Shown: piece after piece, positions 1 through 45,857 of the stretch | Layout: each line of letters begins with the position of its first letter | How positions within the stretch are numbered: position 1 is the first letter of the stretch | Virus record (IMG/VR): IMGVR_UViG_3300036800_000124 | Location: 1 to 45,857 of that record | DNA: 45,857 bases | Origin: a virus | Strand: one strand, 5' to 3' | Made by a program: the position numbers and the translations under genes | Notes under the pieces: generated by a model | The model's database searches: none | What the model was told of the DNA's origin: nothing | Seen by the model: the letters and a program-made list of their open reading frames with translations, nothing else

Positions 1-127
1 CCGGTCTAATGTCCCCGCGCAAGGCACAGGCACCGAGGGGCGCTGGCGTTCGCTCTGACGGCGAAGTCACCAAGGGCAACATCAAGAACCCGAACACTGG
101 CCAGCCAAACGGCAACGCGCCGAGAGG
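1..127. repeat. Terminal direct repeat, copy 1 (circle overlap)
   Basis: The first 127 bases are identical to the last 127 (45731-45857). This length is a common assembler k-mer size, so the repeat most likely marks a closed circular contig (a circularly permuted or circular genome) rather than a biological terminal repeat. The gene starting at position 9 is therefore complete here and truncated in the second copy. Confidence 0.95.
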
Positions 128-545
128 CGCCGTGACGCGCTCCCTCGCTCGAGCGGGCGCCGGCGCGCCGGAGATGCGCGGCGAAGCGACTGCTCTCGAG
201 ACCGCTGCCGCCAACACTCCTCCTGCTCCTGAGGGCGTCTCGCCCCAGGCGCACGCGGCCCACCTCGCCATGGCGAACTACAAGCCCAACGTCCAGCCAC
301 TCTTCGGCCCGACCCAAAAGCCGTGGGAGCCCGTGACTGCGGGCGCCCCATTGGACTCCAGCCCCACCAACCCGATGGCCATGCCCCAGGCGGGCTCGTC
401 GGGCATCCCCATCGCCACGATGCTCGATCAGGTGGCTGACGCCTCGGGCAGTCCCTCCATTCGTGCCCTCGCAGATCGCGCCCAAGCGGTCGCGGGCGCC
501 AACGCTCCCAATCCGTTCGCGGGTGGCGCTCCCGCTGCTCCGTGA
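9..545 (+). CDS. Pro/Ala-rich virion-module protein, unknown function
   Basis: This 178-residue protein is rich in Pro, Ala and Gly and looks largely disordered, with a basic N-terminus (MSPRKAQAPRG). I recognise no domain. It lies between the portal side (a 56-residue gene that overlaps its ATG as TAATG across the circle junction) and the giant internal virion protein, whose GTG start overlaps its stop (GTGA). The position suggests a minor virion or head-assembly protein co-translated with the portal. That role is inference from neighbours only. Confidence 0.75.
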   Translation: MSPRKAQAPRGAGVRSDGEVTKGNIKNPNTGQPNGNAPRGAVTRSLARAGAGAPEMRGEATALETAAANTPPAPEGVSPQAHAAHLAMANYKPNVQPLFGPTQKPWEPVTAGAPLDSSPTNPMAMPQAGSSGIPIATMLDQVADASGSPSIRALADRAQAVAGANAPNPFAGGAPAAP

Positions 546-3500
546 GCGACCTCATGGGCGGTGCGTCGCCCGAGGAGATGGCGGCAGGCGCTCCCCTCAA
601 CCCACCGAAAACTCCCACGGCGCCAACGACCACGACCACCGCGCCCCCCACGGCGCCCCCCACCGCCACGCAGCAACAGCCGACTCAGCCGCCTGACCCC
701 GACAAGATCAGCGCGGCTACCAACGCTGCGCCAAAACTCGAACCTGACGCCGTCGTAGGCGTCGCCGCGACCTCATCCTCAGCCCAAGAAGCCGCCGTCA
801 AGGCCCAAGCGATCAACGTCTACAACCAGAGCGTCAAAATGGCCGACCTCTTGAAGAAGCAGAGCGTCGACTGGCAGCACTCCTACTGGGAGAAAGCGTC
901 CAACACCACCCAGTCTCTCCTCGCCGCCGCGGGTTACGAACCGCCCAACCCCGCCGACGTCACCACGCAGAACCCAGGATTCTGGCACGGCATCGTCCAT
1001 ATCGCTGATGACGTGCGCCACGGCGCGGCCGCAACCAGCAACGCGGCGGTTGCGCCTCTCGGCCAGGTGTTCAACACGGCCATGTCGCCCATCAGCCAAC
1101 TGGAGCGGTCTGCGTTCCTGAGTGCGGGTCAACAGCACGTCAAACTCGGCGAAGAGGGAAAGACCAACTCCCTCTCGGCAGACTGGAACACCCTGACGGG
1201 CGTGCTGCGCGACTACAACTCGGTGTCCAACGGCGCCACCTCATTCCAGCCCGACGTCGTCATCTACGTGAAGAAGATCATGGGCATCAACGGGCAGACG
1301 CTCAAGCTCGCGAAGTTGATGGCGGGCGGGGACAATCTCCAAGAAGTGCTCGCCTCCATGCCACCCGATGTGCGCGCGAACGCCTTCTCGTTGATTCAGA
1401 CCAACCCGAAGTTCATGGACGCCGTGAAGATGCTCTCAGACGGACACCTCTCGCTCGGTCAGGTGCTCTTTGGTGGTCTCTCCGCACCGCAGGCGCACCA
1501 GGTATTCCCGAAGGTCTCTGAGGGTGACATCCAGAAGCTGACTACCGGTGGCCAAGTGGTTGGTGCCGCGGGCGTGGCTGCGGGCATCGCGGCGGGTGGC
1601 GAAGAGGGACTGCCGAGCCAGATCGGAGACCTCTTGAGCGGAGGGGGCGCGTCGCTGCGTGGGACCATCGCGCTCGGCACACTAGGCGGCAGCGTGAGCG
1701 CGAGCGTCTTGGCCGCGTCCAAGGGCGAGAGCGTCGACACGGAAACGGCGATACAGCCCTTCGGTCTCACGGTGCACCCGCTGTCGGGGCTCGCTGATGG
1801 GCTCGTCGGCTGGTACGGCAACCCGTTGTTCGGACTCCTCCAGGGGCGCAGCGCCTACAACGACGCGGTGCACTCGCTCGCCACCATGGACGCCATGAAG
1901 GACGCCAACGTCGTGCGCTTCTATACCACGCGCGGATCCGGCATTCGCTTCGCGCGCGTCTTCGCCAAGGCCGCGACATCGCCGTGGATCGACAAGGCGA
2001 CGGGGGAGGCGGGGAAGACCGCCAACTTCCAGGCCATCGTCAACGCCGGCATCAAGGTCGACGGCATGGAAGACGTGATAAACGGGAGCTACGACGCCAT
2101 CAAAGCGGCCCAGGAGGCTGGGCACCCCGAGCAGGCGGTCGGCGAGATGATGGCCAAGCCTCAGGCCATGATGAACATCTTTCGAGGTCGAGCGGGCATG
2201 TTCTATCGCGACGCCACTCAGTACCCCCACATCACCATCACCGAGCAGATGGCCGAGGACTTGAAGGGCATCGGCAAAAGGGCACTCGGTGGCCGGCGCT
2301 TCAATCCCGGTGCAGTGTCCCCACGCGATCTCATCACCGACGCCTTTGGCAGCACGGTGGCCGACGACGGCATCGCTGCAGCTCAGGCCGAGGAGAAAGA
2401 GCAGGCGCTCGGGCCCGCCGCACGATTCACTCGACGCACCACCAACCTGGTGCCGACGAATGGCTACGTGAAGTTCTCTGACCGCGACATCGGCACGCAG
2501 ATCGAGCGCCTCGCCGCCTTCTCTTTGCCTGACGACATGATCGCCAGCGCGCGCAACGGGTTCTCTGCAATCCCCAAGGGCGCGATCGGCGAGCAGCGCA
2601 AGTTCATCACGGGAGTCGTCGGCGACATGATGCAGTGGATGGGCATTGATCGCACCGCTGACGGCAAAGCGTTTATGGACGGCTGGCTTGACAAGCAGCG
2701 CTACTCCTACCAAGGAAACGCTGACTGGGTGAACTCTGCGGATCCCGATGGCCCGAAGACGGCCATGGCGCTATGGGACACGCAGTTGGCGGACGCCATT
2801 GGACTGCCGGACTTCCGTGAGCTGTACAAGTACGCGAAGAAGTCGTGGTTCATGTCGCTGCTGCAGAGCGGACTCAACAACGACCTCTTCGACAAGTTCA
2901 TGTCCTCATTCTGGAAGCGTGCGTTGCTCCTACGCCCAGGTTTTGCTCTGCGCTTCGCCGGGGAAGAGGCGCTCAACTACATGCTGCGCAACGGCCCGCG
3001 CGCTTACCTCGAGGGTCGCGTGGCGTCCTCGCTCTACAACACGGCCAACGTCTCGGCAGAGCGCAGAGCGGTGGCTGACGCGGCAGCGGCAGCGGCAGCG
3101 CGCGGGGACGTGGGCGCGGTGAACGACGCGGATGCGGGTGCGCTGCACCACGCGCTCACCTCTGGGCTTCCTCCAGAAGTCGTGGCGAACATCAAGACAC
3201 CCAACGAGTTGCGAGCATCGCTCTCGGCGTTCAACGCAATGGACTGGCTACGCGGAGGTGGCATCGCCTTCACGCCGAACGACATTCTCGACGGGGCGAT
3301 GAACCTCGCCAAGCGCGGCGTGCTCGACTCGCCCTACGAGGACGCCATCAGCGTCGTGTCGGCCCACGGCGATGTCTATACCGGCGACACCAAACTTGAC
3401 GAGCAGTCACTCTGGAAGAACGAAAATGGCGACGACGTGTCGATCTCGCGCACCGGCATCTACCGAGCGGTAAAGCCAGGCTCCAACGAGGAGATCCCCG

Positions 3501-6379
3501 GCTGGAGCATGAAGCTCAGCCAGATCGCACGCTCCCAGGTGGGAAAGATCGCCGCTCGAGCGTGGCAACACGGCGGCGTCGACGCCCAGATCCAAGAAGT
3601 CGAGGACTGGATCAACGGCACCGCGATCAAGACTCGCGTCGCCGACCGAGAAGCGGACCTCGAAGATGCCCGACTGGAGGGCAGCGACAGCGACATAAAG
3701 CGAGCGCAGCAGTCCCTCGACGGAGTGAAGAAAGAGTTCGAGTATCACGAACAGCAGTTGCAGCGCTTCGGGGTCTACGGCCAGTCGAAAGACGGCTCGA
3801 CCGTCGCCTCCGGCGCCATCACCCAAGAGCAGGCCAACCATGACTGGGCAGAGGCCATGGTGAACGACCTCAACCACTACACCATGACCACCGAACCGCA
3901 AGACTTCACCGAGGTGGACGGCGAGATGGTGCCCAACCCGACCGATGGTCCCCAGCCCATTCGCTTGCCCGTCTCCCTTACTCCGAAGACGCCCTGGAAG
4001 ATCGGGACGCGCGACGAGGACCGCAACATCAGCATCGCTGATCCGAAAGGTCCCTACACCGGCGTACCCGCAGGACACGTGCGACTCTTCCACGCAGAGA
4101 ACACCAAGACCGCCCAAGAGGGACTGCCGCGCATCACCAACCCGGGTCGCGCCTGGTTCCCCGACTTCCAAAAGGCCATGAATCGCGCAGGCAGCGATGG
4201 TGAGGTCTACCAGATCGACGTGCCCGCTGACGTGGCGAAAGAGCACTACGACTATCACGGCACGGGCGACGTCGACGAGCACTTGACCAACATCCAAGAA
4301 GCGCAGGGCGCGGGCAAACGCGGCGGTGGGAAAGAACCGAACATCCCTGGCCACTTTGAGAGTGGCGACGTGGTGCACTCACGCGAGGGTGAGAACACGC
4401 CACGCCTGCTGATCGACGAGATTGGGCGAGGTGAGGTGCCGGGAAACGACACGCTCAAGCGCATTGATCGCATCCATATCCCCGACGACATCGCGGCCCC
4501 CGACATGGTCCTCAAGGTCGACAAGGAAAACCTCTACGAGCGTTTTATGAACAAGGGCATGCAGCAGGTCGTCGGTCGCCCCGCCGACTGGCTCTCGCGC
4601 CAGCCGATCTTTACGCGCAACTACTCGATTGCGCTGAAAGAGGCGCGCACCTTCGTCTCGGCGCGCCAGATCGAAGACGAGAGTGGGGACCTCGCCCACG
4701 ACATCGCTATGGAACGTGCCACCAACGAGACGCTGCCCTACATCCACAACCCCGCCGTGAAGTCTCAGATGAGCGTCATCGTGCGCAACATGGCACCCTT
4801 CTGGTTCGCCCAGGAGCAGTTCTACAAGCGCTGGGCGCGCCTCTTTGGCACCTACCCCGAGGCGTGGTACAAGCTCCAACTCACCATGAACGGCATGCGC
4901 TCGGTGGGCTTCGTCCAGAACGACCAGTACGGCCAGGCATCCTTCGTCTACCCCGGCTCCCAGGCGGTCCTCAAGTTCCTCACGCAGCTGCCGTTCTTCG
5001 GCTCCATCCCGGTCGGCGTGGCACTCACCGGCGAAGTGAGCCAACTGAACCCGACGCTCGCCAACTCGCTCGCGCCATGGCCGTCGTTCGGGCCGATCGT
5101 GACAGTCCCCATGTCACTGGTGGGCGTGATGTTCCAGCACTGGGGTATCACGCAACCAATGGACGTCGCCCAAGCCACGCTCGGTCCCGAAGCGCCACAG
5201 ATCGAGCAAGACGACAACTGGATTCAAGACATCGTCGGTCAGCTCATGCCCTCGTTCGTGAACCGAACCTTCCAGTGGACGCTCGCTGACATCGACGGCA
5301 ATCCCGGCAACGTCTCCGCGCCGATCTACATGAGCGCCATGATCACCGCCGCGCAGCAAATGGAGGCGCAGGGACACGGCCTCACTGGTGAAGAGCAGCG
5401 CAATCCGCGCCTCGTCCAGCAGTATCTCGATCGACTGGCCAACTGGACGAAGAACATCATCTTGCTGCGCGCATTCTTCGGGCTGATGGCACCCGCCACA
5501 CCGACCTTCAAGTTCAACGACCAAGGACTCGGTGCCAAACTGGACGCCCTCATCAACACGATGCCTTACGACCAGGCCGTGAGCGAGTTCTTGAAGGTGT
5601 ACCCGAACGCCACCCCCGACACGATCTTTGGATCCTCGACGTCGAACTCCTCATCGCTGTCCGGCGCCTACGTTCCTGCGACCACGCTGGCGGCGAACTT
5701 CATCAACAAGAACGTCGACTTCTTCGAGAACTACCCCCAGATCGCTCCATGGGCGCTCCCGAATGAGTCGTCGCGCGCTCTCTTCAACGCCAACGCCTAC
5801 GCCGAGGAAGAGACGCTCGACCTTCGCGTGAAGAGCAACCTCACCCAGTGGTACGACGCGACCAAGTACGCCGAGGGTGCCAACATCTACTACCCGCTCG
5901 AGCAGACCGTCGAAGCGGCGAAGAGCGGCACCACCGCGACCGCCCTTAGCGCACAGCAGGCGCTCGGCATCACCCAGGCCCAGGCCCAACAGCGTCTCGG
6001 CGTCGAGGGTCAGTCCGAGCAGCAGATCAGCGCCACGTGGGACGCGTGGAAGACGAAGTTCCTCTACACGCACCCGATCTTCAATAACCAGCTGTCCGTC
6101 GAGGGAACCATGGGCGACGCGCGTCGCAACAACGTCGTCCAGGATCTCCAGAGCGCCATCAAAGCCGACGCGCTGCCCGAGACCAACTGGTCATCCAAGG
6201 TCCAAATCCTGATGGCGGCATACGACAAAGTCGCTGACGCCTATCCCTCGTTGGAAGGTACGACGCAAGCCACACAGAACAAGGATGCGTTCATCGTCTG
6301 GGCCAACGCCTACGCCGCGGCGTACCCCGTGGTCGCCCCCTTCGTCAATGGCGTCCTCATCAAGCAGGTTCCTGGGTGA
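542..6379 (+). CDS. Giant internal virion (ejection) protein with ADP-ribosyltransferase-like region
   Basis: At 1,945 residues this is the largest gene of the genome. It starts with GTG overlapping the previous stop. A Pro/Thr-rich disordered N-terminus (about residues 15-60) is followed by long helical stretches with Ala/Gly-rich hydrophobic segments (about 340-400). Near residues 1174-1296 there is a region with the pattern HVRLFHAE, then GRAWFPDFQKA, then GEVYQIDVP, which resembles the ADP-ribosyltransferase-like fold found in phage polyvalent proteins. The C-terminal third is helical with hydrophobic segments (about 1480-1560). Size and its place beside portal and capsid genes of a podovirus-like module fit an ejected internal protein that may help form a DNA conduit. 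A tape measure is less likely because no tail-tube or sheath genes are seen. Confidence 0.8.
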   Translation: MSDLMGGASPEEMAAGAPLNPPKTPTAPTTTTTAPPTAPPTATQQQPTQPPDPDKISAATNAAPKLEPDAVVGVAATSSSAQEAAVKAQAINVYNQSVKMADLLKKQSVDWQHSYWEKASNTTQSLLAAAGYEPPNPADVTTQNPGFWHGIVHIADDVRHGAAATSNAAVAPLGQVFNTAMSPISQLERSAFLSAGQQHVKLGEEGKTNSLSADWNTLTGVLRDYNSVSNGATSFQPDVVIYVKKIMGINGQTLKLAKLMAGGDNLQEVLASMPPDVRANAFSLIQTNPKFMDAVKMLSDGHLSLGQVLFGGLSAPQAHQVFPKVSEGDIQKLTTGGQVVGAAGVAAGIAAGGEEGLPSQIGDLLSGGGASLRGTIALGTLGGSVSASVLAASKGESVDTETAIQPFGLTVHPLSGLADGLVGWYGNPLFGLLQGRSAYNDAVHSLATMDAMKDANVVRFYTTRGSGIRFARVFAKAATSPWIDKATGEAGKTANFQAIVNAGIKVDGMEDVINGSYDAIKAAQEAGHPEQAVGEMMAKPQAMMNIFRGRAGMFYRDATQYPHITITEQMAEDLKGIGKRALGGRRFNPGAVSPRDLITDAFGSTVADDGIAAAQAEEKEQALGPAARFTRRTTNLVPTNGYVKFSDRDIGTQIERLAAFSLPDDMIASARNGFSAIPKGAIGEQRKFITGVVGDMMQWMGIDRTADGKAFMDGWLDKQRYSYQGNADWVNSADPDGPKTAMALWDTQLADAIGLPDFRELYKYAKKSWFMSLLQSGLNNDLFDKFMSSFWKRALLLRPGFALRFAGEEALNYMLRNGPRAYLEGRVASSLYNTANVSAERRAVADAAAAAAARGDVGAVNDADAGALHHALTSGLPPEVVANIKTPNELRASLSAFNAMDWLRGGGIAFTPNDILDGAMNLAKRGVLDSPYEDAISVVSAHGDVYTGDTKLDEQSLWKNENGDDVSISRTGIYRAVKPGSNEEIPGWSMKLSQIARSQVGKIAARAWQHGGVDAQIQEVEDWINGTAIKTRVADREADLEDARLEGSDSDIKRAQQSLDGVKKEFEYHEQQLQRFGVYGQSKDGSTVASGAITQEQANHDWAEAMVNDLNHYTMTTEPQDFTEVDGEMVPNPTDGPQPIRLPVSLTPKTPWKIGTRDEDRNISIADPKGPYTGVPAGHVRLFHAENTKTAQEGLPRITNPGRAWFPDFQKAMNRAGSDGEVYQIDVPADVAKEHYDYHGTGDVDEHLTNIQEAQGAGKRGGGKEPNIPGHFESGDVVHSREGENTPRLLIDEIGRGEVPGNDTLKRIDRIHIPDDIAAPDMVLKVDKENLYERFMNKGMQQVVGRPADWLSRQPIFTRNYSIALKEARTFVSARQIEDESGDLAHDIAMERATNETLPYIHNPAVKSQMSVIVRNMAPFWFAQEQFYKRWARLFGTYPEAWYKLQLTMNGMRSVGFVQNDQYGQASFVYPGSQAVLKFLTQLPFFGSIPVGVALTGEVSQLNPTLANSLAPWPSFGPIVTVPMSLVGVMFQHWGITQPMDVAQATLGPEAPQIEQDDNWIQDIVGQLMPSFVNRTFQWTLADIDGNPGNVSAPIYMSAMITAAQQMEAQGHGLTGEEQRNPRLVQQYLDRLANWTKNIILLRAFFGLMAPATPTFKFNDQGLGAKLDALINTMPYDQAVSEFLKVYPNATPDTIFGSSTSNSSSLSGAYVPATTLAANFINKNVDFFENYPQIAPWALPNESSRALFNANAYAEEETLDLRVKSNLTQWYDATKYAEGANIYYPLEQTVEAAKSGTTATALSAQQALGITQAQAQQRLGVEGQSEQQISATWDAWKTKFLYTHPIFNNQLSVEGTMGDARRNNVVQDLQSAIKADALPETNWSSKVQILMAAYDKVADAYPSLEGTTQATQNKDAFIVWANAYAAAYPVVAPFVNGVLIKQVPG

Positions 6380-6413
6380 ACCGTCTCGTAGTCTTGCGTG
6401 AGGAGGTGGGCGC

Positions 6414-7463
6414 GTGAGCGGCAACACTGCAACGAAAAAGAAGCCCACACTCACTAAGGCTCAGAAGACTCTCGACAACTTCGGCAACGCGGAGAGCGGA
6501 CTCGGCGCCACACTCGGTGGAACGGCGGGGACGACCAAAGTCCCGGGAGTCACCACTGCGGACGCGTCGGACATTGTCCCCTTCACGCTGCCGAACCAGA
6601 AAGCCGATTTCACCCCGACCGGCAACATCACCACGAAGACCGCGGGCGGCGGCACACAGATGACGTTCTCCAACTGGGTCGACGCCATTCACCAGCTCCA
6701 GGGCGACAAGGCCGCGCTCACGCAGATTCAAACGCAGATGAAGGCGGCGGGCTACTACACCTCGAAGTCGTGGTCCAGCTACGGGACGCTCGACAGCGCC
6801 ACGGTGAACGCCTGGAAGCAGCTGGGTCTGGACGCCGTGGGCAGCAACATCACGGCGACCTCGCTCCTCGCCGCGGGTGAAAACGCGCCGAACCTCGTCA
6901 CCGACATGAACGCGGTCCAAGAGAAGATCAACGCAGCGACCGAGGCGGCAGATTCAGCCACGTCCTCGAGCGTGAGCCTCACCGACCCCAACAAGATCAT
7001 TCAGACGCTCGAGACCGCTGCCGACTCCATGGGCATCAACCTCACCCAGGACCAGTTGAACCAGTTCGCGAACGCCTTCATCAATGGGCCACAGGGCGAA
7101 GTCGCCGCTGAGACCAACGAGATCAACCAGGAGAAGGCCAACGACAGCGCCGGCGCGAAGCAGCTGACGACGGCTCTCGGTGACTTGAAGAGCGGCAACG
7201 TCGCCCAAGCGAATGCGGCAGAGAACGCGACGGGTCCGACCTCGGTTGCGACGAAGGCGGCGCCTGACCTCGACGCCGAAGCGATCGCCACCGCGAAGAG
7301 CATCAATCCCGCGATGTACGACGCCACCCAGTCGTCCGATCTCTATGGCCTTATCCAGCGCGCGCTTGGCGGCTCGCTGCAACAGCCGACTTCGCCCTCC
7401 TCGCCGACGAGCCAGGCCGCATCTGGCCTCATCGCCACCACCCCGATCGCCGGAGCGCCGTAA
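6414..7463 (+). CDS. Internal virion protein, PG-binding-like segment
   Basis: This 349-residue protein has a GTG start behind a strong AGGAGG ribosome site at 6401-6406. It is Ala/Thr/Asn-rich and mostly helical. Residues about 93-140 (IQTQMKAAGYY, then GTLDSATVNAWKQL) resemble the repeat pattern of peptidoglycan-binding type 1 domains, although no detailed match can be claimed. Its stop overlaps the start of the next gene (TAATG). It belongs to the run of internal virion candidates at 0.5-10.3 kb and may position the neighbouring lysozyme-like protein on the cell wall. Confidence 0.7.
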   Translation: MSGNTATKKKPTLTKAQKTLDNFGNAESGLGATLGGTAGTTKVPGVTTADASDIVPFTLPNQKADFTPTGNITTKTAGGGTQMTFSNWVDAIHQLQGDKAALTQIQTQMKAAGYYTSKSWSSYGTLDSATVNAWKQLGLDAVGSNITATSLLAAGENAPNLVTDMNAVQEKINAATEAADSATSSSVSLTDPNKIIQTLETAADSMGINLTQDQLNQFANAFINGPQGEVAAETNEINQEKANDSAGAKQLTTALGDLKSGNVAQANAAENATGPTSVATKAAPDLDAEAIATAKSINPAMYDATQSSDLYGLIQRALGGSLQQPTSPSSPTSQAASGLIATTPIAGAP

Positions 7464-9208
7464 TGGCTGAGACTGCCGAGCAGTGGGCTGCGGGATTCCT
7501 CCGGTATCTCGGCGTGCCCGCAGTCGACCCGACTGACCCTCGTCTCATGTTCCTCGTCGCGTGGGATAACCACGAGGGCGACGTGCAGACCAACCCGACC
7601 AATGCTCTCGCCATCGAAGGCGCCGAAGGCCAGAAGACGACCAACTTCAACACGAACGGTGTAAAGACGTTCCAGTCGGTCCAAGACGGCTACGTGGCGC
7701 TCCACAAGTACCTGATTCAGAATGGCGTGACCGGCATCTTGCAGGGACTCACGAACAAGGCGTCGACGGTTCAGTCGCTCGGCCAGGCGCTCGCGGATGC
7801 AGGCTGGGAAGGCTCGGCCACTCCCGCCGCCAAGGCCGCGTCGCAGTCCTACGCCAGCGCCGTGACTCAAGCAGCGGGCGGCGAGGCGATGGCACCGCTC
7901 AACGAAGGGGGCAATGTCGGCGCTGCCACGGGCGCAGCCGGTGAGACAGCCCAGCAGAAAGACACCACCAACGCGAACGGACTCACGCCCGCCGAGAGGA
8001 AAGAGATCGACACGCCCTACACGGGTCCCGGCGCGTACAAGGGATTCGACCTGCAGGGCATCACGGGAGGGCAGAAGGCCAACGTCGAACAGGCGATCAC
8101 CGAACTGCTCGCCCAGCCTGGTGGCGTCGCGGGAATCCTGAATGGGATCTACAAGAACTACGGCAGCGAGGCGTGGATGGCCAACGTCCCCGAGGTGCGC
8201 ACGCTGCTCGTCGCGGGCACCGCGCTCGGCTGGGACCAGGACCCGGCCCTCTTCAACTCCGAACTGCAGAACACCAACTGGTACAAGACGACCGCACCGG
8301 GCGTGCGCAACTGGCAAGAGCTGAGCGCCGACGACCCGGCGTCCGCGCAGAACGCCATCAAAGAGGCGGCAGCGCGCGTCACCAGCGACGCCAACACGCT
8401 CGGCGTTCCGCTCACCCAAGCCCAGGTCCAGACGCTCGCAAAGACGGTTGCCTCCCAGTCGATCGGCTCGGAGACGGGACTCAACACCTACGACTCGACG
8501 ATGGTGAGCGACCAGCAGATTCTCGGCTACATCACCGCCATGGCGAACACCACTGATCTCACCTCGGTGCTATCGGGCGCAGCGACGACGAATGTTCCCG
8601 CGACGTCGACCAGTGCCGCGACGACCGCGATCACTGGCCAGGGCGACGCGGCGTCGCTCTACAACCAGTACACGGCGATCGTGCGTAACTACATGCTGCC
8701 AATGACGCCCTCGCAGATCGCGGCCAAGGTCCAGCAAGACTTGTCCGGCGACACTGGGCAGGGGAACTTCCTCACTGGCGCCATCTCGAGTTTCACGACC
8801 TACGCACAGAACCAGGCGAAGATGCTCTACCCCGCGTTCGCGGGCGCCATCGGGACCGACGCCACGACTGGCAATGACCAGGACTTGTACCAGGCAACGG
8901 CCAACATTCGTGCGCTCGTCGCCCAGTACACCGGCAACGCCGACCCCGACACCGTCAACCTGAATACTCCCCAGTATTCGTGGATTCTCTCAGGCTCGGC
9001 GCCTCCTTCGTCCTCCGCGCAAGTGAGCGGCGCCGGCGCGACCATCGGAACGTCGGGGTCTGGCTCGAGCGCGAGCGCAGTGGCGCCTCCGACGACCGAC
9101 CAACTCACGAGCTACCTCATGCAGCAGCCCCAGTTTCAAACGACGAACGGGGCGAAGGAAATGGGATGGCAAATTGGCTCGGCGATCACCAAGGCGTTTG
9201 GCTACTAA
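7463..9208 (+). CDS. Virion-associated lysozyme-like protein
   Basis: The first 85 of 581 residues carry the signature of a lysozyme-like domain seen in actinophage virion proteins: WDNHEGD with a candidate catalytic Glu38, then NPTNAL, then NTNGVKTFQSVQDGYVALH. The rest is Ala/Thr/Ser/Gln-rich helical sequence with a low-complexity segment near residue 525 (SGSGSSASA). The domain probably opens peptidoglycan locally during DNA entry and is carried in the particle, as with other podovirus internal proteins. It directly abuts the next gene. The lysozyme-like call rests on pattern recognition and should be tested by profile search. Confidence 0.7.
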   Translation: MAETAEQWAAGFLRYLGVPAVDPTDPRLMFLVAWDNHEGDVQTNPTNALAIEGAEGQKTTNFNTNGVKTFQSVQDGYVALHKYLIQNGVTGILQGLTNKASTVQSLGQALADAGWEGSATPAAKAASQSYASAVTQAAGGEAMAPLNEGGNVGAATGAAGETAQQKDTTNANGLTPAERKEIDTPYTGPGAYKGFDLQGITGGQKANVEQAITELLAQPGGVAGILNGIYKNYGSEAWMANVPEVRTLLVAGTALGWDQDPALFNSELQNTNWYKTTAPGVRNWQELSADDPASAQNAIKEAAARVTSDANTLGVPLTQAQVQTLAKTVASQSIGSETGLNTYDSTMVSDQQILGYITAMANTTDLTSVLSGAATTNVPATSTSAATTAITGQGDAASLYNQYTAIVRNYMLPMTPSQIAAKVQQDLSGDTGQGNFLTGAISSFTTYAQNQAKMLYPAFAGAIGTDATTGNDQDLYQATANIRALVAQYTGNADPDTVNLNTPQYSWILSGSAPPSSSAQVSGAGATIGTSGSGSSASAVAPPTTDQLTSYLMQQPQFQTTNGAKEMGWQIGSAITKAFGY

Positions 9209-10294
9209 ATGACCATGCTCGACTCCACGCAGGCAGAAGCCGCCGCTGGCGACGCGATCGCTGACCCGAACGCTCCACCAGCGACCACGTACCCCGCACC
9301 GACCACGACGCCTACAACGACCACCAGCACGACCGACCCGACCGTGACCGCAGCTGATGGCTCGACGCTCGACTACAACACCGCCAGTCAGATCATCGAC
9401 GCTGCGTTGCAACTGGTCGGCATGGACCCGAACTCTGCGGCCTCCTCAGGTATCAATGTGGGCCAGACCCTCACCCAGTATTTCTGGGGACAGATCGCGA
9501 GCGAGGGCATCACCGACCCGACGACCATCGGCGACATGGTGCAGACGCTCCTTCCCGCAACTGGTCAGTTTCAGGTGGCCTTCCCCGGCTACGCCCAGGC
9601 CCTCGCCAATGGGTACGTGCGCACCGTCGCCGCCTACACCACCGCCGAAGAGGGGATCACTGCCGCCATGCTCCAGGGCGGCGTCCCGCAATCGCTCATC
9701 ACGCCAACGACCGTGGGCAACCTGATCGCTGACGGCAACTCGACCAACGAGGTTGCCGAGCGCGTGACCAACGGCCTCGATGCCGCCATGAACGCGCCCG
9801 CCGAGGTGCAGAACTACTTCGAGCAGGAGTTCGGTGCGGGCAACGGCGTGAACGCGCTCGCGCAGACATTCCTCAACCCCGACATCGACCCGGTCACGCT
9901 CCAGAAGATGCTGGCCGGTGCGGAGATCCAGGGTGCCGCCGCGGCGAGCAACCTCCCCATCAGCCAGGGACTTAGCCAGCGACTCGCCGACATGGGCCAG
10001 ACCTACGCCAGTGCCCAGCAGACTTTCAAGACCCTGACCGCCCAGGCCGGTCTCTTCCAGCAGACGGTGGGCGAGCAGAACAGCCAAGCGCCGGTGCCGG
10101 GAACGCAGAACCAGAACCAGCCGCTCACCGAAGCCAACCAGGGCGTCGAAGCGGCGTTCGGTCTCTCGGCCAACGCAGATCAGCAAGTCCACCAATCCGC
10201 GCTCGCCAGGGTGAACGACTTTCGCGGAGGCGGCGGGGCATCCACGACCCAGGCTGAGGGATTCTCAGGATTGGCTTCTGCCAAAGCCTTTTAG
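9209..10294 (+). CDS. Internal virion protein, unknown function
   Basis: This 361-residue protein begins one base after the previous stop. A Thr/Pro-rich linker (residues 20-45, almost only T and P) precedes a helical Ala/Gln/Asn-rich body without a recognisable domain. Composition and context match the two preceding genes, so it is probably the last member of the internal virion set. The downstream HNH gene differs in composition, so the structural operon is interrupted here. Confidence 0.65.
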   Translation: MTMLDSTQAEAAAGDAIADPNAPPATTYPAPTTTPTTTTSTTDPTVTAADGSTLDYNTASQIIDAALQLVGMDPNSAASSGINVGQTLTQYFWGQIASEGITDPTTIGDMVQTLLPATGQFQVAFPGYAQALANGYVRTVAAYTTAEEGITAAMLQGGVPQSLITPTTVGNLIADGNSTNEVAERVTNGLDAAMNAPAEVQNYFEQEFGAGNGVNALAQTFLNPDIDPVTLQKMLAGAEIQGAAAASNLPISQGLSQRLADMGQTYASAQQTFKTLTAQAGLFQQTVGEQNSQAPVPGTQNQNQPLTEANQGVEAAFGLSANADQQVHQSALARVNDFRGGGGASTTQAEGFSGLASAKAF

Positions 10295-10309
10295 CAGTAT
10301 CCTTTTTAC

Positions 10310-10852
10310 GTGGCTCTTGACGAGGAAGAACGTAAACGTCGGGCCCGAGAAAAAGCGAAAGAGCGATACGACGCGGATCCAGAGAGATGGCGTGCCTACG
10401 CCCGGGAACAGCGGAACAAGAATATCGAGCACGTTAGAGCGAAGGACCGAGCACGCCAGCCAAAACGAAAAGAAGCACAGAAGATCTACATGGCAGAGTG
10501 GCGTGAGCGCAACCGCAGCAAAATGGAGGACTACTTTCGCGAGTATCGGGTGTCGGGCAGAGCCGCTCGGGCGGAACTCACGCGCAGAATAAAATCGTTC
10601 GGCATCACTATCGACGAGTACATCGAGATGCTTCGGGAGCAGGAAGAGGTGTGCGCTATCTGCAAGCAACCAGAGGAAATCGGAGTTCCCGGACAAAAGA
10701 TGCGCGTTCTCTCATTGGACCACGATCACGACACTGGAAAACTTCGCGGGCTTTTGTGCGGAACGTGCAACAAGGCACTCGGAGGTTTCCGCGACGATCC
10801 AGCCATTCTGGAGTCCGCGATGAAGTACCTGGCTCGTCACGGCAAGTTCTAG
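10310..10852 (+). CDS. HNH endonuclease, endonuclease VII-like
   Basis: The 180-residue protein has a very basic, Arg/Lys/Glu-rich helical N-terminus (residues 1-90) and a C-terminal zinc-binding HNH domain: CAIC at about 129-132, then SLDHDHDTGKLRGLLC, then GTCNKALGGFRDD. The two Cys pairs and DHDHDTG are typical of the recombination endonuclease VII family, which cuts branched or unpaired DNA. No good ribosome site is seen, and the first codon is GTG at 10310. The gene has more AGA/AAA-type codons than its neighbours and sits inside a virion operon, suggesting a free-standing, homing-type insertion. A role in packaging-associated DNA processing is the alternative. Confidence 0.85.
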   Translation: MALDEEERKRRAREKAKERYDADPERWRAYAREQRNKNIEHVRAKDRARQPKRKEAQKIYMAEWRERNRSKMEDYFREYRVSGRAARAELTRRIKSFGITIDEYIEMLREQEEVCAICKQPEEIGVPGQKMRVLSLDHDHDTGKLRGLLCGTCNKALGGFRDDPAILESAMKYLARHGKF

Positions 10853-11250
10853 TGAAGCAGCGTCGCCCCAGTCGTCCGAGCGCCACCAAAAAGCCGAGCA
10901 AGGCGCGTCGCACCGCCGACCCGATGGACACACCAATGGAGCGGTCCTACGCCCAGAAACAGAGGACCGATCGCGCCGCGCTGTCGTTCGGCTCAAAGGT
11001 CAATCGCGCGAGCTTTTGGGCACAGCAAGCCAAGCAACTGGCCGATCAGAACGAGCAGCAACTCGAAGACGACACTGCCGCCATCAGCCAGGGAACCCTG
11101 CAGTCAGAGACTCAGTTCGCGAGTGCCAACATCGAAGAGGCCACGCTGCAATCCGCGCCCCCGCCCAACCAACCCTCGATCGACTCGACCGCCAGCATCG
11201 CGGGAATAGATTCGGGCACGGGAGTGGCGCCACCGCCTCCTCCGCGTTAG
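10852..11250 (+). CDS. Small virion-module protein, unknown
   Basis: The GTG start at 10852 overlaps the HNH stop as TAGTG and gives 132 residues. The open frame extends further upstream inside the HNH gene, but the overlap start fits the genome's style. The N-terminus is basic (KQRRPSRPSATKKPSKARR). The middle is Gln/Ala-rich and helical, and the tail ends in a run of prolines (PPPPPR). No domain is recognised. Confidence 0.6.
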   Translation: MKQRRPSRPSATKKPSKARRTADPMDTPMERSYAQKQRTDRAALSFGSKVNRASFWAQQAKQLADQNEQQLEDDTAAISQGTLQSETQFASANIEEATLQSAPPPNQPSIDSTASIAGIDSGTGVAPPPPPR

Positions 11251-11279
11251 TAGAGTCGCAACTAGACGAAGGGAGTGCC

Positions 11280-11627
11280 ATGGCACGAGGATTCAACGTT
11301 TCGCTCAGGGTCGCCGATTCCGAAGGACTGAGCGAAGACGCACTCGCCGACGAAGTCGCCGCATCTGGTCGACTCACCGAACTCGAAAAGGACACCTACC
11401 TGCCAGGTGCCATCGCCGCCGCGAAGGCGCTGTGCGACACGGTGGGCGAGGGTCCATTCCTGGTCGAGTTCAGCGGCAGCGACCGCACGCAGGAGTCGGG
11501 CGAAGAGAGCGCCATCAGCGTCACCGTGACGTCGCGCTACACCGCGAACCAGGTATCAGTGGGCGAAGTGAAGCCCGAAACGCCGAGTGCTTTCGCACCG
11601 CGTCCCGAAGGCTCTGACGCGCTCTAG
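11280..11627 (+). CDS. Small acidic protein, unknown
   Basis: ATG at 11280 follows a ribosome site (AAGGGAG) and encodes 115 residues with high-GC codon use. The frame is open further upstream, but the ribosome site selects this start. The protein is acidic with a predicted mixed alpha/beta pattern (FNVSLRVADSEGLS, then AISVTVTSRYT). I recognise no family. Its stop overlaps the next GTG (TAGTG). Confidence 0.65.
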   Translation: MARGFNVSLRVADSEGLSEDALADEVAASGRLTELEKDTYLPGAIAAAKALCDTVGEGPFLVEFSGSDRTQESGEESAISVTVTSRYTANQVSVGEVKPETPSAFAPRPEGSDAL

Positions 11628-11863
11628 TGGCCAAGCTCACTGCTCGTCAGCGTCGTGCGATGCCCAAGAGCTCTTTCGCAATCCCGAGCAAAGCGCCGGG
11701 TCCTGGCTCCTACCCGATTGGGGATAAGGCTCACGCCAAGAACGCGCTGGCCCGTTCGTCAGGCAAGCCCGCAGCAGCGACCGTCAAGAGCGCAGTAGCG
11801 CGAAAGTTCCCGAGCATCAAGCAGTCGGGGGCGAAGTCAAAGTCCTCAGCGAAACGTAAATAA
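11627..11863 (+). CDS. Small Lys-rich phage protein (SYPIxDKAHAxNAL type)
   Basis: The protein has 78 residues, is strongly basic, and contains SYPIGDKAHAKNALARSSG. This pattern is shared by many short phage and prophage proteins encoded near head genes, whose function is unknown to me. The GTG start overlaps the preceding stop and the next gene starts immediately after it. A nucleic-acid-binding or head-associated role is possible from the charge alone. Confidence 0.7.
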   Translation: MAKLTARQRRAMPKSSFAIPSKAPGPGSYPIGDKAHAKNALARSSGKPAAATVKSAVARKFPSIKQSGAKSKSSAKRK

Positions 11864-12406
11864 ATGTCCAAGCGCCACTACGTCGAGGTCGACCCGATCT
11901 CGCACACGCACAGTGCTGGTGAGATTGTCGGGTTCGACGGTAGGGACCTTGTCGGGCCTCCAGGGTTCGATGGGGTTGAGGGCACACCGGGCGTCGACGG
12001 GCGCAATGGCGCTGACAGCACGGTTCCTGGTCCGGCTGGACCTCCCGGCAAAGACGGAGCCGATGGGACCAACGGCAGAGACGGCGTCGACGGCACCCCA
12101 GGAAGAGACGCCATCGTCCCCTCGAACGTCGTCACCATGGAGAAGCCGAACGGAGTGCTCTTTGGCGTCTTCGAAGAGGGCGATGTGTACCGCCTGGTAT
12201 CGGGCGTCGCCTTCGTGGCGTTCACGGGCGGTCATGGCGAGTTCGTGCTGCCTGAGGGCACCAAGGGAGTTGCTTCGTTCCACGGCACGCTCCTCGGTTC
12301 GCAGGCATCCGTTGGTCTCGCCCCCGTGGTCAGTGCCTCATCGCTGACACTGCTGGCGAACGTGAACGAACTCTTGAGCGTGTCCTACCTTGCATTGATC
12401 TGGTAG
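11864..12406 (+). CDS. Collagen-like fibre protein
   Basis: In this 180-residue protein, residues about 22-85 form Gly-X-Y triplets (for example GPPGFDGVEGTPGVDG and GPAGPPGKDGADG), with one short interruption near residue 55. This is the pattern of phage collagen-like fibres that trimerise. The C-terminal 90 residues look beta-rich and may be a trimerisation or knob domain. It begins one base after the previous stop and lies just before the tail spike, so it is likely a host-contact fibre or its anchor. Confidence 0.8.
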   Translation: MSKRHYVEVDPISHTHSAGEIVGFDGRDLVGPPGFDGVEGTPGVDGRNGADSTVPGPAGPPGKDGADGTNGRDGVDGTPGRDAIVPSNVVTMEKPNGVLFGVFEEGDVYRLVSGVAFVAFTGGHGEFVLPEGTKGVASFHGTLLGSQASVGLAPVVSASSLTLLANVNELLSVSYLALIW

Positions 12407-12409
12407 CGA

Positions 12410-15043
12410 ATGCCCAGCAACGATCCCGACGTCATTAACGACCCGCAGAGTGCGGATTACCCGCCCGGTCCCGCGACCGACCCAGGCCACAAGCACAGCG
12501 GCGGTTCGTCCGCGACGATCACCTCGCCCGGTGGGTTCTTAGGCACCCCCGGCAACACCATCGCAGTCGCACTGGTCAACGGCGTCTGGCAGCTGAACGT
12601 CCAGCGCCGCGACGAGTTCTACGCTTCCGATGACGGCATCAAGGGCGACTTCGCCACCGACAACGCGGCGAACCTCTACACCTACCTGAACAGTCTCGTC
12701 GTGGCCAATGGCGCCGTCGACGCAGTCCTGTCGCGCGGCACCATGAAGGGGTCGGTCCCCTTCGTCATTCCGACCATGACCCAACTGCGCGGGATGGGCA
12801 AATACTTCTCTGGCACAGGATTCGAACTGCTCGCGGGCGCCAACTGCGACGTGATGCAGATGTTCAAGTCGCCCAACGGCGTCATCTCCAACGCGTTCTT
12901 CTGTGCGTTGCGCGATATGTTTCTCGACGGCAACAAGGCCAACCAGTCGATCACTGACTGGCACTCGGCGTTCAACTGCACCACGAATCCCTATAACACC
13001 GGGGCGAGCGGTGACATCAACTTCGACATCCACCATCACCTCGAGAACCTCTTCTTGGAGAACTCCTCGGGCGAAGGTATGTACTTTCGCTCACGTGGCG
13101 AGGTGGTCATCGACGACGTGTGGTCGGCCTACCACAATGGTGCTGCGTTCATCCTTCCGTTCGACTCGCACGTCGCGAACTGCAAGGCCAACAACGTGGG
13201 ACTCGGTGGGGTGTACCTGCCGTCCGGCGACACGCACATCACCAACATGCACTCCTACAACAACGGAGCGACGCCACGCTTCGTCAGCACCTTCGCGCAG
13301 GAGACCTCGAGCACCGTCTGGGTGATCTCCAACCAAGCGCACGCGGGAACGGGAACGTTCACCATCACGCTCGCGGGCGTCGGCACCACGGCGGCGATCG
13401 CCTGGAACGCGAGTGCGGCGACCATCGCCACTGCGGTCTCGGCGATCTCTGGATTCAGCGGCACCTGCACCGGCAGCGGTGGGCCGCTTGGCCAGCCGGG
13501 GTCCAAGGTCACACTGACGTTCAGCGTGGGCCAGACCGGCATCACGATTGCCCAGTCGCAGAACTGGGCTTCGGGCGCACAGTGCGTGTACCTCGAAGCG
13601 GTCTACATCGCGAACTCGGCACTCACGGCCTACACCGGCAACCCGATGACCGACACGACGAACTGGACTGCGCCCACACGTCCCTTCTGGTCAGCCTTTG
13701 GCGTGGCGACGGCAGTGACAAGTCCGCTCACCACGACGCCCTCGATCTCGACGACCAACTGCAATCACGGCAACGTGCTCGCAACGATCAATGGCACGCC
13801 GGTCATCATCCCCGTGCAATCCACGGCAGCGGCGGTAGAGACGCTCATCAACGCCGCGCTCGGCGCGGGAACGGTCACTGGCGCAACGGGTGGTCCCCTC
13901 GGTACCGCCAATATCGTGCTCACCTTCGCGGTCGCCCCCACGTCATTCACGATGTCCACGCGAGGCGCGATCAACTCGTGTCCCGAGTGGGGATACGGCT
14001 ACTACCTCGAAGGCGGCGGCGGCTCGTCGATCGTCGGAAGCTCCGCAATCTCTAACGCAGCGGGTGGCGTCCACCTAAAGAACACGGACAACAACCATGT
14101 CCAGATCAACACGAATGGGAACTGTGTCAACCCAGGACCCGGCACCGTTAATCCAACCAACCCTCTCAACTTCGCCGAAATAACGATTAACAACTCCAAC
14201 AACAACATCATCGAGGTGTCGATGGTGGGCATGGGCTCGGCGGCACTGCGCTACCTGAGCGGCACGGGCAACATCATCCTCATCACCTATGACGCCACCA
14301 GCACAGGCGTGATGCTGACGGCGGACTCTGCGGCGCTCGCGGGCTCGGGGAACACCGTCATCGTGAATGGCGTCATCCAATCCGCGACTGCGCTCACGCA
14401 GCTGGCCGGCACCAACAACACCACTCTGGCCACCACGGCGTTCGTCGAGGCTGCTGCGGGCGGCTCGGCGCAGGTGTCCAACAAGCCACAGGACTTCGGA
14501 TACCTCGGCTGGAGCATCGACCCCGCCGAAGGCTCAGGAGGTTCCACTAACCCCACGGCTGGCTTTGTCTACCTCATCAGATTTCGTTGCACCTCGACCG
14601 GCACGCTCGGTCACGTTTTCTTTGATGTCTCCTCGGGCGGGACTCTCGCGACCGCCAATGAGAACTTCATCGGTCTCTACGACACCGGCCAGGCCAGCGC
14701 CGGCGTCGCGACCCTGCTTGGCACCTCAGCCGACCAGTCGTCCAACTTCGACACCGGGGCGCTCTATGACGTGGCGCTCACCCCCCAGGCGGCGGGAAGT
14801 CTCAACCTGGTCGCCGGCCAGGACTACTTCTTCGCCATCCTGTGCAACAACACTGGCGGGTCGCCATCTTTCCAGGGTGCCAGTTACAACCGCTCTCTCA
14901 CCAACGCTGGCCTAACGCAGCTGAACTTGCGTCAGGCGTACTTCTCAACTGGGGGCAAGACCGCGCTGCCCACCACTATCGCCCAGGCCAACATCGCTCT
15001 CGCGACTGCCAATACGCTGTTCGCAATGATGGCGACCACCTAA
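12410..15043 (+). CDS. Tail spike, right-handed beta-helix
   Basis: This 877-residue protein has an N-terminal region with a His/Gly stretch (PGHKHSGGSS) and then a pectate-lyase-like beta-helix (about residues 75-300, with a His/Asn-rich turn pattern such as DIHHHLENLFLENSS). Two similar inserted beta domains follow at about residues 304-383 and 442-517, each with GTFTITLAG- or NVLATING-type strands, an AAAV/ATIATAV helix and a GGPLG turn. A second beta-helix run with Asn ladders (NNSNNNIIE) follows. The C-terminal 170 residues are a separate beta-sandwich-like domain. It likely binds or degrades surface polysaccharide, but I cannot assign catalytic residues. Confidence 0.8.
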   Translation: MPSNDPDVINDPQSADYPPGPATDPGHKHSGGSSATITSPGGFLGTPGNTIAVALVNGVWQLNVQRRDEFYASDDGIKGDFATDNAANLYTYLNSLVVANGAVDAVLSRGTMKGSVPFVIPTMTQLRGMGKYFSGTGFELLAGANCDVMQMFKSPNGVISNAFFCALRDMFLDGNKANQSITDWHSAFNCTTNPYNTGASGDINFDIHHHLENLFLENSSGEGMYFRSRGEVVIDDVWSAYHNGAAFILPFDSHVANCKANNVGLGGVYLPSGDTHITNMHSYNNGATPRFVSTFAQETSSTVWVISNQAHAGTGTFTITLAGVGTTAAIAWNASAATIATAVSAISGFSGTCTGSGGPLGQPGSKVTLTFSVGQTGITIAQSQNWASGAQCVYLEAVYIANSALTAYTGNPMTDTTNWTAPTRPFWSAFGVATAVTSPLTTTPSISTTNCNHGNVLATINGTPVIIPVQSTAAAVETLINAALGAGTVTGATGGPLGTANIVLTFAVAPTSFTMSTRGAINSCPEWGYGYYLEGGGGSSIVGSSAISNAAGGVHLKNTDNNHVQINTNGNCVNPGPGTVNPTNPLNFAEITINNSNNNIIEVSMVGMGSAALRYLSGTGNIILITYDATSTGVMLTADSAALAGSGNTVIVNGVIQSATALTQLAGTNNTTLATTAFVEAAAGGSAQVSNKPQDFGYLGWSIDPAEGSGGSTNPTAGFVYLIRFRCTSTGTLGHVFFDVSSGGTLATANENFIGLYDTGQASAGVATLLGTSADQSSNFDTGALYDVALTPQAAGSLNLVAGQDYFFAILCNNTGGSPSFQGASYNRSLTNAGLTQLNLRQAYFSTGGKTALPTTIAQANIALATANTLFAMMATT

Positions 15044-15055
15044 AAGGAGGCTCTT

Positions 15056-16210
15056 ATGGCTTCACCCACACCTGCACAACTCGAGGCAAAGAACCTCGTC
15101 GCCGTCACTGAAATGAACGGCGAGCCCATTCGATCTTACGATTCGGTGCACAAGGATTTCCCACCGACGACGGTGTACGTAACGCCGGTTGCTGCGCCCG
15201 TGACCAAGTACACAGTGACGTTCCACAACTCCGGTGGAGCGACGATCAACACCACGAGCGAGGCCGCTGGTGCCACGTTCCCGCTGCCGCCCGCACCCGC
15301 GATGCCCGCAGGGCAGACATTCGAGAGTTGGGCGGACGGTCAGCACACCTACGCCCCAGGTTCGACGTACACGATGCCCGCCGCGGACGTGACCTTTGTT
15401 GTCGAGTACACCGTCACGCCGGTCGTTGTCGTGCCACCTCCGGTCGTCACGCCTCCTCCTGCTCCAGGCGCAGGACCAAGCGGGCTGGCTATCCCGGGCG
15501 TGCTGGCCGGATTTACTCGGGTGGTCATGGATGACTTCACCGCCAAGGGCCTGGGACCGGACTGGTGCCCGCCGTACAACGGCACGCCGGGTGGCACCAA
15601 AGGCAAGTTCAACGCCAGTCACACGCTCGTGCTGGGTGACTCGCTGCTGCGCTTGCAGATGTACCAAGACGGGATCTCCGACCCGGGTGACAACAACTGG
15701 GCGGGAGCGGGCGTCAACACCAACGTGGCCAAGCACCCCGGCTTTCCGATCGGCTCACGCGTCGAGGCGGCGATGAAGTGGGACGCGCACCCGAGCGTGG
15801 CGGGCATGGGCATGTTCTTCGCGGCGATTGGCTGGCCCCCCGAGATAGACTGGGTAGAAGCCATCGCGGTAGCGGGCGGCAGTCGCTTCGCCGCCACTGC
15901 GCATTACGGCAAGCAGAACTCCAATCCGCAAGTCACCTCACCCGTGGTGGACCTCACCAAGTGGAACCGCTGGGGTTGCTTGTGGACGGCACAAACCATC
16001 TACTACTTGATGAACGGCGCAGTGTGGGGATCGCTGGGGAATCCCGACACCAACGCGAGCGACCCGACCTCTTTGGTGCAGGACCAGTTCGTCGCCTTTC
16101 AGATCCAAGACGGCGACCCGTCCTACCCCGCGCCCGACGCGTCAGTGACGAGCCAGAACCCTGTTGAACTGCTCATCGACTGGGTAGTCATTGATGTCCC
16201 CTCGTCGTAA
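15056..16210 (+). CDS. GH16-like glycanase with Listeria-Bacteroides repeat domain
   Basis: A strong AAGGAGG site precedes the ATG of this 384-residue protein. Residues about 48-120 match the Listeria-Bacteroides (InlB B-type) repeat: VTFHNSGG, then FESWADG, then YTMPAADVTFVVEY. A Pro/Val linker (about 120-143) leads to a concanavalin-A-like domain. Residues 263-268 read EIDWVE, which is the GH16 active-site pattern E-x-D-x-x-E (nucleophile E263, acid/base E268). GH16 enzymes cut beta-glucans or galactans. Placement after the tail spike suggests a virion-attached depolymerase for a host surface glycan. No signal peptide is seen, as expected for a virion protein. Confidence 0.85.
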   Translation: MASPTPAQLEAKNLVAVTEMNGEPIRSYDSVHKDFPPTTVYVTPVAAPVTKYTVTFHNSGGATINTTSEAAGATFPLPPAPAMPAGQTFESWADGQHTYAPGSTYTMPAADVTFVVEYTVTPVVVVPPPVVTPPPAPGAGPSGLAIPGVLAGFTRVVMDDFTAKGLGPDWCPPYNGTPGGTKGKFNASHTLVLGDSLLRLQMYQDGISDPGDNNWAGAGVNTNVAKHPGFPIGSRVEAAMKWDAHPSVAGMGMFFAAIGWPPEIDWVEAIAVAGGSRFAATAHYGKQNSNPQVTSPVVDLTKWNRWGCLWTAQTIYYLMNGAVWGSLGNPDTNASDPTSLVQDQFVAFQIQDGDPSYPAPDASVTSQNPVELLIDWVVIDVPSS

Positions 16211-16352
16211 GAGCGACATTCGCCGAAATAGATCAGGTGAAGTGTGGTTCCGATGCTCCACATGCAAAGCGGAATCGCTCCCTCACTTCTGCCACTACAG
16301 CGCGCTGGTTGATCGCGACAATCACGTGTGTCCCTCAAAACCGACGCTATAG
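16194..16352 (+). CDS. 52-residue Cys/His-rich zinc-ribbon-like protein
   Basis: This small ORF starts with ATG inside the last 17 bases of the glycanase gene, in another frame, and ends at TAG 16350-16352. The N-terminus is basic (MSPRRKSDIRRNR). It is followed by CSTC, then HFCHY, then HVC, a pattern able to bind zinc. It resembles the other short Cys-pair proteins of this genome. No ribosome site of note is seen, so expression would rely on translation coupling. Confidence 0.5.
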   Translation: MSPRRKSDIRRNRSGEVWFRCSTCKAESLPHFCHYSALVDRDNHVCPSKPTL

Positions 16353-16532
16353 TTTGCGCTGAGGAGCTGACTGGCTTAGCGGCTTGATTGGCCTCACCGA
16401 ACGCAGGGGTCGCCGTCCTGTCCTTCGTATCAGGCCAGAGGGAATCGCTTTTGGTAGAGCGAATCGCCCTGTTATCCACCACCCAATCCTGGACGTGACC
16501 TCCGCGCGTCCAGCGTAGATAGGAGAGATCCC
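16353..16532. other. 180-base non-coding stretch before the scaffold gene
   Basis: No coding frame is convincing here. The word GAATCGC occurs twice (16443-16449 and about 16461-16467), with a weak hairpin between (TCGCT and AGCGA around an 8-base loop). A word one base off a DnaA box (TTATCCACC, 16472-16480) is present. A late promoter could lie here ahead of the capsid genes, but I see no clear -35/-10 pair. Confidence 0.4.
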
Positions 16533-17096
16533 GTGGCACCAGATACGAATGACCTTTCGAGCATTGACGACAATGCGCCCGACGCTCCTCGACAACTCCG
16601 CGATTTTGCAGAGCGCGAGGCGAAGAAGGCGGCAGACGTCCCGCGGTTGCTCCGCGAGAACGCCATGTTGAAAGCCGGTGTGGACATCACGACCCGCAAG
16701 GGTGCAGCGTTCGCAGCGACCTACGACGGCGACCTCGAGGACTCAGCAGCCATCGTGGCCGACGCCACCGAGTTCGACCCGACGATTTTGCGGGCCGCGC
16801 CCGACGCACCGTCGAACGAGACGAATACCCAAGGAGACGGAACACCAGTGAATCAAGAGCCCCAAGGCACAGGCAGTCAAGAGCGCAACGCGCTCGTCGA
16901 CGGCGCCCAGCCCTCAGGCGCGGCCATCGAGAACGTCGAGCAATCGAGCATCAAGAAGGCCGAAGCTGCCATCAAGTCGGGAGCCACCGTGGCTGACGGC
17001 ATTGGCAGCATGATCGCTGAGCGCGCCCGCGCCGCCCAGGAGGGGAAGATTTCCACCCTCAACCGCGACGGCACCAAGACGACCCCCGTAGCGTGA
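16533..17096 (+). CDS. Capsid scaffolding protein
   Basis: GTG at 16533 is preceded by AGGAGAG. The 187-residue acidic protein has a helical, charged first third (about 20-50: LRDFAEREAKKAAD, then LLRENAMLKAGVD) followed by AATYDGDLEDSAAIVADA. That layout matches scaffold proteins placed directly before the capsid gene in actinophages (xLAFxKAGID, then YDGDL). The C-terminal half is Gln/Ala-rich and low in structure. Its stop overlaps the next ATG (TGATG). Confidence 0.8.
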   Translation: MAPDTNDLSSIDDNAPDAPRQLRDFAEREAKKAADVPRLLRENAMLKAGVDITTRKGAAFAATYDGDLEDSAAIVADATEFDPTILRAAPDAPSNETNTQGDGTPVNQEPQGTGSQERNALVDGAQPSGAAIENVEQSSIKKAEAAIKSGATVADGIGSMIAERARAAQEGKISTLNRDGTKTTPVA

Positions 17097-17416
17097 TGAA
17101 CGACGTAGAGCGCCCCGAGCACGACGACGAAGTGTGTCCGACGCTCAGCGTGCCCTGCTTCTCGTGTCACATTCACGGCGGGATCACCATTGGTCTCCCG
17201 AAGGATTTTCGCTCTCGCACCAGGAGTAAGACACCACCTCGCCGTAACCAGAGTTCGTACAACGCTGGTATCCCGGTCTCGCACCGGCCAGACGGCAGCG
17301 CAATGCCTTACCTCAGGGCTGACGGTGAAGTCATGCACCAGAGAGAGTTCGATCAAAAGAGCCACCGGATCAAGGACAACTTGGCGAAGTTGCAAGTCGC
17401 GACTTCCTCTACCTAG
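17096..17416 (+). CDS. Cys/His-containing protein between scaffold and capsid
   Basis: ATG at 17096 overlaps the scaffold stop; a GTG three bases earlier is the alternative start. The product has about 106 residues. Residues about 18-30 contain CPTLSVPCFSCHIHGG, a likely zinc-binding knot, followed by a basic Arg/Ser/Thr-rich middle. Its fixed place between scaffold and capsid suggests a head-assembly helper. No family is assigned. Confidence 0.65.
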   Translation: MNDVERPEHDDEVCPTLSVPCFSCHIHGGITIGLPKDFRSRTRSKTPPRRNQSSYNAGIPVSHRPDGSAMPYLRADGEVMHQREFDQKSHRIKDNLAKLQVATSST

Positions 17417-17434
17417 ACCAAAGGACTCAGAAAC

Positions 17435-18556
17435 ATGGCAATTCCAGGTACCTTCCAGACGTATGACCTCGCGACGGGCGTCAAGCTCGACGTGGAGGAC
17501 GCGATCTGGCTCATCAGCCCCTTCGATGTTCCTCTCCAGGGCGGCATGGGTGCGGACGGCTTAAGTGCCCTCGCAGCCGGCACGTGCTTTGAGAAGAAGG
17601 TCGAGTGGCTCGACGAGACACTCCTCACCCCGAAGACGACGGTGGCTGCTTCCTACGCCACCACGGCAACGGCGATCGCAATGGCCCAGGGCACTGGAAT
17701 CTATTTCCAGACCGGCGACGTGCTGCAGATCGACGGTGAGCAGCTGCTCGTCACGGCCTACGGCACGACCGCCGACTTCCTGATCGTCACACGAGCGTTC
17801 AACAGCACGACCGCCGTGGCATTCGTGACTGGCGACACGATCATCGGCATCGGGTCGGCACTGGCCGAAGGCTCCGCGCCACCCGCCGCTCGCGCGATTG
17901 ACCGAAGCGACCGCTTCAACTGGACCCAGATCTTCGGGCCGGTGGCGGTGCAAGTCTCGGGCACCGAGCAAGTGGTCCAGAAGTACGGCCTCATCGGCAC
18001 CGAGTTCGACCACCAGGTCGCCAACCGCATCAAGGAAATGGCGATCACGTTCGAACAGGCGCTCCTGAACGGCATCCCCAACGCGGGATCCGCGACGGTT
18101 GGGCGCACCATGGGCGGGCTGTCGTACTGGATCTCGAGCAACGTCGACTCGACGACCACCACGCTGAGCGACTCGGCGATCGTGAACATCATGCAGAACT
18201 GCTACGACGCGGGCGGCTCGCCCAACCGCTTCGTGGTGGGTTCGAAGCAGAAGCGCACGGTCTCGGCGATCGACAGCACGGTGATTCGTTACTTCCAGGA
18301 GACCGACAAGCGTGGGCAGGTCGTTCGCGCCTACGACACGGACTTCGGGGAGCTGACGATCTGCCTCGACCGCTGGGCGCTCAAGAACCAGGGCTTCGTG
18401 TTCTCACGTGAGCAGGCCGAGATCACCACGCTTCGCCCCATGCAGTTTGAGATGTTGGCGAAGACGGGTGACAACACCCTCGGTCAGGTGCTTGCTGAGA
18501 AGACGTTGAAGTTCCGTACGCAAGCGCACGCGGGCCAGTTCAACGCCCTGACGTAA
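17435..18556 (+). CDS. Major capsid protein, DUF5309 / SU10 type
   Basis: The 373-residue protein begins MAIPGTFQTYDL and contains DAIWLISPFDVPLQGGM, then the beta-rich insertion with GDVLQIDGEQLLVTAYG, then VQVSGTEQVVQKYG, and later PNRFVVGSKQKRTVSAID and the C-terminal domain. This order of motifs is that of the DUF5309 (SU10 major capsid) family, an HK97-fold capsid protein found in several podoviruses. An AAAGGA ribosome site lies just upstream. A strong hairpin 14 bases after the stop probably tunes or ends transcription, as is common after capsid genes. Confidence 0.9.
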   Translation: MAIPGTFQTYDLATGVKLDVEDAIWLISPFDVPLQGGMGADGLSALAAGTCFEKKVEWLDETLLTPKTTVAASYATTATAIAMAQGTGIYFQTGDVLQIDGEQLLVTAYGTTADFLIVTRAFNSTTAVAFVTGDTIIGIGSALAEGSAPPAARAIDRSDRFNWTQIFGPVAVQVSGTEQVVQKYGLIGTEFDHQVANRIKEMAITFEQALLNGIPNAGSATVGRTMGGLSYWISSNVDSTTTTLSDSAIVNIMQNCYDAGGSPNRFVVGSKQKRTVSAIDSTVIRYFQETDKRGQVVRAYDTDFGELTICLDRWALKNQGFVFSREQAEITTLRPMQFEMLAKTGDNTLGQVLAEKTLKFRTQAHAGQFNALT

Positions 18557-18569
18557 CCAGTTGCTTGAG

Positions 18570-18605
18570 ATGGGCTGGTCTAGTGTCATTGCTAGGCCAG
18601 CCCAT
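18570..18605 (+). terminator. Strong hairpin after the capsid gene
   Basis: A 14-bp stem (18570-18583 with 18592-18605, one T-G pair) encloses an 8-base loop. No T-run follows, so this may be a partial terminator or an mRNA-stabilising 3' end that raises capsid protein level over downstream genes. Confidence 0.65.
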
Positions 18606-18628
18606 TCGGGCGTAGCGATCGGAGCCCC

Positions 18629-18973
18629 ATGGGCAAGGGATTAAACCACGTACAGACCCTCACCGGGGTCACCGGGCAGATCGTTCTCTTCCCGGGCCAG
18701 ACGGTCCAACAGCCCTCCTTCCAGTGCACGCTGCACGGCTGGGCGCTCTACAATTCGGACTCTTCGACGCACAACGTGAAGTTCTACGTGCCGACACCGT
18801 CCAAGAACCAGAAGCCCGCGATACCAGACGCCACGGGCATACTGGTCATCCAGATCAACGTTCCTGCGGGACTCTCCAAGGAGTTCACTGACCACGAGGG
18901 CTGGTCCTTCAAGGACGGCCTCTTCGTCGTCGCCGACAATGCCAACGTTGTCGGCTCAATCTTCGTCTCGTAG
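18629..18973 (+). CDS. Possible capsid decoration or head fibre protein
   Basis: This 114-residue protein is beta-rich (QIVLFPGQTVQQPSFQCTLHG, then NVKFYVPTPSKNQ, then LVIQINVPAGLSKEF) and has no helical repeats. It follows the capsid gene and its hairpin and has a GGAG site before the ATG. Small beta proteins directly after the capsid gene are often head decoration proteins. The role here rests on position and fold impression only. Confidence 0.6.
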   Translation: MGKGLNHVQTLTGVTGQIVLFPGQTVQQPSFQCTLHGWALYNSDSSTHNVKFYVPTPSKNQKPAIPDATGILVIQINVPAGLSKEFTDHEGWSFKDGLFVVADNANVVGSIFVS

Positions 18974-19848
18974 TGACCGTCGAGAGAGTCGCGCTCTGTT
19001 GGACCGAACCGGGCGAGGTGCACGGTCGGTTCATGGACTCGGTTCTCCAACTCATCTACGCCGACAAGAACGCGGTCGTCACCGGCGAGCGTGCCCACGA
19101 ATGCGTCATCGGCCACACCTTCACTGAATCTGGACCGCGCATCGGTCACGCCCGCAACTCCCTGGTGCGCTCATTCCTCACCAAAGAGTCCTGGTCAGAA
19201 GTCGAGTGGCTGTTGATGATCGACGCCGACATGATCTTTACCCCCGACGCGCTGGAGCACATCTTTGACGGGGTGCGCAGCGAGGAGGGAAAGATCGTTC
19301 GCCCTCTCGTGGGAGGACTCTGCTTCGGCGGCGGAAGTGGCACCATCATTCCGACCATGTACCGCTTCGTCGACCCCGACACCAACGACGGCTCCGCGGT
19401 CATGGTGGTGAACGCCTGGGCTGAGGATGAGATCGTCGAGGTGGACGCCACGGGAGCGGCGTTCCTGCTCATGCACCGAGGCGTGCTCGAAAGCATGAAG
19501 TCGTCCTATCCCGAGCCGTGTCCCTGGTTCGCCGAGAGCGTCTACAAGACCCAGGAGTTCGGCGAGGACTGGACGTTCTGCATGCGTGCACGTCAGTTGG
19601 GCTTTCCCATCTACGTCGACACGCGCGTGAAGATCGGACACATGAAGCCGGTCAATCTCAACGAGGAGATGTACCGCACCGGCAGCGCTGGCCTCAAGTC
19701 AATCTCAGCCTTTGCCGACACGCAGCGCCCTCGTGTGGGGCGCGAGATCACCAGGGCCTCTGAGGTCCCGCCCGTCATACTTCGCGCAGCGGTGCTGAAT
19801 CGTCAAGCTCGTCGTGCGCACCTCCAGAAGTCAGGGAAGCGGTCATGA
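18973..19848 (+). CDS. Glycosyltransferase, GT-A / family 2-like
   Basis: The GTG start overlaps the previous stop (TAGTG). The 291-residue protein has an N-terminal Rossmann-like part, IGHARNSLVRSF, and LLMIDADMIF with the metal-binding D84-x-D86. A C-terminal segment GEDWTFCMRARQLGFPIYVDTRVKIGHM is the usual acceptor and metal-site region of such enzymes (shown here as pieces: GEDWTFCMRARQ and DTRVKIGHM). It transfers a sugar from an activated donor. Encoded between head and adaptor genes, it may glycosylate a virion protein, or modify DNA or the host surface. The acceptor is unknown. Confidence 0.85.
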   Translation: MTVERVALCWTEPGEVHGRFMDSVLQLIYADKNAVVTGERAHECVIGHTFTESGPRIGHARNSLVRSFLTKESWSEVEWLLMIDADMIFTPDALEHIFDGVRSEEGKIVRPLVGGLCFGGGSGTIIPTMYRFVDPDTNDGSAVMVVNAWAEDEIVEVDATGAAFLLMHRGVLESMKSSYPEPCPWFAESVYKTQEFGEDWTFCMRARQLGFPIYVDTRVKIGHMKPVNLNEEMYRTGSAGLKSISAFADTQRPRVGREITRASEVPPVILRAAVLNRQARRAHLQKSGKRS

Positions 19849-20837
19849 GTTTCTCGCTCACGCTCGACCAGATGACCGACGACATCCTTCGCCAGTTGCG
19901 TGGCACCACCAGGGACGCGATCAACCTGCTGGGTGGCTCTATTGATGCGCCTGCAGCGGGCACGGTCGAGACCCTGTCGTTCGTCAACGACCTCGACGGC
20001 ATTGACCAGGGTGCGCTCATCTCGATCGGCGACGAGACGATGTACGTGCTCACCACCAACCCGTCTGCGGGCACGGCCTCCGTGCTGCGGGGCTATGACG
20101 ACACGACGCCCGCCGTGGCGTCAGCCGGCGCGCAGGTGCTGGTCGACCCGCCATGGCCGCGTGCTCTCATCCAAGATCGGCTGCGCGACGAGATTCGCAA
20201 GTGGGGGCCGCAGGTCTACGGGATCGCCAGCGTGCAAATCCCCATCGTGCTCTGGCAGCGTGGCTACGACCTCGGCGCCATTGTGAACTCGATCGACGAC
20301 GGCGGGCTCGGGCTCATCATCAATCGCATCTTGTTGGTCACCGCTCCCCAGCCGCCCTACATCGGGGCGCCGGGCTTCTGGTTCGTGCCGGGGACGATCG
20401 ACGTCGAGCAGACCAACCCTTCGTTTCCCTTTCGCTACGTGCCCAAGGCCAACCCCGCAGAGTTCCCCTCGGGCGTGGCGCTGGTGCTCACCGGCACATC
20501 GCTCCCGACGTTCACCGGCAACCTCAATGTCGTGTTCGCTACGCCCTTCGACGTCGACACCTCGTGGACCGGGACAACGGATCTCGTGGGCGACGTGGGC
20601 CTCGATGAGCGCGACCTCGACATTCCCCCGCTCGGGGTGACGGCGCGACTGCTGCGCATGGTGGCCGTGCGCCGCGCGATGCTCAACGTGCAGGGCCAGA
20701 GTCGCGACGACCAGGACGTCTCGATGCAGGCGATCTTGGAAGACGCCTCGCAGTTCGAACAGGAGCGTGACAAGCGCCTCGGTGACGCGCAGCAACGACT
20801 GTTGAGCGACTGGCCCTGGCGCTCGTCGAACTACTAG
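19845..20837 (+). CDS. Head-tail adaptor / neck protein
   Basis: This 330-residue protein overlaps the previous stop by 4 bases (ATGA). The N-terminal helices (MTDDILRQLRGTTRDA) lead into a beta insertion (VETLSFVNDLDGIDQGALISIGDETMYVLT, quoted only in parts: IDQGALISIGDETMYVL). The region LIQDRLRDEIRKWG resembles the helical core of podovirus adaptor proteins. The C-terminal helices (LLRMVAVRRAMLNVQGQSRDD) fit the same class. It lies between capsid and nozzle genes, where the portal-to-nozzle adaptor is expected. Confidence 0.7.
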   Translation: MSFSLTLDQMTDDILRQLRGTTRDAINLLGGSIDAPAAGTVETLSFVNDLDGIDQGALISIGDETMYVLTTNPSAGTASVLRGYDDTTPAVASAGAQVLVDPPWPRALIQDRLRDEIRKWGPQVYGIASVQIPIVLWQRGYDLGAIVNSIDDGGLGLIINRILLVTAPQPPYIGAPGFWFVPGTIDVEQTNPSFPFRYVPKANPAEFPSGVALVLTGTSLPTFTGNLNVVFATPFDVDTSWTGTTDLVGDVGLDERDLDIPPLGVTARLLRMVAVRRAMLNVQGQSRDDQDVSMQAILEDASQFEQERDKRLGDAQQRLLSDWPWRSSNY

Positions 20838-20843
20838 GACATC

Positions 20844-23147
20844 GTGGCTGGCTTCAAGACCTTCCACAATCCGATTCACAGCCCGTGGTGGTTCGGCAGT
20901 AACGCGCCTCCCGGTGACCTGGTCCCCTGGTTCCTACCCATCGCCATCAACGACCACCCATACCAGATTGACTTTCTCAAGTCGCGCATCACCACCATGC
21001 AGGTGCGGCGTGTCTCTTCGGATGACTCCGTCGAGCCTGGCGAACAGACGCTCAGCGCTGCCGGCATCTGGCCTCGCGCGCAGGACAACTACTTCCTCGG
21101 CATTGGTCAGGAGTTTCTCGACAACCGTTTCGCCTTCGAGTCGGTCTACGTGCACTCCGGCGAGTACCCGAGCGTGCGCACGAGGGGCTGGAAGAGCCAG
21201 GGTGTGAACCTCTGGACGCAGGGCAAGATGACGTTGCTGCCCGAGTACGCCCAGATTCGAGAGAACTCCGCATCGTTTGGGCCGCTGCTCATCGTGGCCT
21301 GCGGGAATTACCTCTACCAGACAGACGGCGTTCATCTGTGGTGGACCCTTAATCCTGTCGGGGTGCCGATACCGACGTGGACGGAGGTGTCCACGCCAAA
21401 CACGGACAGCATCGTCTCGATGACGAGTGACGGATCGAGAGTGTGGATCGCGTGCGGTGCCGACGGCGTCTACGTCACGACCGCAGGAGACACCACGTCA
21501 TCTGCTGCGGGCACACCCGCCGCGCTCAATGGCATCGGCGGCGCGATCGCGGCGGTCGCTGCCGCGGGAACGGTCAACGCGACGAACTTGCCCAACGGCA
21601 CGGTCCATTGGTACATCAGCGAAGTGGACACGTTCGGGAATGAGACCAACTCGGTCGAGGTCACTCAGACCGTCGCGAGCACGCCCATCAATCTCACCTG
21701 GAATCCCGACACCAACGCCAGCAACTTCAACGTGCGTCGCAACATCGGCGGCTCGGACCTGCTCATCTACACCGGGGACATTCCGAGCTTCGTCGACGAC
21801 GGCACGGTCGCGGGCACCGTCAGCCCGCACCCGACGAGCAACGGCACGGGCTCGACACCCTACGCTGCCACCTTCGTGCTCTACGCCAAGGGGCACCTCA
21901 TCGCCTCGACGGGTCCGGACCTGGTGGAGATCCTCGCGAGCGGCAACATCACCTTCATCTATCAGAGCGAGAACCCCGGGTTCGTCTTCAACTGCGGTAC
22001 CGAACTGCCCTCGGCGATCATCGTGGCGGGCAACGCGGGAGGTCCCGACAGCGGTCTCGCCTTCGTGGGTGCGCTGCAACCCGATACCACCAACAACGGC
22101 GCGACGCTCGCTCCTCCCACCTGGGCAACCGCCCTGCCTGCAGGCGAGACGATCAACGCCATCGCCTACAACGCTGGCTCGATCCTGCTGGGCACGTCTC
22201 TTGGCGTGCGCACTGGCACCGACGCCAATTCCAATGGCGTGTTTGACATCAACCCGGTCATCGAGGACCCGGGGCCGGTCTACTGCACCGCGGCCTGGGC
22301 GCAGTTCCAATATTTCGGATGGTCAAACTACGACCCGGCCGAGCCGTGGGCAACGGAGCGGCCCATGGTCTCCGGTCTCGGGCGCGCGGACCTTTCCCAG
22401 TACACGACACCCGGTGTCCCGGCCTACGCAAGCGACGTGATGTCGCCCGTGTCGGGGACCGTCACCCAGGTTGTCGTCATGGCGGGCGTTCCTTACTTCG
22501 TGGTGCTCAACGAGGGGAACTACCTTCTCTACGGTCCTGACGGGTTGGTGGTCGAGTCGGCGTGGTTCGAGCCGGGCTGGGTGCGCTACGGGACGCTCGA
22601 GAACAAGATCGTCGTCGAGGTCGACTTCCAGCACGAGCCGCTGCCTGCGGGAGCGACGGTGGGCTATCAGATCATCTCGGAGGACGTGACGACCGTCACC
22701 GAGGTGGGCACCAACGACGTCGAAGGGTCGACCACTGTCGACACCCCGCTCTCGGCGGGCCTTATCACGGGCGATCGCTTCATGCCGCTCATCACCCTCA
22801 CCGCGGCGACGGGACAGGCGAGCGGGCCGGTCTTTCTCAGCCACATCACCAAGGCCATGGTCACGACCAAGCGCCAGGACGAGATGCTGCTCGCGATCAT
22901 GTGGGCCGACCGCGTCTACTCGCTCGGCAAGTCCCAGAAGCGCTGGGTGCAGGACTGCCTGGCGGAATACCTCTACATCAAGAGCCTGGAAGGGACCGGC
23001 GTCGTGGTCGACGTCACGCTGCTGGGCCTCACCTACAGCGCGTACATCGACCAAGTGATGCTGGCGCCCGAGGACGTGAACGATTTGCGCACCTGGTTTA
23101 CCGGAATTTGCACGGTCAAGTTGGTTACGCTGAGTCAGGGAGGTTGA
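20844..23147 (+). CDS. Tail nozzle-like protein (beta-propeller type)
   Basis: The GTG start lies 6 bases after the adaptor stop. The 767-residue protein is almost all beta. Repeated blade-like segments (LLIVACGNYLYQTDG, then RVWIACGADGVYVTTAGD, then TFVLYAKGHLIASTGPDLVEI) fit a propeller. A fibronectin-like insertion lies near residues 240-330 (NGTVHWYISEVDTFGNET, then NASNFNVRRNIGGSDLLIY). Podovirus nozzle proteins (T7 gp12 type) have similar length, place and fold. It probably extends the adaptor and gates DNA exit. Confidence 0.7.
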   Translation: MAGFKTFHNPIHSPWWFGSNAPPGDLVPWFLPIAINDHPYQIDFLKSRITTMQVRRVSSDDSVEPGEQTLSAAGIWPRAQDNYFLGIGQEFLDNRFAFESVYVHSGEYPSVRTRGWKSQGVNLWTQGKMTLLPEYAQIRENSASFGPLLIVACGNYLYQTDGVHLWWTLNPVGVPIPTWTEVSTPNTDSIVSMTSDGSRVWIACGADGVYVTTAGDTTSSAAGTPAALNGIGGAIAAVAAAGTVNATNLPNGTVHWYISEVDTFGNETNSVEVTQTVASTPINLTWNPDTNASNFNVRRNIGGSDLLIYTGDIPSFVDDGTVAGTVSPHPTSNGTGSTPYAATFVLYAKGHLIASTGPDLVEILASGNITFIYQSENPGFVFNCGTELPSAIIVAGNAGGPDSGLAFVGALQPDTTNNGATLAPPTWATALPAGETINAIAYNAGSILLGTSLGVRTGTDANSNGVFDINPVIEDPGPVYCTAAWAQFQYFGWSNYDPAEPWATERPMVSGLGRADLSQYTTPGVPAYASDVMSPVSGTVTQVVVMAGVPYFVVLNEGNYLLYGPDGLVVESAWFEPGWVRYGTLENKIVVEVDFQHEPLPAGATVGYQIISEDVTTVTEVGTNDVEGSTTVDTPLSAGLITGDRFMPLITLTAATGQASGPVFLSHITKAMVTTKRQDEMLLAIMWADRVYSLGKSQKRWVQDCLAEYLYIKSLEGTGVVVDVTLLGLTYSAYIDQVMLAPEDVNDLRTWFTGICTVKLVTLSQGG

Positions 23148-23148
23148 G

Positions 23149-24156
23149 ATGGCCGGACGTCAACAGGGTTTCAGTGGAGCGGCGGTGGAGACGACGCTCA
23201 CTGCTCCGATCGACGATGCGGAACTTACCTTCCAGGTTCAGTCGGTCACTGGATGGCCTGCCTCGGGACTCCCCTTCACCGTCACGCTCGACCAGGGCAG
23301 CGACACTATCCAAGAGACCGTGCTGGTTGATTCCTACTCTGGCCTCACCGTCACGGTCGACACGCTGGTCGGTCGTGGCTACGACGGTACGACCCCCCAG
23401 TCACACGCCGAAGGTGCAGCGGTCGTCCACACGCTCGACGCCGCGTTCTGTGCTGACCTCTCGGCGCGTGCGTTTGCGACCACGACCAAGGGCGACATCC
23501 CGATCGTCAGCACCACGACGGGCGTGGTCATGGGTCGCCTGCCCATCTCGGGGACGCAGTTCCAGACGGTAGGCGCCGGTGCCGCGGGCTTGCCGGCCTA
23601 CCAGGACTCTGCCAAGTCGAAGCTCTCTACGCTCGGCGACCTGCTCTACGCCTCAGGGGCGAACGCCCTCGCACGCCTTGGCATCGGCAGCACCGGCAAG
23701 GTGCTCACGGTTGTCGGGGGGCTGCCTGCGTGGGCTGCGATCCCAGCGGTGACCCCGGTGACGTCCAACTACGTCGAGTCCTACATCACAGCGGATAGTT
23801 CGGCACTCAGCGCAGAAACGAACATCACCTCGGTTGCTCTTGGGGCCGGGACGTGGCTTATAACGGCGCGAGCACTGTTTACGCAATCGTCAGCAAGCGT
23901 GAATACGGCTGACCTGTGGATAGGCCCTACCAGTGTCAGCGCCACAGGCGCTTACGCAGCGGGAAGTTGCGCAGTCGGCAACCTCGCGGGCGCCGCGCAA
24001 GACGCGTATGTCACCATAACCAAGGTGGTAGTCCTTGCGTCCCCCACCACCGTGTATATGGAAGCGTCGGGGAACTCGTCCATGTTCGTACTGCACTTGT
24101 CGAAGGATCTCTCCATCGGAAACGTGAGCGGTATCACGGCGGTGCAGATCGCGTGA
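23149..24156 (+). CDS. Tail fibre or appendage protein
   Basis: This 335-residue beta-rich protein is preceded by GGGAGG. The middle contains KGDIPIVSTTTGVVMGRLPI and ALARLGIGSTGKVLTVVGG, a repeat type common in phage fibres. The last 125 residues look like a jelly-roll, C1q/TNF-like knob (WLITARALFTQSSASVN, then YVTITKVVVLASPTTVYME). It probably forms a trimeric receptor-contact fibre attached near the nozzle. The next gene overlaps it by 4 bases. Confidence 0.7.
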   Translation: MAGRQQGFSGAAVETTLTAPIDDAELTFQVQSVTGWPASGLPFTVTLDQGSDTIQETVLVDSYSGLTVTVDTLVGRGYDGTTPQSHAEGAAVVHTLDAAFCADLSARAFATTTKGDIPIVSTTTGVVMGRLPISGTQFQTVGAGAAGLPAYQDSAKSKLSTLGDLLYASGANALARLGIGSTGKVLTVVGGLPAWAAIPAVTPVTSNYVESYITADSSALSAETNITSVALGAGTWLITARALFTQSSASVNTADLWIGPTSVSATGAYAAGSCAVGNLAGAAQDAYVTITKVVVLASPTTVYMEASGNSSMFVLHLSKDLSIGNVSGITAVQIA

Positions 24157-24659
24157 CCGCTCGCACCGAAGCCGCCGCGCTCATCGTCTCGACGGCGAGG
24201 GTGCTGCTCGAGCGTCACACGCCGTACTCCATGCAGTCTCCGGTCGGCTCTGATGGCGACGGACACGACTGGATGCCGACCGACCCCTGGCCGAATCACG
24301 TCGACTGCTCGGGCGAGGTGATCGTGTGCCTGCGCCGCGCGGGGTTCTTCTCCATCTCCAACGGCACCGCGAACGACCAATGGCTGCAGCACTTGGGCGG
24401 CATCGTGCACCCGAGCCAGAAACTCGAAGCGGGCGATGTCGGATGCTTCCTCGGCTCGGAGAACCGACCGGGCTACGCGGGCCACACGGGCATCGTGGCT
24501 GAGTACAACCACGAGACACGCAGCGGTCTCCTCCTCAACGCCTACGACACCGAGCGTGGCAACTGCGAGATTCCTTTCAACCGTGACCAAGTGCACAACC
24601 TGAGTAATGGACTGGGCGTTGTAGGTTTCTACCGACCGGCGAATCGAGTCGCGGCGTGA
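24153..24659 (+). CDS. Endolysin, NlpC/P60-like endopeptidase
   Basis: GTG at 24153 overlaps the fibre stop (GTGA) and gives 168 residues; the frame is open further upstream but without a better start. The motif HVDCSGEVIVCLRRAG places the catalytic Cys at 52, and GHTGIVAEYN the catalytic His at 111, in the order of NlpC/P60 peptidases. These enzymes cut the peptide stem of peptidoglycan. No signal peptide is seen, so release would depend on the adjacent membrane proteins. No separate wall-binding domain is present. Confidence 0.85.
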   Translation: MTARTEAAALIVSTARVLLERHTPYSMQSPVGSDGDGHDWMPTDPWPNHVDCSGEVIVCLRRAGFFSISNGTANDQWLQHLGGIVHPSQKLEAGDVGCFLGSENRPGYAGHTGIVAEYNHETRSGLLLNAYDTERGNCEIPFNRDQVHNLSNGLGVVGFYRPANRVAA

Positions 24660-24973
24660 CCATTCCCGTCGACGAGATCGGGTGGACACCGAACACGCTG
24701 TACCTCTACACCGAGCGTCGATTCACCGAAATGGACCGACGCTTCGCCGAAGCCATGGCTGCGCAGAAAGAGGCCCTTGAAAAGTTCGAGGATGAGGTGT
24801 CTCAGCGCTTCGACGGGACCGACAAGAACTTCGAAGGGCTGAGGAATCTCATCACTACGCTTGGCACCACGATCAGCCAGCGCTCGGGTGCGCTGAACCT
24901 GCTCGCGCGCGTGATCCCCAACCTCATCGCGCTGGCCAGCATCGCAGCTTTGATCTACGTATCGGGACACTGA
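24656..24973 (+). CDS. Holin candidate with coiled coil and C-terminal membrane helix
   Basis: This 105-residue protein overlaps the endolysin stop by 4 bases. A charged coiled-coil (about residues 20-60: RRFTEMDRRFAEAMAAQKEA) precedes one membrane helix near the C-terminus (about 83-102: VIPNLIALASIAALIYVSG). This N-in helical layout directly after an endolysin is typical of phage holin or lysis-control proteins. It could instead be an antiholin paired with the next gene. Confidence 0.75.
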   Translation: MTIPVDEIGWTPNTLYLYTERRFTEMDRRFAEAMAAQKEALEKFEDEVSQRFDGTDKNFEGLRNLITTLGTTISQRSGALNLLARVIPNLIALASIAALIYVSGH

Positions 24974-24983
24974 GGAGGAATCT

Positions 24984-25139
24984 ATGAGGACCCTGTTATT
25001 CATTCTGGCTGGCGTGTTGTTCGTGCTGCTCTTCTTCATCGCGCTCGTGGGCGGCACGTGGGACACACTTCGTCACCTGTTCATGCTGCTCGGCCTCGGC
25101 TTGGCGCTCCTCGCCTTCGCGCACGTGGTCCACGACTAG
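24984..25139 (+). CDS. 51-residue two-helix membrane protein, second holin candidate
   Basis: ATG at 24984 follows a GAGGAGGA ribosome site. Nearly the whole protein is membrane: a first helix at about residues 3-24 (LLFILAGVLFVLLFFIALVG) and a second at about 31-49 (LFMLLGLGLALLAFAHVV), joined by a short polar turn (GTWDTLR). Small two-helix proteins beside an endolysin are usually class II holins or antiholins. The next gene starts one base after its stop. Confidence 0.7.
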   Translation: MRTLLFILAGVLFVLLFFIALVGGTWDTLRHLFMLLGLGLALLAFAHVVHD

Positions 25140-25418
25140 GTGCACTGGCTCAACTCGCTCTGGTGGTGGGTCGAAGTGCACACGGGCACTGTCAATGAGG
25201 GCGGTCCCTACTACGGATTCTGGTCGGGATTCGGCAGCGACATCAGCGAATTGGGTTCAGTGCTCGGGCTCTTCGTGCTCTACTATCGTCATAACAACTG
25301 CCATACACCAGGTTGCAGATTCATCGGCCACCACGGCTTCGCTGACGCGAACGGTGTGACTTACAAGCTCTGCCACCGCTGCATAAAAAAGATTCCCAAA
25401 CGAGAGGACATCCAATGA
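25140..25418 (+). CDS. Small Trp/Cys/His protein of the lysis block
   Basis: The protein has 92 residues with a GTG start. The N-terminus is Trp-rich (MHWLNSLWWWVEVHTG), then comes a short hydrophobic segment (YYGFWSGFGSDISELGSVLG, then LFVLYY). The C-terminus is likely zinc-binding (HNNCHTPGCRFIGHHG, then LCHRC). The GFWSGFGSD motif followed by a C/H cluster is familiar from small actinophage lysis-region proteins of unknown role. It is probably membrane-associated. Confidence 0.65.
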   Translation: MHWLNSLWWWVEVHTGTVNEGGPYYGFWSGFGSDISELGSVLGLFVLYYRHNNCHTPGCRFIGHHGFADANGVTYKLCHRCIKKIPKREDIQ

Positions 25419-26434
25419 CCGACCAGATCGACAACCTCGAGCCCGCCGACCGCACCCACGGACTGCGCGGTGTCATTCGCCACGCGCCCAAGGACGAGGC
25501 GGTCGCGGCTGCCTACCCGCCCGCTGACCCTGACCTGCCCGACACCTACGACGCCACGCACGGCGAGAAGGTCTACGGCATGCAGGGCAACGACAAGTGG
25601 CCGAACTGCTTCTGGGCCGCGGTCGCGCACGCCACTACGGTGCAGGCGCTCACGGGTCTCGACGACAAGGGACACCCGACCTTCGTCGAAGGCGCGGTTA
25701 TCCCCCACCCCGACGAGGCGGTCGAGTGGTACAAGGTCTACTGCGAGGCGAACGGCCAGCCCCCGACGCCGCTCAGCGATGGCACCAGCCCCTACGCCGG
25801 CGCGAAGTCCATCCTGGCGCAAGGATTGGCCGAGTACGTGGGTGTGCTCGGACCTGAGGACCGCGACGCCGAGGGGAACTCGGTCTTTGATGCGTCGATC
25901 ATCGAGCAGGCCATCTATGACACGCAAGGCGGGGTCATCATCTGCCTGGCGCTCGACCCCGACGCGGAGAAGGAGTTCGACGACCACGTGCCGTGGGGCA
26001 CTCAGTCCTCCAGCCCTGACGCCGAAGATGGCCACGCGGTCACGGGCGTCGCCTACGACCCGACGAACAAGGAGTGCATCACCTGGGCACAGCTCCAGTT
26101 GATGACCAACGAGTTCGACATCAACTGCATCGACGGACTGGTGCTGGTGCTCACCAAGCACTTCCAGGGCGACGACGCCGCGGTAGCCGCCAAATGGGGC
26201 TTGACCAGTGCCGCCACACTGGCAGCATCAGCGCCAGATCAGGCACCTCCCGTCACGACGCCCACGAACGACACTCCCGTAGCCCCGAAAGGGCCTGAGG
26301 ACCTCCTAGCGCGTGCTCGTGGCATCGAGGCGGACCTGCGCCACCTCGTCGAGATGGCCGTGAAGCGCCTCCCCGAAGAGGACATCATCAAGGCCATGGA
26401 GCAGATGATCGAGTTCTACGTCAAGATTCCGTGA
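25415..26434 (+). CDS. Papain-like cysteine peptidase-type protein
   Basis: This 339-residue protein overlaps the previous gene by 4 bases. Residues 54-72 read YGMQGNDKWPNCFWAAVAHA, placing a candidate oxyanion Gln57 and nucleophile Cys65, as in the Q-x(6)-C-x-F/W-A pattern of papain-like enzymes. His207 lies in DGHAVTGVAYD, and Trp224 in ITWAQL takes the place of the usual N-S-W-G region. The C-terminal 90 residues hold a Pro/Thr linker and a helical tail. No signal peptide is seen. It may act on host proteins or on peptidoglycan cross-links. The substrate is unknown. Confidence 0.65.
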   Translation: MTDQIDNLEPADRTHGLRGVIRHAPKDEAVAAAYPPADPDLPDTYDATHGEKVYGMQGNDKWPNCFWAAVAHATTVQALTGLDDKGHPTFVEGAVIPHPDEAVEWYKVYCEANGQPPTPLSDGTSPYAGAKSILAQGLAEYVGVLGPEDRDAEGNSVFDASIIEQAIYDTQGGVIICLALDPDAEKEFDDHVPWGTQSSSPDAEDGHAVTGVAYDPTNKECITWAQLQLMTNEFDINCIDGLVLVLTKHFQGDDAAVAAKWGLTSAATLAASAPDQAPPVTTPTNDTPVAPKGPEDLLARARGIEADLRHLVEMAVKRLPEEDIIKAMEQMIEFYVKIP

Positions 26435-26925
26435 CGATCCAAGCCGGCGACATCGGGTTCGCCCACACCAAGGGGTTGATGGGCCGACTCATCCGACTCG
26501 GCGAAGCGCTCAAAGGCAAACTAGGGAGCGAGTGGAACCATCAGTTTGTCGTTGACAGGATCGTTGACGGTGTCCCTTACATCATCCAGGCGACCTTCGA
26601 GGGCGTTACGGACACGGCACCTCTATCAATGGTTGCTCCCGGTGGGCGATACATCACGATGCCGCCGCCGCCCGAGGTGGACCGCGGGAAGTTGCTCGAG
26701 TTCTGTCGCTCCGAGGTAGGAACCAAGTATTCGCTCCTCAGCGACGTTGCAATCGGTATCGACATCTTGAGCTGGAACTGGGTGCCCGCGCTGATGAACT
26801 CGTACCGACGCACGTGGCAGTGTGCGGGACTTATCAATGAAGGGATGCGCTTCGGAGGGTGGTTGCATCAGTGGGTGAACTGCAATACGGTCACTCCGCA
26901 GATGGGGTTCCTCGCGCTACAGTAA
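26431..26925 (+). CDS. Permuted NlpC/P60 (YiiX-like) protein
   Basis: This 164-residue protein has a GTG start overlapping the previous stop. Catalytic residues come in permuted order: AGDIGFAHTKGLMGRLIRLG and then WNHQFVV with His37 near the N-terminus, and WQCAGLINEG with Cys131 near the C-terminus. This is the arrangement of the circularly permuted NlpC/P60 (YiiX/DUF830-like) fold. Members act as amidases or lipid-linked hydrolases. In this lysis block a second wall- or lipid-directed activity is plausible. A strong hairpin follows the gene. Confidence 0.75.
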   Translation: MTIQAGDIGFAHTKGLMGRLIRLGEALKGKLGSEWNHQFVVDRIVDGVPYIIQATFEGVTDTAPLSMVAPGGRYITMPPPPEVDRGKLLEFCRSEVGTKYSLLSDVAIGIDILSWNWVPALMNSYRRTWQCAGLINEGMRFGGWLHQWVNCNTVTPQMGFLALQ

Positions 26926-26959
26926 GTGCGCCTCTCCTCTCCCGGGAGGCTCAACGTTG

Positions 26960-26994
26960 ACGATGCGCTCGACTTTTTAGGCCGAGCGCATCGT
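26960..26994 (+). terminator. Hairpin ending the late operon
   Basis: A perfect 12-bp stem (26960-26971 with 26983-26994) has a loop containing five T. No T-run follows the stem. It separates the late lysis block from the promoter of the early block and can work as a terminator or processing site. Confidence 0.65.
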
Positions 26995-27024
26995 TGCATC
27001 AGGGCAGTGGCGGGTGTACTCTGA

Positions 27025-27051
27025 TGCTCTTAACGTGGCAGAATACGAGCA
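27025..27051 (+). promoter_or_regulatory. Operator site A, overlapping a promoter
   Basis: This is the 27-bp palindromic motif with TGCTC at the left end, TGGCA in the centre and GAGCA at the right end. TAACGT at 27031-27036 can serve as a -10 element, but the -35 position (27008-27013, TGGCGG) is poor, so an activator or an extended element may help. It lies 19 bases before the start of the small HTH gene and is the first of five full copies in the genome. Confidence 0.7.
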
Positions 27052-27069
27052 GAAAAGGCACGAGGTGTG

Positions 27070-27303
27070 ATGGCAAGAACTGACGTGATGGGATTCGTCC
27101 AGAAGTTTCGGCCCGACCTGATCAAGCGCGCAGTGAACATGCGCATCAACCTGGAATCGTTCGACGCCATCGGGCAGGTCTTGAGCGAGGGTATGGGCAT
27201 GCACATCGGGCGCGAAGCAGTGCGCCGATGGTTCGTTCGCGAGGGTGTGCGTCTCGTCAACGAGGAACTAGCAAAGGCCAGCAATGGCAACGCCGCTTCC
27301 TGA
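27070..27303 (+). CDS. Small helix-turn-helix protein, candidate regulator
   Basis: ATG at 27070 (a GTG lies directly before it) gives 77 residues. Residues about 25-60 (NLESFDAIGQVLSEGMGMHI, then GREAVRRWFVREGV) look like a helix-turn-helix in which GREAVRRWF would be the recognition helix. It is the first gene after operator A and has no other domain, so it may bind that operator and control itself. It overlaps the exonuclease gene by 20 bases. Confidence 0.65.
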   Translation: MARTDVMGFVQKFRPDLIKRAVNMRINLESFDAIGQVLSEGMGMHIGREAVRRWFVREGVRLVNEELAKASNGNAAS

Positions 27304-28216
27304 ATTTGACGCAGAGATACTCGCCGACGTCGACACGCTGGCTCGCGAAGAGTGGCTGGAGTTGCGTCGCACGGGCCTGGGAGGATCCGACGCTGCCGCC
27401 ACGCTCAGTCTCTCTCCCTACACCAGCCAGGTCGCGCTCTATCTCGACAAGGTTGACCCGCTGCCCGACGAGGACAAGGAAATCTTTCAGGCGGGTCGTC
27501 GCGCCGAGCCGATGATCGCTCAGTGGTTTGCCGACGACACCACCTTTGAGGTGGCGCGCTCAGCCGTCATGCTGCGCTCGCATCGCCGCCCCTTCATGCT
27601 CGGAAACGTCGACCGCTTCGTGTACGACGAGGCTGCGGACGAGTGGGCCGTGCTCGAAATCAAGAACGTCGATCGCTCGAAGGCGCACGAGTGGGCAGAC
27701 GGTCCACCGATTCACGCGCGTCTCCAGGGACTGCACTACCTCGAGGTGTGTGGCGAGAACTTCAAGCGTCTCTACGTCGCGGCACTGGTCGGCGGCAACA
27801 GGTTCATCCACTACGTCGTCGAGCGTGACGAGGAACTGATGGCCAGACTGGTCGCTGCGGAGGAGAAGTTCTGGACGCTGGTGCATCTCCAGCGCATGCC
27901 TGACATTGATGACTCGGAGTCCACGCGAAAAGCGTTGCTCGCGCACGCGGGCACCGAGGCCAAGGAGATTGAGGTTCCTGCCCGGTTCGTCGAACTCCTG
28001 GAGAGTCGCGCCACGATGAAGGCCATGCTCAAGGTGCAGGAGGCTCAACTCAGGGCAGTCGAGAACGAGATGTCTGCGCTGATGAAGGACGGTGACGTCG
28101 CGACGTGTCACGGGGTCGTGGTAGCCAAGTGGCTGCGCATCACGGTGCCAACGCACGAGGTAAAAGAGTTTACAAAAAGGCAATGGAACATACCAAAAAA
28201 GGAGAAGCAGCAATGA
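27284..28216 (+). CDS. YqaJ-type viral recombinase exonuclease
   Basis: This 310-residue protein has the RecB/Cas4-like nuclease core of the YqaJ family: GLGGSDAAATLSLSPYTS near residue 31, AGRRAEPMIAQWF with Glu75, LGNVDRFVYDE with Asp110, and VLEIKNVD with Glu125 and Lys127. These form the metal-binding E-D-ExK set. It should resect double-stranded DNA ends 5' to 3' and hand single strands to the RecT protein encoded downstream. The C-terminal helical part (about 240-310) may contact that partner. Its stop overlaps the next ATG (ATGA). Confidence 0.9.
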   Translation: MATPLPEFDAEILADVDTLAREEWLELRRTGLGGSDAAATLSLSPYTSQVALYLDKVDPLPDEDKEIFQAGRRAEPMIAQWFADDTTFEVARSAVMLRSHRRPFMLGNVDRFVYDEAADEWAVLEIKNVDRSKAHEWADGPPIHARLQGLHYLEVCGENFKRLYVAALVGGNRFIHYVVERDEELMARLVAAEEKFWTLVHLQRMPDIDDSESTRKALLAHAGTEAKEIEVPARFVELLESRATMKAMLKVQEAQLRAVENEMSALMKDGDVATCHGVVVAKWLRITVPTHEVKEFTKRQWNIPKKEKQQ

Positions 28217-29457
28217 AAGTAATTCGATTGACAGCAGAAAACGTCAAGCGACTTCGCGCGGTGGAGATAACGCCGGACGGAAACGTGGTGGTCATCGCTG
28301 GACGCAACGCGCAGGGAAAGACCAGCGTGCTCGATTCGATCTGGCTTGCGCTCGGTGGTGGGGCAGCGTCCAAGGACACTGCCAAGCCCATCCGTGACGG
28401 TGAGGATAACGCGAGCGTGTTCCTTGACCTCGGCGACTTCACGGTGAAGCGCACGTGGGCTGGCGACAAGACTGCGCTCACGGTGATGAGCAAGGAGGGA
28501 GCGAAGTACCCGAGCCCGCAGAAGTTCCTTGACGAGAAACTCGGCGCGCTCTCGTTCGACCCGCTGGCGTTCGCTCAGCAGGACAACAGGTCGCAACTTG
28601 CCACGTTGCTCGCGCTGGTGGAGCTGCCGTTCAACCCCGACGAGTTGGCCGCAGCGCGACGTGCCACCTACGACGAACGCACGACGTGGGGACGGGATCT
28701 CGCCAACGCCAAGGCACAACTCGCGAGCATCCCACAAGTGCCCGACGATACACCTGACCAGGAGGTCTCAAGCGGTGAAATTCTGGCTGAACAGGCTGAG
28801 CACCAGCGCCGGGTTCACGCAGCGGAGGCCAGCCAACGAGACCTGATCGTGGCAGAAGAGAACGCGAAGAAGAGCGGCGAGGAGGTGCGCCAGGCTGAGG
28901 TCGAGTTGAGGCGTCTGCGTGAGCACCTGGTCAGCGACGGGGACGCGTTGGAGAACGCGAAGAACGCAGTAGTGGCGGCTCCCGAGGCCATCGACTTCAC
29001 CGAGCGTCTCACCAGTGTCGAGCAGACCAACAGGAACGTGCGTACCATGCAGGACCGCCTGGTCCTCACAGGTGCGGTTGAGAAGTTCAACGAGGGCGTG
29101 GAGAAGCTGACTGCTGACATCGTGGCGATCGATAAGAGCAAAGCCAAAGCCCTGGCCGAAGCGAAGATGCCCGTCGAAGGACTCGCGTTCGACGACGACG
29201 GAGTCACTTACAATGGCGTTCCCTTCAAGCAGTGTTCTAGTTCCGAGCAACTGCGCATCTCTCTCGCCATGGCGATGAGTCTCAACCCAGAGATTCGAGT
29301 GGTGCGCATCAGCGACGGGTCGCTCCTCGACTCCGAGAACATGGCGGTCATCGCCGAGATGGCGGACGCACACGACTTCCAGTGCTGGATTGAACGCGTC
29401 GACGAGTCGGGAGAAATCGGCTTCGTGATTGAAGACGGCGCGGTGGCCAATGACTAG
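28213..29457 (+). CDS. SbcC/RecF-like ATPase with coiled coil
   Basis: ATG at 28213 overlaps the exonuclease stop and gives 414 residues. Walker A is GRNAQGKTS at about 30-38, in an N-terminal ABC-ATPase half (FxxFxN-type start KVIRLTAENVKRLRAVEI, quoted as VIRLTAENVKRLRAVEI). Residues about 195-320 form a coiled coil. The C-terminal half has a signature-like SSSEQLRISLAMAMS (about 342) and a weak Walker B, VVRISDGSLLD. It is shorter than Rad50/SbcC and resembles phage ATPases that work with a YqaJ or RecE nuclease in end processing. Confidence 0.85.
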   Translation: MKVIRLTAENVKRLRAVEITPDGNVVVIAGRNAQGKTSVLDSIWLALGGGAASKDTAKPIRDGEDNASVFLDLGDFTVKRTWAGDKTALTVMSKEGAKYPSPQKFLDEKLGALSFDPLAFAQQDNRSQLATLLALVELPFNPDELAAARRATYDERTTWGRDLANAKAQLASIPQVPDDTPDQEVSSGEILAEQAEHQRRVHAAEASQRDLIVAEENAKKSGEEVRQAEVELRRLREHLVSDGDALENAKNAVVAAPEAIDFTERLTSVEQTNRNVRTMQDRLVLTGAVEKFNEGVEKLTADIVAIDKSKAKALAEAKMPVEGLAFDDDGVTYNGVPFKQCSSSEQLRISLAMAMSLNPEIRVVRISDGSLLDSENMAVIAEMADAHDFQCWIERVDESGEIGFVIEDGAVAND

Positions 29458-29647
29458 GGAAAACGAATTTTCCAAAAACGGCCCGAAAAAAATCTCCACT
29501 TTTTTAGGATCAGTGACCTACGAGGAATGGCTAAAACGCCAGAACAGACGCTGGAAAGGCAAGCGGTATCGCAAGCACCTCAGCGTGGCTGACATTGATC
29601 GACGCACCGCTAAGGCCATAGAATTTCTGGACGCTCATGGCCGCTGA
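29450..29647 (+). CDS. Small basic protein between ATPase and RecT
   Basis: ATG at 29450 overlaps the ATPase end, giving 65 residues; an upstream start seven codons earlier is possible. The protein is basic (KRQNRRWKGKRYRKH) and helical. It overlaps recT by 11 bases, so it is translationally coupled to both recombination genes. No family is recognised. A run of A and T at 29461-29505 lowers the local GC content. Confidence 0.6.
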   Translation: MTRENEFSKNGPKKISTFLGSVTYEEWLKRQNRRWKGKRYRKHLSVADIDRRTAKAIEFLDAHGR

Positions 29648-30518
29648 CCAAGGAGCTGACCGCGCACGCGCGCAGGTAGACGCCGCCAGCAAGGGCGAGA
29701 TAGCAACGACGAGCACCAAGTCCCTGCGCGAACTGGTGGAGTCTCAGGAGTCGGCCATCGCGCGCGCGCTCCCAGGAGCAATGGATCCCGCTCGTTACGT
29801 GCGCATCGTCCAGAACGAACTCTCGAAGAATCCGAAGTTAAAGGAATGCACGCCGAGGTCCTTCATGGGTGCGGTGCTGACGGGAGCGCAGTTGGGTCTG
29901 GAGCCGGGACCGATGCAGCAGTGGTACCCGGTGCCCTATCGCAATCACGGGGTTGCCGAGGTCCAGTTCATTGTCGGCTATCGCGGCTGGGCCGCTCTCT
30001 CGCACCGCACTGGGCAGATACAAGGCATCAACCCGCGCACCGTGTTCAAGGGCGATGAGTTCGACTACGCCTATGGGCTCGACGAGTACCTCATCCATAA
30101 GCCGTGTGAGGACGACAAGCGTGGCGCACCGCTCTACTACTACGTGGTCACGCGACTCACCAATGGTGGACGTAACTTCGTCGTGATGAGCCGACCCGAA
30201 GTCGAACGTCACCGTGATCGCTACGCCAAGAAAAACGGAACAATCGTGGGTCCTTGGGCCGACAAGGACCAGTTCGAGGCGATGGCCTGGAAGACGTGCT
30301 TCTTGAAGCAGAAGGCGTGGCTCCCGAGCAGCATCGACGTCATGCAAGCCGACGCCACTGATGGGCACGTGGTCAATCGCATGGACCCCGAGGAAGAACC
30401 CGAGGTCGTGCCATTTGACGATGACGAGATTGTGGACGCAGAGATCGTTGGCGACGCCGAGACTGGCGAAAGCGCCTGGGAGCGCGAAGAGCGTGAAAAT
30501 GCGGAGCGTGGCGAGTAA
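29637..30518 (+). CDS. recT: RecT-family single-strand annealing protein
   Basis: The 293-residue protein has the RecT order: KSLRELVESQESAIARALPG near the N-terminus, DPARYVRIVQNELSKNPKL, SFMGAVLTGAQLGLEPGPMQ, then VQFIVGYRGWAALSHRTG, then WADKDQFEAMAWKTCFLKQ. It coats single-stranded DNA and anneals complementary strands. With the upstream exonuclease it forms a RecE/RecT-like two-part system for phage recombination and possibly end-repair replication. The acidic C-terminus (about 250-293) is typical for contacts with host SSB or partners. Confidence 0.9.
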   Translation: MAADQGADRARAQVDAASKGEIATTSTKSLRELVESQESAIARALPGAMDPARYVRIVQNELSKNPKLKECTPRSFMGAVLTGAQLGLEPGPMQQWYPVPYRNHGVAEVQFIVGYRGWAALSHRTGQIQGINPRTVFKGDEFDYAYGLDEYLIHKPCEDDKRGAPLYYYVVTRLTNGGRNFVVMSRPEVERHRDRYAKKNGTIVGPWADKDQFEAMAWKTCFLKQKAWLPSSIDVMQADATDGHVVNRMDPEEEPEVVPFDDDEIVDAEIVGDAETGESAWEREERENAERGE

Positions 30519-30810
30519 GCACGGCTCCTTTGGCCGCTACCTAGACGGCTGTCTCTGTGACGAGTGTTTTGGCGCAGCTCGTCGCGTGCACGCTGCTCGC
30601 AAACTGCCCATCGAAGGTGCCCTCGCGACACTGGGCTTCGAGCGACGCACGCGGCGCGTGTGGCGATTCGAGGATCGACGCATCACGCACGGCACGCGCT
30701 CGGGCTACGTGCAAGGGTGCCGACGCGAGTGTTGCGCCATTCCACAGCGCGAGTATCAGCGCGACTACTACGAGAAAAAAAAGAAAATGGTACTGGCGTC
30801 AATGCTCTAA
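30499..30810 (+). CDS. Small protein with two Cys-containing repeats
   Basis: ATG at 30499 lies inside the end of recT in another frame; GTG at 30508 is the alternative start. The product has 103 residues. Two similar units are visible: HGSFGRYLDGCLCDECFGAA and HGTRSGYVQGCRRECCAIPQ, each followed by an Arg/Tyr-rich helix. This HGxxxGYxxGCxCxxC type is a small zinc-binding motif found often in actinophage proteins. The C-terminus is very basic (YEKKKKM). Confidence 0.65.
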   Translation: MRSVASKHGSFGRYLDGCLCDECFGAARRVHAARKLPIEGALATLGFERRTRRVWRFEDRRITHGTRSGYVQGCRRECCAIPQREYQRDYYEKKKKMVLASML

Positions 30811-30829
30811 ACGTGGCATCATTGGAGCA
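30803..30829 (+). promoter_or_regulatory. Operator site B
   Basis: This copy of the 27-bp palindrome has TGCTC, central TGGCA and GAGCA at the fixed spacing. It lies 29 bases before the ATG at 30858 and overlaps the last bases of the preceding gene. The -10 position reads AAACGT and the -35 position is poor, so promoter activity is less certain than for sites D and F. Confidence 0.65.
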
Positions 30830-30857
30830 GCCTGTACGAGGCGAAAGGAATGATCGA

Positions 30858-31244
30858 ATGACGCGGATGAGGATTGAACTCGAAGCTGATCAATTGGCAG
30901 TAATAGTCGCAACCATGGTTCTTGGGTACACCAAGTCTGAGAACGATGGGTCGCACGAACTGGCCACGCAGCAACGCGACGCCACGAACGCCTTCGTCTC
31001 TGGCTCGGCGCTGGTGCTGCCGTTTGGCGATCCGCTTCCCAGCAACCGCCTGCGGAAGCCGAACTGGGGAACGATTGCCCCAGAGCAACTGATTAGTCGT
31101 CTTGAAGCCATGGCGGCGGTAAACGGAGCCGCGATGTTCTACCAGGAAAATGCCATTTACGATTCGGTAGCGCTGAACAATGGCTACCAGCTCGGGATTG
31201 ACGCAGCGTTGGACGCGGTGTACGGCGTGCGGGTGTGTCAGTGA
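30858..31244 (+). CDS. Early protein after operator B, unknown
   Basis: ATG at 30858 behind AAAGGA gives 128 residues. An in-frame ATG three codons later is also possible, and the frame is open upstream. The protein is helical (LEADQLAVIVATMVLGY, then ALDAVYGVRV) and I recognise no family. It starts a dense run of small early genes coupled by 4-base overlaps. Confidence 0.65.
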   Translation: MTRMRIELEADQLAVIVATMVLGYTKSENDGSHELATQQRDATNAFVSGSALVLPFGDPLPSNRLRKPNWGTIAPEQLISRLEAMAAVNGAAMFYQENAIYDSVALNNGYQLGIDAALDAVYGVRVCQ

Positions 31245-31507
31245 TTAGCGCCATCCTCACGCCGGCGCAGGGCCTCGACGCGGGCTGGGCCATTCTCGCC
31301 TGCTGCGCGGTCGTGACACTGATACTCGCGCTTCCAGAGTTGCGTCGCAAGCGCAACGCGAAGAGACGGCAGTTGCCGACTCCTATATCGGTAACCAACG
31401 GCGATCATCGGTTTTTAGTGGTGGGCATGACACTTCTCGTGGACGATGAGCGCATGCGAATCGTCGAGATTCGCGAGGATGGTCAAATCTTCGTGGAGCG
31501 ACTGTGA
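31241..31507 (+). CDS. Small membrane protein
   Basis: GTG at 31241 overlaps the previous stop (GTGA), giving 88 residues; a GTG six bases earlier is possible. One membrane helix (about residues 12-33: GWAILACCAVVTLILALPEL) is followed by a basic stretch (RRKRNAKRR) and a small beta-rich cytoplasmic part. No family is recognised. Confidence 0.6.
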   Translation: MISAILTPAQGLDAGWAILACCAVVTLILALPELRRKRNAKRRQLPTPISVTNGDHRFLVVGMTLLVDDERMRIVEIREDGQIFVERL

Positions 31508-31770
31508 TTGAACCGTTGAAGATAACCCCTACCCGGAAGGCTCATTTAGAAGCGGTTGAAATGACGGCACGGAACGCGGAGGAACTCGCGGAGTGGTGCG
31601 ACGGGTACCTCAGCTCAACAGTCAAGGGCGAACCGATGCTGGTTGTCTACGGAGAAGTGGGGTCATACTTTGCAAACCCGGGAGATTTTGTCATCAAGTA
31701 CGTCGGCGGAAACTTCGGTGTTATAACCAGTGAGCATTTCCGCGACACCTACACAATCGAGGACGAGTGA
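31504..31770 (+). CDS. Conserved small phage protein (AEEWCxG / PGDFVIK type)
   Basis: This 88-residue protein has a GTG start with GTGA overlap. The pattern NAEELAEWCDGYL, then VGSYFANPGDFVIKYVGGNF, then FRDTYTIEDE matches a family of small phage proteins I know from many actinophage and other phage genomes (W-C-x-G near the start, R/N-PGD-W/F-V-I-K in the middle). Its function is not known. Confidence 0.7.
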   Translation: MIEPLKITPTRKAHLEAVEMTARNAEELAEWCDGYLSSTVKGEPMLVVYGEVGSYFANPGDFVIKYVGGNFGVITSEHFRDTYTIEDE

Positions 31771-32129
31771 CCAACGTCCAGTCCTCAATCTTCGAGACCT
31801 TCGACGATCCCGAGGCGCTGGAGACCGCGCTGCGACGTCCGCTCACCGACCTGGAAAAGTTCTGCTTCTTCCACGCCCGCAATCCTCACATCTTCGCTGA
31901 GTTGGAGCGCATGGCCAGAGAACTGGCGGCTCGTGGACGCAAGCGCATCGGCGTGAAACTCCTGGTTGAGCGGCTCCGCTACGACCACTACATGACGAGC
32001 GACGACCCAAATAGTCAGTTCAAACTCAACAATTCCTACACGAGCTTCTACGCTCGCCTGCTGATCGACACGCATCCCGAACTACGGGAACTGATCGAAA
32101 CGAGAGAGAGGCATCACAATGACACCTGA
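31767..32129 (+). CDS. Small phage protein, possible HTH
   Basis: This 120-residue protein overlaps the previous gene by 4 bases. Residues about 30-110 read as helices (TDLEKFCFFHARNPHIFAEL, then RKRIGVKLLVERLRYDHYM, then SFYARLLIDTHPEL). This resembles small phage proteins in replication or recombination blocks, where the last half could bind DNA. Its end overlaps the next gene by 11 bases. Confidence 0.6.
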   Translation: MTNVQSSIFETFDDPEALETALRRPLTDLEKFCFFHARNPHIFAELERMARELAARGRKRIGVKLLVERLRYDHYMTSDDPNSQFKLNNSYTSFYARLLIDTHPELRELIETRERHHNDT

Positions 32130-32649
32130 AATTGACACCGACCTTGGCGAGACCGTTGAGGGCTACCGGGTCAACACCACATCGGTAAAGATCCTGGCAC
32201 TGGGCGACGGGCTTTCCAGTTCCGTCAAGGTCGCTCCGATCATGGTCCACGCCGGCGACGTCGTCTACTTCGCGGTCAAGGCCAAGAAGATTCGCGACCA
32301 GTACGATTTCAAGTTCGACGACGAGGGCGAAGTCGAGAGCGTCGATTTGGTCCAGGTGTTCAGTGCCAAGACCGCGATCTTCGTCGACTTCGAGGCGGTC
32401 GCTCAGGCCATCGCCATGATGGAAGCCAAGATCGAGAAGGCGAAGAAAGCACCGGGCCAGGGAGAGATTCTGCGCACCTGTGGAGCCTGTGGCTGGCAGG
32501 AGGGCCAGGAGCCCGAGGGGTGCCTGAACGGCAACCCGCTGCACGACTTCCCGATCAGCTCGACCTGGACCGAAGAGGACGACCTTGACGACGAGGGGCG
32601 CCCGCTGACCGGCGACGAACTCGCTGCGAAGGGACTCGACAAGAAATGA
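32119..32649 (+). CDS. Protein with single Cys-pair knuckle, early block
   Basis: The 176-residue protein has a beta-rich N-terminal half (YRVNTTSVKILALGDGLS, then HAGDVVYFAVKAKKI) and a Cys-containing segment RTCGACGWQEGQEPEGCLNG near residue 117. The C-terminus is acidic. This layout is similar to conserved actinophage early proteins of unknown function. It overlaps the next gene by 4 bases. Confidence 0.6.
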   Translation: MTPEIDTDLGETVEGYRVNTTSVKILALGDGLSSSVKVAPIMVHAGDVVYFAVKAKKIRDQYDFKFDDEGEVESVDLVQVFSAKTAIFVDFEAVAQAIAMMEAKIEKAKKAPGQGEILRTCGACGWQEGQEPEGCLNGNPLHDFPISSTWTEEDDLDDEGRPLTGDELAAKGLDKK

Positions 32650-32954
32650 TCTGCCCACGCTGCGGCCTCGCCTTGGAACTTCACTGGACTATTGCGCTCA
32701 CGCCCGACGAACTCGACCAGTGGTCGAAGGACGAGAGCAACGGGGTGCTCTGCACGCTCACACGCGCGGAGGTGGTGAACCTGATCGAGGCCGAAGCGAC
32801 GCCGAAGGTAGAAGAGACCCAAGCGCGCCGCTCGATCTGCTCACTGTGCGGGTCCAGCAAGGTGGCCACCCCCGAGAGTCGGTACTTCCACGCGCAGCCT
32901 GACGAGCCGTTCGACCTTGACTGGGATGGATGCGTGAAGGGAATGGGGACGTGA
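32646..32954 (+). CDS. Double zinc-ribbon protein
   Basis: This 102-residue protein opens with MICPRCGLALELHW and carries a second knuckle, SICSLCGSSKVA, near residue 63, plus a Cys in DGCVKGMGT at the end. The two CxxC pairs suggest zinc binding, perhaps for nucleic-acid or protein contacts. The middle is acidic and helical. ATG overlaps the previous stop. Confidence 0.6.
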   Translation: MICPRCGLALELHWTIALTPDELDQWSKDESNGVLCTLTRAEVVNLIEAEATPKVEETQARRSICSLCGSSKVATPESRYFHAQPDEPFDLDWDGCVKGMGT

Positions 32955-33592
32955 CGATCGAGTTCGAAATAACGCCAATCAAGCGCTGGCCGGACGGATG
33001 GGATCGGCATCGTCCACCGACCAAATGGTCGCCGTTCACGGGGTCGTGGAACTCGACGCGTGAGCTCTTGGACCGCGAACTGAGCCACCTGCGAGCCAAA
33101 GAGGTGAAGTTGCAACTCGACGTCACCGATTATCAGGTGAGACGCGACGGGATGCTGCGCAGCGACACGAAGGTCACCTATCCCGGCGTCATCCTCGGCT
33201 TCAACACGCCGGAATGGGGAGGGCTGTCGTACCCGTGCAACGCGTTTGCGAGCAACTACAAGCAGCCAGCATGGCAGGCCAACGTGCGCGCGATTGCTCT
33301 GGGCCTCGAGGCGCTGCGTCGCGTCGAGCGGTACGGGATAGCCAACCGTGGTCAGCAGTACGCCGGCTTCGCTGAGCTCGGCAGTGGCATCGCCATGGGT
33401 CCGATGTCTTCTGCCCAGGCGCTCGAACTTTTGCTCAAGGCGGTCGAAGCCGAAGAGGATGATGACGGATCATCGTGGGGGGACGGTGAACTCTTTAGGC
33501 GCGCAGCGATGAAGCATCATCCCGATGTCGGTGGAGATCCTGATTACTTCAAGCTGCTGGTTGAGGCGCGTGACGTGCTGGAGGCATCGTGA
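32951..33592 (+). CDS. J-domain (DnaJ-like) protein
   Basis: GTG at 32951 overlaps the previous stop and gives 213 residues. The C-terminus has LFRRAAMKHHPDVGGDPDYF followed by LLVEARDVL, containing the His-Pro-Asp triad and following helix of J-domains. The N-terminal 150 residues have a beta-rich DUF-like part with YPGVILGFNTPEWGGLSYPC. Phage J-proteins with this build likely engage host DnaK in replication or folding. Only the second half of a full J-domain is clear. Confidence 0.75.
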   Translation: MTIEFEITPIKRWPDGWDRHRPPTKWSPFTGSWNSTRELLDRELSHLRAKEVKLQLDVTDYQVRRDGMLRSDTKVTYPGVILGFNTPEWGGLSYPCNAFASNYKQPAWQANVRAIALGLEALRRVERYGIANRGQQYAGFAELGSGIAMGPMSSAQALELLLKAVEAEEDDDGSSWGDGELFRRAAMKHHPDVGGDPDYFKLLVEARDVLEAS

Positions 33593-33906
33593 GCGACAAC
33601 ACCGAGTGGGAGAGCGTGCTCGACCTGAGCGGCGCGTCACGTGACCTGTTGCTCGGCGTCGAGGTGGGCATGCTCTACGTCAGCGTGCGCGTCATGGCTG
33701 AGGGATCAATTCCGCTCGCAGACGGCACGGAGGTAGGAGCACCGCGAATCGACGCAGTTGAGATGACGGTGCACGGCGAGAACGCCGAAATGTTCATACG
33801 CCTGGCCGAAAGGTTCGGGGTACGCATCCGCAGCGAGGAGCTGGACGAAACTTGGATGAAGGTTTTCTACTGGAAAGACCGAGATGAGGAGGATCGTGAT
33901 ATTTGA
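33589..33906 (+). CDS. Early protein, unknown function
   Basis: This 105-residue acidic protein has a GTG start with GTGA overlap. It has alternating beta strands (LLGVEVGMLYVSVRVMAEG, then IDAVEMTVHGENAEMFIRLA) and an acidic C-terminus. No family is recognised. It is coupled to the J-domain gene. Confidence 0.6.
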   Translation: MSDNTEWESVLDLSGASRDLLLGVEVGMLYVSVRVMAEGSIPLADGTEVGAPRIDAVEMTVHGENAEMFIRLAERFGVRIRSEELDETWMKVFYWKDRDEEDRDI

Positions 33907-33947
33907 CCCACACCGCAGTGGCCGCATTCCTCGATCATCGGAGTTCC

Positions 33948-34322
33948 GTGAAAGTTCTCACCTCAGTTCTAGTTTCTTTAGTTTTGTCAGCCAGCGTCGC
34001 GACGAGCGCGGCAGCGTCTTCAACGGGCCGCTCAGTGAGTTCGCGACTCGATCGCTCGCTCCACGTCACGCGCGCCATGATGGTCCAGGGGAGGTGGGTG
34101 GACCACTGCGAAGAGGGTGGCCAGCCGGACCCCTGGCACACCGATGGGCCGACGTATTTCGGCGGCTTGGGCTGGATATCAGCAACGTGGACGACGTTCA
34201 GAGCGTCTTGGATGCCCTCCTCCATGAACTTGGCGACACCGCTCGAGCAGACGTGGGCGCTCTACCAGTTCGCGAAGAGGTACTACATGCCGGACCTGAA
34301 CGGGCAGTGCCGGGGGTACTGA
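33948..34322 (+). CDS. Secreted Rpf-like peptidoglycan hydrolase
   Basis: GTG at 33948 sits behind CGGAG; the open frame begins 45 bases upstream, but this start gives a clean signal peptide (KVLTSVLVSLVLSASVATSA, cleavage near residues 22-25). The mature part has WVDHCEEGGQPDPWHTDGP, then YFGGLGWISATW, then ATPLEQTWALYQFA. That is the resuscitation-promoting-factor layout: C-E-x-G-G with catalytic Glu55, then Y-x-GGL and EQ. Such enzymes cut glycan strands of actinobacterial walls. The domain fills the protein (124 residues). It may act outside the cell during infection. Confidence 0.85.
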   Translation: MKVLTSVLVSLVLSASVATSAAASSTGRSVSSRLDRSLHVTRAMMVQGRWVDHCEEGGQPDPWHTDGPTYFGGLGWISATWTTFRASWMPSSMNLATPLEQTWALYQFAKRYYMPDLNGQCRGY

Positions 34323-34447
34323 CGTGGCAGCGCATCCACGACGCCTATCAGCCAGGAAGCGCAAGCCCGTACACCGCTGACGAGTGGCGCCGATTCGACG
34401 AGGACTGCTTCGCGTTCGCGGAGAGAATCGATCGGAGGGGCTGGTGA
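34307..34447 (+). CDS. 46-residue early protein
   Basis: GTG at 34307 overlaps the end of the Rpf-like gene in another frame and continues to the stop at 34445-34447. The protein is acidic and aromatic (YTADEWRRFDEDCFAFAERI). The frame is open upstream, so the start is uncertain. The next gene overlaps it by 4 bases (GTGA), which supports it being real. Confidence 0.45.
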   Translation: MPGVLTWQRIHDAYQPGSASPYTADEWRRFDEDCFAFAERIDRRGW

Positions 34448-34635
34448 AAGCGTGCCCCTACGTCGGCTGGAACGCAGTCGTGACGCGTGACGCGATCGAC
34501 CACTCGCGCATCGGCAATCGTGGCGTGGTGATTTCTGGACGCTACGGCACAGCCGGGTGGTCCCTACCCGTCGAGTTCGAGGGCGAGCGTCAGATCCACT
34601 ATCCGTTCAACCATCTGGAATTGAGCCCGTCGTGA
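34444..34635 (+). CDS. 63-residue protein, unknown
   Basis: GTG at 34444 overlaps the previous stop; the frame is also open upstream. Beta-rich sequence (VGWNAVVTRDAIDHSRIGNR, then GTAGWSLPVEFEGERQIHYP) suggests a small SH3-like or KOW-like barrel. No family is assigned. Confidence 0.55.
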   Translation: MKACPYVGWNAVVTRDAIDHSRIGNRGVVISGRYGTAGWSLPVEFEGERQIHYPFNHLELSPS

Positions 34636-34889
34636 GCGACTCCGACCGAATCAAGAACGTCCAGGGGCTCGTTGACGACCTCGTGCGAGGACAGACCGAC
34701 GAGTTCGTCAATGAGGTGAGCGAAGATGTCGAAGACGCGCCAACGTCGCTCGTACTCGGTGACTGGATTCTCGTCACCCACTGGCTCAATCCAGAGAACA
34801 ACACCCACTGGTACCACGAACTGCGCTCACAGGGCCTTTCGCCACACGCACAACTTGGGCTGCTTCATCAAACCTTGGAGCAGCGGTGA
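34632..34889 (+). CDS. 85-residue acidic protein, unknown
   Basis: GTG at 34632 overlaps the previous stop (GTGA). The N-terminus is acidic and helical (VQGLVDDLVRGQTDEFVNEV) and the middle is tryptophan-rich (LGDWILVTHWLNPENNTHWY). This resembles small phage proteins that accompany the RusA gene, but I know no function. Confidence 0.6.
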   Translation: MSDSDRIKNVQGLVDDLVRGQTDEFVNEVSEDVEDAPTSLVLGDWILVTHWLNPENNTHWYHELRSQGLSPHAQLGLLHQTLEQR

Positions 34890-35410
34890 GCGCGCGCGAG
34901 GAGATGATTCGTGAGTCAGCGCTCACGCCCTTTGAGTGCGTGGTGCGAGGCGTCCCGATCCCGCAGGGTTCCAAGTCAGCGTTCGTGCGAGGAGATCGCG
35001 CGGTCATCGTTGACGGCACCAGCGCCACAGGACGGGCCAAGCACAAGAGCTGGCGCCAGGAGGTAACCCAGACCATCATGGACGCCAAGATGGGTCGACG
35101 CTTCGAGGGACCCGTGAGCATCCGGCTCATCTTCTGGATGCCGCCCGTGAAGTCCGATCAGTACCGCACGCGCCACGCGACCAAGCCAGATTTGGACAAA
35201 CTCGTTCGTTCGATTTTTGACTCGCTCACCTCGAGCGGACTCATTCGAGATGACAGCCAGGTGTGGGAACTCGAGGCGACCAAGTTCTACGCGCGAAACG
35301 GGCACTGGACCGGCGTCAAGATCGAGGTCGGCGACCATGAGTGGCACGAAGTAGAAGATCGCGCTGAATTGAAGGGCGCGGCGAAGGCTGCTCGGCGAGG
35401 GGGGAAATGA
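34886..35410 (+). CDS. rusA: RusA-like Holliday junction resolvase
   Basis: The 174-residue protein has VVRGVPIPQGSKSAFVRG near the N-terminus, which is the RusA entry strand, and KPDLDKLVRSIFDSLTSSGL followed by IRDDSQV. Asp102, Asp104 and Asp122/123 match the three catalytic Asp of RusA. It resolves four-way junctions made by recombination, in line with the exonuclease and RecT genes of the same block. GTG overlaps the previous stop, and the next gene overlaps it by 4 bases. Confidence 0.9.
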   Translation: MSAREEMIRESALTPFECVVRGVPIPQGSKSAFVRGDRAVIVDGTSATGRAKHKSWRQEVTQTIMDAKMGRRFEGPVSIRLIFWMPPVKSDQYRTRHATKPDLDKLVRSIFDSLTSSGLIRDDSQVWELEATKFYARNGHWTGVKIEVGDHEWHEVEDRAELKGAAKAARRGGK

Positions 35411-36516
35411 GATCTGACATTCTCGTCGGTGACGCTCGCGACGTGCTCTTGAAGTTGCCCGACGAGTCGTTCTCGTGCTGTGTCACATCCCCTCCGTACT
35501 TCGGACTGCGGGACTACGGCAATGATGGACAGATCGGTTTAGAAGCGTCACCGGCCGGCTACGTCGAAGAGTTGACAGCCGTGTTCCGCGAGGTAAGGCG
35601 CGTGCTGACTGATGACGGGACGCTGTGGCTCAATCTCGGCGATTCCTACTCGCACGGCGGCAATGGCTCGAGAGACGCGGAACGGTGGCCGAAGCAACCC
35701 ACCAACGACCATCGCATCGAGCATCAGAATCGCAACACCGGCGTGGCGCCCAAGAATTTGCTCGGCATCCCCTGGCGTGTGGCCTTCGCGCTTCAAGACG
35801 ACGGCTGGTACCTGCGCTCCGACATCATCTGGGCCAAGCCCAATCCCATGCCCGAGAGCGTGAAGGACCGCCCCACCAAGTCACACGAGTACCTCTTCCT
35901 GCTCTCGAAGTCGCCGCGCTACTACTACGACGCGGACGGGATCAGCGAGTCGGTCGCGGTGTCGTCCGTCAATCGGCTCAATCAGGATCTCGAGGCGCAG
36001 GCGGGATCATCGCGAGCGCACGACGGGACGAAGGTAATGAAGGCGGTCGCCCCGGCCTCGTGGAACGGTAGTCGCTTCGACACGGGCAAGACGGCGGACC
36101 ACCAGTTACAGACCATGCAACGACGCACGCCCCCCCGGTTTGGAGGCACAAAATATGGCGAGGACGACGCTTTCGCGACCTACTCGGGCAATGAGTACGA
36201 GGAAACCGGCCGGCGCAACAAGCGCGACGTGTGGACCGTGAGCTCTGAGCCATTCGCCGGCGCGCACTTCGCGGTCATGCCGACTGAACTGGTGAGGCCC
36301 TGCGTGCTGGCGGGCAGTCCCGAAGGGGGCAACGTCTTAGATCCGTTCGCCGGCAGCGGGACCGTGGGCGTGGTAGCCCTTCGAGCGCAGCGCAACTTCA
36401 CCGGCATTGAACTGAACCCAATCTACGCACAGATGGCGGCAGACCGGATACGCGACGACGGACCAATGTTGAACGACGTGCACCTGACCCCAGTAGAGAC
36501 AAAGGAGACGAAATGA
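35407..36516 (+). CDS. DNA methyltransferase (N6-adenine/N4-cytosine, beta order)
   Basis: In this 369-residue protein, motif IV TSPPYFGLRDYG (about 27-38) comes first and the SAM-binding motif I LDPFAGSGTVGVVALR (about 311-326) near the C-terminus, followed by FTGIELNPIY. That order is the beta class of amino-methyltransferases. DILVGDARDVLLKLPDESF at the start is the usual entry. The central insert (about 195-270) may form the target-recognition domain. With no partner nuclease nearby it is an orphan enzyme, likely protecting phage DNA from host restriction or adjusting gene expression. Confidence 0.9.
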   Translation: MRSDILVGDARDVLLKLPDESFSCCVTSPPYFGLRDYGNDGQIGLEASPAGYVEELTAVFREVRRVLTDDGTLWLNLGDSYSHGGNGSRDAERWPKQPTNDHRIEHQNRNTGVAPKNLLGIPWRVAFALQDDGWYLRSDIIWAKPNPMPESVKDRPTKSHEYLFLLSKSPRYYYDADGISESVAVSSVNRLNQDLEAQAGSSRAHDGTKVMKAVAPASWNGSRFDTGKTADHQLQTMQRRTPPRFGGTKYGEDDAFATYSGNEYEETGRRNKRDVWTVSSEPFAGAHFAVMPTELVRPCVLAGSPEGGNVLDPFAGSGTVGVVALRAQRNFTGIELNPIYAQMAADRIRDDGPMLNDVHLTPVETKETK

Positions 36517-36674
36517 GTTTGAGAAAATTGCGAAAGATGGTGCACGAGAGCACGCGCGTAGGTCCGCACCAGTGGACGCGCAAGAGCCTCTTCAACGGTC
36601 ACCAGTGTCAGGCGTGCCTACGGCCAAAGAGCCAGCACCCAACGACGGGCTGGGAACTCGCGAGGCCCTTGTGA
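36513..36674 (+). CDS. 53-residue Cys-pair protein
   Basis: ATG at 36513 overlaps the methyltransferase stop (ATGA) and the stop at 36672-36674 overlaps the next GTG. The protein is basic (MSLRKLRKMVHES) with GHQCQACLRPKS in the middle. One CxxC pair and two His could bind zinc. The tight coupling on both sides supports it as a true gene. Confidence 0.65.
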   Translation: MSLRKLRKMVHESTRVGPHQWTRKSLFNGHQCQACLRPKSQHPTTGWELARPL

Positions 36675-36988
36675 GCCAAGAACAAATTGATGCACTCGAC
36701 CATCCCCAAGAGCCAGCCGATCGCAAACCGCAAGTATGGCGTCGAATGTTCGAAGAGGAACACGCGACCGCCCTTGTGCTGACCGCCGAGTTAGCCACTA
36801 CTCGGCAAGAACGAGATGCGCGGTGGAAATTGGAGCAGATTCTAGGAATGCTTGACTACGTGACTTCTCACCAGATGTTCGACCAATTTAACGGTCATGA
36901 CACAGTGCGAGAACTTGGCAACCTGTTCCGCGCCCACAATCCTGATGGAACGCTGGCCGAGATTGAGCGAATGAAGGGGGACGGATGA
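36671..36988 (+). CDS. Helical early protein, unknown
   Basis: GTG at 36671 overlaps the previous stop, giving 105 residues; upstream frame is open but lies inside the previous gene. The middle has a coiled-coil-like stretch (FEEEHATALVLTAELATTRQ, then ERDARWKLEQILGML). No family is recognised. Confidence 0.6.
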   Translation: MSQEQIDALDHPQEPADRKPQVWRRMFEEEHATALVLTAELATTRQERDARWKLEQILGMLDYVTSHQMFDQFNGHDTVRELGNLFRAHNPDGTLAEIERMKGDG

Positions 36989-37620
36989 GCGACCAAGCAG
37001 CATGGAATCCAGAGATAGTGGAACTGGCGCGGGAGTTCCACGAGATCTACGAACGCGAAGCCAAGCGACTCGGGTGGTCATCGCAAACACCGGTTCCGTT
37101 CGATGAGCTGCCCTTAGCCAATCTGCAAACGATGCTCTGCACCATCGCGCCATTCTGGGCGACGCTCTCATCCGCAGAACGGGACCGTGACACCGCCCGC
37201 GCAGCTTTAGAAGAGGCGCGGAAATTAAACAGTGACAACGCCGACTGGCTCCGTAGAATCTGCGCCGACCTTCGTTTGAGTGGCGATGTTCTGCTGGCGT
37301 TTCACGACCCTGCGAACCCCGACGCCGAACCTGATTGGCGCGACTCAGGACTGTCACTGGCCGACGAACTGTGGCTCGTGGCGAACGCCCTTGATGGCAG
37401 CGTGGACGCCTCGCGGCAAGGCATACGAGCGCGATTCGTTGAACTCGAAACGGAAATCGAATCTCTCAAAGCCTCTCCGGTCACCCAATGGACGAGAGAG
37501 AAGATCGACGCGGTGATCGACGGACTCGAACACGTTCACACTGTCGGAACGCAACGATGGGGGATGTTGGACGAACTGCGTGACGCACTTCTTCTAGCCC
37601 AGGAAGGTGAGAAAAAATGA
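36985..37620 (+). CDS. Helical early protein, unknown
   Basis: This 211-residue protein overlaps the previous gene by 4 bases. Long helices (EIVELAREFHEIYEREAKRL, then SAERDRDTARAALEEARKL) suggest a coiled-coil protein, similar in style to the one before it. A C-terminal segment (IDAVIDGLEHVHTVGTQRWG) is more compact. I recognise no family. Confidence 0.6.
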   Translation: MSDQAAWNPEIVELAREFHEIYEREAKRLGWSSQTPVPFDELPLANLQTMLCTIAPFWATLSSAERDRDTARAALEEARKLNSDNADWLRRICADLRLSGDVLLAFHDPANPDAEPDWRDSGLSLADELWLVANALDGSVDASRQGIRARFVELETEIESLKASPVTQWTREKIDAVIDGLEHVHTVGTQRWGMLDELRDALLLAQEGEKK

Positions 37621-37790
37621 ACAGATCAGAAGAGGAATATCTCAAGATGCGGGTGGAACAACTCACCTCGGCACGTAATCGAATTCGCCACTGGTCACAA
37701 CTGGGTCGCCTTGACATCGACGTGGCCCGCGATCTTCTGGAGTGCCTAGAACCCAAGCAGAACCCCAACAATCGGGGGTACTACGAATGA
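37617..37790 (+). CDS. 57-residue early protein
   Basis: ATG at 37617 overlaps the previous stop (ATGA) and ends at TGA 37788-37790. It is helical and polar (EEEYLKMRVEQLTSARNRIR, then LDIDVARDLLECLEPK). Upstream coupling and codon use support it. No function can be inferred. Confidence 0.6.
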   Translation: MNRSEEEYLKMRVEQLTSARNRIRHWSQLGRLDIDVARDLLECLEPKQNPNNRGYYE

Positions 37791-37806
37791 TTTGTGGGGA
37801 GACGCC

Positions 37807-38019
37807 GTGACGCGCAGCTTCCCTGACTACGACACGCCGGTCAAGATCGACATGGAGTTCGAACTCGCGCTCGCGTTGCTGCTGGACGTTCGCAGTGCAA
37901 CATCCGAAGTAGGGATTCCACCGCCACTGTTGCAGTCCGAGGACATCTGGCGCCTGATCGACAACTGCGACGGCGATCCAGAGCGGCTCTACGCCGAGTG
38001 GGACCACCTGACCCAGTAA
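37807..38019 (+). CDS. 70-residue protein at the end of the early operon
   Basis: GTG at 37807 behind GGGGAGA gives 70 residues; a TTG 15 bases earlier is the alternative. The sequence is acidic and helical (IDMEFELALALLLDVRSAT, then LLQSEDIWRLIDN). Its last 31 bases overlap, on the other strand, the end of the leftward secreted protein gene, so two operons converge here without space for a normal terminator. Confidence 0.6.
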   Translation: MTRSFPDYDTPVKIDMEFELALALLLDVRSATSEVGIPPPLLQSEDIWRLIDNCDGDPERLYAEWDHLTQ

Positions 38020-38630
38020 AAGGCCAGGGTTTCGCTGTTCAGGCTGATCGTCCCGTCCGCGTTCACCACGTGCGTGTACTCCCAGATCAGCTGCGTCCAG
38101 GTGATGTGGGTCACGGTGCCCGTGTCAACCTGAGTGACCTCGCGCGCGTTGGCGTGGACAATCGCGAACATATGCTGCATCGTTGGACCCATCACCGTGA
38201 CCTCGAGACCACCGGCATTGGCTGCTGACACCATCTGAGCGCGCGTCGTGACCTCGGTGATCGACTGGGCGCGATGACCAGCGAATCCTTGGTCGAGGAG
38301 GAAGTTCTGTCCAGCCCACAGCCCGGTGAGCGTCCACGTCGACCCGCCATCGCTCGTGACGGACTGACCCTCGAACGCGCCCCCAAACTTGTCATAAGCC
38401 GACTCAACCTCAGCGGTCGTGATGTGCGCAGCGGGCCAACGCGACAGGACCAGGTTGGCCGCAGTCTCGTACTGGCAATCGTCAGCGCCCGACAGGTCGC
38501 CAAACGCACGGTAGGGCGTGGTGGCGTGGAGACTGGACGCGCCGGCAGGCATGGCCAAAAAGGCGCTCGCGGCGATGCCTATCGCGCACAGTCGCCCAGT
38601 TGTGTTGAACTTCGCTCGCCTATCGCGCAC
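37989..38630 (-). CDS. Secreted papain-like cysteine peptidase-type protein
   Basis: GTG at 38630 (reading leftward) follows AAGGAG and gives 213 residues with a basic N-terminus (RDRRAKF), hydrophobic core (LCAIGIAASAFLAMPAG) and cleavage near residues 29-33. The mature protein has GADDCQYETAANLVL with Cys52, QHMFAIVHA with His153, and HITWTQL with Trp178. The same order and an ITWxQL end motif occur in the lysis-block protein at 25415-26434, so both probably share the papain-like fold. It is the last gene of the leftward operon and acts outside the cell, perhaps on envelope or competitor proteins. Confidence 0.65.
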   Translation of the reverse strand: MRDRRAKFNTTGRLCAIGIAASAFLAMPAGASSLHATTPYRAFGDLSGADDCQYETAANLVLSRWPAAHITTAEVESAYDKFGGAFEGQSVTSDGGSTWTLTGLWAGQNFLLDQGFAGHRAQSITEVTTRAQMVSAANAGGLEVTVMGPTMQHMFAIVHANAREVTQVDTGTVTHITWTQLIWEYTHVVNADGTISLNSETLAFYWVRWSHSA

Positions 38631-38672
38631 GGTCACTCCTTCGTGATCTGAGGCTAGGTGCTCGCCAAGCCT

Positions 38673-38704
38673 GCGCTGTGCCCGGGACAAGTCGGGCACA
38701 GCGC
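38673..38704 (-). terminator. 12-bp perfect hairpin inside the leftward operon
   Basis: The stem 38673-38684 pairs perfectly with 38693-38704 around an 8-base loop. A second overlapping GC-rich palindrome (38701-38715) can form an alternative fold. It lies upstream of the secreted protein gene and downstream of the two small leftward genes, so it may reduce or end their transcript. No T-run follows. Confidence 0.6.
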
Positions 38705-38746
38705 GCGCCTAGCGCGCTCAAGCTCCTAGGAGGCCGCCTCCATCGG

Positions 38747-38872
38747 TTCTAGGTCCAGTGGGGTAAGAATCCAGATTTCGATTTGCAGTCGTCGCACCTC
38801 GGCGCGCAACGTCTCGAGTTCGCGGCCAGCCTCCTGCAGTGCCATCATGGCCGCGTCAAGTGGCTTTTTCAC
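38747..38872 (-). CDS. Small coiled-coil protein, leftward operon
   Basis: GTG at 38872 overlaps the stop of the upstream leftward gene (GTGA). The product is about 41-48 residues long, a charged helix (PLDAAMMALQEAGRELETLR, then AEVRRLQIEIWIL). I am unsure of the exact C-terminus, which lies between about 38724 and 38747. It may oligomerise with its neighbour. Confidence 0.45.
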
Positions 38873-39198
38873 GCTGAGATCTCAAAGGTGAGCACGTCGC
38901 CAACAGGGATAACGACCTTGATGCTCAGCATCTTGACCGAGCGACCTTGAATCTTGCGGGTCTCGGGCCGCAGCACGTAGACGTGCGTCCCGGAGGGTGA
39001 GAGGAACATCTGACCCTTCACCGTCTCAGTCTTGAGGAGCGCTTCTGCGCGCCCTACGACGTCGGACTCACGCAGTGGCGCAAGAGCCTTGAGCATTGCG
39101 CCAATGGTGGCGCGTCGCGTGAGAACGGCTTTCACAGCCTCTTCACGCGTATCGGGAAGTCGCAGATACATCGAAATGCGAGTGTCTAGCATCGTCAT
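38869..39198 (-). CDS. Leftward-operon protein, unknown
   Basis: This 109-residue protein has an AAAGGAA site before its ATG. The N-terminal half is helical (REEAVKAVLTRRATIGAMLK) and the C-terminal half beta-rich (GQMFLSPSGTHVYVLRPETR, then MLSIKVVIPVGDVLTFEIS). Its stop overlaps the next small gene. No family is recognised. Confidence 0.6.
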   Translation of the reverse strand: MTMLDTRISMYLRLPDTREEAVKAVLTRRATIGAMLKALAPLRESDVVGRAEALLKTETVKGQMFLSPSGTHVYVLRPETRKIQGRSVKMLSIKVVIPVGDVLTFEISA

Positions 39199-39286
39199 TT
39201 TGGTAGGTTCCTTTGCTAACTGGTCTGGAGTCTCCAGCCCTCAGAATGTCCACTGGTGGGCACCCTGAGCGCCGGAGCGCTCTGAC

Positions 39287-39805
39287 TCAGTAACTTGGCG
39301 TAACGTCGTAGCACCCAGCGAGGCCCTGTGCCCAATCCGAGATGTTCGGGGCGTAAATGTCGCGCTTTGCCTCGCCGCTCCAATTCGCCTGGATGGTCAC
39401 GCCCCCGTCAAAATCAATGAACATGCGGACGTTCGGACCACCAAAACCTAGAAGCAGTTCGACCTGGGAGACCTCCATCGTTTCATTAGGGATCGACAGC
39501 GAGCGCCGATAGTGCATGATGATTTCGAGGCACTCGCCGTAGTAAGCCTCAGCGATGCACACTCCGTCGTTTAGCGACGAAATGTCGATGTCATCAAGGA
39601 TGGACTCGGCGTACTGGTTGCGCTTCGGGCCGTACTCGGCGTCCCTTGAGAGCATCCGTAGAGAGGCGCGAAGGCTTCTCGATGTTGCCTTTATGTCGCG
39701 CTTTTGCAACTCATCAAGAGCGACCTGGAGCATTTCGACGGCGCGAGCGCTTGCGGCGTAGTCCTCGGCGACCTGTTCAGTTTGTGAGAGGGTTTCCGTG
39801 TTCAT
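39287..39805 (-). CDS. First protein of the leftward operon, unknown
   Basis: ATG at 39805 follows AAAGGAC and gives 172 residues; the open frame extends 75 bases upstream into the promoter, so the later start is chosen. The first 90 residues are helical (EDYAASARAVEMLQVALDEL, then RASLRMLSRDAEYG) and the rest mixed (VELLLGFGGPNVRMFIDFDG, then GVTIQANWSG). The last part resembles small phage proteins with an FGGPNV motif of unknown function. Expression comes from the leftward promoter overlapping operator C. Confidence 0.65.
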   Translation of the reverse strand: MNTETLSQTEQVAEDYAASARAVEMLQVALDELQKRDIKATSRSLRASLRMLSRDAEYGPKRNQYAESILDDIDISSLNDGVCIAEAYYGECLEIIMHYRRSLSIPNETMEVSQVELLLGFGGPNVRMFIDFDGGVTIQANWSGEAKRDIYAPNISDWAQGLAGCYDVTPSY

Positions 39806-39843
39806 GTCTTGTCCTTTGTTCGTATGCTGGGACGTATTCCCAA

Positions 39844-39880
39844 CGCTCTTATTATGGCACGATTGGAGCAATTGAGTCAA
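39844..39880 (-). promoter_or_regulatory. Leftward promoter with operator site C
   Basis: On the minus strand TTGACT (39880-39875) and CATAAT (39856-39851) are 18 bases apart, a good sigma70-type promoter for the leftward operon. The 27-bp palindrome (39844-39870) covers the spacer and -10. On the plus strand the same site offers TATTAT at the -10 place, so it could act both ways. A repressor bound here would block the leftward operon. Confidence 0.75.
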
Positions 39881-39949
39881 GTCATCCGGCTAATAAACCT
39901 GTGGATTACCCTGTTGATTTCGTGACGCTCGACCAGTTGCCCACAGCTC

Positions 39950-40318
39950 GTGAACAGCGAGCGATACACTGAGAACGCCACTCCTCAGCCTTTGGAGCGT
40001 ATCGCCGTGGTCTCTCCGGTGGGCACCAGAGAACGCCAGCCAGCCGTTTCCTTACGCGATGGTTGGCGCCTGGTCACGAACAGTTCAGCAGATCGCTCAT
40101 GGACAGGTTTGGCACGCGCCAGCACATCCCACACGCCAGCGACCACTGGTCAACTGACCCCGCTGACGTCACCTGGTCGGTGTGTGGCCGTGGTGCTGCG
40201 GGCCTGTCTTGCCTCGTTCCCCGCCGAAAGTGTATTGGTGTGCGACGTGAGTCGCATGCGACACCCAGACGAGCGGAGCGACGAAGTCTTCGCAGAAGAC
40301 GATCACGAGTCCCTGTAA
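39950..40318 (+). CDS. Possible 122-residue protein in the control region
   Basis: A GTG-started frame of 122 residues with moderately high GC at third positions and an acidic C-terminus (HPDERSDEVFAEDDHESL). No ribosome site, domain or coupling to a neighbour is seen, and overlapping frames on both strands are also open. I list it as a candidate only. Confidence 0.25.
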   Translation: MNSERYTENATPQPLERIAVVSPVGTRERQPAVSLRDGWRLVTNSSADRSWTGLARASTSHTPATTGQLTPLTSPGRCVAVVLRACLASFPAESVLVCDVSRMRHPDERSDEVFAEDDHESL

Positions 40319-40466
40319 GGGGCGATGTGTCGTCGCGACGCGAGTCTTGTGCGTTATGCCCCACCAGGGAATTTTGCAGGTCGAATCAGCAGCAGCCACG
40401 ACTCCCTGAGAACACGTTCAGGACAGTCTGGGAGACCCTCAGGATCTGGCGAATCAGCAATCAAAA

Positions 40467-40482
40467 GGTTTCACGTGAAACA
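40467..40482. promoter_or_regulatory. parS: parS-like ParB-binding site
   Basis: The 16 bases GGTTTCACGTGAAACA match the Bacillus-type parS TGTTTCACGTGAAACA at 15 positions, and the inner 14-base perfect palindrome (40468-40481) equals the actinobacterial parS core. ParB/Spo0J of most bacteria loads on this site and spreads. No parA or parB gene is visible in the genome, so it would recruit the host's ParB. Confidence 0.8.
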
Positions 40483-40761
40483 TCACAGCATCCATCAGCA
40501 TCTCATCTGCTTGGCGCAGGGTGCATCTGAACCCAACAGGCCGGGTGCAAAAGAAGGTAGCAAGCTCGAAGAGCGCGGTAGTCCAAGGAGCGAAGCGACG
40601 CGGAAGGCAGTTGCCCGAAGGATTCTTGATAGTTGCCCTTGGGAGGAAAGGACCCGGAGGCGAAAGACCCCCGAGGAGGGCGGCGAGACGCGGAGTGCGA
40701 GACGTTGAGTCTGACACCCCCTGTCAAGCATTGTCAAGGATTCGCTGTATTCACTGGCGAA

Positions 40762-40788
40762 TGCTCCAATCATGCCACGCAGCCCCTC
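40762..40788. promoter_or_regulatory. Partial operator copy E
   Basis: TGCTCCAATCATGCCA at 40762-40777 matches the minus-strand reading of site C at 15 of 16 bases, but the other half is diverged. No -10 element lies in the expected place. It could be a decayed or auxiliary half-site near the full copy F, 66 bases away. Confidence 0.45.
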
Positions 40789-40809
40789 GCATCGTCCCTG
40801 ATCGTGGCT

Positions 40810-40854
40810 TTGACGCGATGTCAGAAATGCTCGTTAAATGGCATGTTAAGAGCA
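40810..40854 (+). promoter_or_regulatory. Promoter with operator site F
   Basis: TTGACG (40810-40815) and TTAAAT (40834-40839) are 18 bases apart. The full 27-bp palindrome (40828-40854) covers the -10, with TGCTC and GAGCA perfect at its ends. It reads rightward toward the gene at 40903. A second -10-like TATAAA at 40892-40897, 5 bases before that gene's GTG, may give an additional start. Confidence 0.7.
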
Positions 40855-40902
40855 GGTTGCAAGATTATGGAGACAAAGTTGTTGAGATTCTTATAAAACT
40901 CT

Positions 40903-41139
40903 GTGACAGAAGCCTGCGAATCTGCGTCGACGAATTACGCTTTTCGCGTGGCTGAGACCCCGACGCACGTGCTGCGCTATCAGCGTTTTGCGCTGCGCCA
41001 CTGGCGTGAGAAGCGCTCGACGGTTTCCATCGCCCAGTGGCACGCCATCGAATCGCGCATCGTCGCCCTGACTCTGGAGATCGATCGACGCGAGCGCCGA
41101 GTAGAGAACAGCGCACAATCCGAAGACATCAGTCGTTGA
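40903..41139 (+). CDS. Small basic protein downstream of operator F
   Basis: GTG at 40903 gives 78 residues with high-GC codon use; GTG 40948 would give 63. It is basic and helical (YQRFALRHWREKRSTVSIAQ, then ALTLEIDRRERRVENSA). It may be a small DNA-binding or regulatory protein because it lies inside the control region between operators F and D. Its stop overlaps the -35 element of the next promoter. Confidence 0.55.
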   Translation: MTEACESASTNYAFRVAETPTHVLRYQRFALRHWREKRSTVSIAQWHAIESRIVALTLEIDRRERRVENSAQSEDISR

Positions 41140-41179
41140 CACAAACGCATTCGGCTCTTAACATGGCAGAATGGGAGCA
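41136..41179 (+). promoter_or_regulatory. Promoter with operator site D, leaderless start
   Basis: A textbook sigma70-type promoter: TTGACA (41136-41141), 17-base spacer, TAACAT (41159-41164). Transcription is expected to begin about 7 bases later, at 41171, which is the A of the ATG of the next gene. The operator copy (41153-41179) covers the -10, the start site and the first codons, so a bound protein would fully block initiation. Confidence 0.8.
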
Positions 41180-41503
41180 ACGCAGACCATAGAGAAGATC
41201 GGGTACCCCGAGTTGTGCGGTCGCTGTGATCGCACAGTGGCCAAGGTCAAGACGCGCAAGGGCAAGACCATGGTCATGGACTTCTACCCCGCTTCGGGTG
41301 GCTGGTTCACCATCGTGGCGCACTCGAGCGACGGATCCCCCATCGTGGGCCGCATCCCTCGAGGCAAGCCACTCGACCCCGACCTCCCACGATTCTCGTG
41401 CCACTTCGACACCTGCCCCAAGCGCGCTCGTCGCCCCAAGGGAAAAACGTCGTGGGGGCACGGATTAACGGGAAGCGGTGCCGCGGGCGCATACGACGCC
41501 TAG
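41171..41503 (+). CDS. Cys-rich protein from a leaderless promoter, upstream of terminase
   Basis: The 110-residue protein has YPELCGRCDRTVAKVKT near residue 12 and FSCHFDTCPKRARRPKG near residue 75, two Cys pairs that could bind one zinc. The middle is beta-rich (GKTMVMDFYPASGGWFTIVA). There is no ribosome site because the mRNA would start at the ATG itself. It is the first gene of the rightward unit that leads into the tRNA-like element, terminase and portal. It may be a zinc-ribbon regulator. No family is assigned. Confidence 0.65.
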   Translation: MGATQTIEKIGYPELCGRCDRTVAKVKTRKGKTMVMDFYPASGGWFTIVAHSSDGSPIVGRIPRGKPLDPDLPRFSCHFDTCPKRARRPKGKTSWGHGLTGSGAAGAYDA

Positions 41504-41555
41504 AAGTTTCGAAGTCTCCGCTGTCCTGACCTGGTAGGTTCCAGGCGGCGGATTA

Positions 41556-41646
41556 GCCAGTGAGTCGTCTAGTTGGCAGAGGACGCCACCGTCCCGCGCA
41601 AGCGGGCTCCGGTGGAAAGTGTGGGTTCGAATCCCCGCCACTGGCA
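41556..41646 (+). tRNA. tRNA-like element with abnormal anticodon arm
   Basis: A perfect 7-bp acceptor stem (41556-41562 with 41639-41645) is followed by a D-arm (CGTC/GACG around a TAGTTGGCAG-type loop, as in tRNA-Glu) and a T-arm with GGGTTCGAATCCC. The anticodon stem (CCACCG/CGGTGG) does not hold a 7-base loop but 18 bases that form a further hairpin, CCCGC-GCAA-GCGGG. The T-stem needs a bulged C. So it has tRNA elbows but no readable anticodon. It may be a degenerate tRNA, a remnant attachment site, or a tRNA mimic. Confidence 0.5.
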
Positions 41647-41745
41647 CGAGGTGCGCTGTCTCACGTACTCGGTAATACAGATGGGCGACGGGCAGCTCGT
41701 GCACGATCTCGAGCGTGCGCTGAGCCTCACCTTTCGCGAAGTACG

Positions 41746-43710
41746 ATGAGGCGCGTGCCGACCGGCGACAATCACCCCATCGCAGGAACCATCGGCCTCG
41801 GCACCGTCGACCGCAACGGCAGGCGAGCCTCGTCAGACCGCGCCGAGAAGGCCAAAGCTCAAGCCCTGATGCTCATTCGCAAGGGCTACGACTACAAAGA
41901 GGCCATGCGCGAGGTCGGTCGCCAGCCGAACACCTGGTTCCAGTGGATGAACGCCTCGCCCAAGTTCCGCGACCAGGCCATCGCCGCCAAGGCCGCGTGG
42001 GATCGCCAGCAGAGCAAGGCCAGTCTCACGTGGCGCCAGCGCCAGGACGAGTTCGAGCCGATCATGCTCGCTAACTACAAGAACCGCGTCGAATACTGGG
42101 TCGCCTTTCGCAAGGCGTACTTCGGCTTTGACACCTTCGACCACCAGTGGCAGATCTTGGAAGCCTGGGACGCAGTCCCACCAGGGGGAATCTCCATGGT
42201 GCTGGTCCCACCGGAGGCCGGCAAGTCCACCCTCCTGTGCGACACCGTCACGGCGGATCTCTGCGATGACGCCAACCGACGTCGAGCCATCGTCTCGGAG
42301 GGAAAGGACCTCGCTTCCAAGATGATGGGGCGTGTAGCGCGTCGCCTGGAGGAAAGCGGCGGACCACCGAGCGTGCTCCAGGAGCACTTCGGCCCGTTCC
42401 AACCGGGACCCGGGGACTCGCGCAAGTGGAACGCCACCGAGTTCACGCTGCTCGCGAGCGACCACGACGAGGCGGACCCCTCATTCCTGTGCGTCGGGGC
42501 CGGGTCCAACATCCGAGGCTCGCGCTGGGACGACGTCGACCTCGACGACATCCAGTCCATCAAGTCCAAGAACAAAACCGGCACGCTGCTCGAGATCTTT
42601 CGCGGCGACATCATCCCGCGCGTGAAGCGTGGCCGCATCCGCATCACCGGCTCGCGCGTCTGCAAGGGCGACTTCTACGACGAGGGTGAGCGCCTGGAGC
42701 TCTTCGACGAGATCATCGTCATCCCGGCCCTGGACGTGAGGAAGGACCTCGGCTTCCAGTCGTACTTCCCGCTCCAGTTCCGCACCGAAGTCATTGACGA
42801 GCGCGAGATCGAAGTGCCCATCTTGGATGAGCACGGTGAGCAGCTCGGCTTCTCGGACGCGGAACTCCTCCAGCGCGCCGGCAAGTTGGGCGACGACCTG
42901 TGGAGTCGCATCTACATGATGAAGCCCCAGAGCGACCACGAGTCCCTGGTCACCGACGAGGACATCCTCGCCGCCACCGACCATGGTCAGCCCGGGCATC
43001 CGAAGCGCTACATCGGCAACCACCCTGCGGGCTCGGTGGGCACGATCGCCAGCATGGACCCCTCGCTCCACAAGCACGCGGCCTTGGGCGTCGACGGCTA
43101 CGACGCGGAGTTCATGTACGTCATCACCACGGTCGACCTCTTCAAGGCGACGACCAACCAGCGCATCTTCGCCGAGATGCGCGCGCTCACCAAGAAGTTC
43201 CTGCCGACCTGGTGGGTGATCGAGAACAACACCCTCCAGTCGGGCTACCTCACCGACGACCCGTTCCTGGACCTCATCGCGGAGTTTGGGTTCAGCGCGG
43301 TTGGCCACCACACCGGCGACAAGAAGACCAACGAGTTCTTGGGCGTGCCCGCCATGATGGCGGCGATCTGTCGCGGCGAGATTCGCTTCCCCATGATTCA
43401 AGACCCCGACTCGAAGGAGGGTCGCGACCTCGCCAAGATGTTCCAGCAGCTGAAAGACTGGCGCCAGGACATCCCGACCAAGCGTCTCGAGCAGGACCAG
43501 GTGATGCGTCTCTGGTTCGCGTACCTCTTGTGGAAGAAGCTGCGCGAGCAGGTTGAGGTCGATACTTCGCAGTGGAAACGCGATGGTTTGACCCAAGTGT
43601 CGGGCTATCCTTACGCTAAGACGAACGTCATGCCATCCAAAGCTGGCACCGCCGTCAAGGAACACAAGACCTACGACCAAGCCTGGGCCGAGTTGACGGA
43701 AAGAGTCTGA
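41746..43710 (+). CDS. terL: Terminase large subunit with N-terminal HTH
   Basis: ATG at 41746 gives 654 residues; the frame is open upstream through the tRNA-like element but lacks support there. Residues about 35-80 (AKAQALMLIRKGYDYKEAMR, then EVGRQPNTWFQWMNASPKF) look like the helix-turn-helix of small terminase subunits. Walker A is VPPEAGKST at 154-162, and DDVDLDDIQ near 258 is the Walker B area. The RNase H-like nuclease starts at IASMDPSLHKHAALGVDG (about 434), with WWVIENNTLQSGYL later. It drives DNA packaging and cuts the concatemer. No separate small subunit is seen. Confidence 0.9.
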   Translation: MRRVPTGDNHPIAGTIGLGTVDRNGRRASSDRAEKAKAQALMLIRKGYDYKEAMREVGRQPNTWFQWMNASPKFRDQAIAAKAAWDRQQSKASLTWRQRQDEFEPIMLANYKNRVEYWVAFRKAYFGFDTFDHQWQILEAWDAVPPGGISMVLVPPEAGKSTLLCDTVTADLCDDANRRRAIVSEGKDLASKMMGRVARRLEESGGPPSVLQEHFGPFQPGPGDSRKWNATEFTLLASDHDEADPSFLCVGAGSNIRGSRWDDVDLDDIQSIKSKNKTGTLLEIFRGDIIPRVKRGRIRITGSRVCKGDFYDEGERLELFDEIIVIPALDVRKDLGFQSYFPLQFRTEVIDEREIEVPILDEHGEQLGFSDAELLQRAGKLGDDLWSRIYMMKPQSDHESLVTDEDILAATDHGQPGHPKRYIGNHPAGSVGTIASMDPSLHKHAALGVDGYDAEFMYVITTVDLFKATTNQRIFAEMRALTKKFLPTWWVIENNTLQSGYLTDDPFLDLIAEFGFSAVGHHTGDKKTNEFLGVPAMMAAICRGEIRFPMIQDPDSKEGRDLAKMFQQLKDWRQDIPTKRLEQDQVMRLWFAYLLWKKLREQVEVDTSQWKRDGLTQVSGYPYAKTNVMPSKAGTAVKEHKTYDQAWAELTERV

Positions 43711-45569
43711 TGAGGAGCATTGACGACGTAGTCTCCATAATGCGGCAACGTCGAACCGCTGACGCGGTGCTCATCCAGGCGATGATCGAAAACCGCGACC
43801 GCTACAACGGCGATGTTGTCGTCCCGCTCCCCGATGTTTCCTCGCTCCCCGCGACCAATCGCCCTGGCCCGAATTTCTTTCAGGAGTCGATCGACGGGAT
43901 TGTGCGTATAGCCAATGGCAGCATGCCCCGCGTCTCGTGCCCGGTGGAAAGGCCCGACGAGGACGCCTCCATCGCCATGGCCATTCGGCGCCGCGGCGCG
44001 CTGCTCGGTGCGTGGCACGAGACCCAACTCGATCTAAAACTCGGGCGCGCCTATCGCCACGTCGCGGCCTACGGAACCTGCGCGATGATCGTGCTGCCTG
44101 ACGACGTGCTCGGACGAGCCGACATCCAGATCCGCGACCCCATCACCGCCTACCCCGAACTGCGCGCCCAGGACGACATTCGCCCTCCGCGCGACTGCGG
44201 GTTTCTCTTCGCGCGCTCGGCGCTCTGGATCAAAGAGCATTACCCCCAAGTAACCAGCGAATATCTCATCCAGTCGCCCGCGGACGGCTGGGACACGCTC
44301 TGGGACATGGTCGAGTGGGTCGACGAAGACCAGATCATCATTGGCATCATGGGTCCGCGCTTTCCGGCCTACGGCTATTACGACAGCCGACCCTACGGGT
44401 ACAACGCGACGTGCATTGGTCGCTGGCCCAATAAGGCGGGCATGGTGCCGGTCGTCGCACCACGCCGCGTGACGCTTGACCGCATCATGGGCCAGATGAC
44501 CTCGATGATCAACTACTCCGACCTCTTCGGTCGCATGCTCGCCCTGCAGCTGGTCGGCACCGAAAAGGCGATCTTCCCCGACATGGCCATCCTCTCGAGG
44601 ACCGGCATGCCACCGCAGCTCGTGGGCGGCGTCTGGAAGGACGGACGCACCGGCGACGTCAACGTCATCATCGATGGCACCGCGGAAGTGATCGGCAAAG
44701 AGACCGGCCCGGGCACGATGCCCATGCTGCAGCTGATCGACCAGCACATCCGCGGGACGGGCGGCGCGTCACCGCTCTTTGGCGGGAACGCGGGCCAGAT
44801 GCGCACCGGCGCGGGCGTCGAGGCGCTCGGCAACTACTCGTCCAACCCACTCGCGGGCGAGGCGCAAAAGGTCGTCCAGCACATGCTCGCAGCCGTGAAC
44901 CGCTCCTGGTTTCACGTCATGGAGGGCTACTACGGCGACAAGAAGTTCATCTGCAGCCTGGGCCTGCCGGGGTCGGACCAGATGGTTGAGTACACCCCGG
45001 CGAAGGACTTCAAGCGCAAGGACAACGTCGTCTCCTACATCAGCCCCGGTACCGACGTCAACGAGATAGCGGTCGCCGCCACGCAACTCGTCGCCTCAGA
45101 GATGATGAGCCGCGAGACCGGTCGCGAGATTCACCCCCTCATCAGCGACCCCCAGCAGGAAGAACTGCGCGTGTCCGTCGAGAAGATGACCGACGCGACG
45201 ATTGCGGGCTTCACGAACGAGATCGCCCAAGGTCAACAGAGTTCCGCCGTCGCCGCTCGAGCGACCGAACTGACCGCAGGCGGCATGCCCGCGTATCGAG
45301 CCATTGGCCAGGCCATCGCCGAAGCCGCGCAAGGTCCTGGCGCTACGACCGCCGACGACGGCAGCGCCCCGACCGGCCCTGACGGTCAGCCGATGTCTCC
45401 TGGGCTGGCCGCACTCATGGCCTCCCAGGGCGGCGGACTCACGCCGAAGGGCCAGGTCACCGCGACCGCTCCCCCCGGTGCCGCAGTGCCCGCGCCGAAC
45501 CCCAACCTCACTGACTTTCGCCACGTCCTCCAGGGCATCAATGCCAATACATCGCCGGCGGCTGTCTAA
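43710..45569 (+). CDS. Portal protein
   Basis: The 619-residue protein directly follows the terminase, with its ATG overlapping the stop (TGATG). The middle has the helical and beta pattern of portals (ALLGAWHETQLDLKLGRAYR, then RDPITAYPELRAQDD, then ELIDQ-type long helix near 340: MLQLIDQHIRGTGGASPLFG). The C-terminal 100 residues are Ala/Pro/Gly-rich and flexible. It forms the ring at the capsid vertex through which DNA passes. A 56-residue gene overlaps its stop. Confidence 0.85.
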   Translation: MRSIDDVVSIMRQRRTADAVLIQAMIENRDRYNGDVVVPLPDVSSLPATNRPGPNFFQESIDGIVRIANGSMPRVSCPVERPDEDASIAMAIRRRGALLGAWHETQLDLKLGRAYRHVAAYGTCAMIVLPDDVLGRADIQIRDPITAYPELRAQDDIRPPRDCGFLFARSALWIKEHYPQVTSEYLIQSPADGWDTLWDMVEWVDEDQIIIGIMGPRFPAYGYYDSRPYGYNATCIGRWPNKAGMVPVVAPRRVTLDRIMGQMTSMINYSDLFGRMLALQLVGTEKAIFPDMAILSRTGMPPQLVGGVWKDGRTGDVNVIIDGTAEVIGKETGPGTMPMLQLIDQHIRGTGGASPLFGGNAGQMRTGAGVEALGNYSSNPLAGEAQKVVQHMLAAVNRSWFHVMEGYYGDKKFICSLGLPGSDQMVEYTPAKDFKRKDNVVSYISPGTDVNEIAVAATQLVASEMMSRETGREIHPLISDPQQEELRVSVEKMTDATIAGFTNEIAQGQQSSAVAARATELTAGGMPAYRAIGQAIAEAAQGPGATTADDGSAPTGPDGQPMSPGLAALMASQGGGLTPKGQVTATAPPGAAVPAPNPNLTDFRHVLQGINANTSPAAV

Positions 45570-45739
45570 TGTGGACCACCCGCGTCGAGTCCCACCAGAT
45601 TGTGTTCGAGAACCGAACGGCCCGTGACGGCTTAACAGCGTCAGGGTTCACGCTACCGTGCCGTCATCAGGTAATTAAGAGATACAGAACCAAGAGAATT
45701 GCGTATCGGATCGCCCGTTCGCAGGGCATTCCGGTCTAA
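45569..45739 (+). CDS. 56-residue basic protein after the portal
   Basis: ATG at 45569 overlaps the portal stop (TAATG) and the stop at 45737-45739 overlaps the ATG of the next gene (position 9 in circular terms). The C-terminus is strongly basic (VIKRYRTKRIAYRIARSQ). Coupling on both sides makes it likely to be real. Local base composition is lower in GC than the neighbours. No function can be assigned. Confidence 0.6.
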   Translation: MWTTRVESHQIVFENRTARDGLTASGFTLPCRHQVIKRYRTKRIAYRIARSQGIPV

Positions 45740-45857
45740 TGTCCCCGCGCAAGGCACAGGCACCGAGGGGCGCTGGCGTTCGCTCTGACGGCGAAGTCAC
45801 CAAGGGCAACATCAAGAACCCGAACACTGGCCAGCCAAACGGCAACGCGCCGAGAGG
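45731..45857. repeat. Terminal direct repeat, copy 2 (circle overlap)
   Basis: These 127 bases are identical to 1-127. The frame starting with ATG at 45739 is the truncated second copy of the gene at 9-545 and runs off the end, so it is not a separate gene. Confidence 0.95.

Follow-up and report, generated by a model that had tools for sequence, protein, structure and literature searches.

A divergent Rpf-type transglycosylase-like protein, predicted to be exported, encoded among the recombination genes of an uncultured phage

The small gene at positions 33948-34322 raises the question of why a phage would encode a putatively exported relative of the resuscitation-promoting factors (Rpf) in the midst of its recombination genes. 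An earlier note on this DNA had proposed for the gene a role in host physiology and not in lysis. The window, by which we mean the entire stretch of 45,857 nucleotides that was analysed, is an IMG/VR virus record and very probably is a complete phage genome of about 45.7 kb because it carries a direct terminal repeat of 127 bases (positions 1-127 and 45731-45857). Rpf domains in phages are already known (PMC1796659, PMC6392294, PMC3314691). Here, we asked what the gene product is, where related phages place their copies of the gene, and which uses of such an enzyme are best compatible with its sequence and position.

The reading frame and its homology to Rpf

The open frame on the plus strand starts with GTG, stops with TGA, and codes for a protein of 124 amino acids; a ribosome-binding-like GGAG is located four bases 5' of the start. 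The codon usage of this frame is weak, yet it is the best among the six frames. Promoter and terminator scans returned no more signals than shuffled sequence did. In the protein, a short linker joins a hydrophobic Ala-rich N-terminus to a C-terminal domain with the sequence elements CEEGG, WHTDGPTYFGGLG, ATPLEQ, and PDLNGQCRGY, in which C-E-E-G-G occupies residues 54-58, Y-F-GGL residues 70-74, and E-Q residues 100-101. The N-terminus is signal-like in both sequence and hydropathy: K2 is followed by a hydrophobic core that begins at residue 3 and then by Ala-x-Ala-type residues. Its 15-residue mean hydropathy of 2.27 ranked first in a comparison of 11 plus-strand proteins of the window, in agreement with the export signal that the earlier note had seen. 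We infer from this N-terminal sequence that the product is exported, with a predicted signal peptide at approximately residues 1-23 (33948-34016) and a presumed cleavage site at its end. The Rpf-type domain spans residues 41-124 (34068-34319) and includes Cys54, Glu55, and Cys121, as delineated by the structural model and by the alignment with phage relatives and RpfB.

As a single query, the protein found nothing at threshold in Pfam, PHROGs, the PDB, or 50,697 phage records. The single-sequence Pfam search returned no family at E <= 10, the gathering score of PF06737 was not reached, and scanning viral sequences with only this protein as query retrieved no relative. These searches suggested an orphan protein, a reading that was overturned by a profile of relatives. 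A divergent homologue was suspected because the sub-threshold tblastn matches in phages were mostly genuine Rpf-domain proteins. Relatives were gathered by running a degenerate DNA pattern for CExGG...Y-x-GGLG on viral contigs. The pattern occurred in well over 100 viral contigs, nearly all of which encode members of a single family of small proteins whose N-terminus is hydrophobic. A test profile built from 36 phage proteins, with the window protein left out, scored the 124-residue protein at 46.2 bits (E 2.4e-16), and the best of 5,000 shuffles reached 11.0. Since the search pattern itself came from the window, we also masked both motifs; the protein still scored 9.1 bits, more than any of the 5,000 shuffles (best 6.6). 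The segment following GGLG was marginal when taken alone (10.9 bits, equalled by one shuffle).

Representatives of the 36-protein set match PF06737 at 8e-18 to 3e-6. Moreover, a second profile, made from the window protein and 39 relatives with canonical Rpfs excluded, retrieved from the PDB solely chains of RpfB, RpfC, and RpfE, with a best E of 8.4e-14. The enzyme type is therefore clear: the 124-residue protein is a divergent relative of the Rpf type (PF06737, transglycosylase-like). We describe it as a divergent relative connected via intermediates, and not as a canonical Rpf, because it has no direct Pfam match. The earlier note had recognised the Rpf pattern in CExGG, YxGGL, and EQ, and the profile score and the PF06737-matching relatives bear this out. 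Its assignment to the Rpf/transglycosylase-like family holds by homology to PF06737-matching proteins, but not by a direct match to PF06737 itself.

Fold and active site

The AlphaFold2 model of the protein has a mean pLDDT of 77.5, mostly 83-95 for residues 41-110 and lower at the C-terminus. In a Foldseek search against the PDB, the top 15 matches of the model were all Rpf structures, with a best E of 2.7e-3 and none below 0.001. Comparison with the catalytic domain of RpfB (4emn) gave a target TM of 0.69 and an rmsd of 1.5. The pair Cys54-Glu55 is invariant across 40 aligned proteins and aligns with Cys291-Glu292 of RpfB (CEAGGNW), where Glu292 is the catalytic residue and Cys291 forms a disulfide with Cys355 (PMC11978375). 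The counterpart of RpfB Cys355 is Cys121 in GQCRGY, for which one freshwater phage relative (L187) has GQCRGW, and the alignment makes Cys121 the likely disulfide partner of Cys54. The earlier note had named a fold lacking the Rpf active-site Glu as evidence against its proposal; we found instead that Glu55 is kept and that the predicted fold is that of Rpf.

The alignment to RpfB further pairs Val51 with Ile288, Trp63 with Trp297, Tyr70 with Tyr305, Leu74 with Val309, Trp76 with Phe311, and Thr80 with Thr315, whereas Gln310, Asp312, Ile337, and Trp352 of RpfB (residues from PMC11978375) are without a like residue. The protein also has a three-residue insertion after CEEGG that is absent from the relatives aligned with it. 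The catalytic domains of RpfB, RpfC, and RpfE from Mycobacterium tuberculosis have in common with the window protein the predicted fold, the catalytic Glu, the preceding Cys, and counterparts of Trp63, Tyr70, and Thr80; they differ from it in several cleft residues, and only about 25% of the positions in the aligned core are identical. Judged by the conserved residues, catalysis is likely. The protein might nevertheless be a weak or inactive enzyme because it is very divergent (branch of 3.02), bears the insertion after CEEGG, and misses counterparts of the four RpfB residues.

Position of the gene and its recurrence in other phages

The Rpf-like gene is part of a block (27284-36516) in which it is flanked, on the same strand, by genes for recombination and methylation. 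Upstream are the genes of a RecE-like exonuclease (27284-28216, phrog_434, E 2.9e-74), an AAA/SbcC-like protein with its true start probably within the open reading frame (28105-29457, phrog_1499, E 1.6e-93, and phrog_77, E 3e-7), and a RecT-like annealing protein (29637-30518, phrog_148, E 1.2e-63). They are followed by a gene for a protein of phrog_13625, to which no function is assigned (31767-32129, plus strand) and whose homologues stand directly upstream of some viral Rpf-like genes. Downstream are the genes of a RusA-like resolvase (34886-35410, phrog_140, E 1.8e-29) and a DNA methyltransferase (35407-36516, phrog_67, E 1.9e-74). The minus-strand gene 37989-38699, which converges on the end of the early block, encodes another protein whose N-terminus is signal-like (GRLCAIGIAASAFLAMPAGASS); it had no family match.

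The candidate lysis region (24153-25139, plus strand) is about 9 kb away from the Rpf-like gene, which thus lies outside the lysis cassette. The region encodes a CHAP-like protein without a signal peptide, a candidate lysin or tail hydrolase (24153-24659), with a CHAP E of 0.0081 that is below the Pfam curated cut-off and a match to phrog_329 (minor tail, E 6.4e-4). It also encodes two small proteins with hydrophobic segments, which are candidate holins by their sequence and matched no family (24656-25139). The Rpf-like frame is separate, with its own signal, and is not embedded in a large tail protein. The location given by the earlier note, among early recombination genes and away from the lysins, is supported. 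The window has its late genes on the plus strand as well as its early ones, so the early timing is deduced solely from gene content.

The plus-strand gene 25415-26434 codes for 339 amino acids, is possibly C39-like, and is weakly similar (E 1e-6) to a protein of phrog_19005 that has a small membrane protein as its neighbour in one viral locus (L160); we tested it for a relationship with 37989-38699 and detected none. The adjacent 26431-26925 (plus strand, 164 amino acids) appears papain/NlpC-like by eye, and its PHROG match is labelled enoyl-CoA hydratase-like. Its homologues, at 36-45% identity, occur in many fetched viral loci; most of them precede the Rpf-like gene on the same strand by about 4-7 kb. 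The N-terminal part of 7463-9208 (plus strand) resembles virion lysozyme-like domains by eye, without profile support, and phrog_6654, of unassigned function, matches its residues 170-348. A glycosyltransferase-like gene (18973-19848, plus strand, phrog_34859, E 5.7e-22) is found amid the structural genes.

The neighbourhood of the Rpf-like gene recurs in other phages. We searched for the window proteins in the fetched viral loci, which comprise 50 distinct viral Rpf cores that are not all independent lineages. On the strand of the Rpf-like gene, a RecE homologue was located downstream within 2.1 kb in 18 of the 50 and a methyltransferase homologue within 2.3 kb in five; in seven, a homologue of gene 31767 stood directly upstream. 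The placement in the early block is recurrent and no quirk, because at least one of these three homologues adjoins the Rpf-like gene in 20 of the 50 distinct cores. When 80 genes neighbouring the Rpf-like gene in 19 viral loci were tallied by PHROG, DNA helicases, DNA methyltransferases, and RecE came first, and no lysin was in the 25 commonest families. A simple gene caller missed the Rpf-like gene of the window and RecE, and its calls served for the neighbour genes only. Many freshwater phages likewise encode such an enzyme among DNA-recombination genes.

Among known proteins, the 'Transglycosylase-like' proteins of uncultured freshwater Caudovirales, as UniProt labels them (subfamily B, e.g. 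L074, L158, L187), have the same domain, motifs, and export signal at a similar size, and their genes often adjoin RecE or methyltransferase genes as well. The window protein differs from them in its three-residue insertion, short linker, and very long branch, with identities of about 23-36%. Stand-alone Rpf proteins are also annotated in cultured phages. The Rhodococcus phage proteins Dorin gp28 and Trina gp44 and their relatives are stand-alone exported Rpf domains like that of the window, but they have the canonical CESGGNW...GYYGGLQF and a longer C-terminal tail (PF06737 E of 6e-35 for Dorin gp28). Their genes adjoin thyX and a methyltransferase gene and, in Trina, a Dda-like helicase gene as well. 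The tape-measure proteins of mycobacteriophages Barnyard, Giles, and CRB2 contain an Rpf-type domain, too, as a virion part that acts at entry, whereas the window gene encodes a separate, predicted exported protein made inside the cell. This tape-measure motif 1 is Rpf-like, and motif 3 of TM4, another wall hydrolase, aids the infection of stationary cells (PMC1796659). Stand-alone exported phage Rpfs are hence already on record, and the observation is less new than the earlier note implied. Our search of the open literature, with subscription papers outside its scope, found no paper on exported phage Rpfs or on their linkage to RecE. It is the recurrent linkage of the Rpf-like gene to recombination genes that makes the finding interesting.

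Possible roles of the enzyme and the probable host

We tentatively favour, at little short of an even chance, an exported Rpf-fold wall transglycosylase that is made with the recombination genes and acts on the host wall during infection. The gene would probably be expressed together with the recombination and methylation genes of the phage, and its Sec-exported product would exit the cytoplasm by the secretion system of the host. An Rpf-fold enzyme of the lytic-transglycosylase type would then act from outside and nick glycan strands in the host wall during phage replication. The likeliest use may be wall remodelling maintained in a slow or stationary actinobacterial host, by which the cell, and possibly its neighbours, would stay productive; the enzyme would not be the main endolysin of the phage. 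The phage could benefit because slow cells continue their wall growth, because dormant cells are truly resuscitated, because lysis is helped, or because rivals are excluded. The position of the gene favours an early role. The earlier note's 'host physiology, not lysis' is likewise favoured by the position and by the linkage to RecE and methyltransferase genes, but it is unproven, and stand-alone relatives near an endolysin speak against it.

These relatives, gp43 of BRock and gp184 of Alone3, are Rpf-type transglycosylases of Streptomyces phages and might have a role in lysis because they are encoded three genes from an annotated endolysin. They bring in a serious rival, which we consider somewhat unlikely: an enzyme exported before lysis could weaken the glycan strands and complement a peptidase-type endolysin for full release from the thick actinobacterial wall. 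The CHAP-like candidate lysin of the window is of the peptidase/amidase type. No gene of the candidate lysis region was recognised as a dedicated glycosidase, so the Rpf-like enzyme could supply this activity. Rpf-related transglycosylase domains are also present in mycobacteriophage endolysins (PMC3314691). However, the distance from the candidate lysis region and the placement amid recombination genes, recurrent in other phages, argue against this role, and an active exported wall enzyme without holin control risks early lysis unless it is weak.

Resuscitation proper, in which the released enzyme would wake dormant or non-growing hosts, be it the infected cell or its neighbours, and thereby enlarge the productive host pool, seems very unlikely to us, even though the protein has the Rpf fold and the catalytic Glu and its relatives are abundant in viral contigs. 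Phages MontyDev and Bora were reported to be less infective on Rpf-deficient mycobacteria (PMC12908700), and host rpf genes rise in WC1 infection, for which the authors proposed a counter to dormancy (PMC10986025). Against this, the producing cell must already be infected and translating, the whole subfamily departs from canonical Rpf at several cleft residues, and the papers found show no secreted phage protein resuscitating cells. A factor that modifies the wall and thereby hinders injection by competing phages is hardly probable: export and an early-type position would fit exclusion genes in general, but we found no tested example with an Rpf domain, and the sequence gives it no preference over wall remodelling. 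It is equally improbable that the gene was acquired from an acidimicrobial host and is now decaying or inactive, with no current function. Its codon usage is weak and its branch, beside Acidimicrobiales cellular proteins, is very long, but the frame is intact, with its start, GGAG, and predicted signal peptide, both Cys and every motif residue are kept, and the gene is common in viral contigs.

If the exported enzyme is made early, phages that infect slow-growing or dormant actinobacteria would govern the growth of the host wall as soon as infection begins. Such control would extend beyond entry or lysis and would tie infection to dormancy, a long-standing question of soil and freshwater ecology. 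It can be tested because the gene recurs beside RecE and methyltransferase genes in many freshwater viral contigs and has homologues in cultured Rhodococcus phages. That actinobacterial phages widely carry a secreted Rpf in a recombination operon, waking or sustaining slow or dormant hosts, is a broader proposition that we regard as quite unlikely; if true, the phages would make a growth factor of their own and have in it a general means of countering host dormancy.

As for the host, nearly all relatives in one scan of bacterial genomes were in Acidimicrobiales or Acidimicrobiaceae assemblies, the others being in one Saccharibacteria bin and one Actinomycetes bin. Six Acidimicrobiales cellular proteins (L142-L147) bear a C-terminal Rpf-type domain with the top local identity to the window protein (37-39%) and end in GY, as the window protein ends in RGY. 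They are about 420-460 amino acids long with a large N-terminal region, whereas the window protein is a bare domain with a predicted signal peptide. The tree joins the window protein to these six (99/100), but its branch length is 3.02 changes per site, and the position may serve as no more than a lead because of this long branch and the few columns. The tree holds only seven representatives of subfamily A (L023-L141, e.g. L034), a second abundant viral group that has VLPDxYYDxLAxCETGGNW...YTGGLG...GWGC and matches PF06737. Scans with the window terminase found no relatives, and a scan with gene 32930 gave only short DnaJ-like 'HHPDVGG' matches of 29 amino acids, which we rejected as true relatives. 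A prophage was sought in the class of the Acidimicrobiales relatives, where the terminase gave one weak match in 198 genomes; neither it nor the methyltransferase gave clear evidence of a host. The phage matches of RecT were mostly to Mycobacterium, Gordonia, and Arthrobacter phages. The host is likely actinobacterial, and an acidimicrobial one is plausible.
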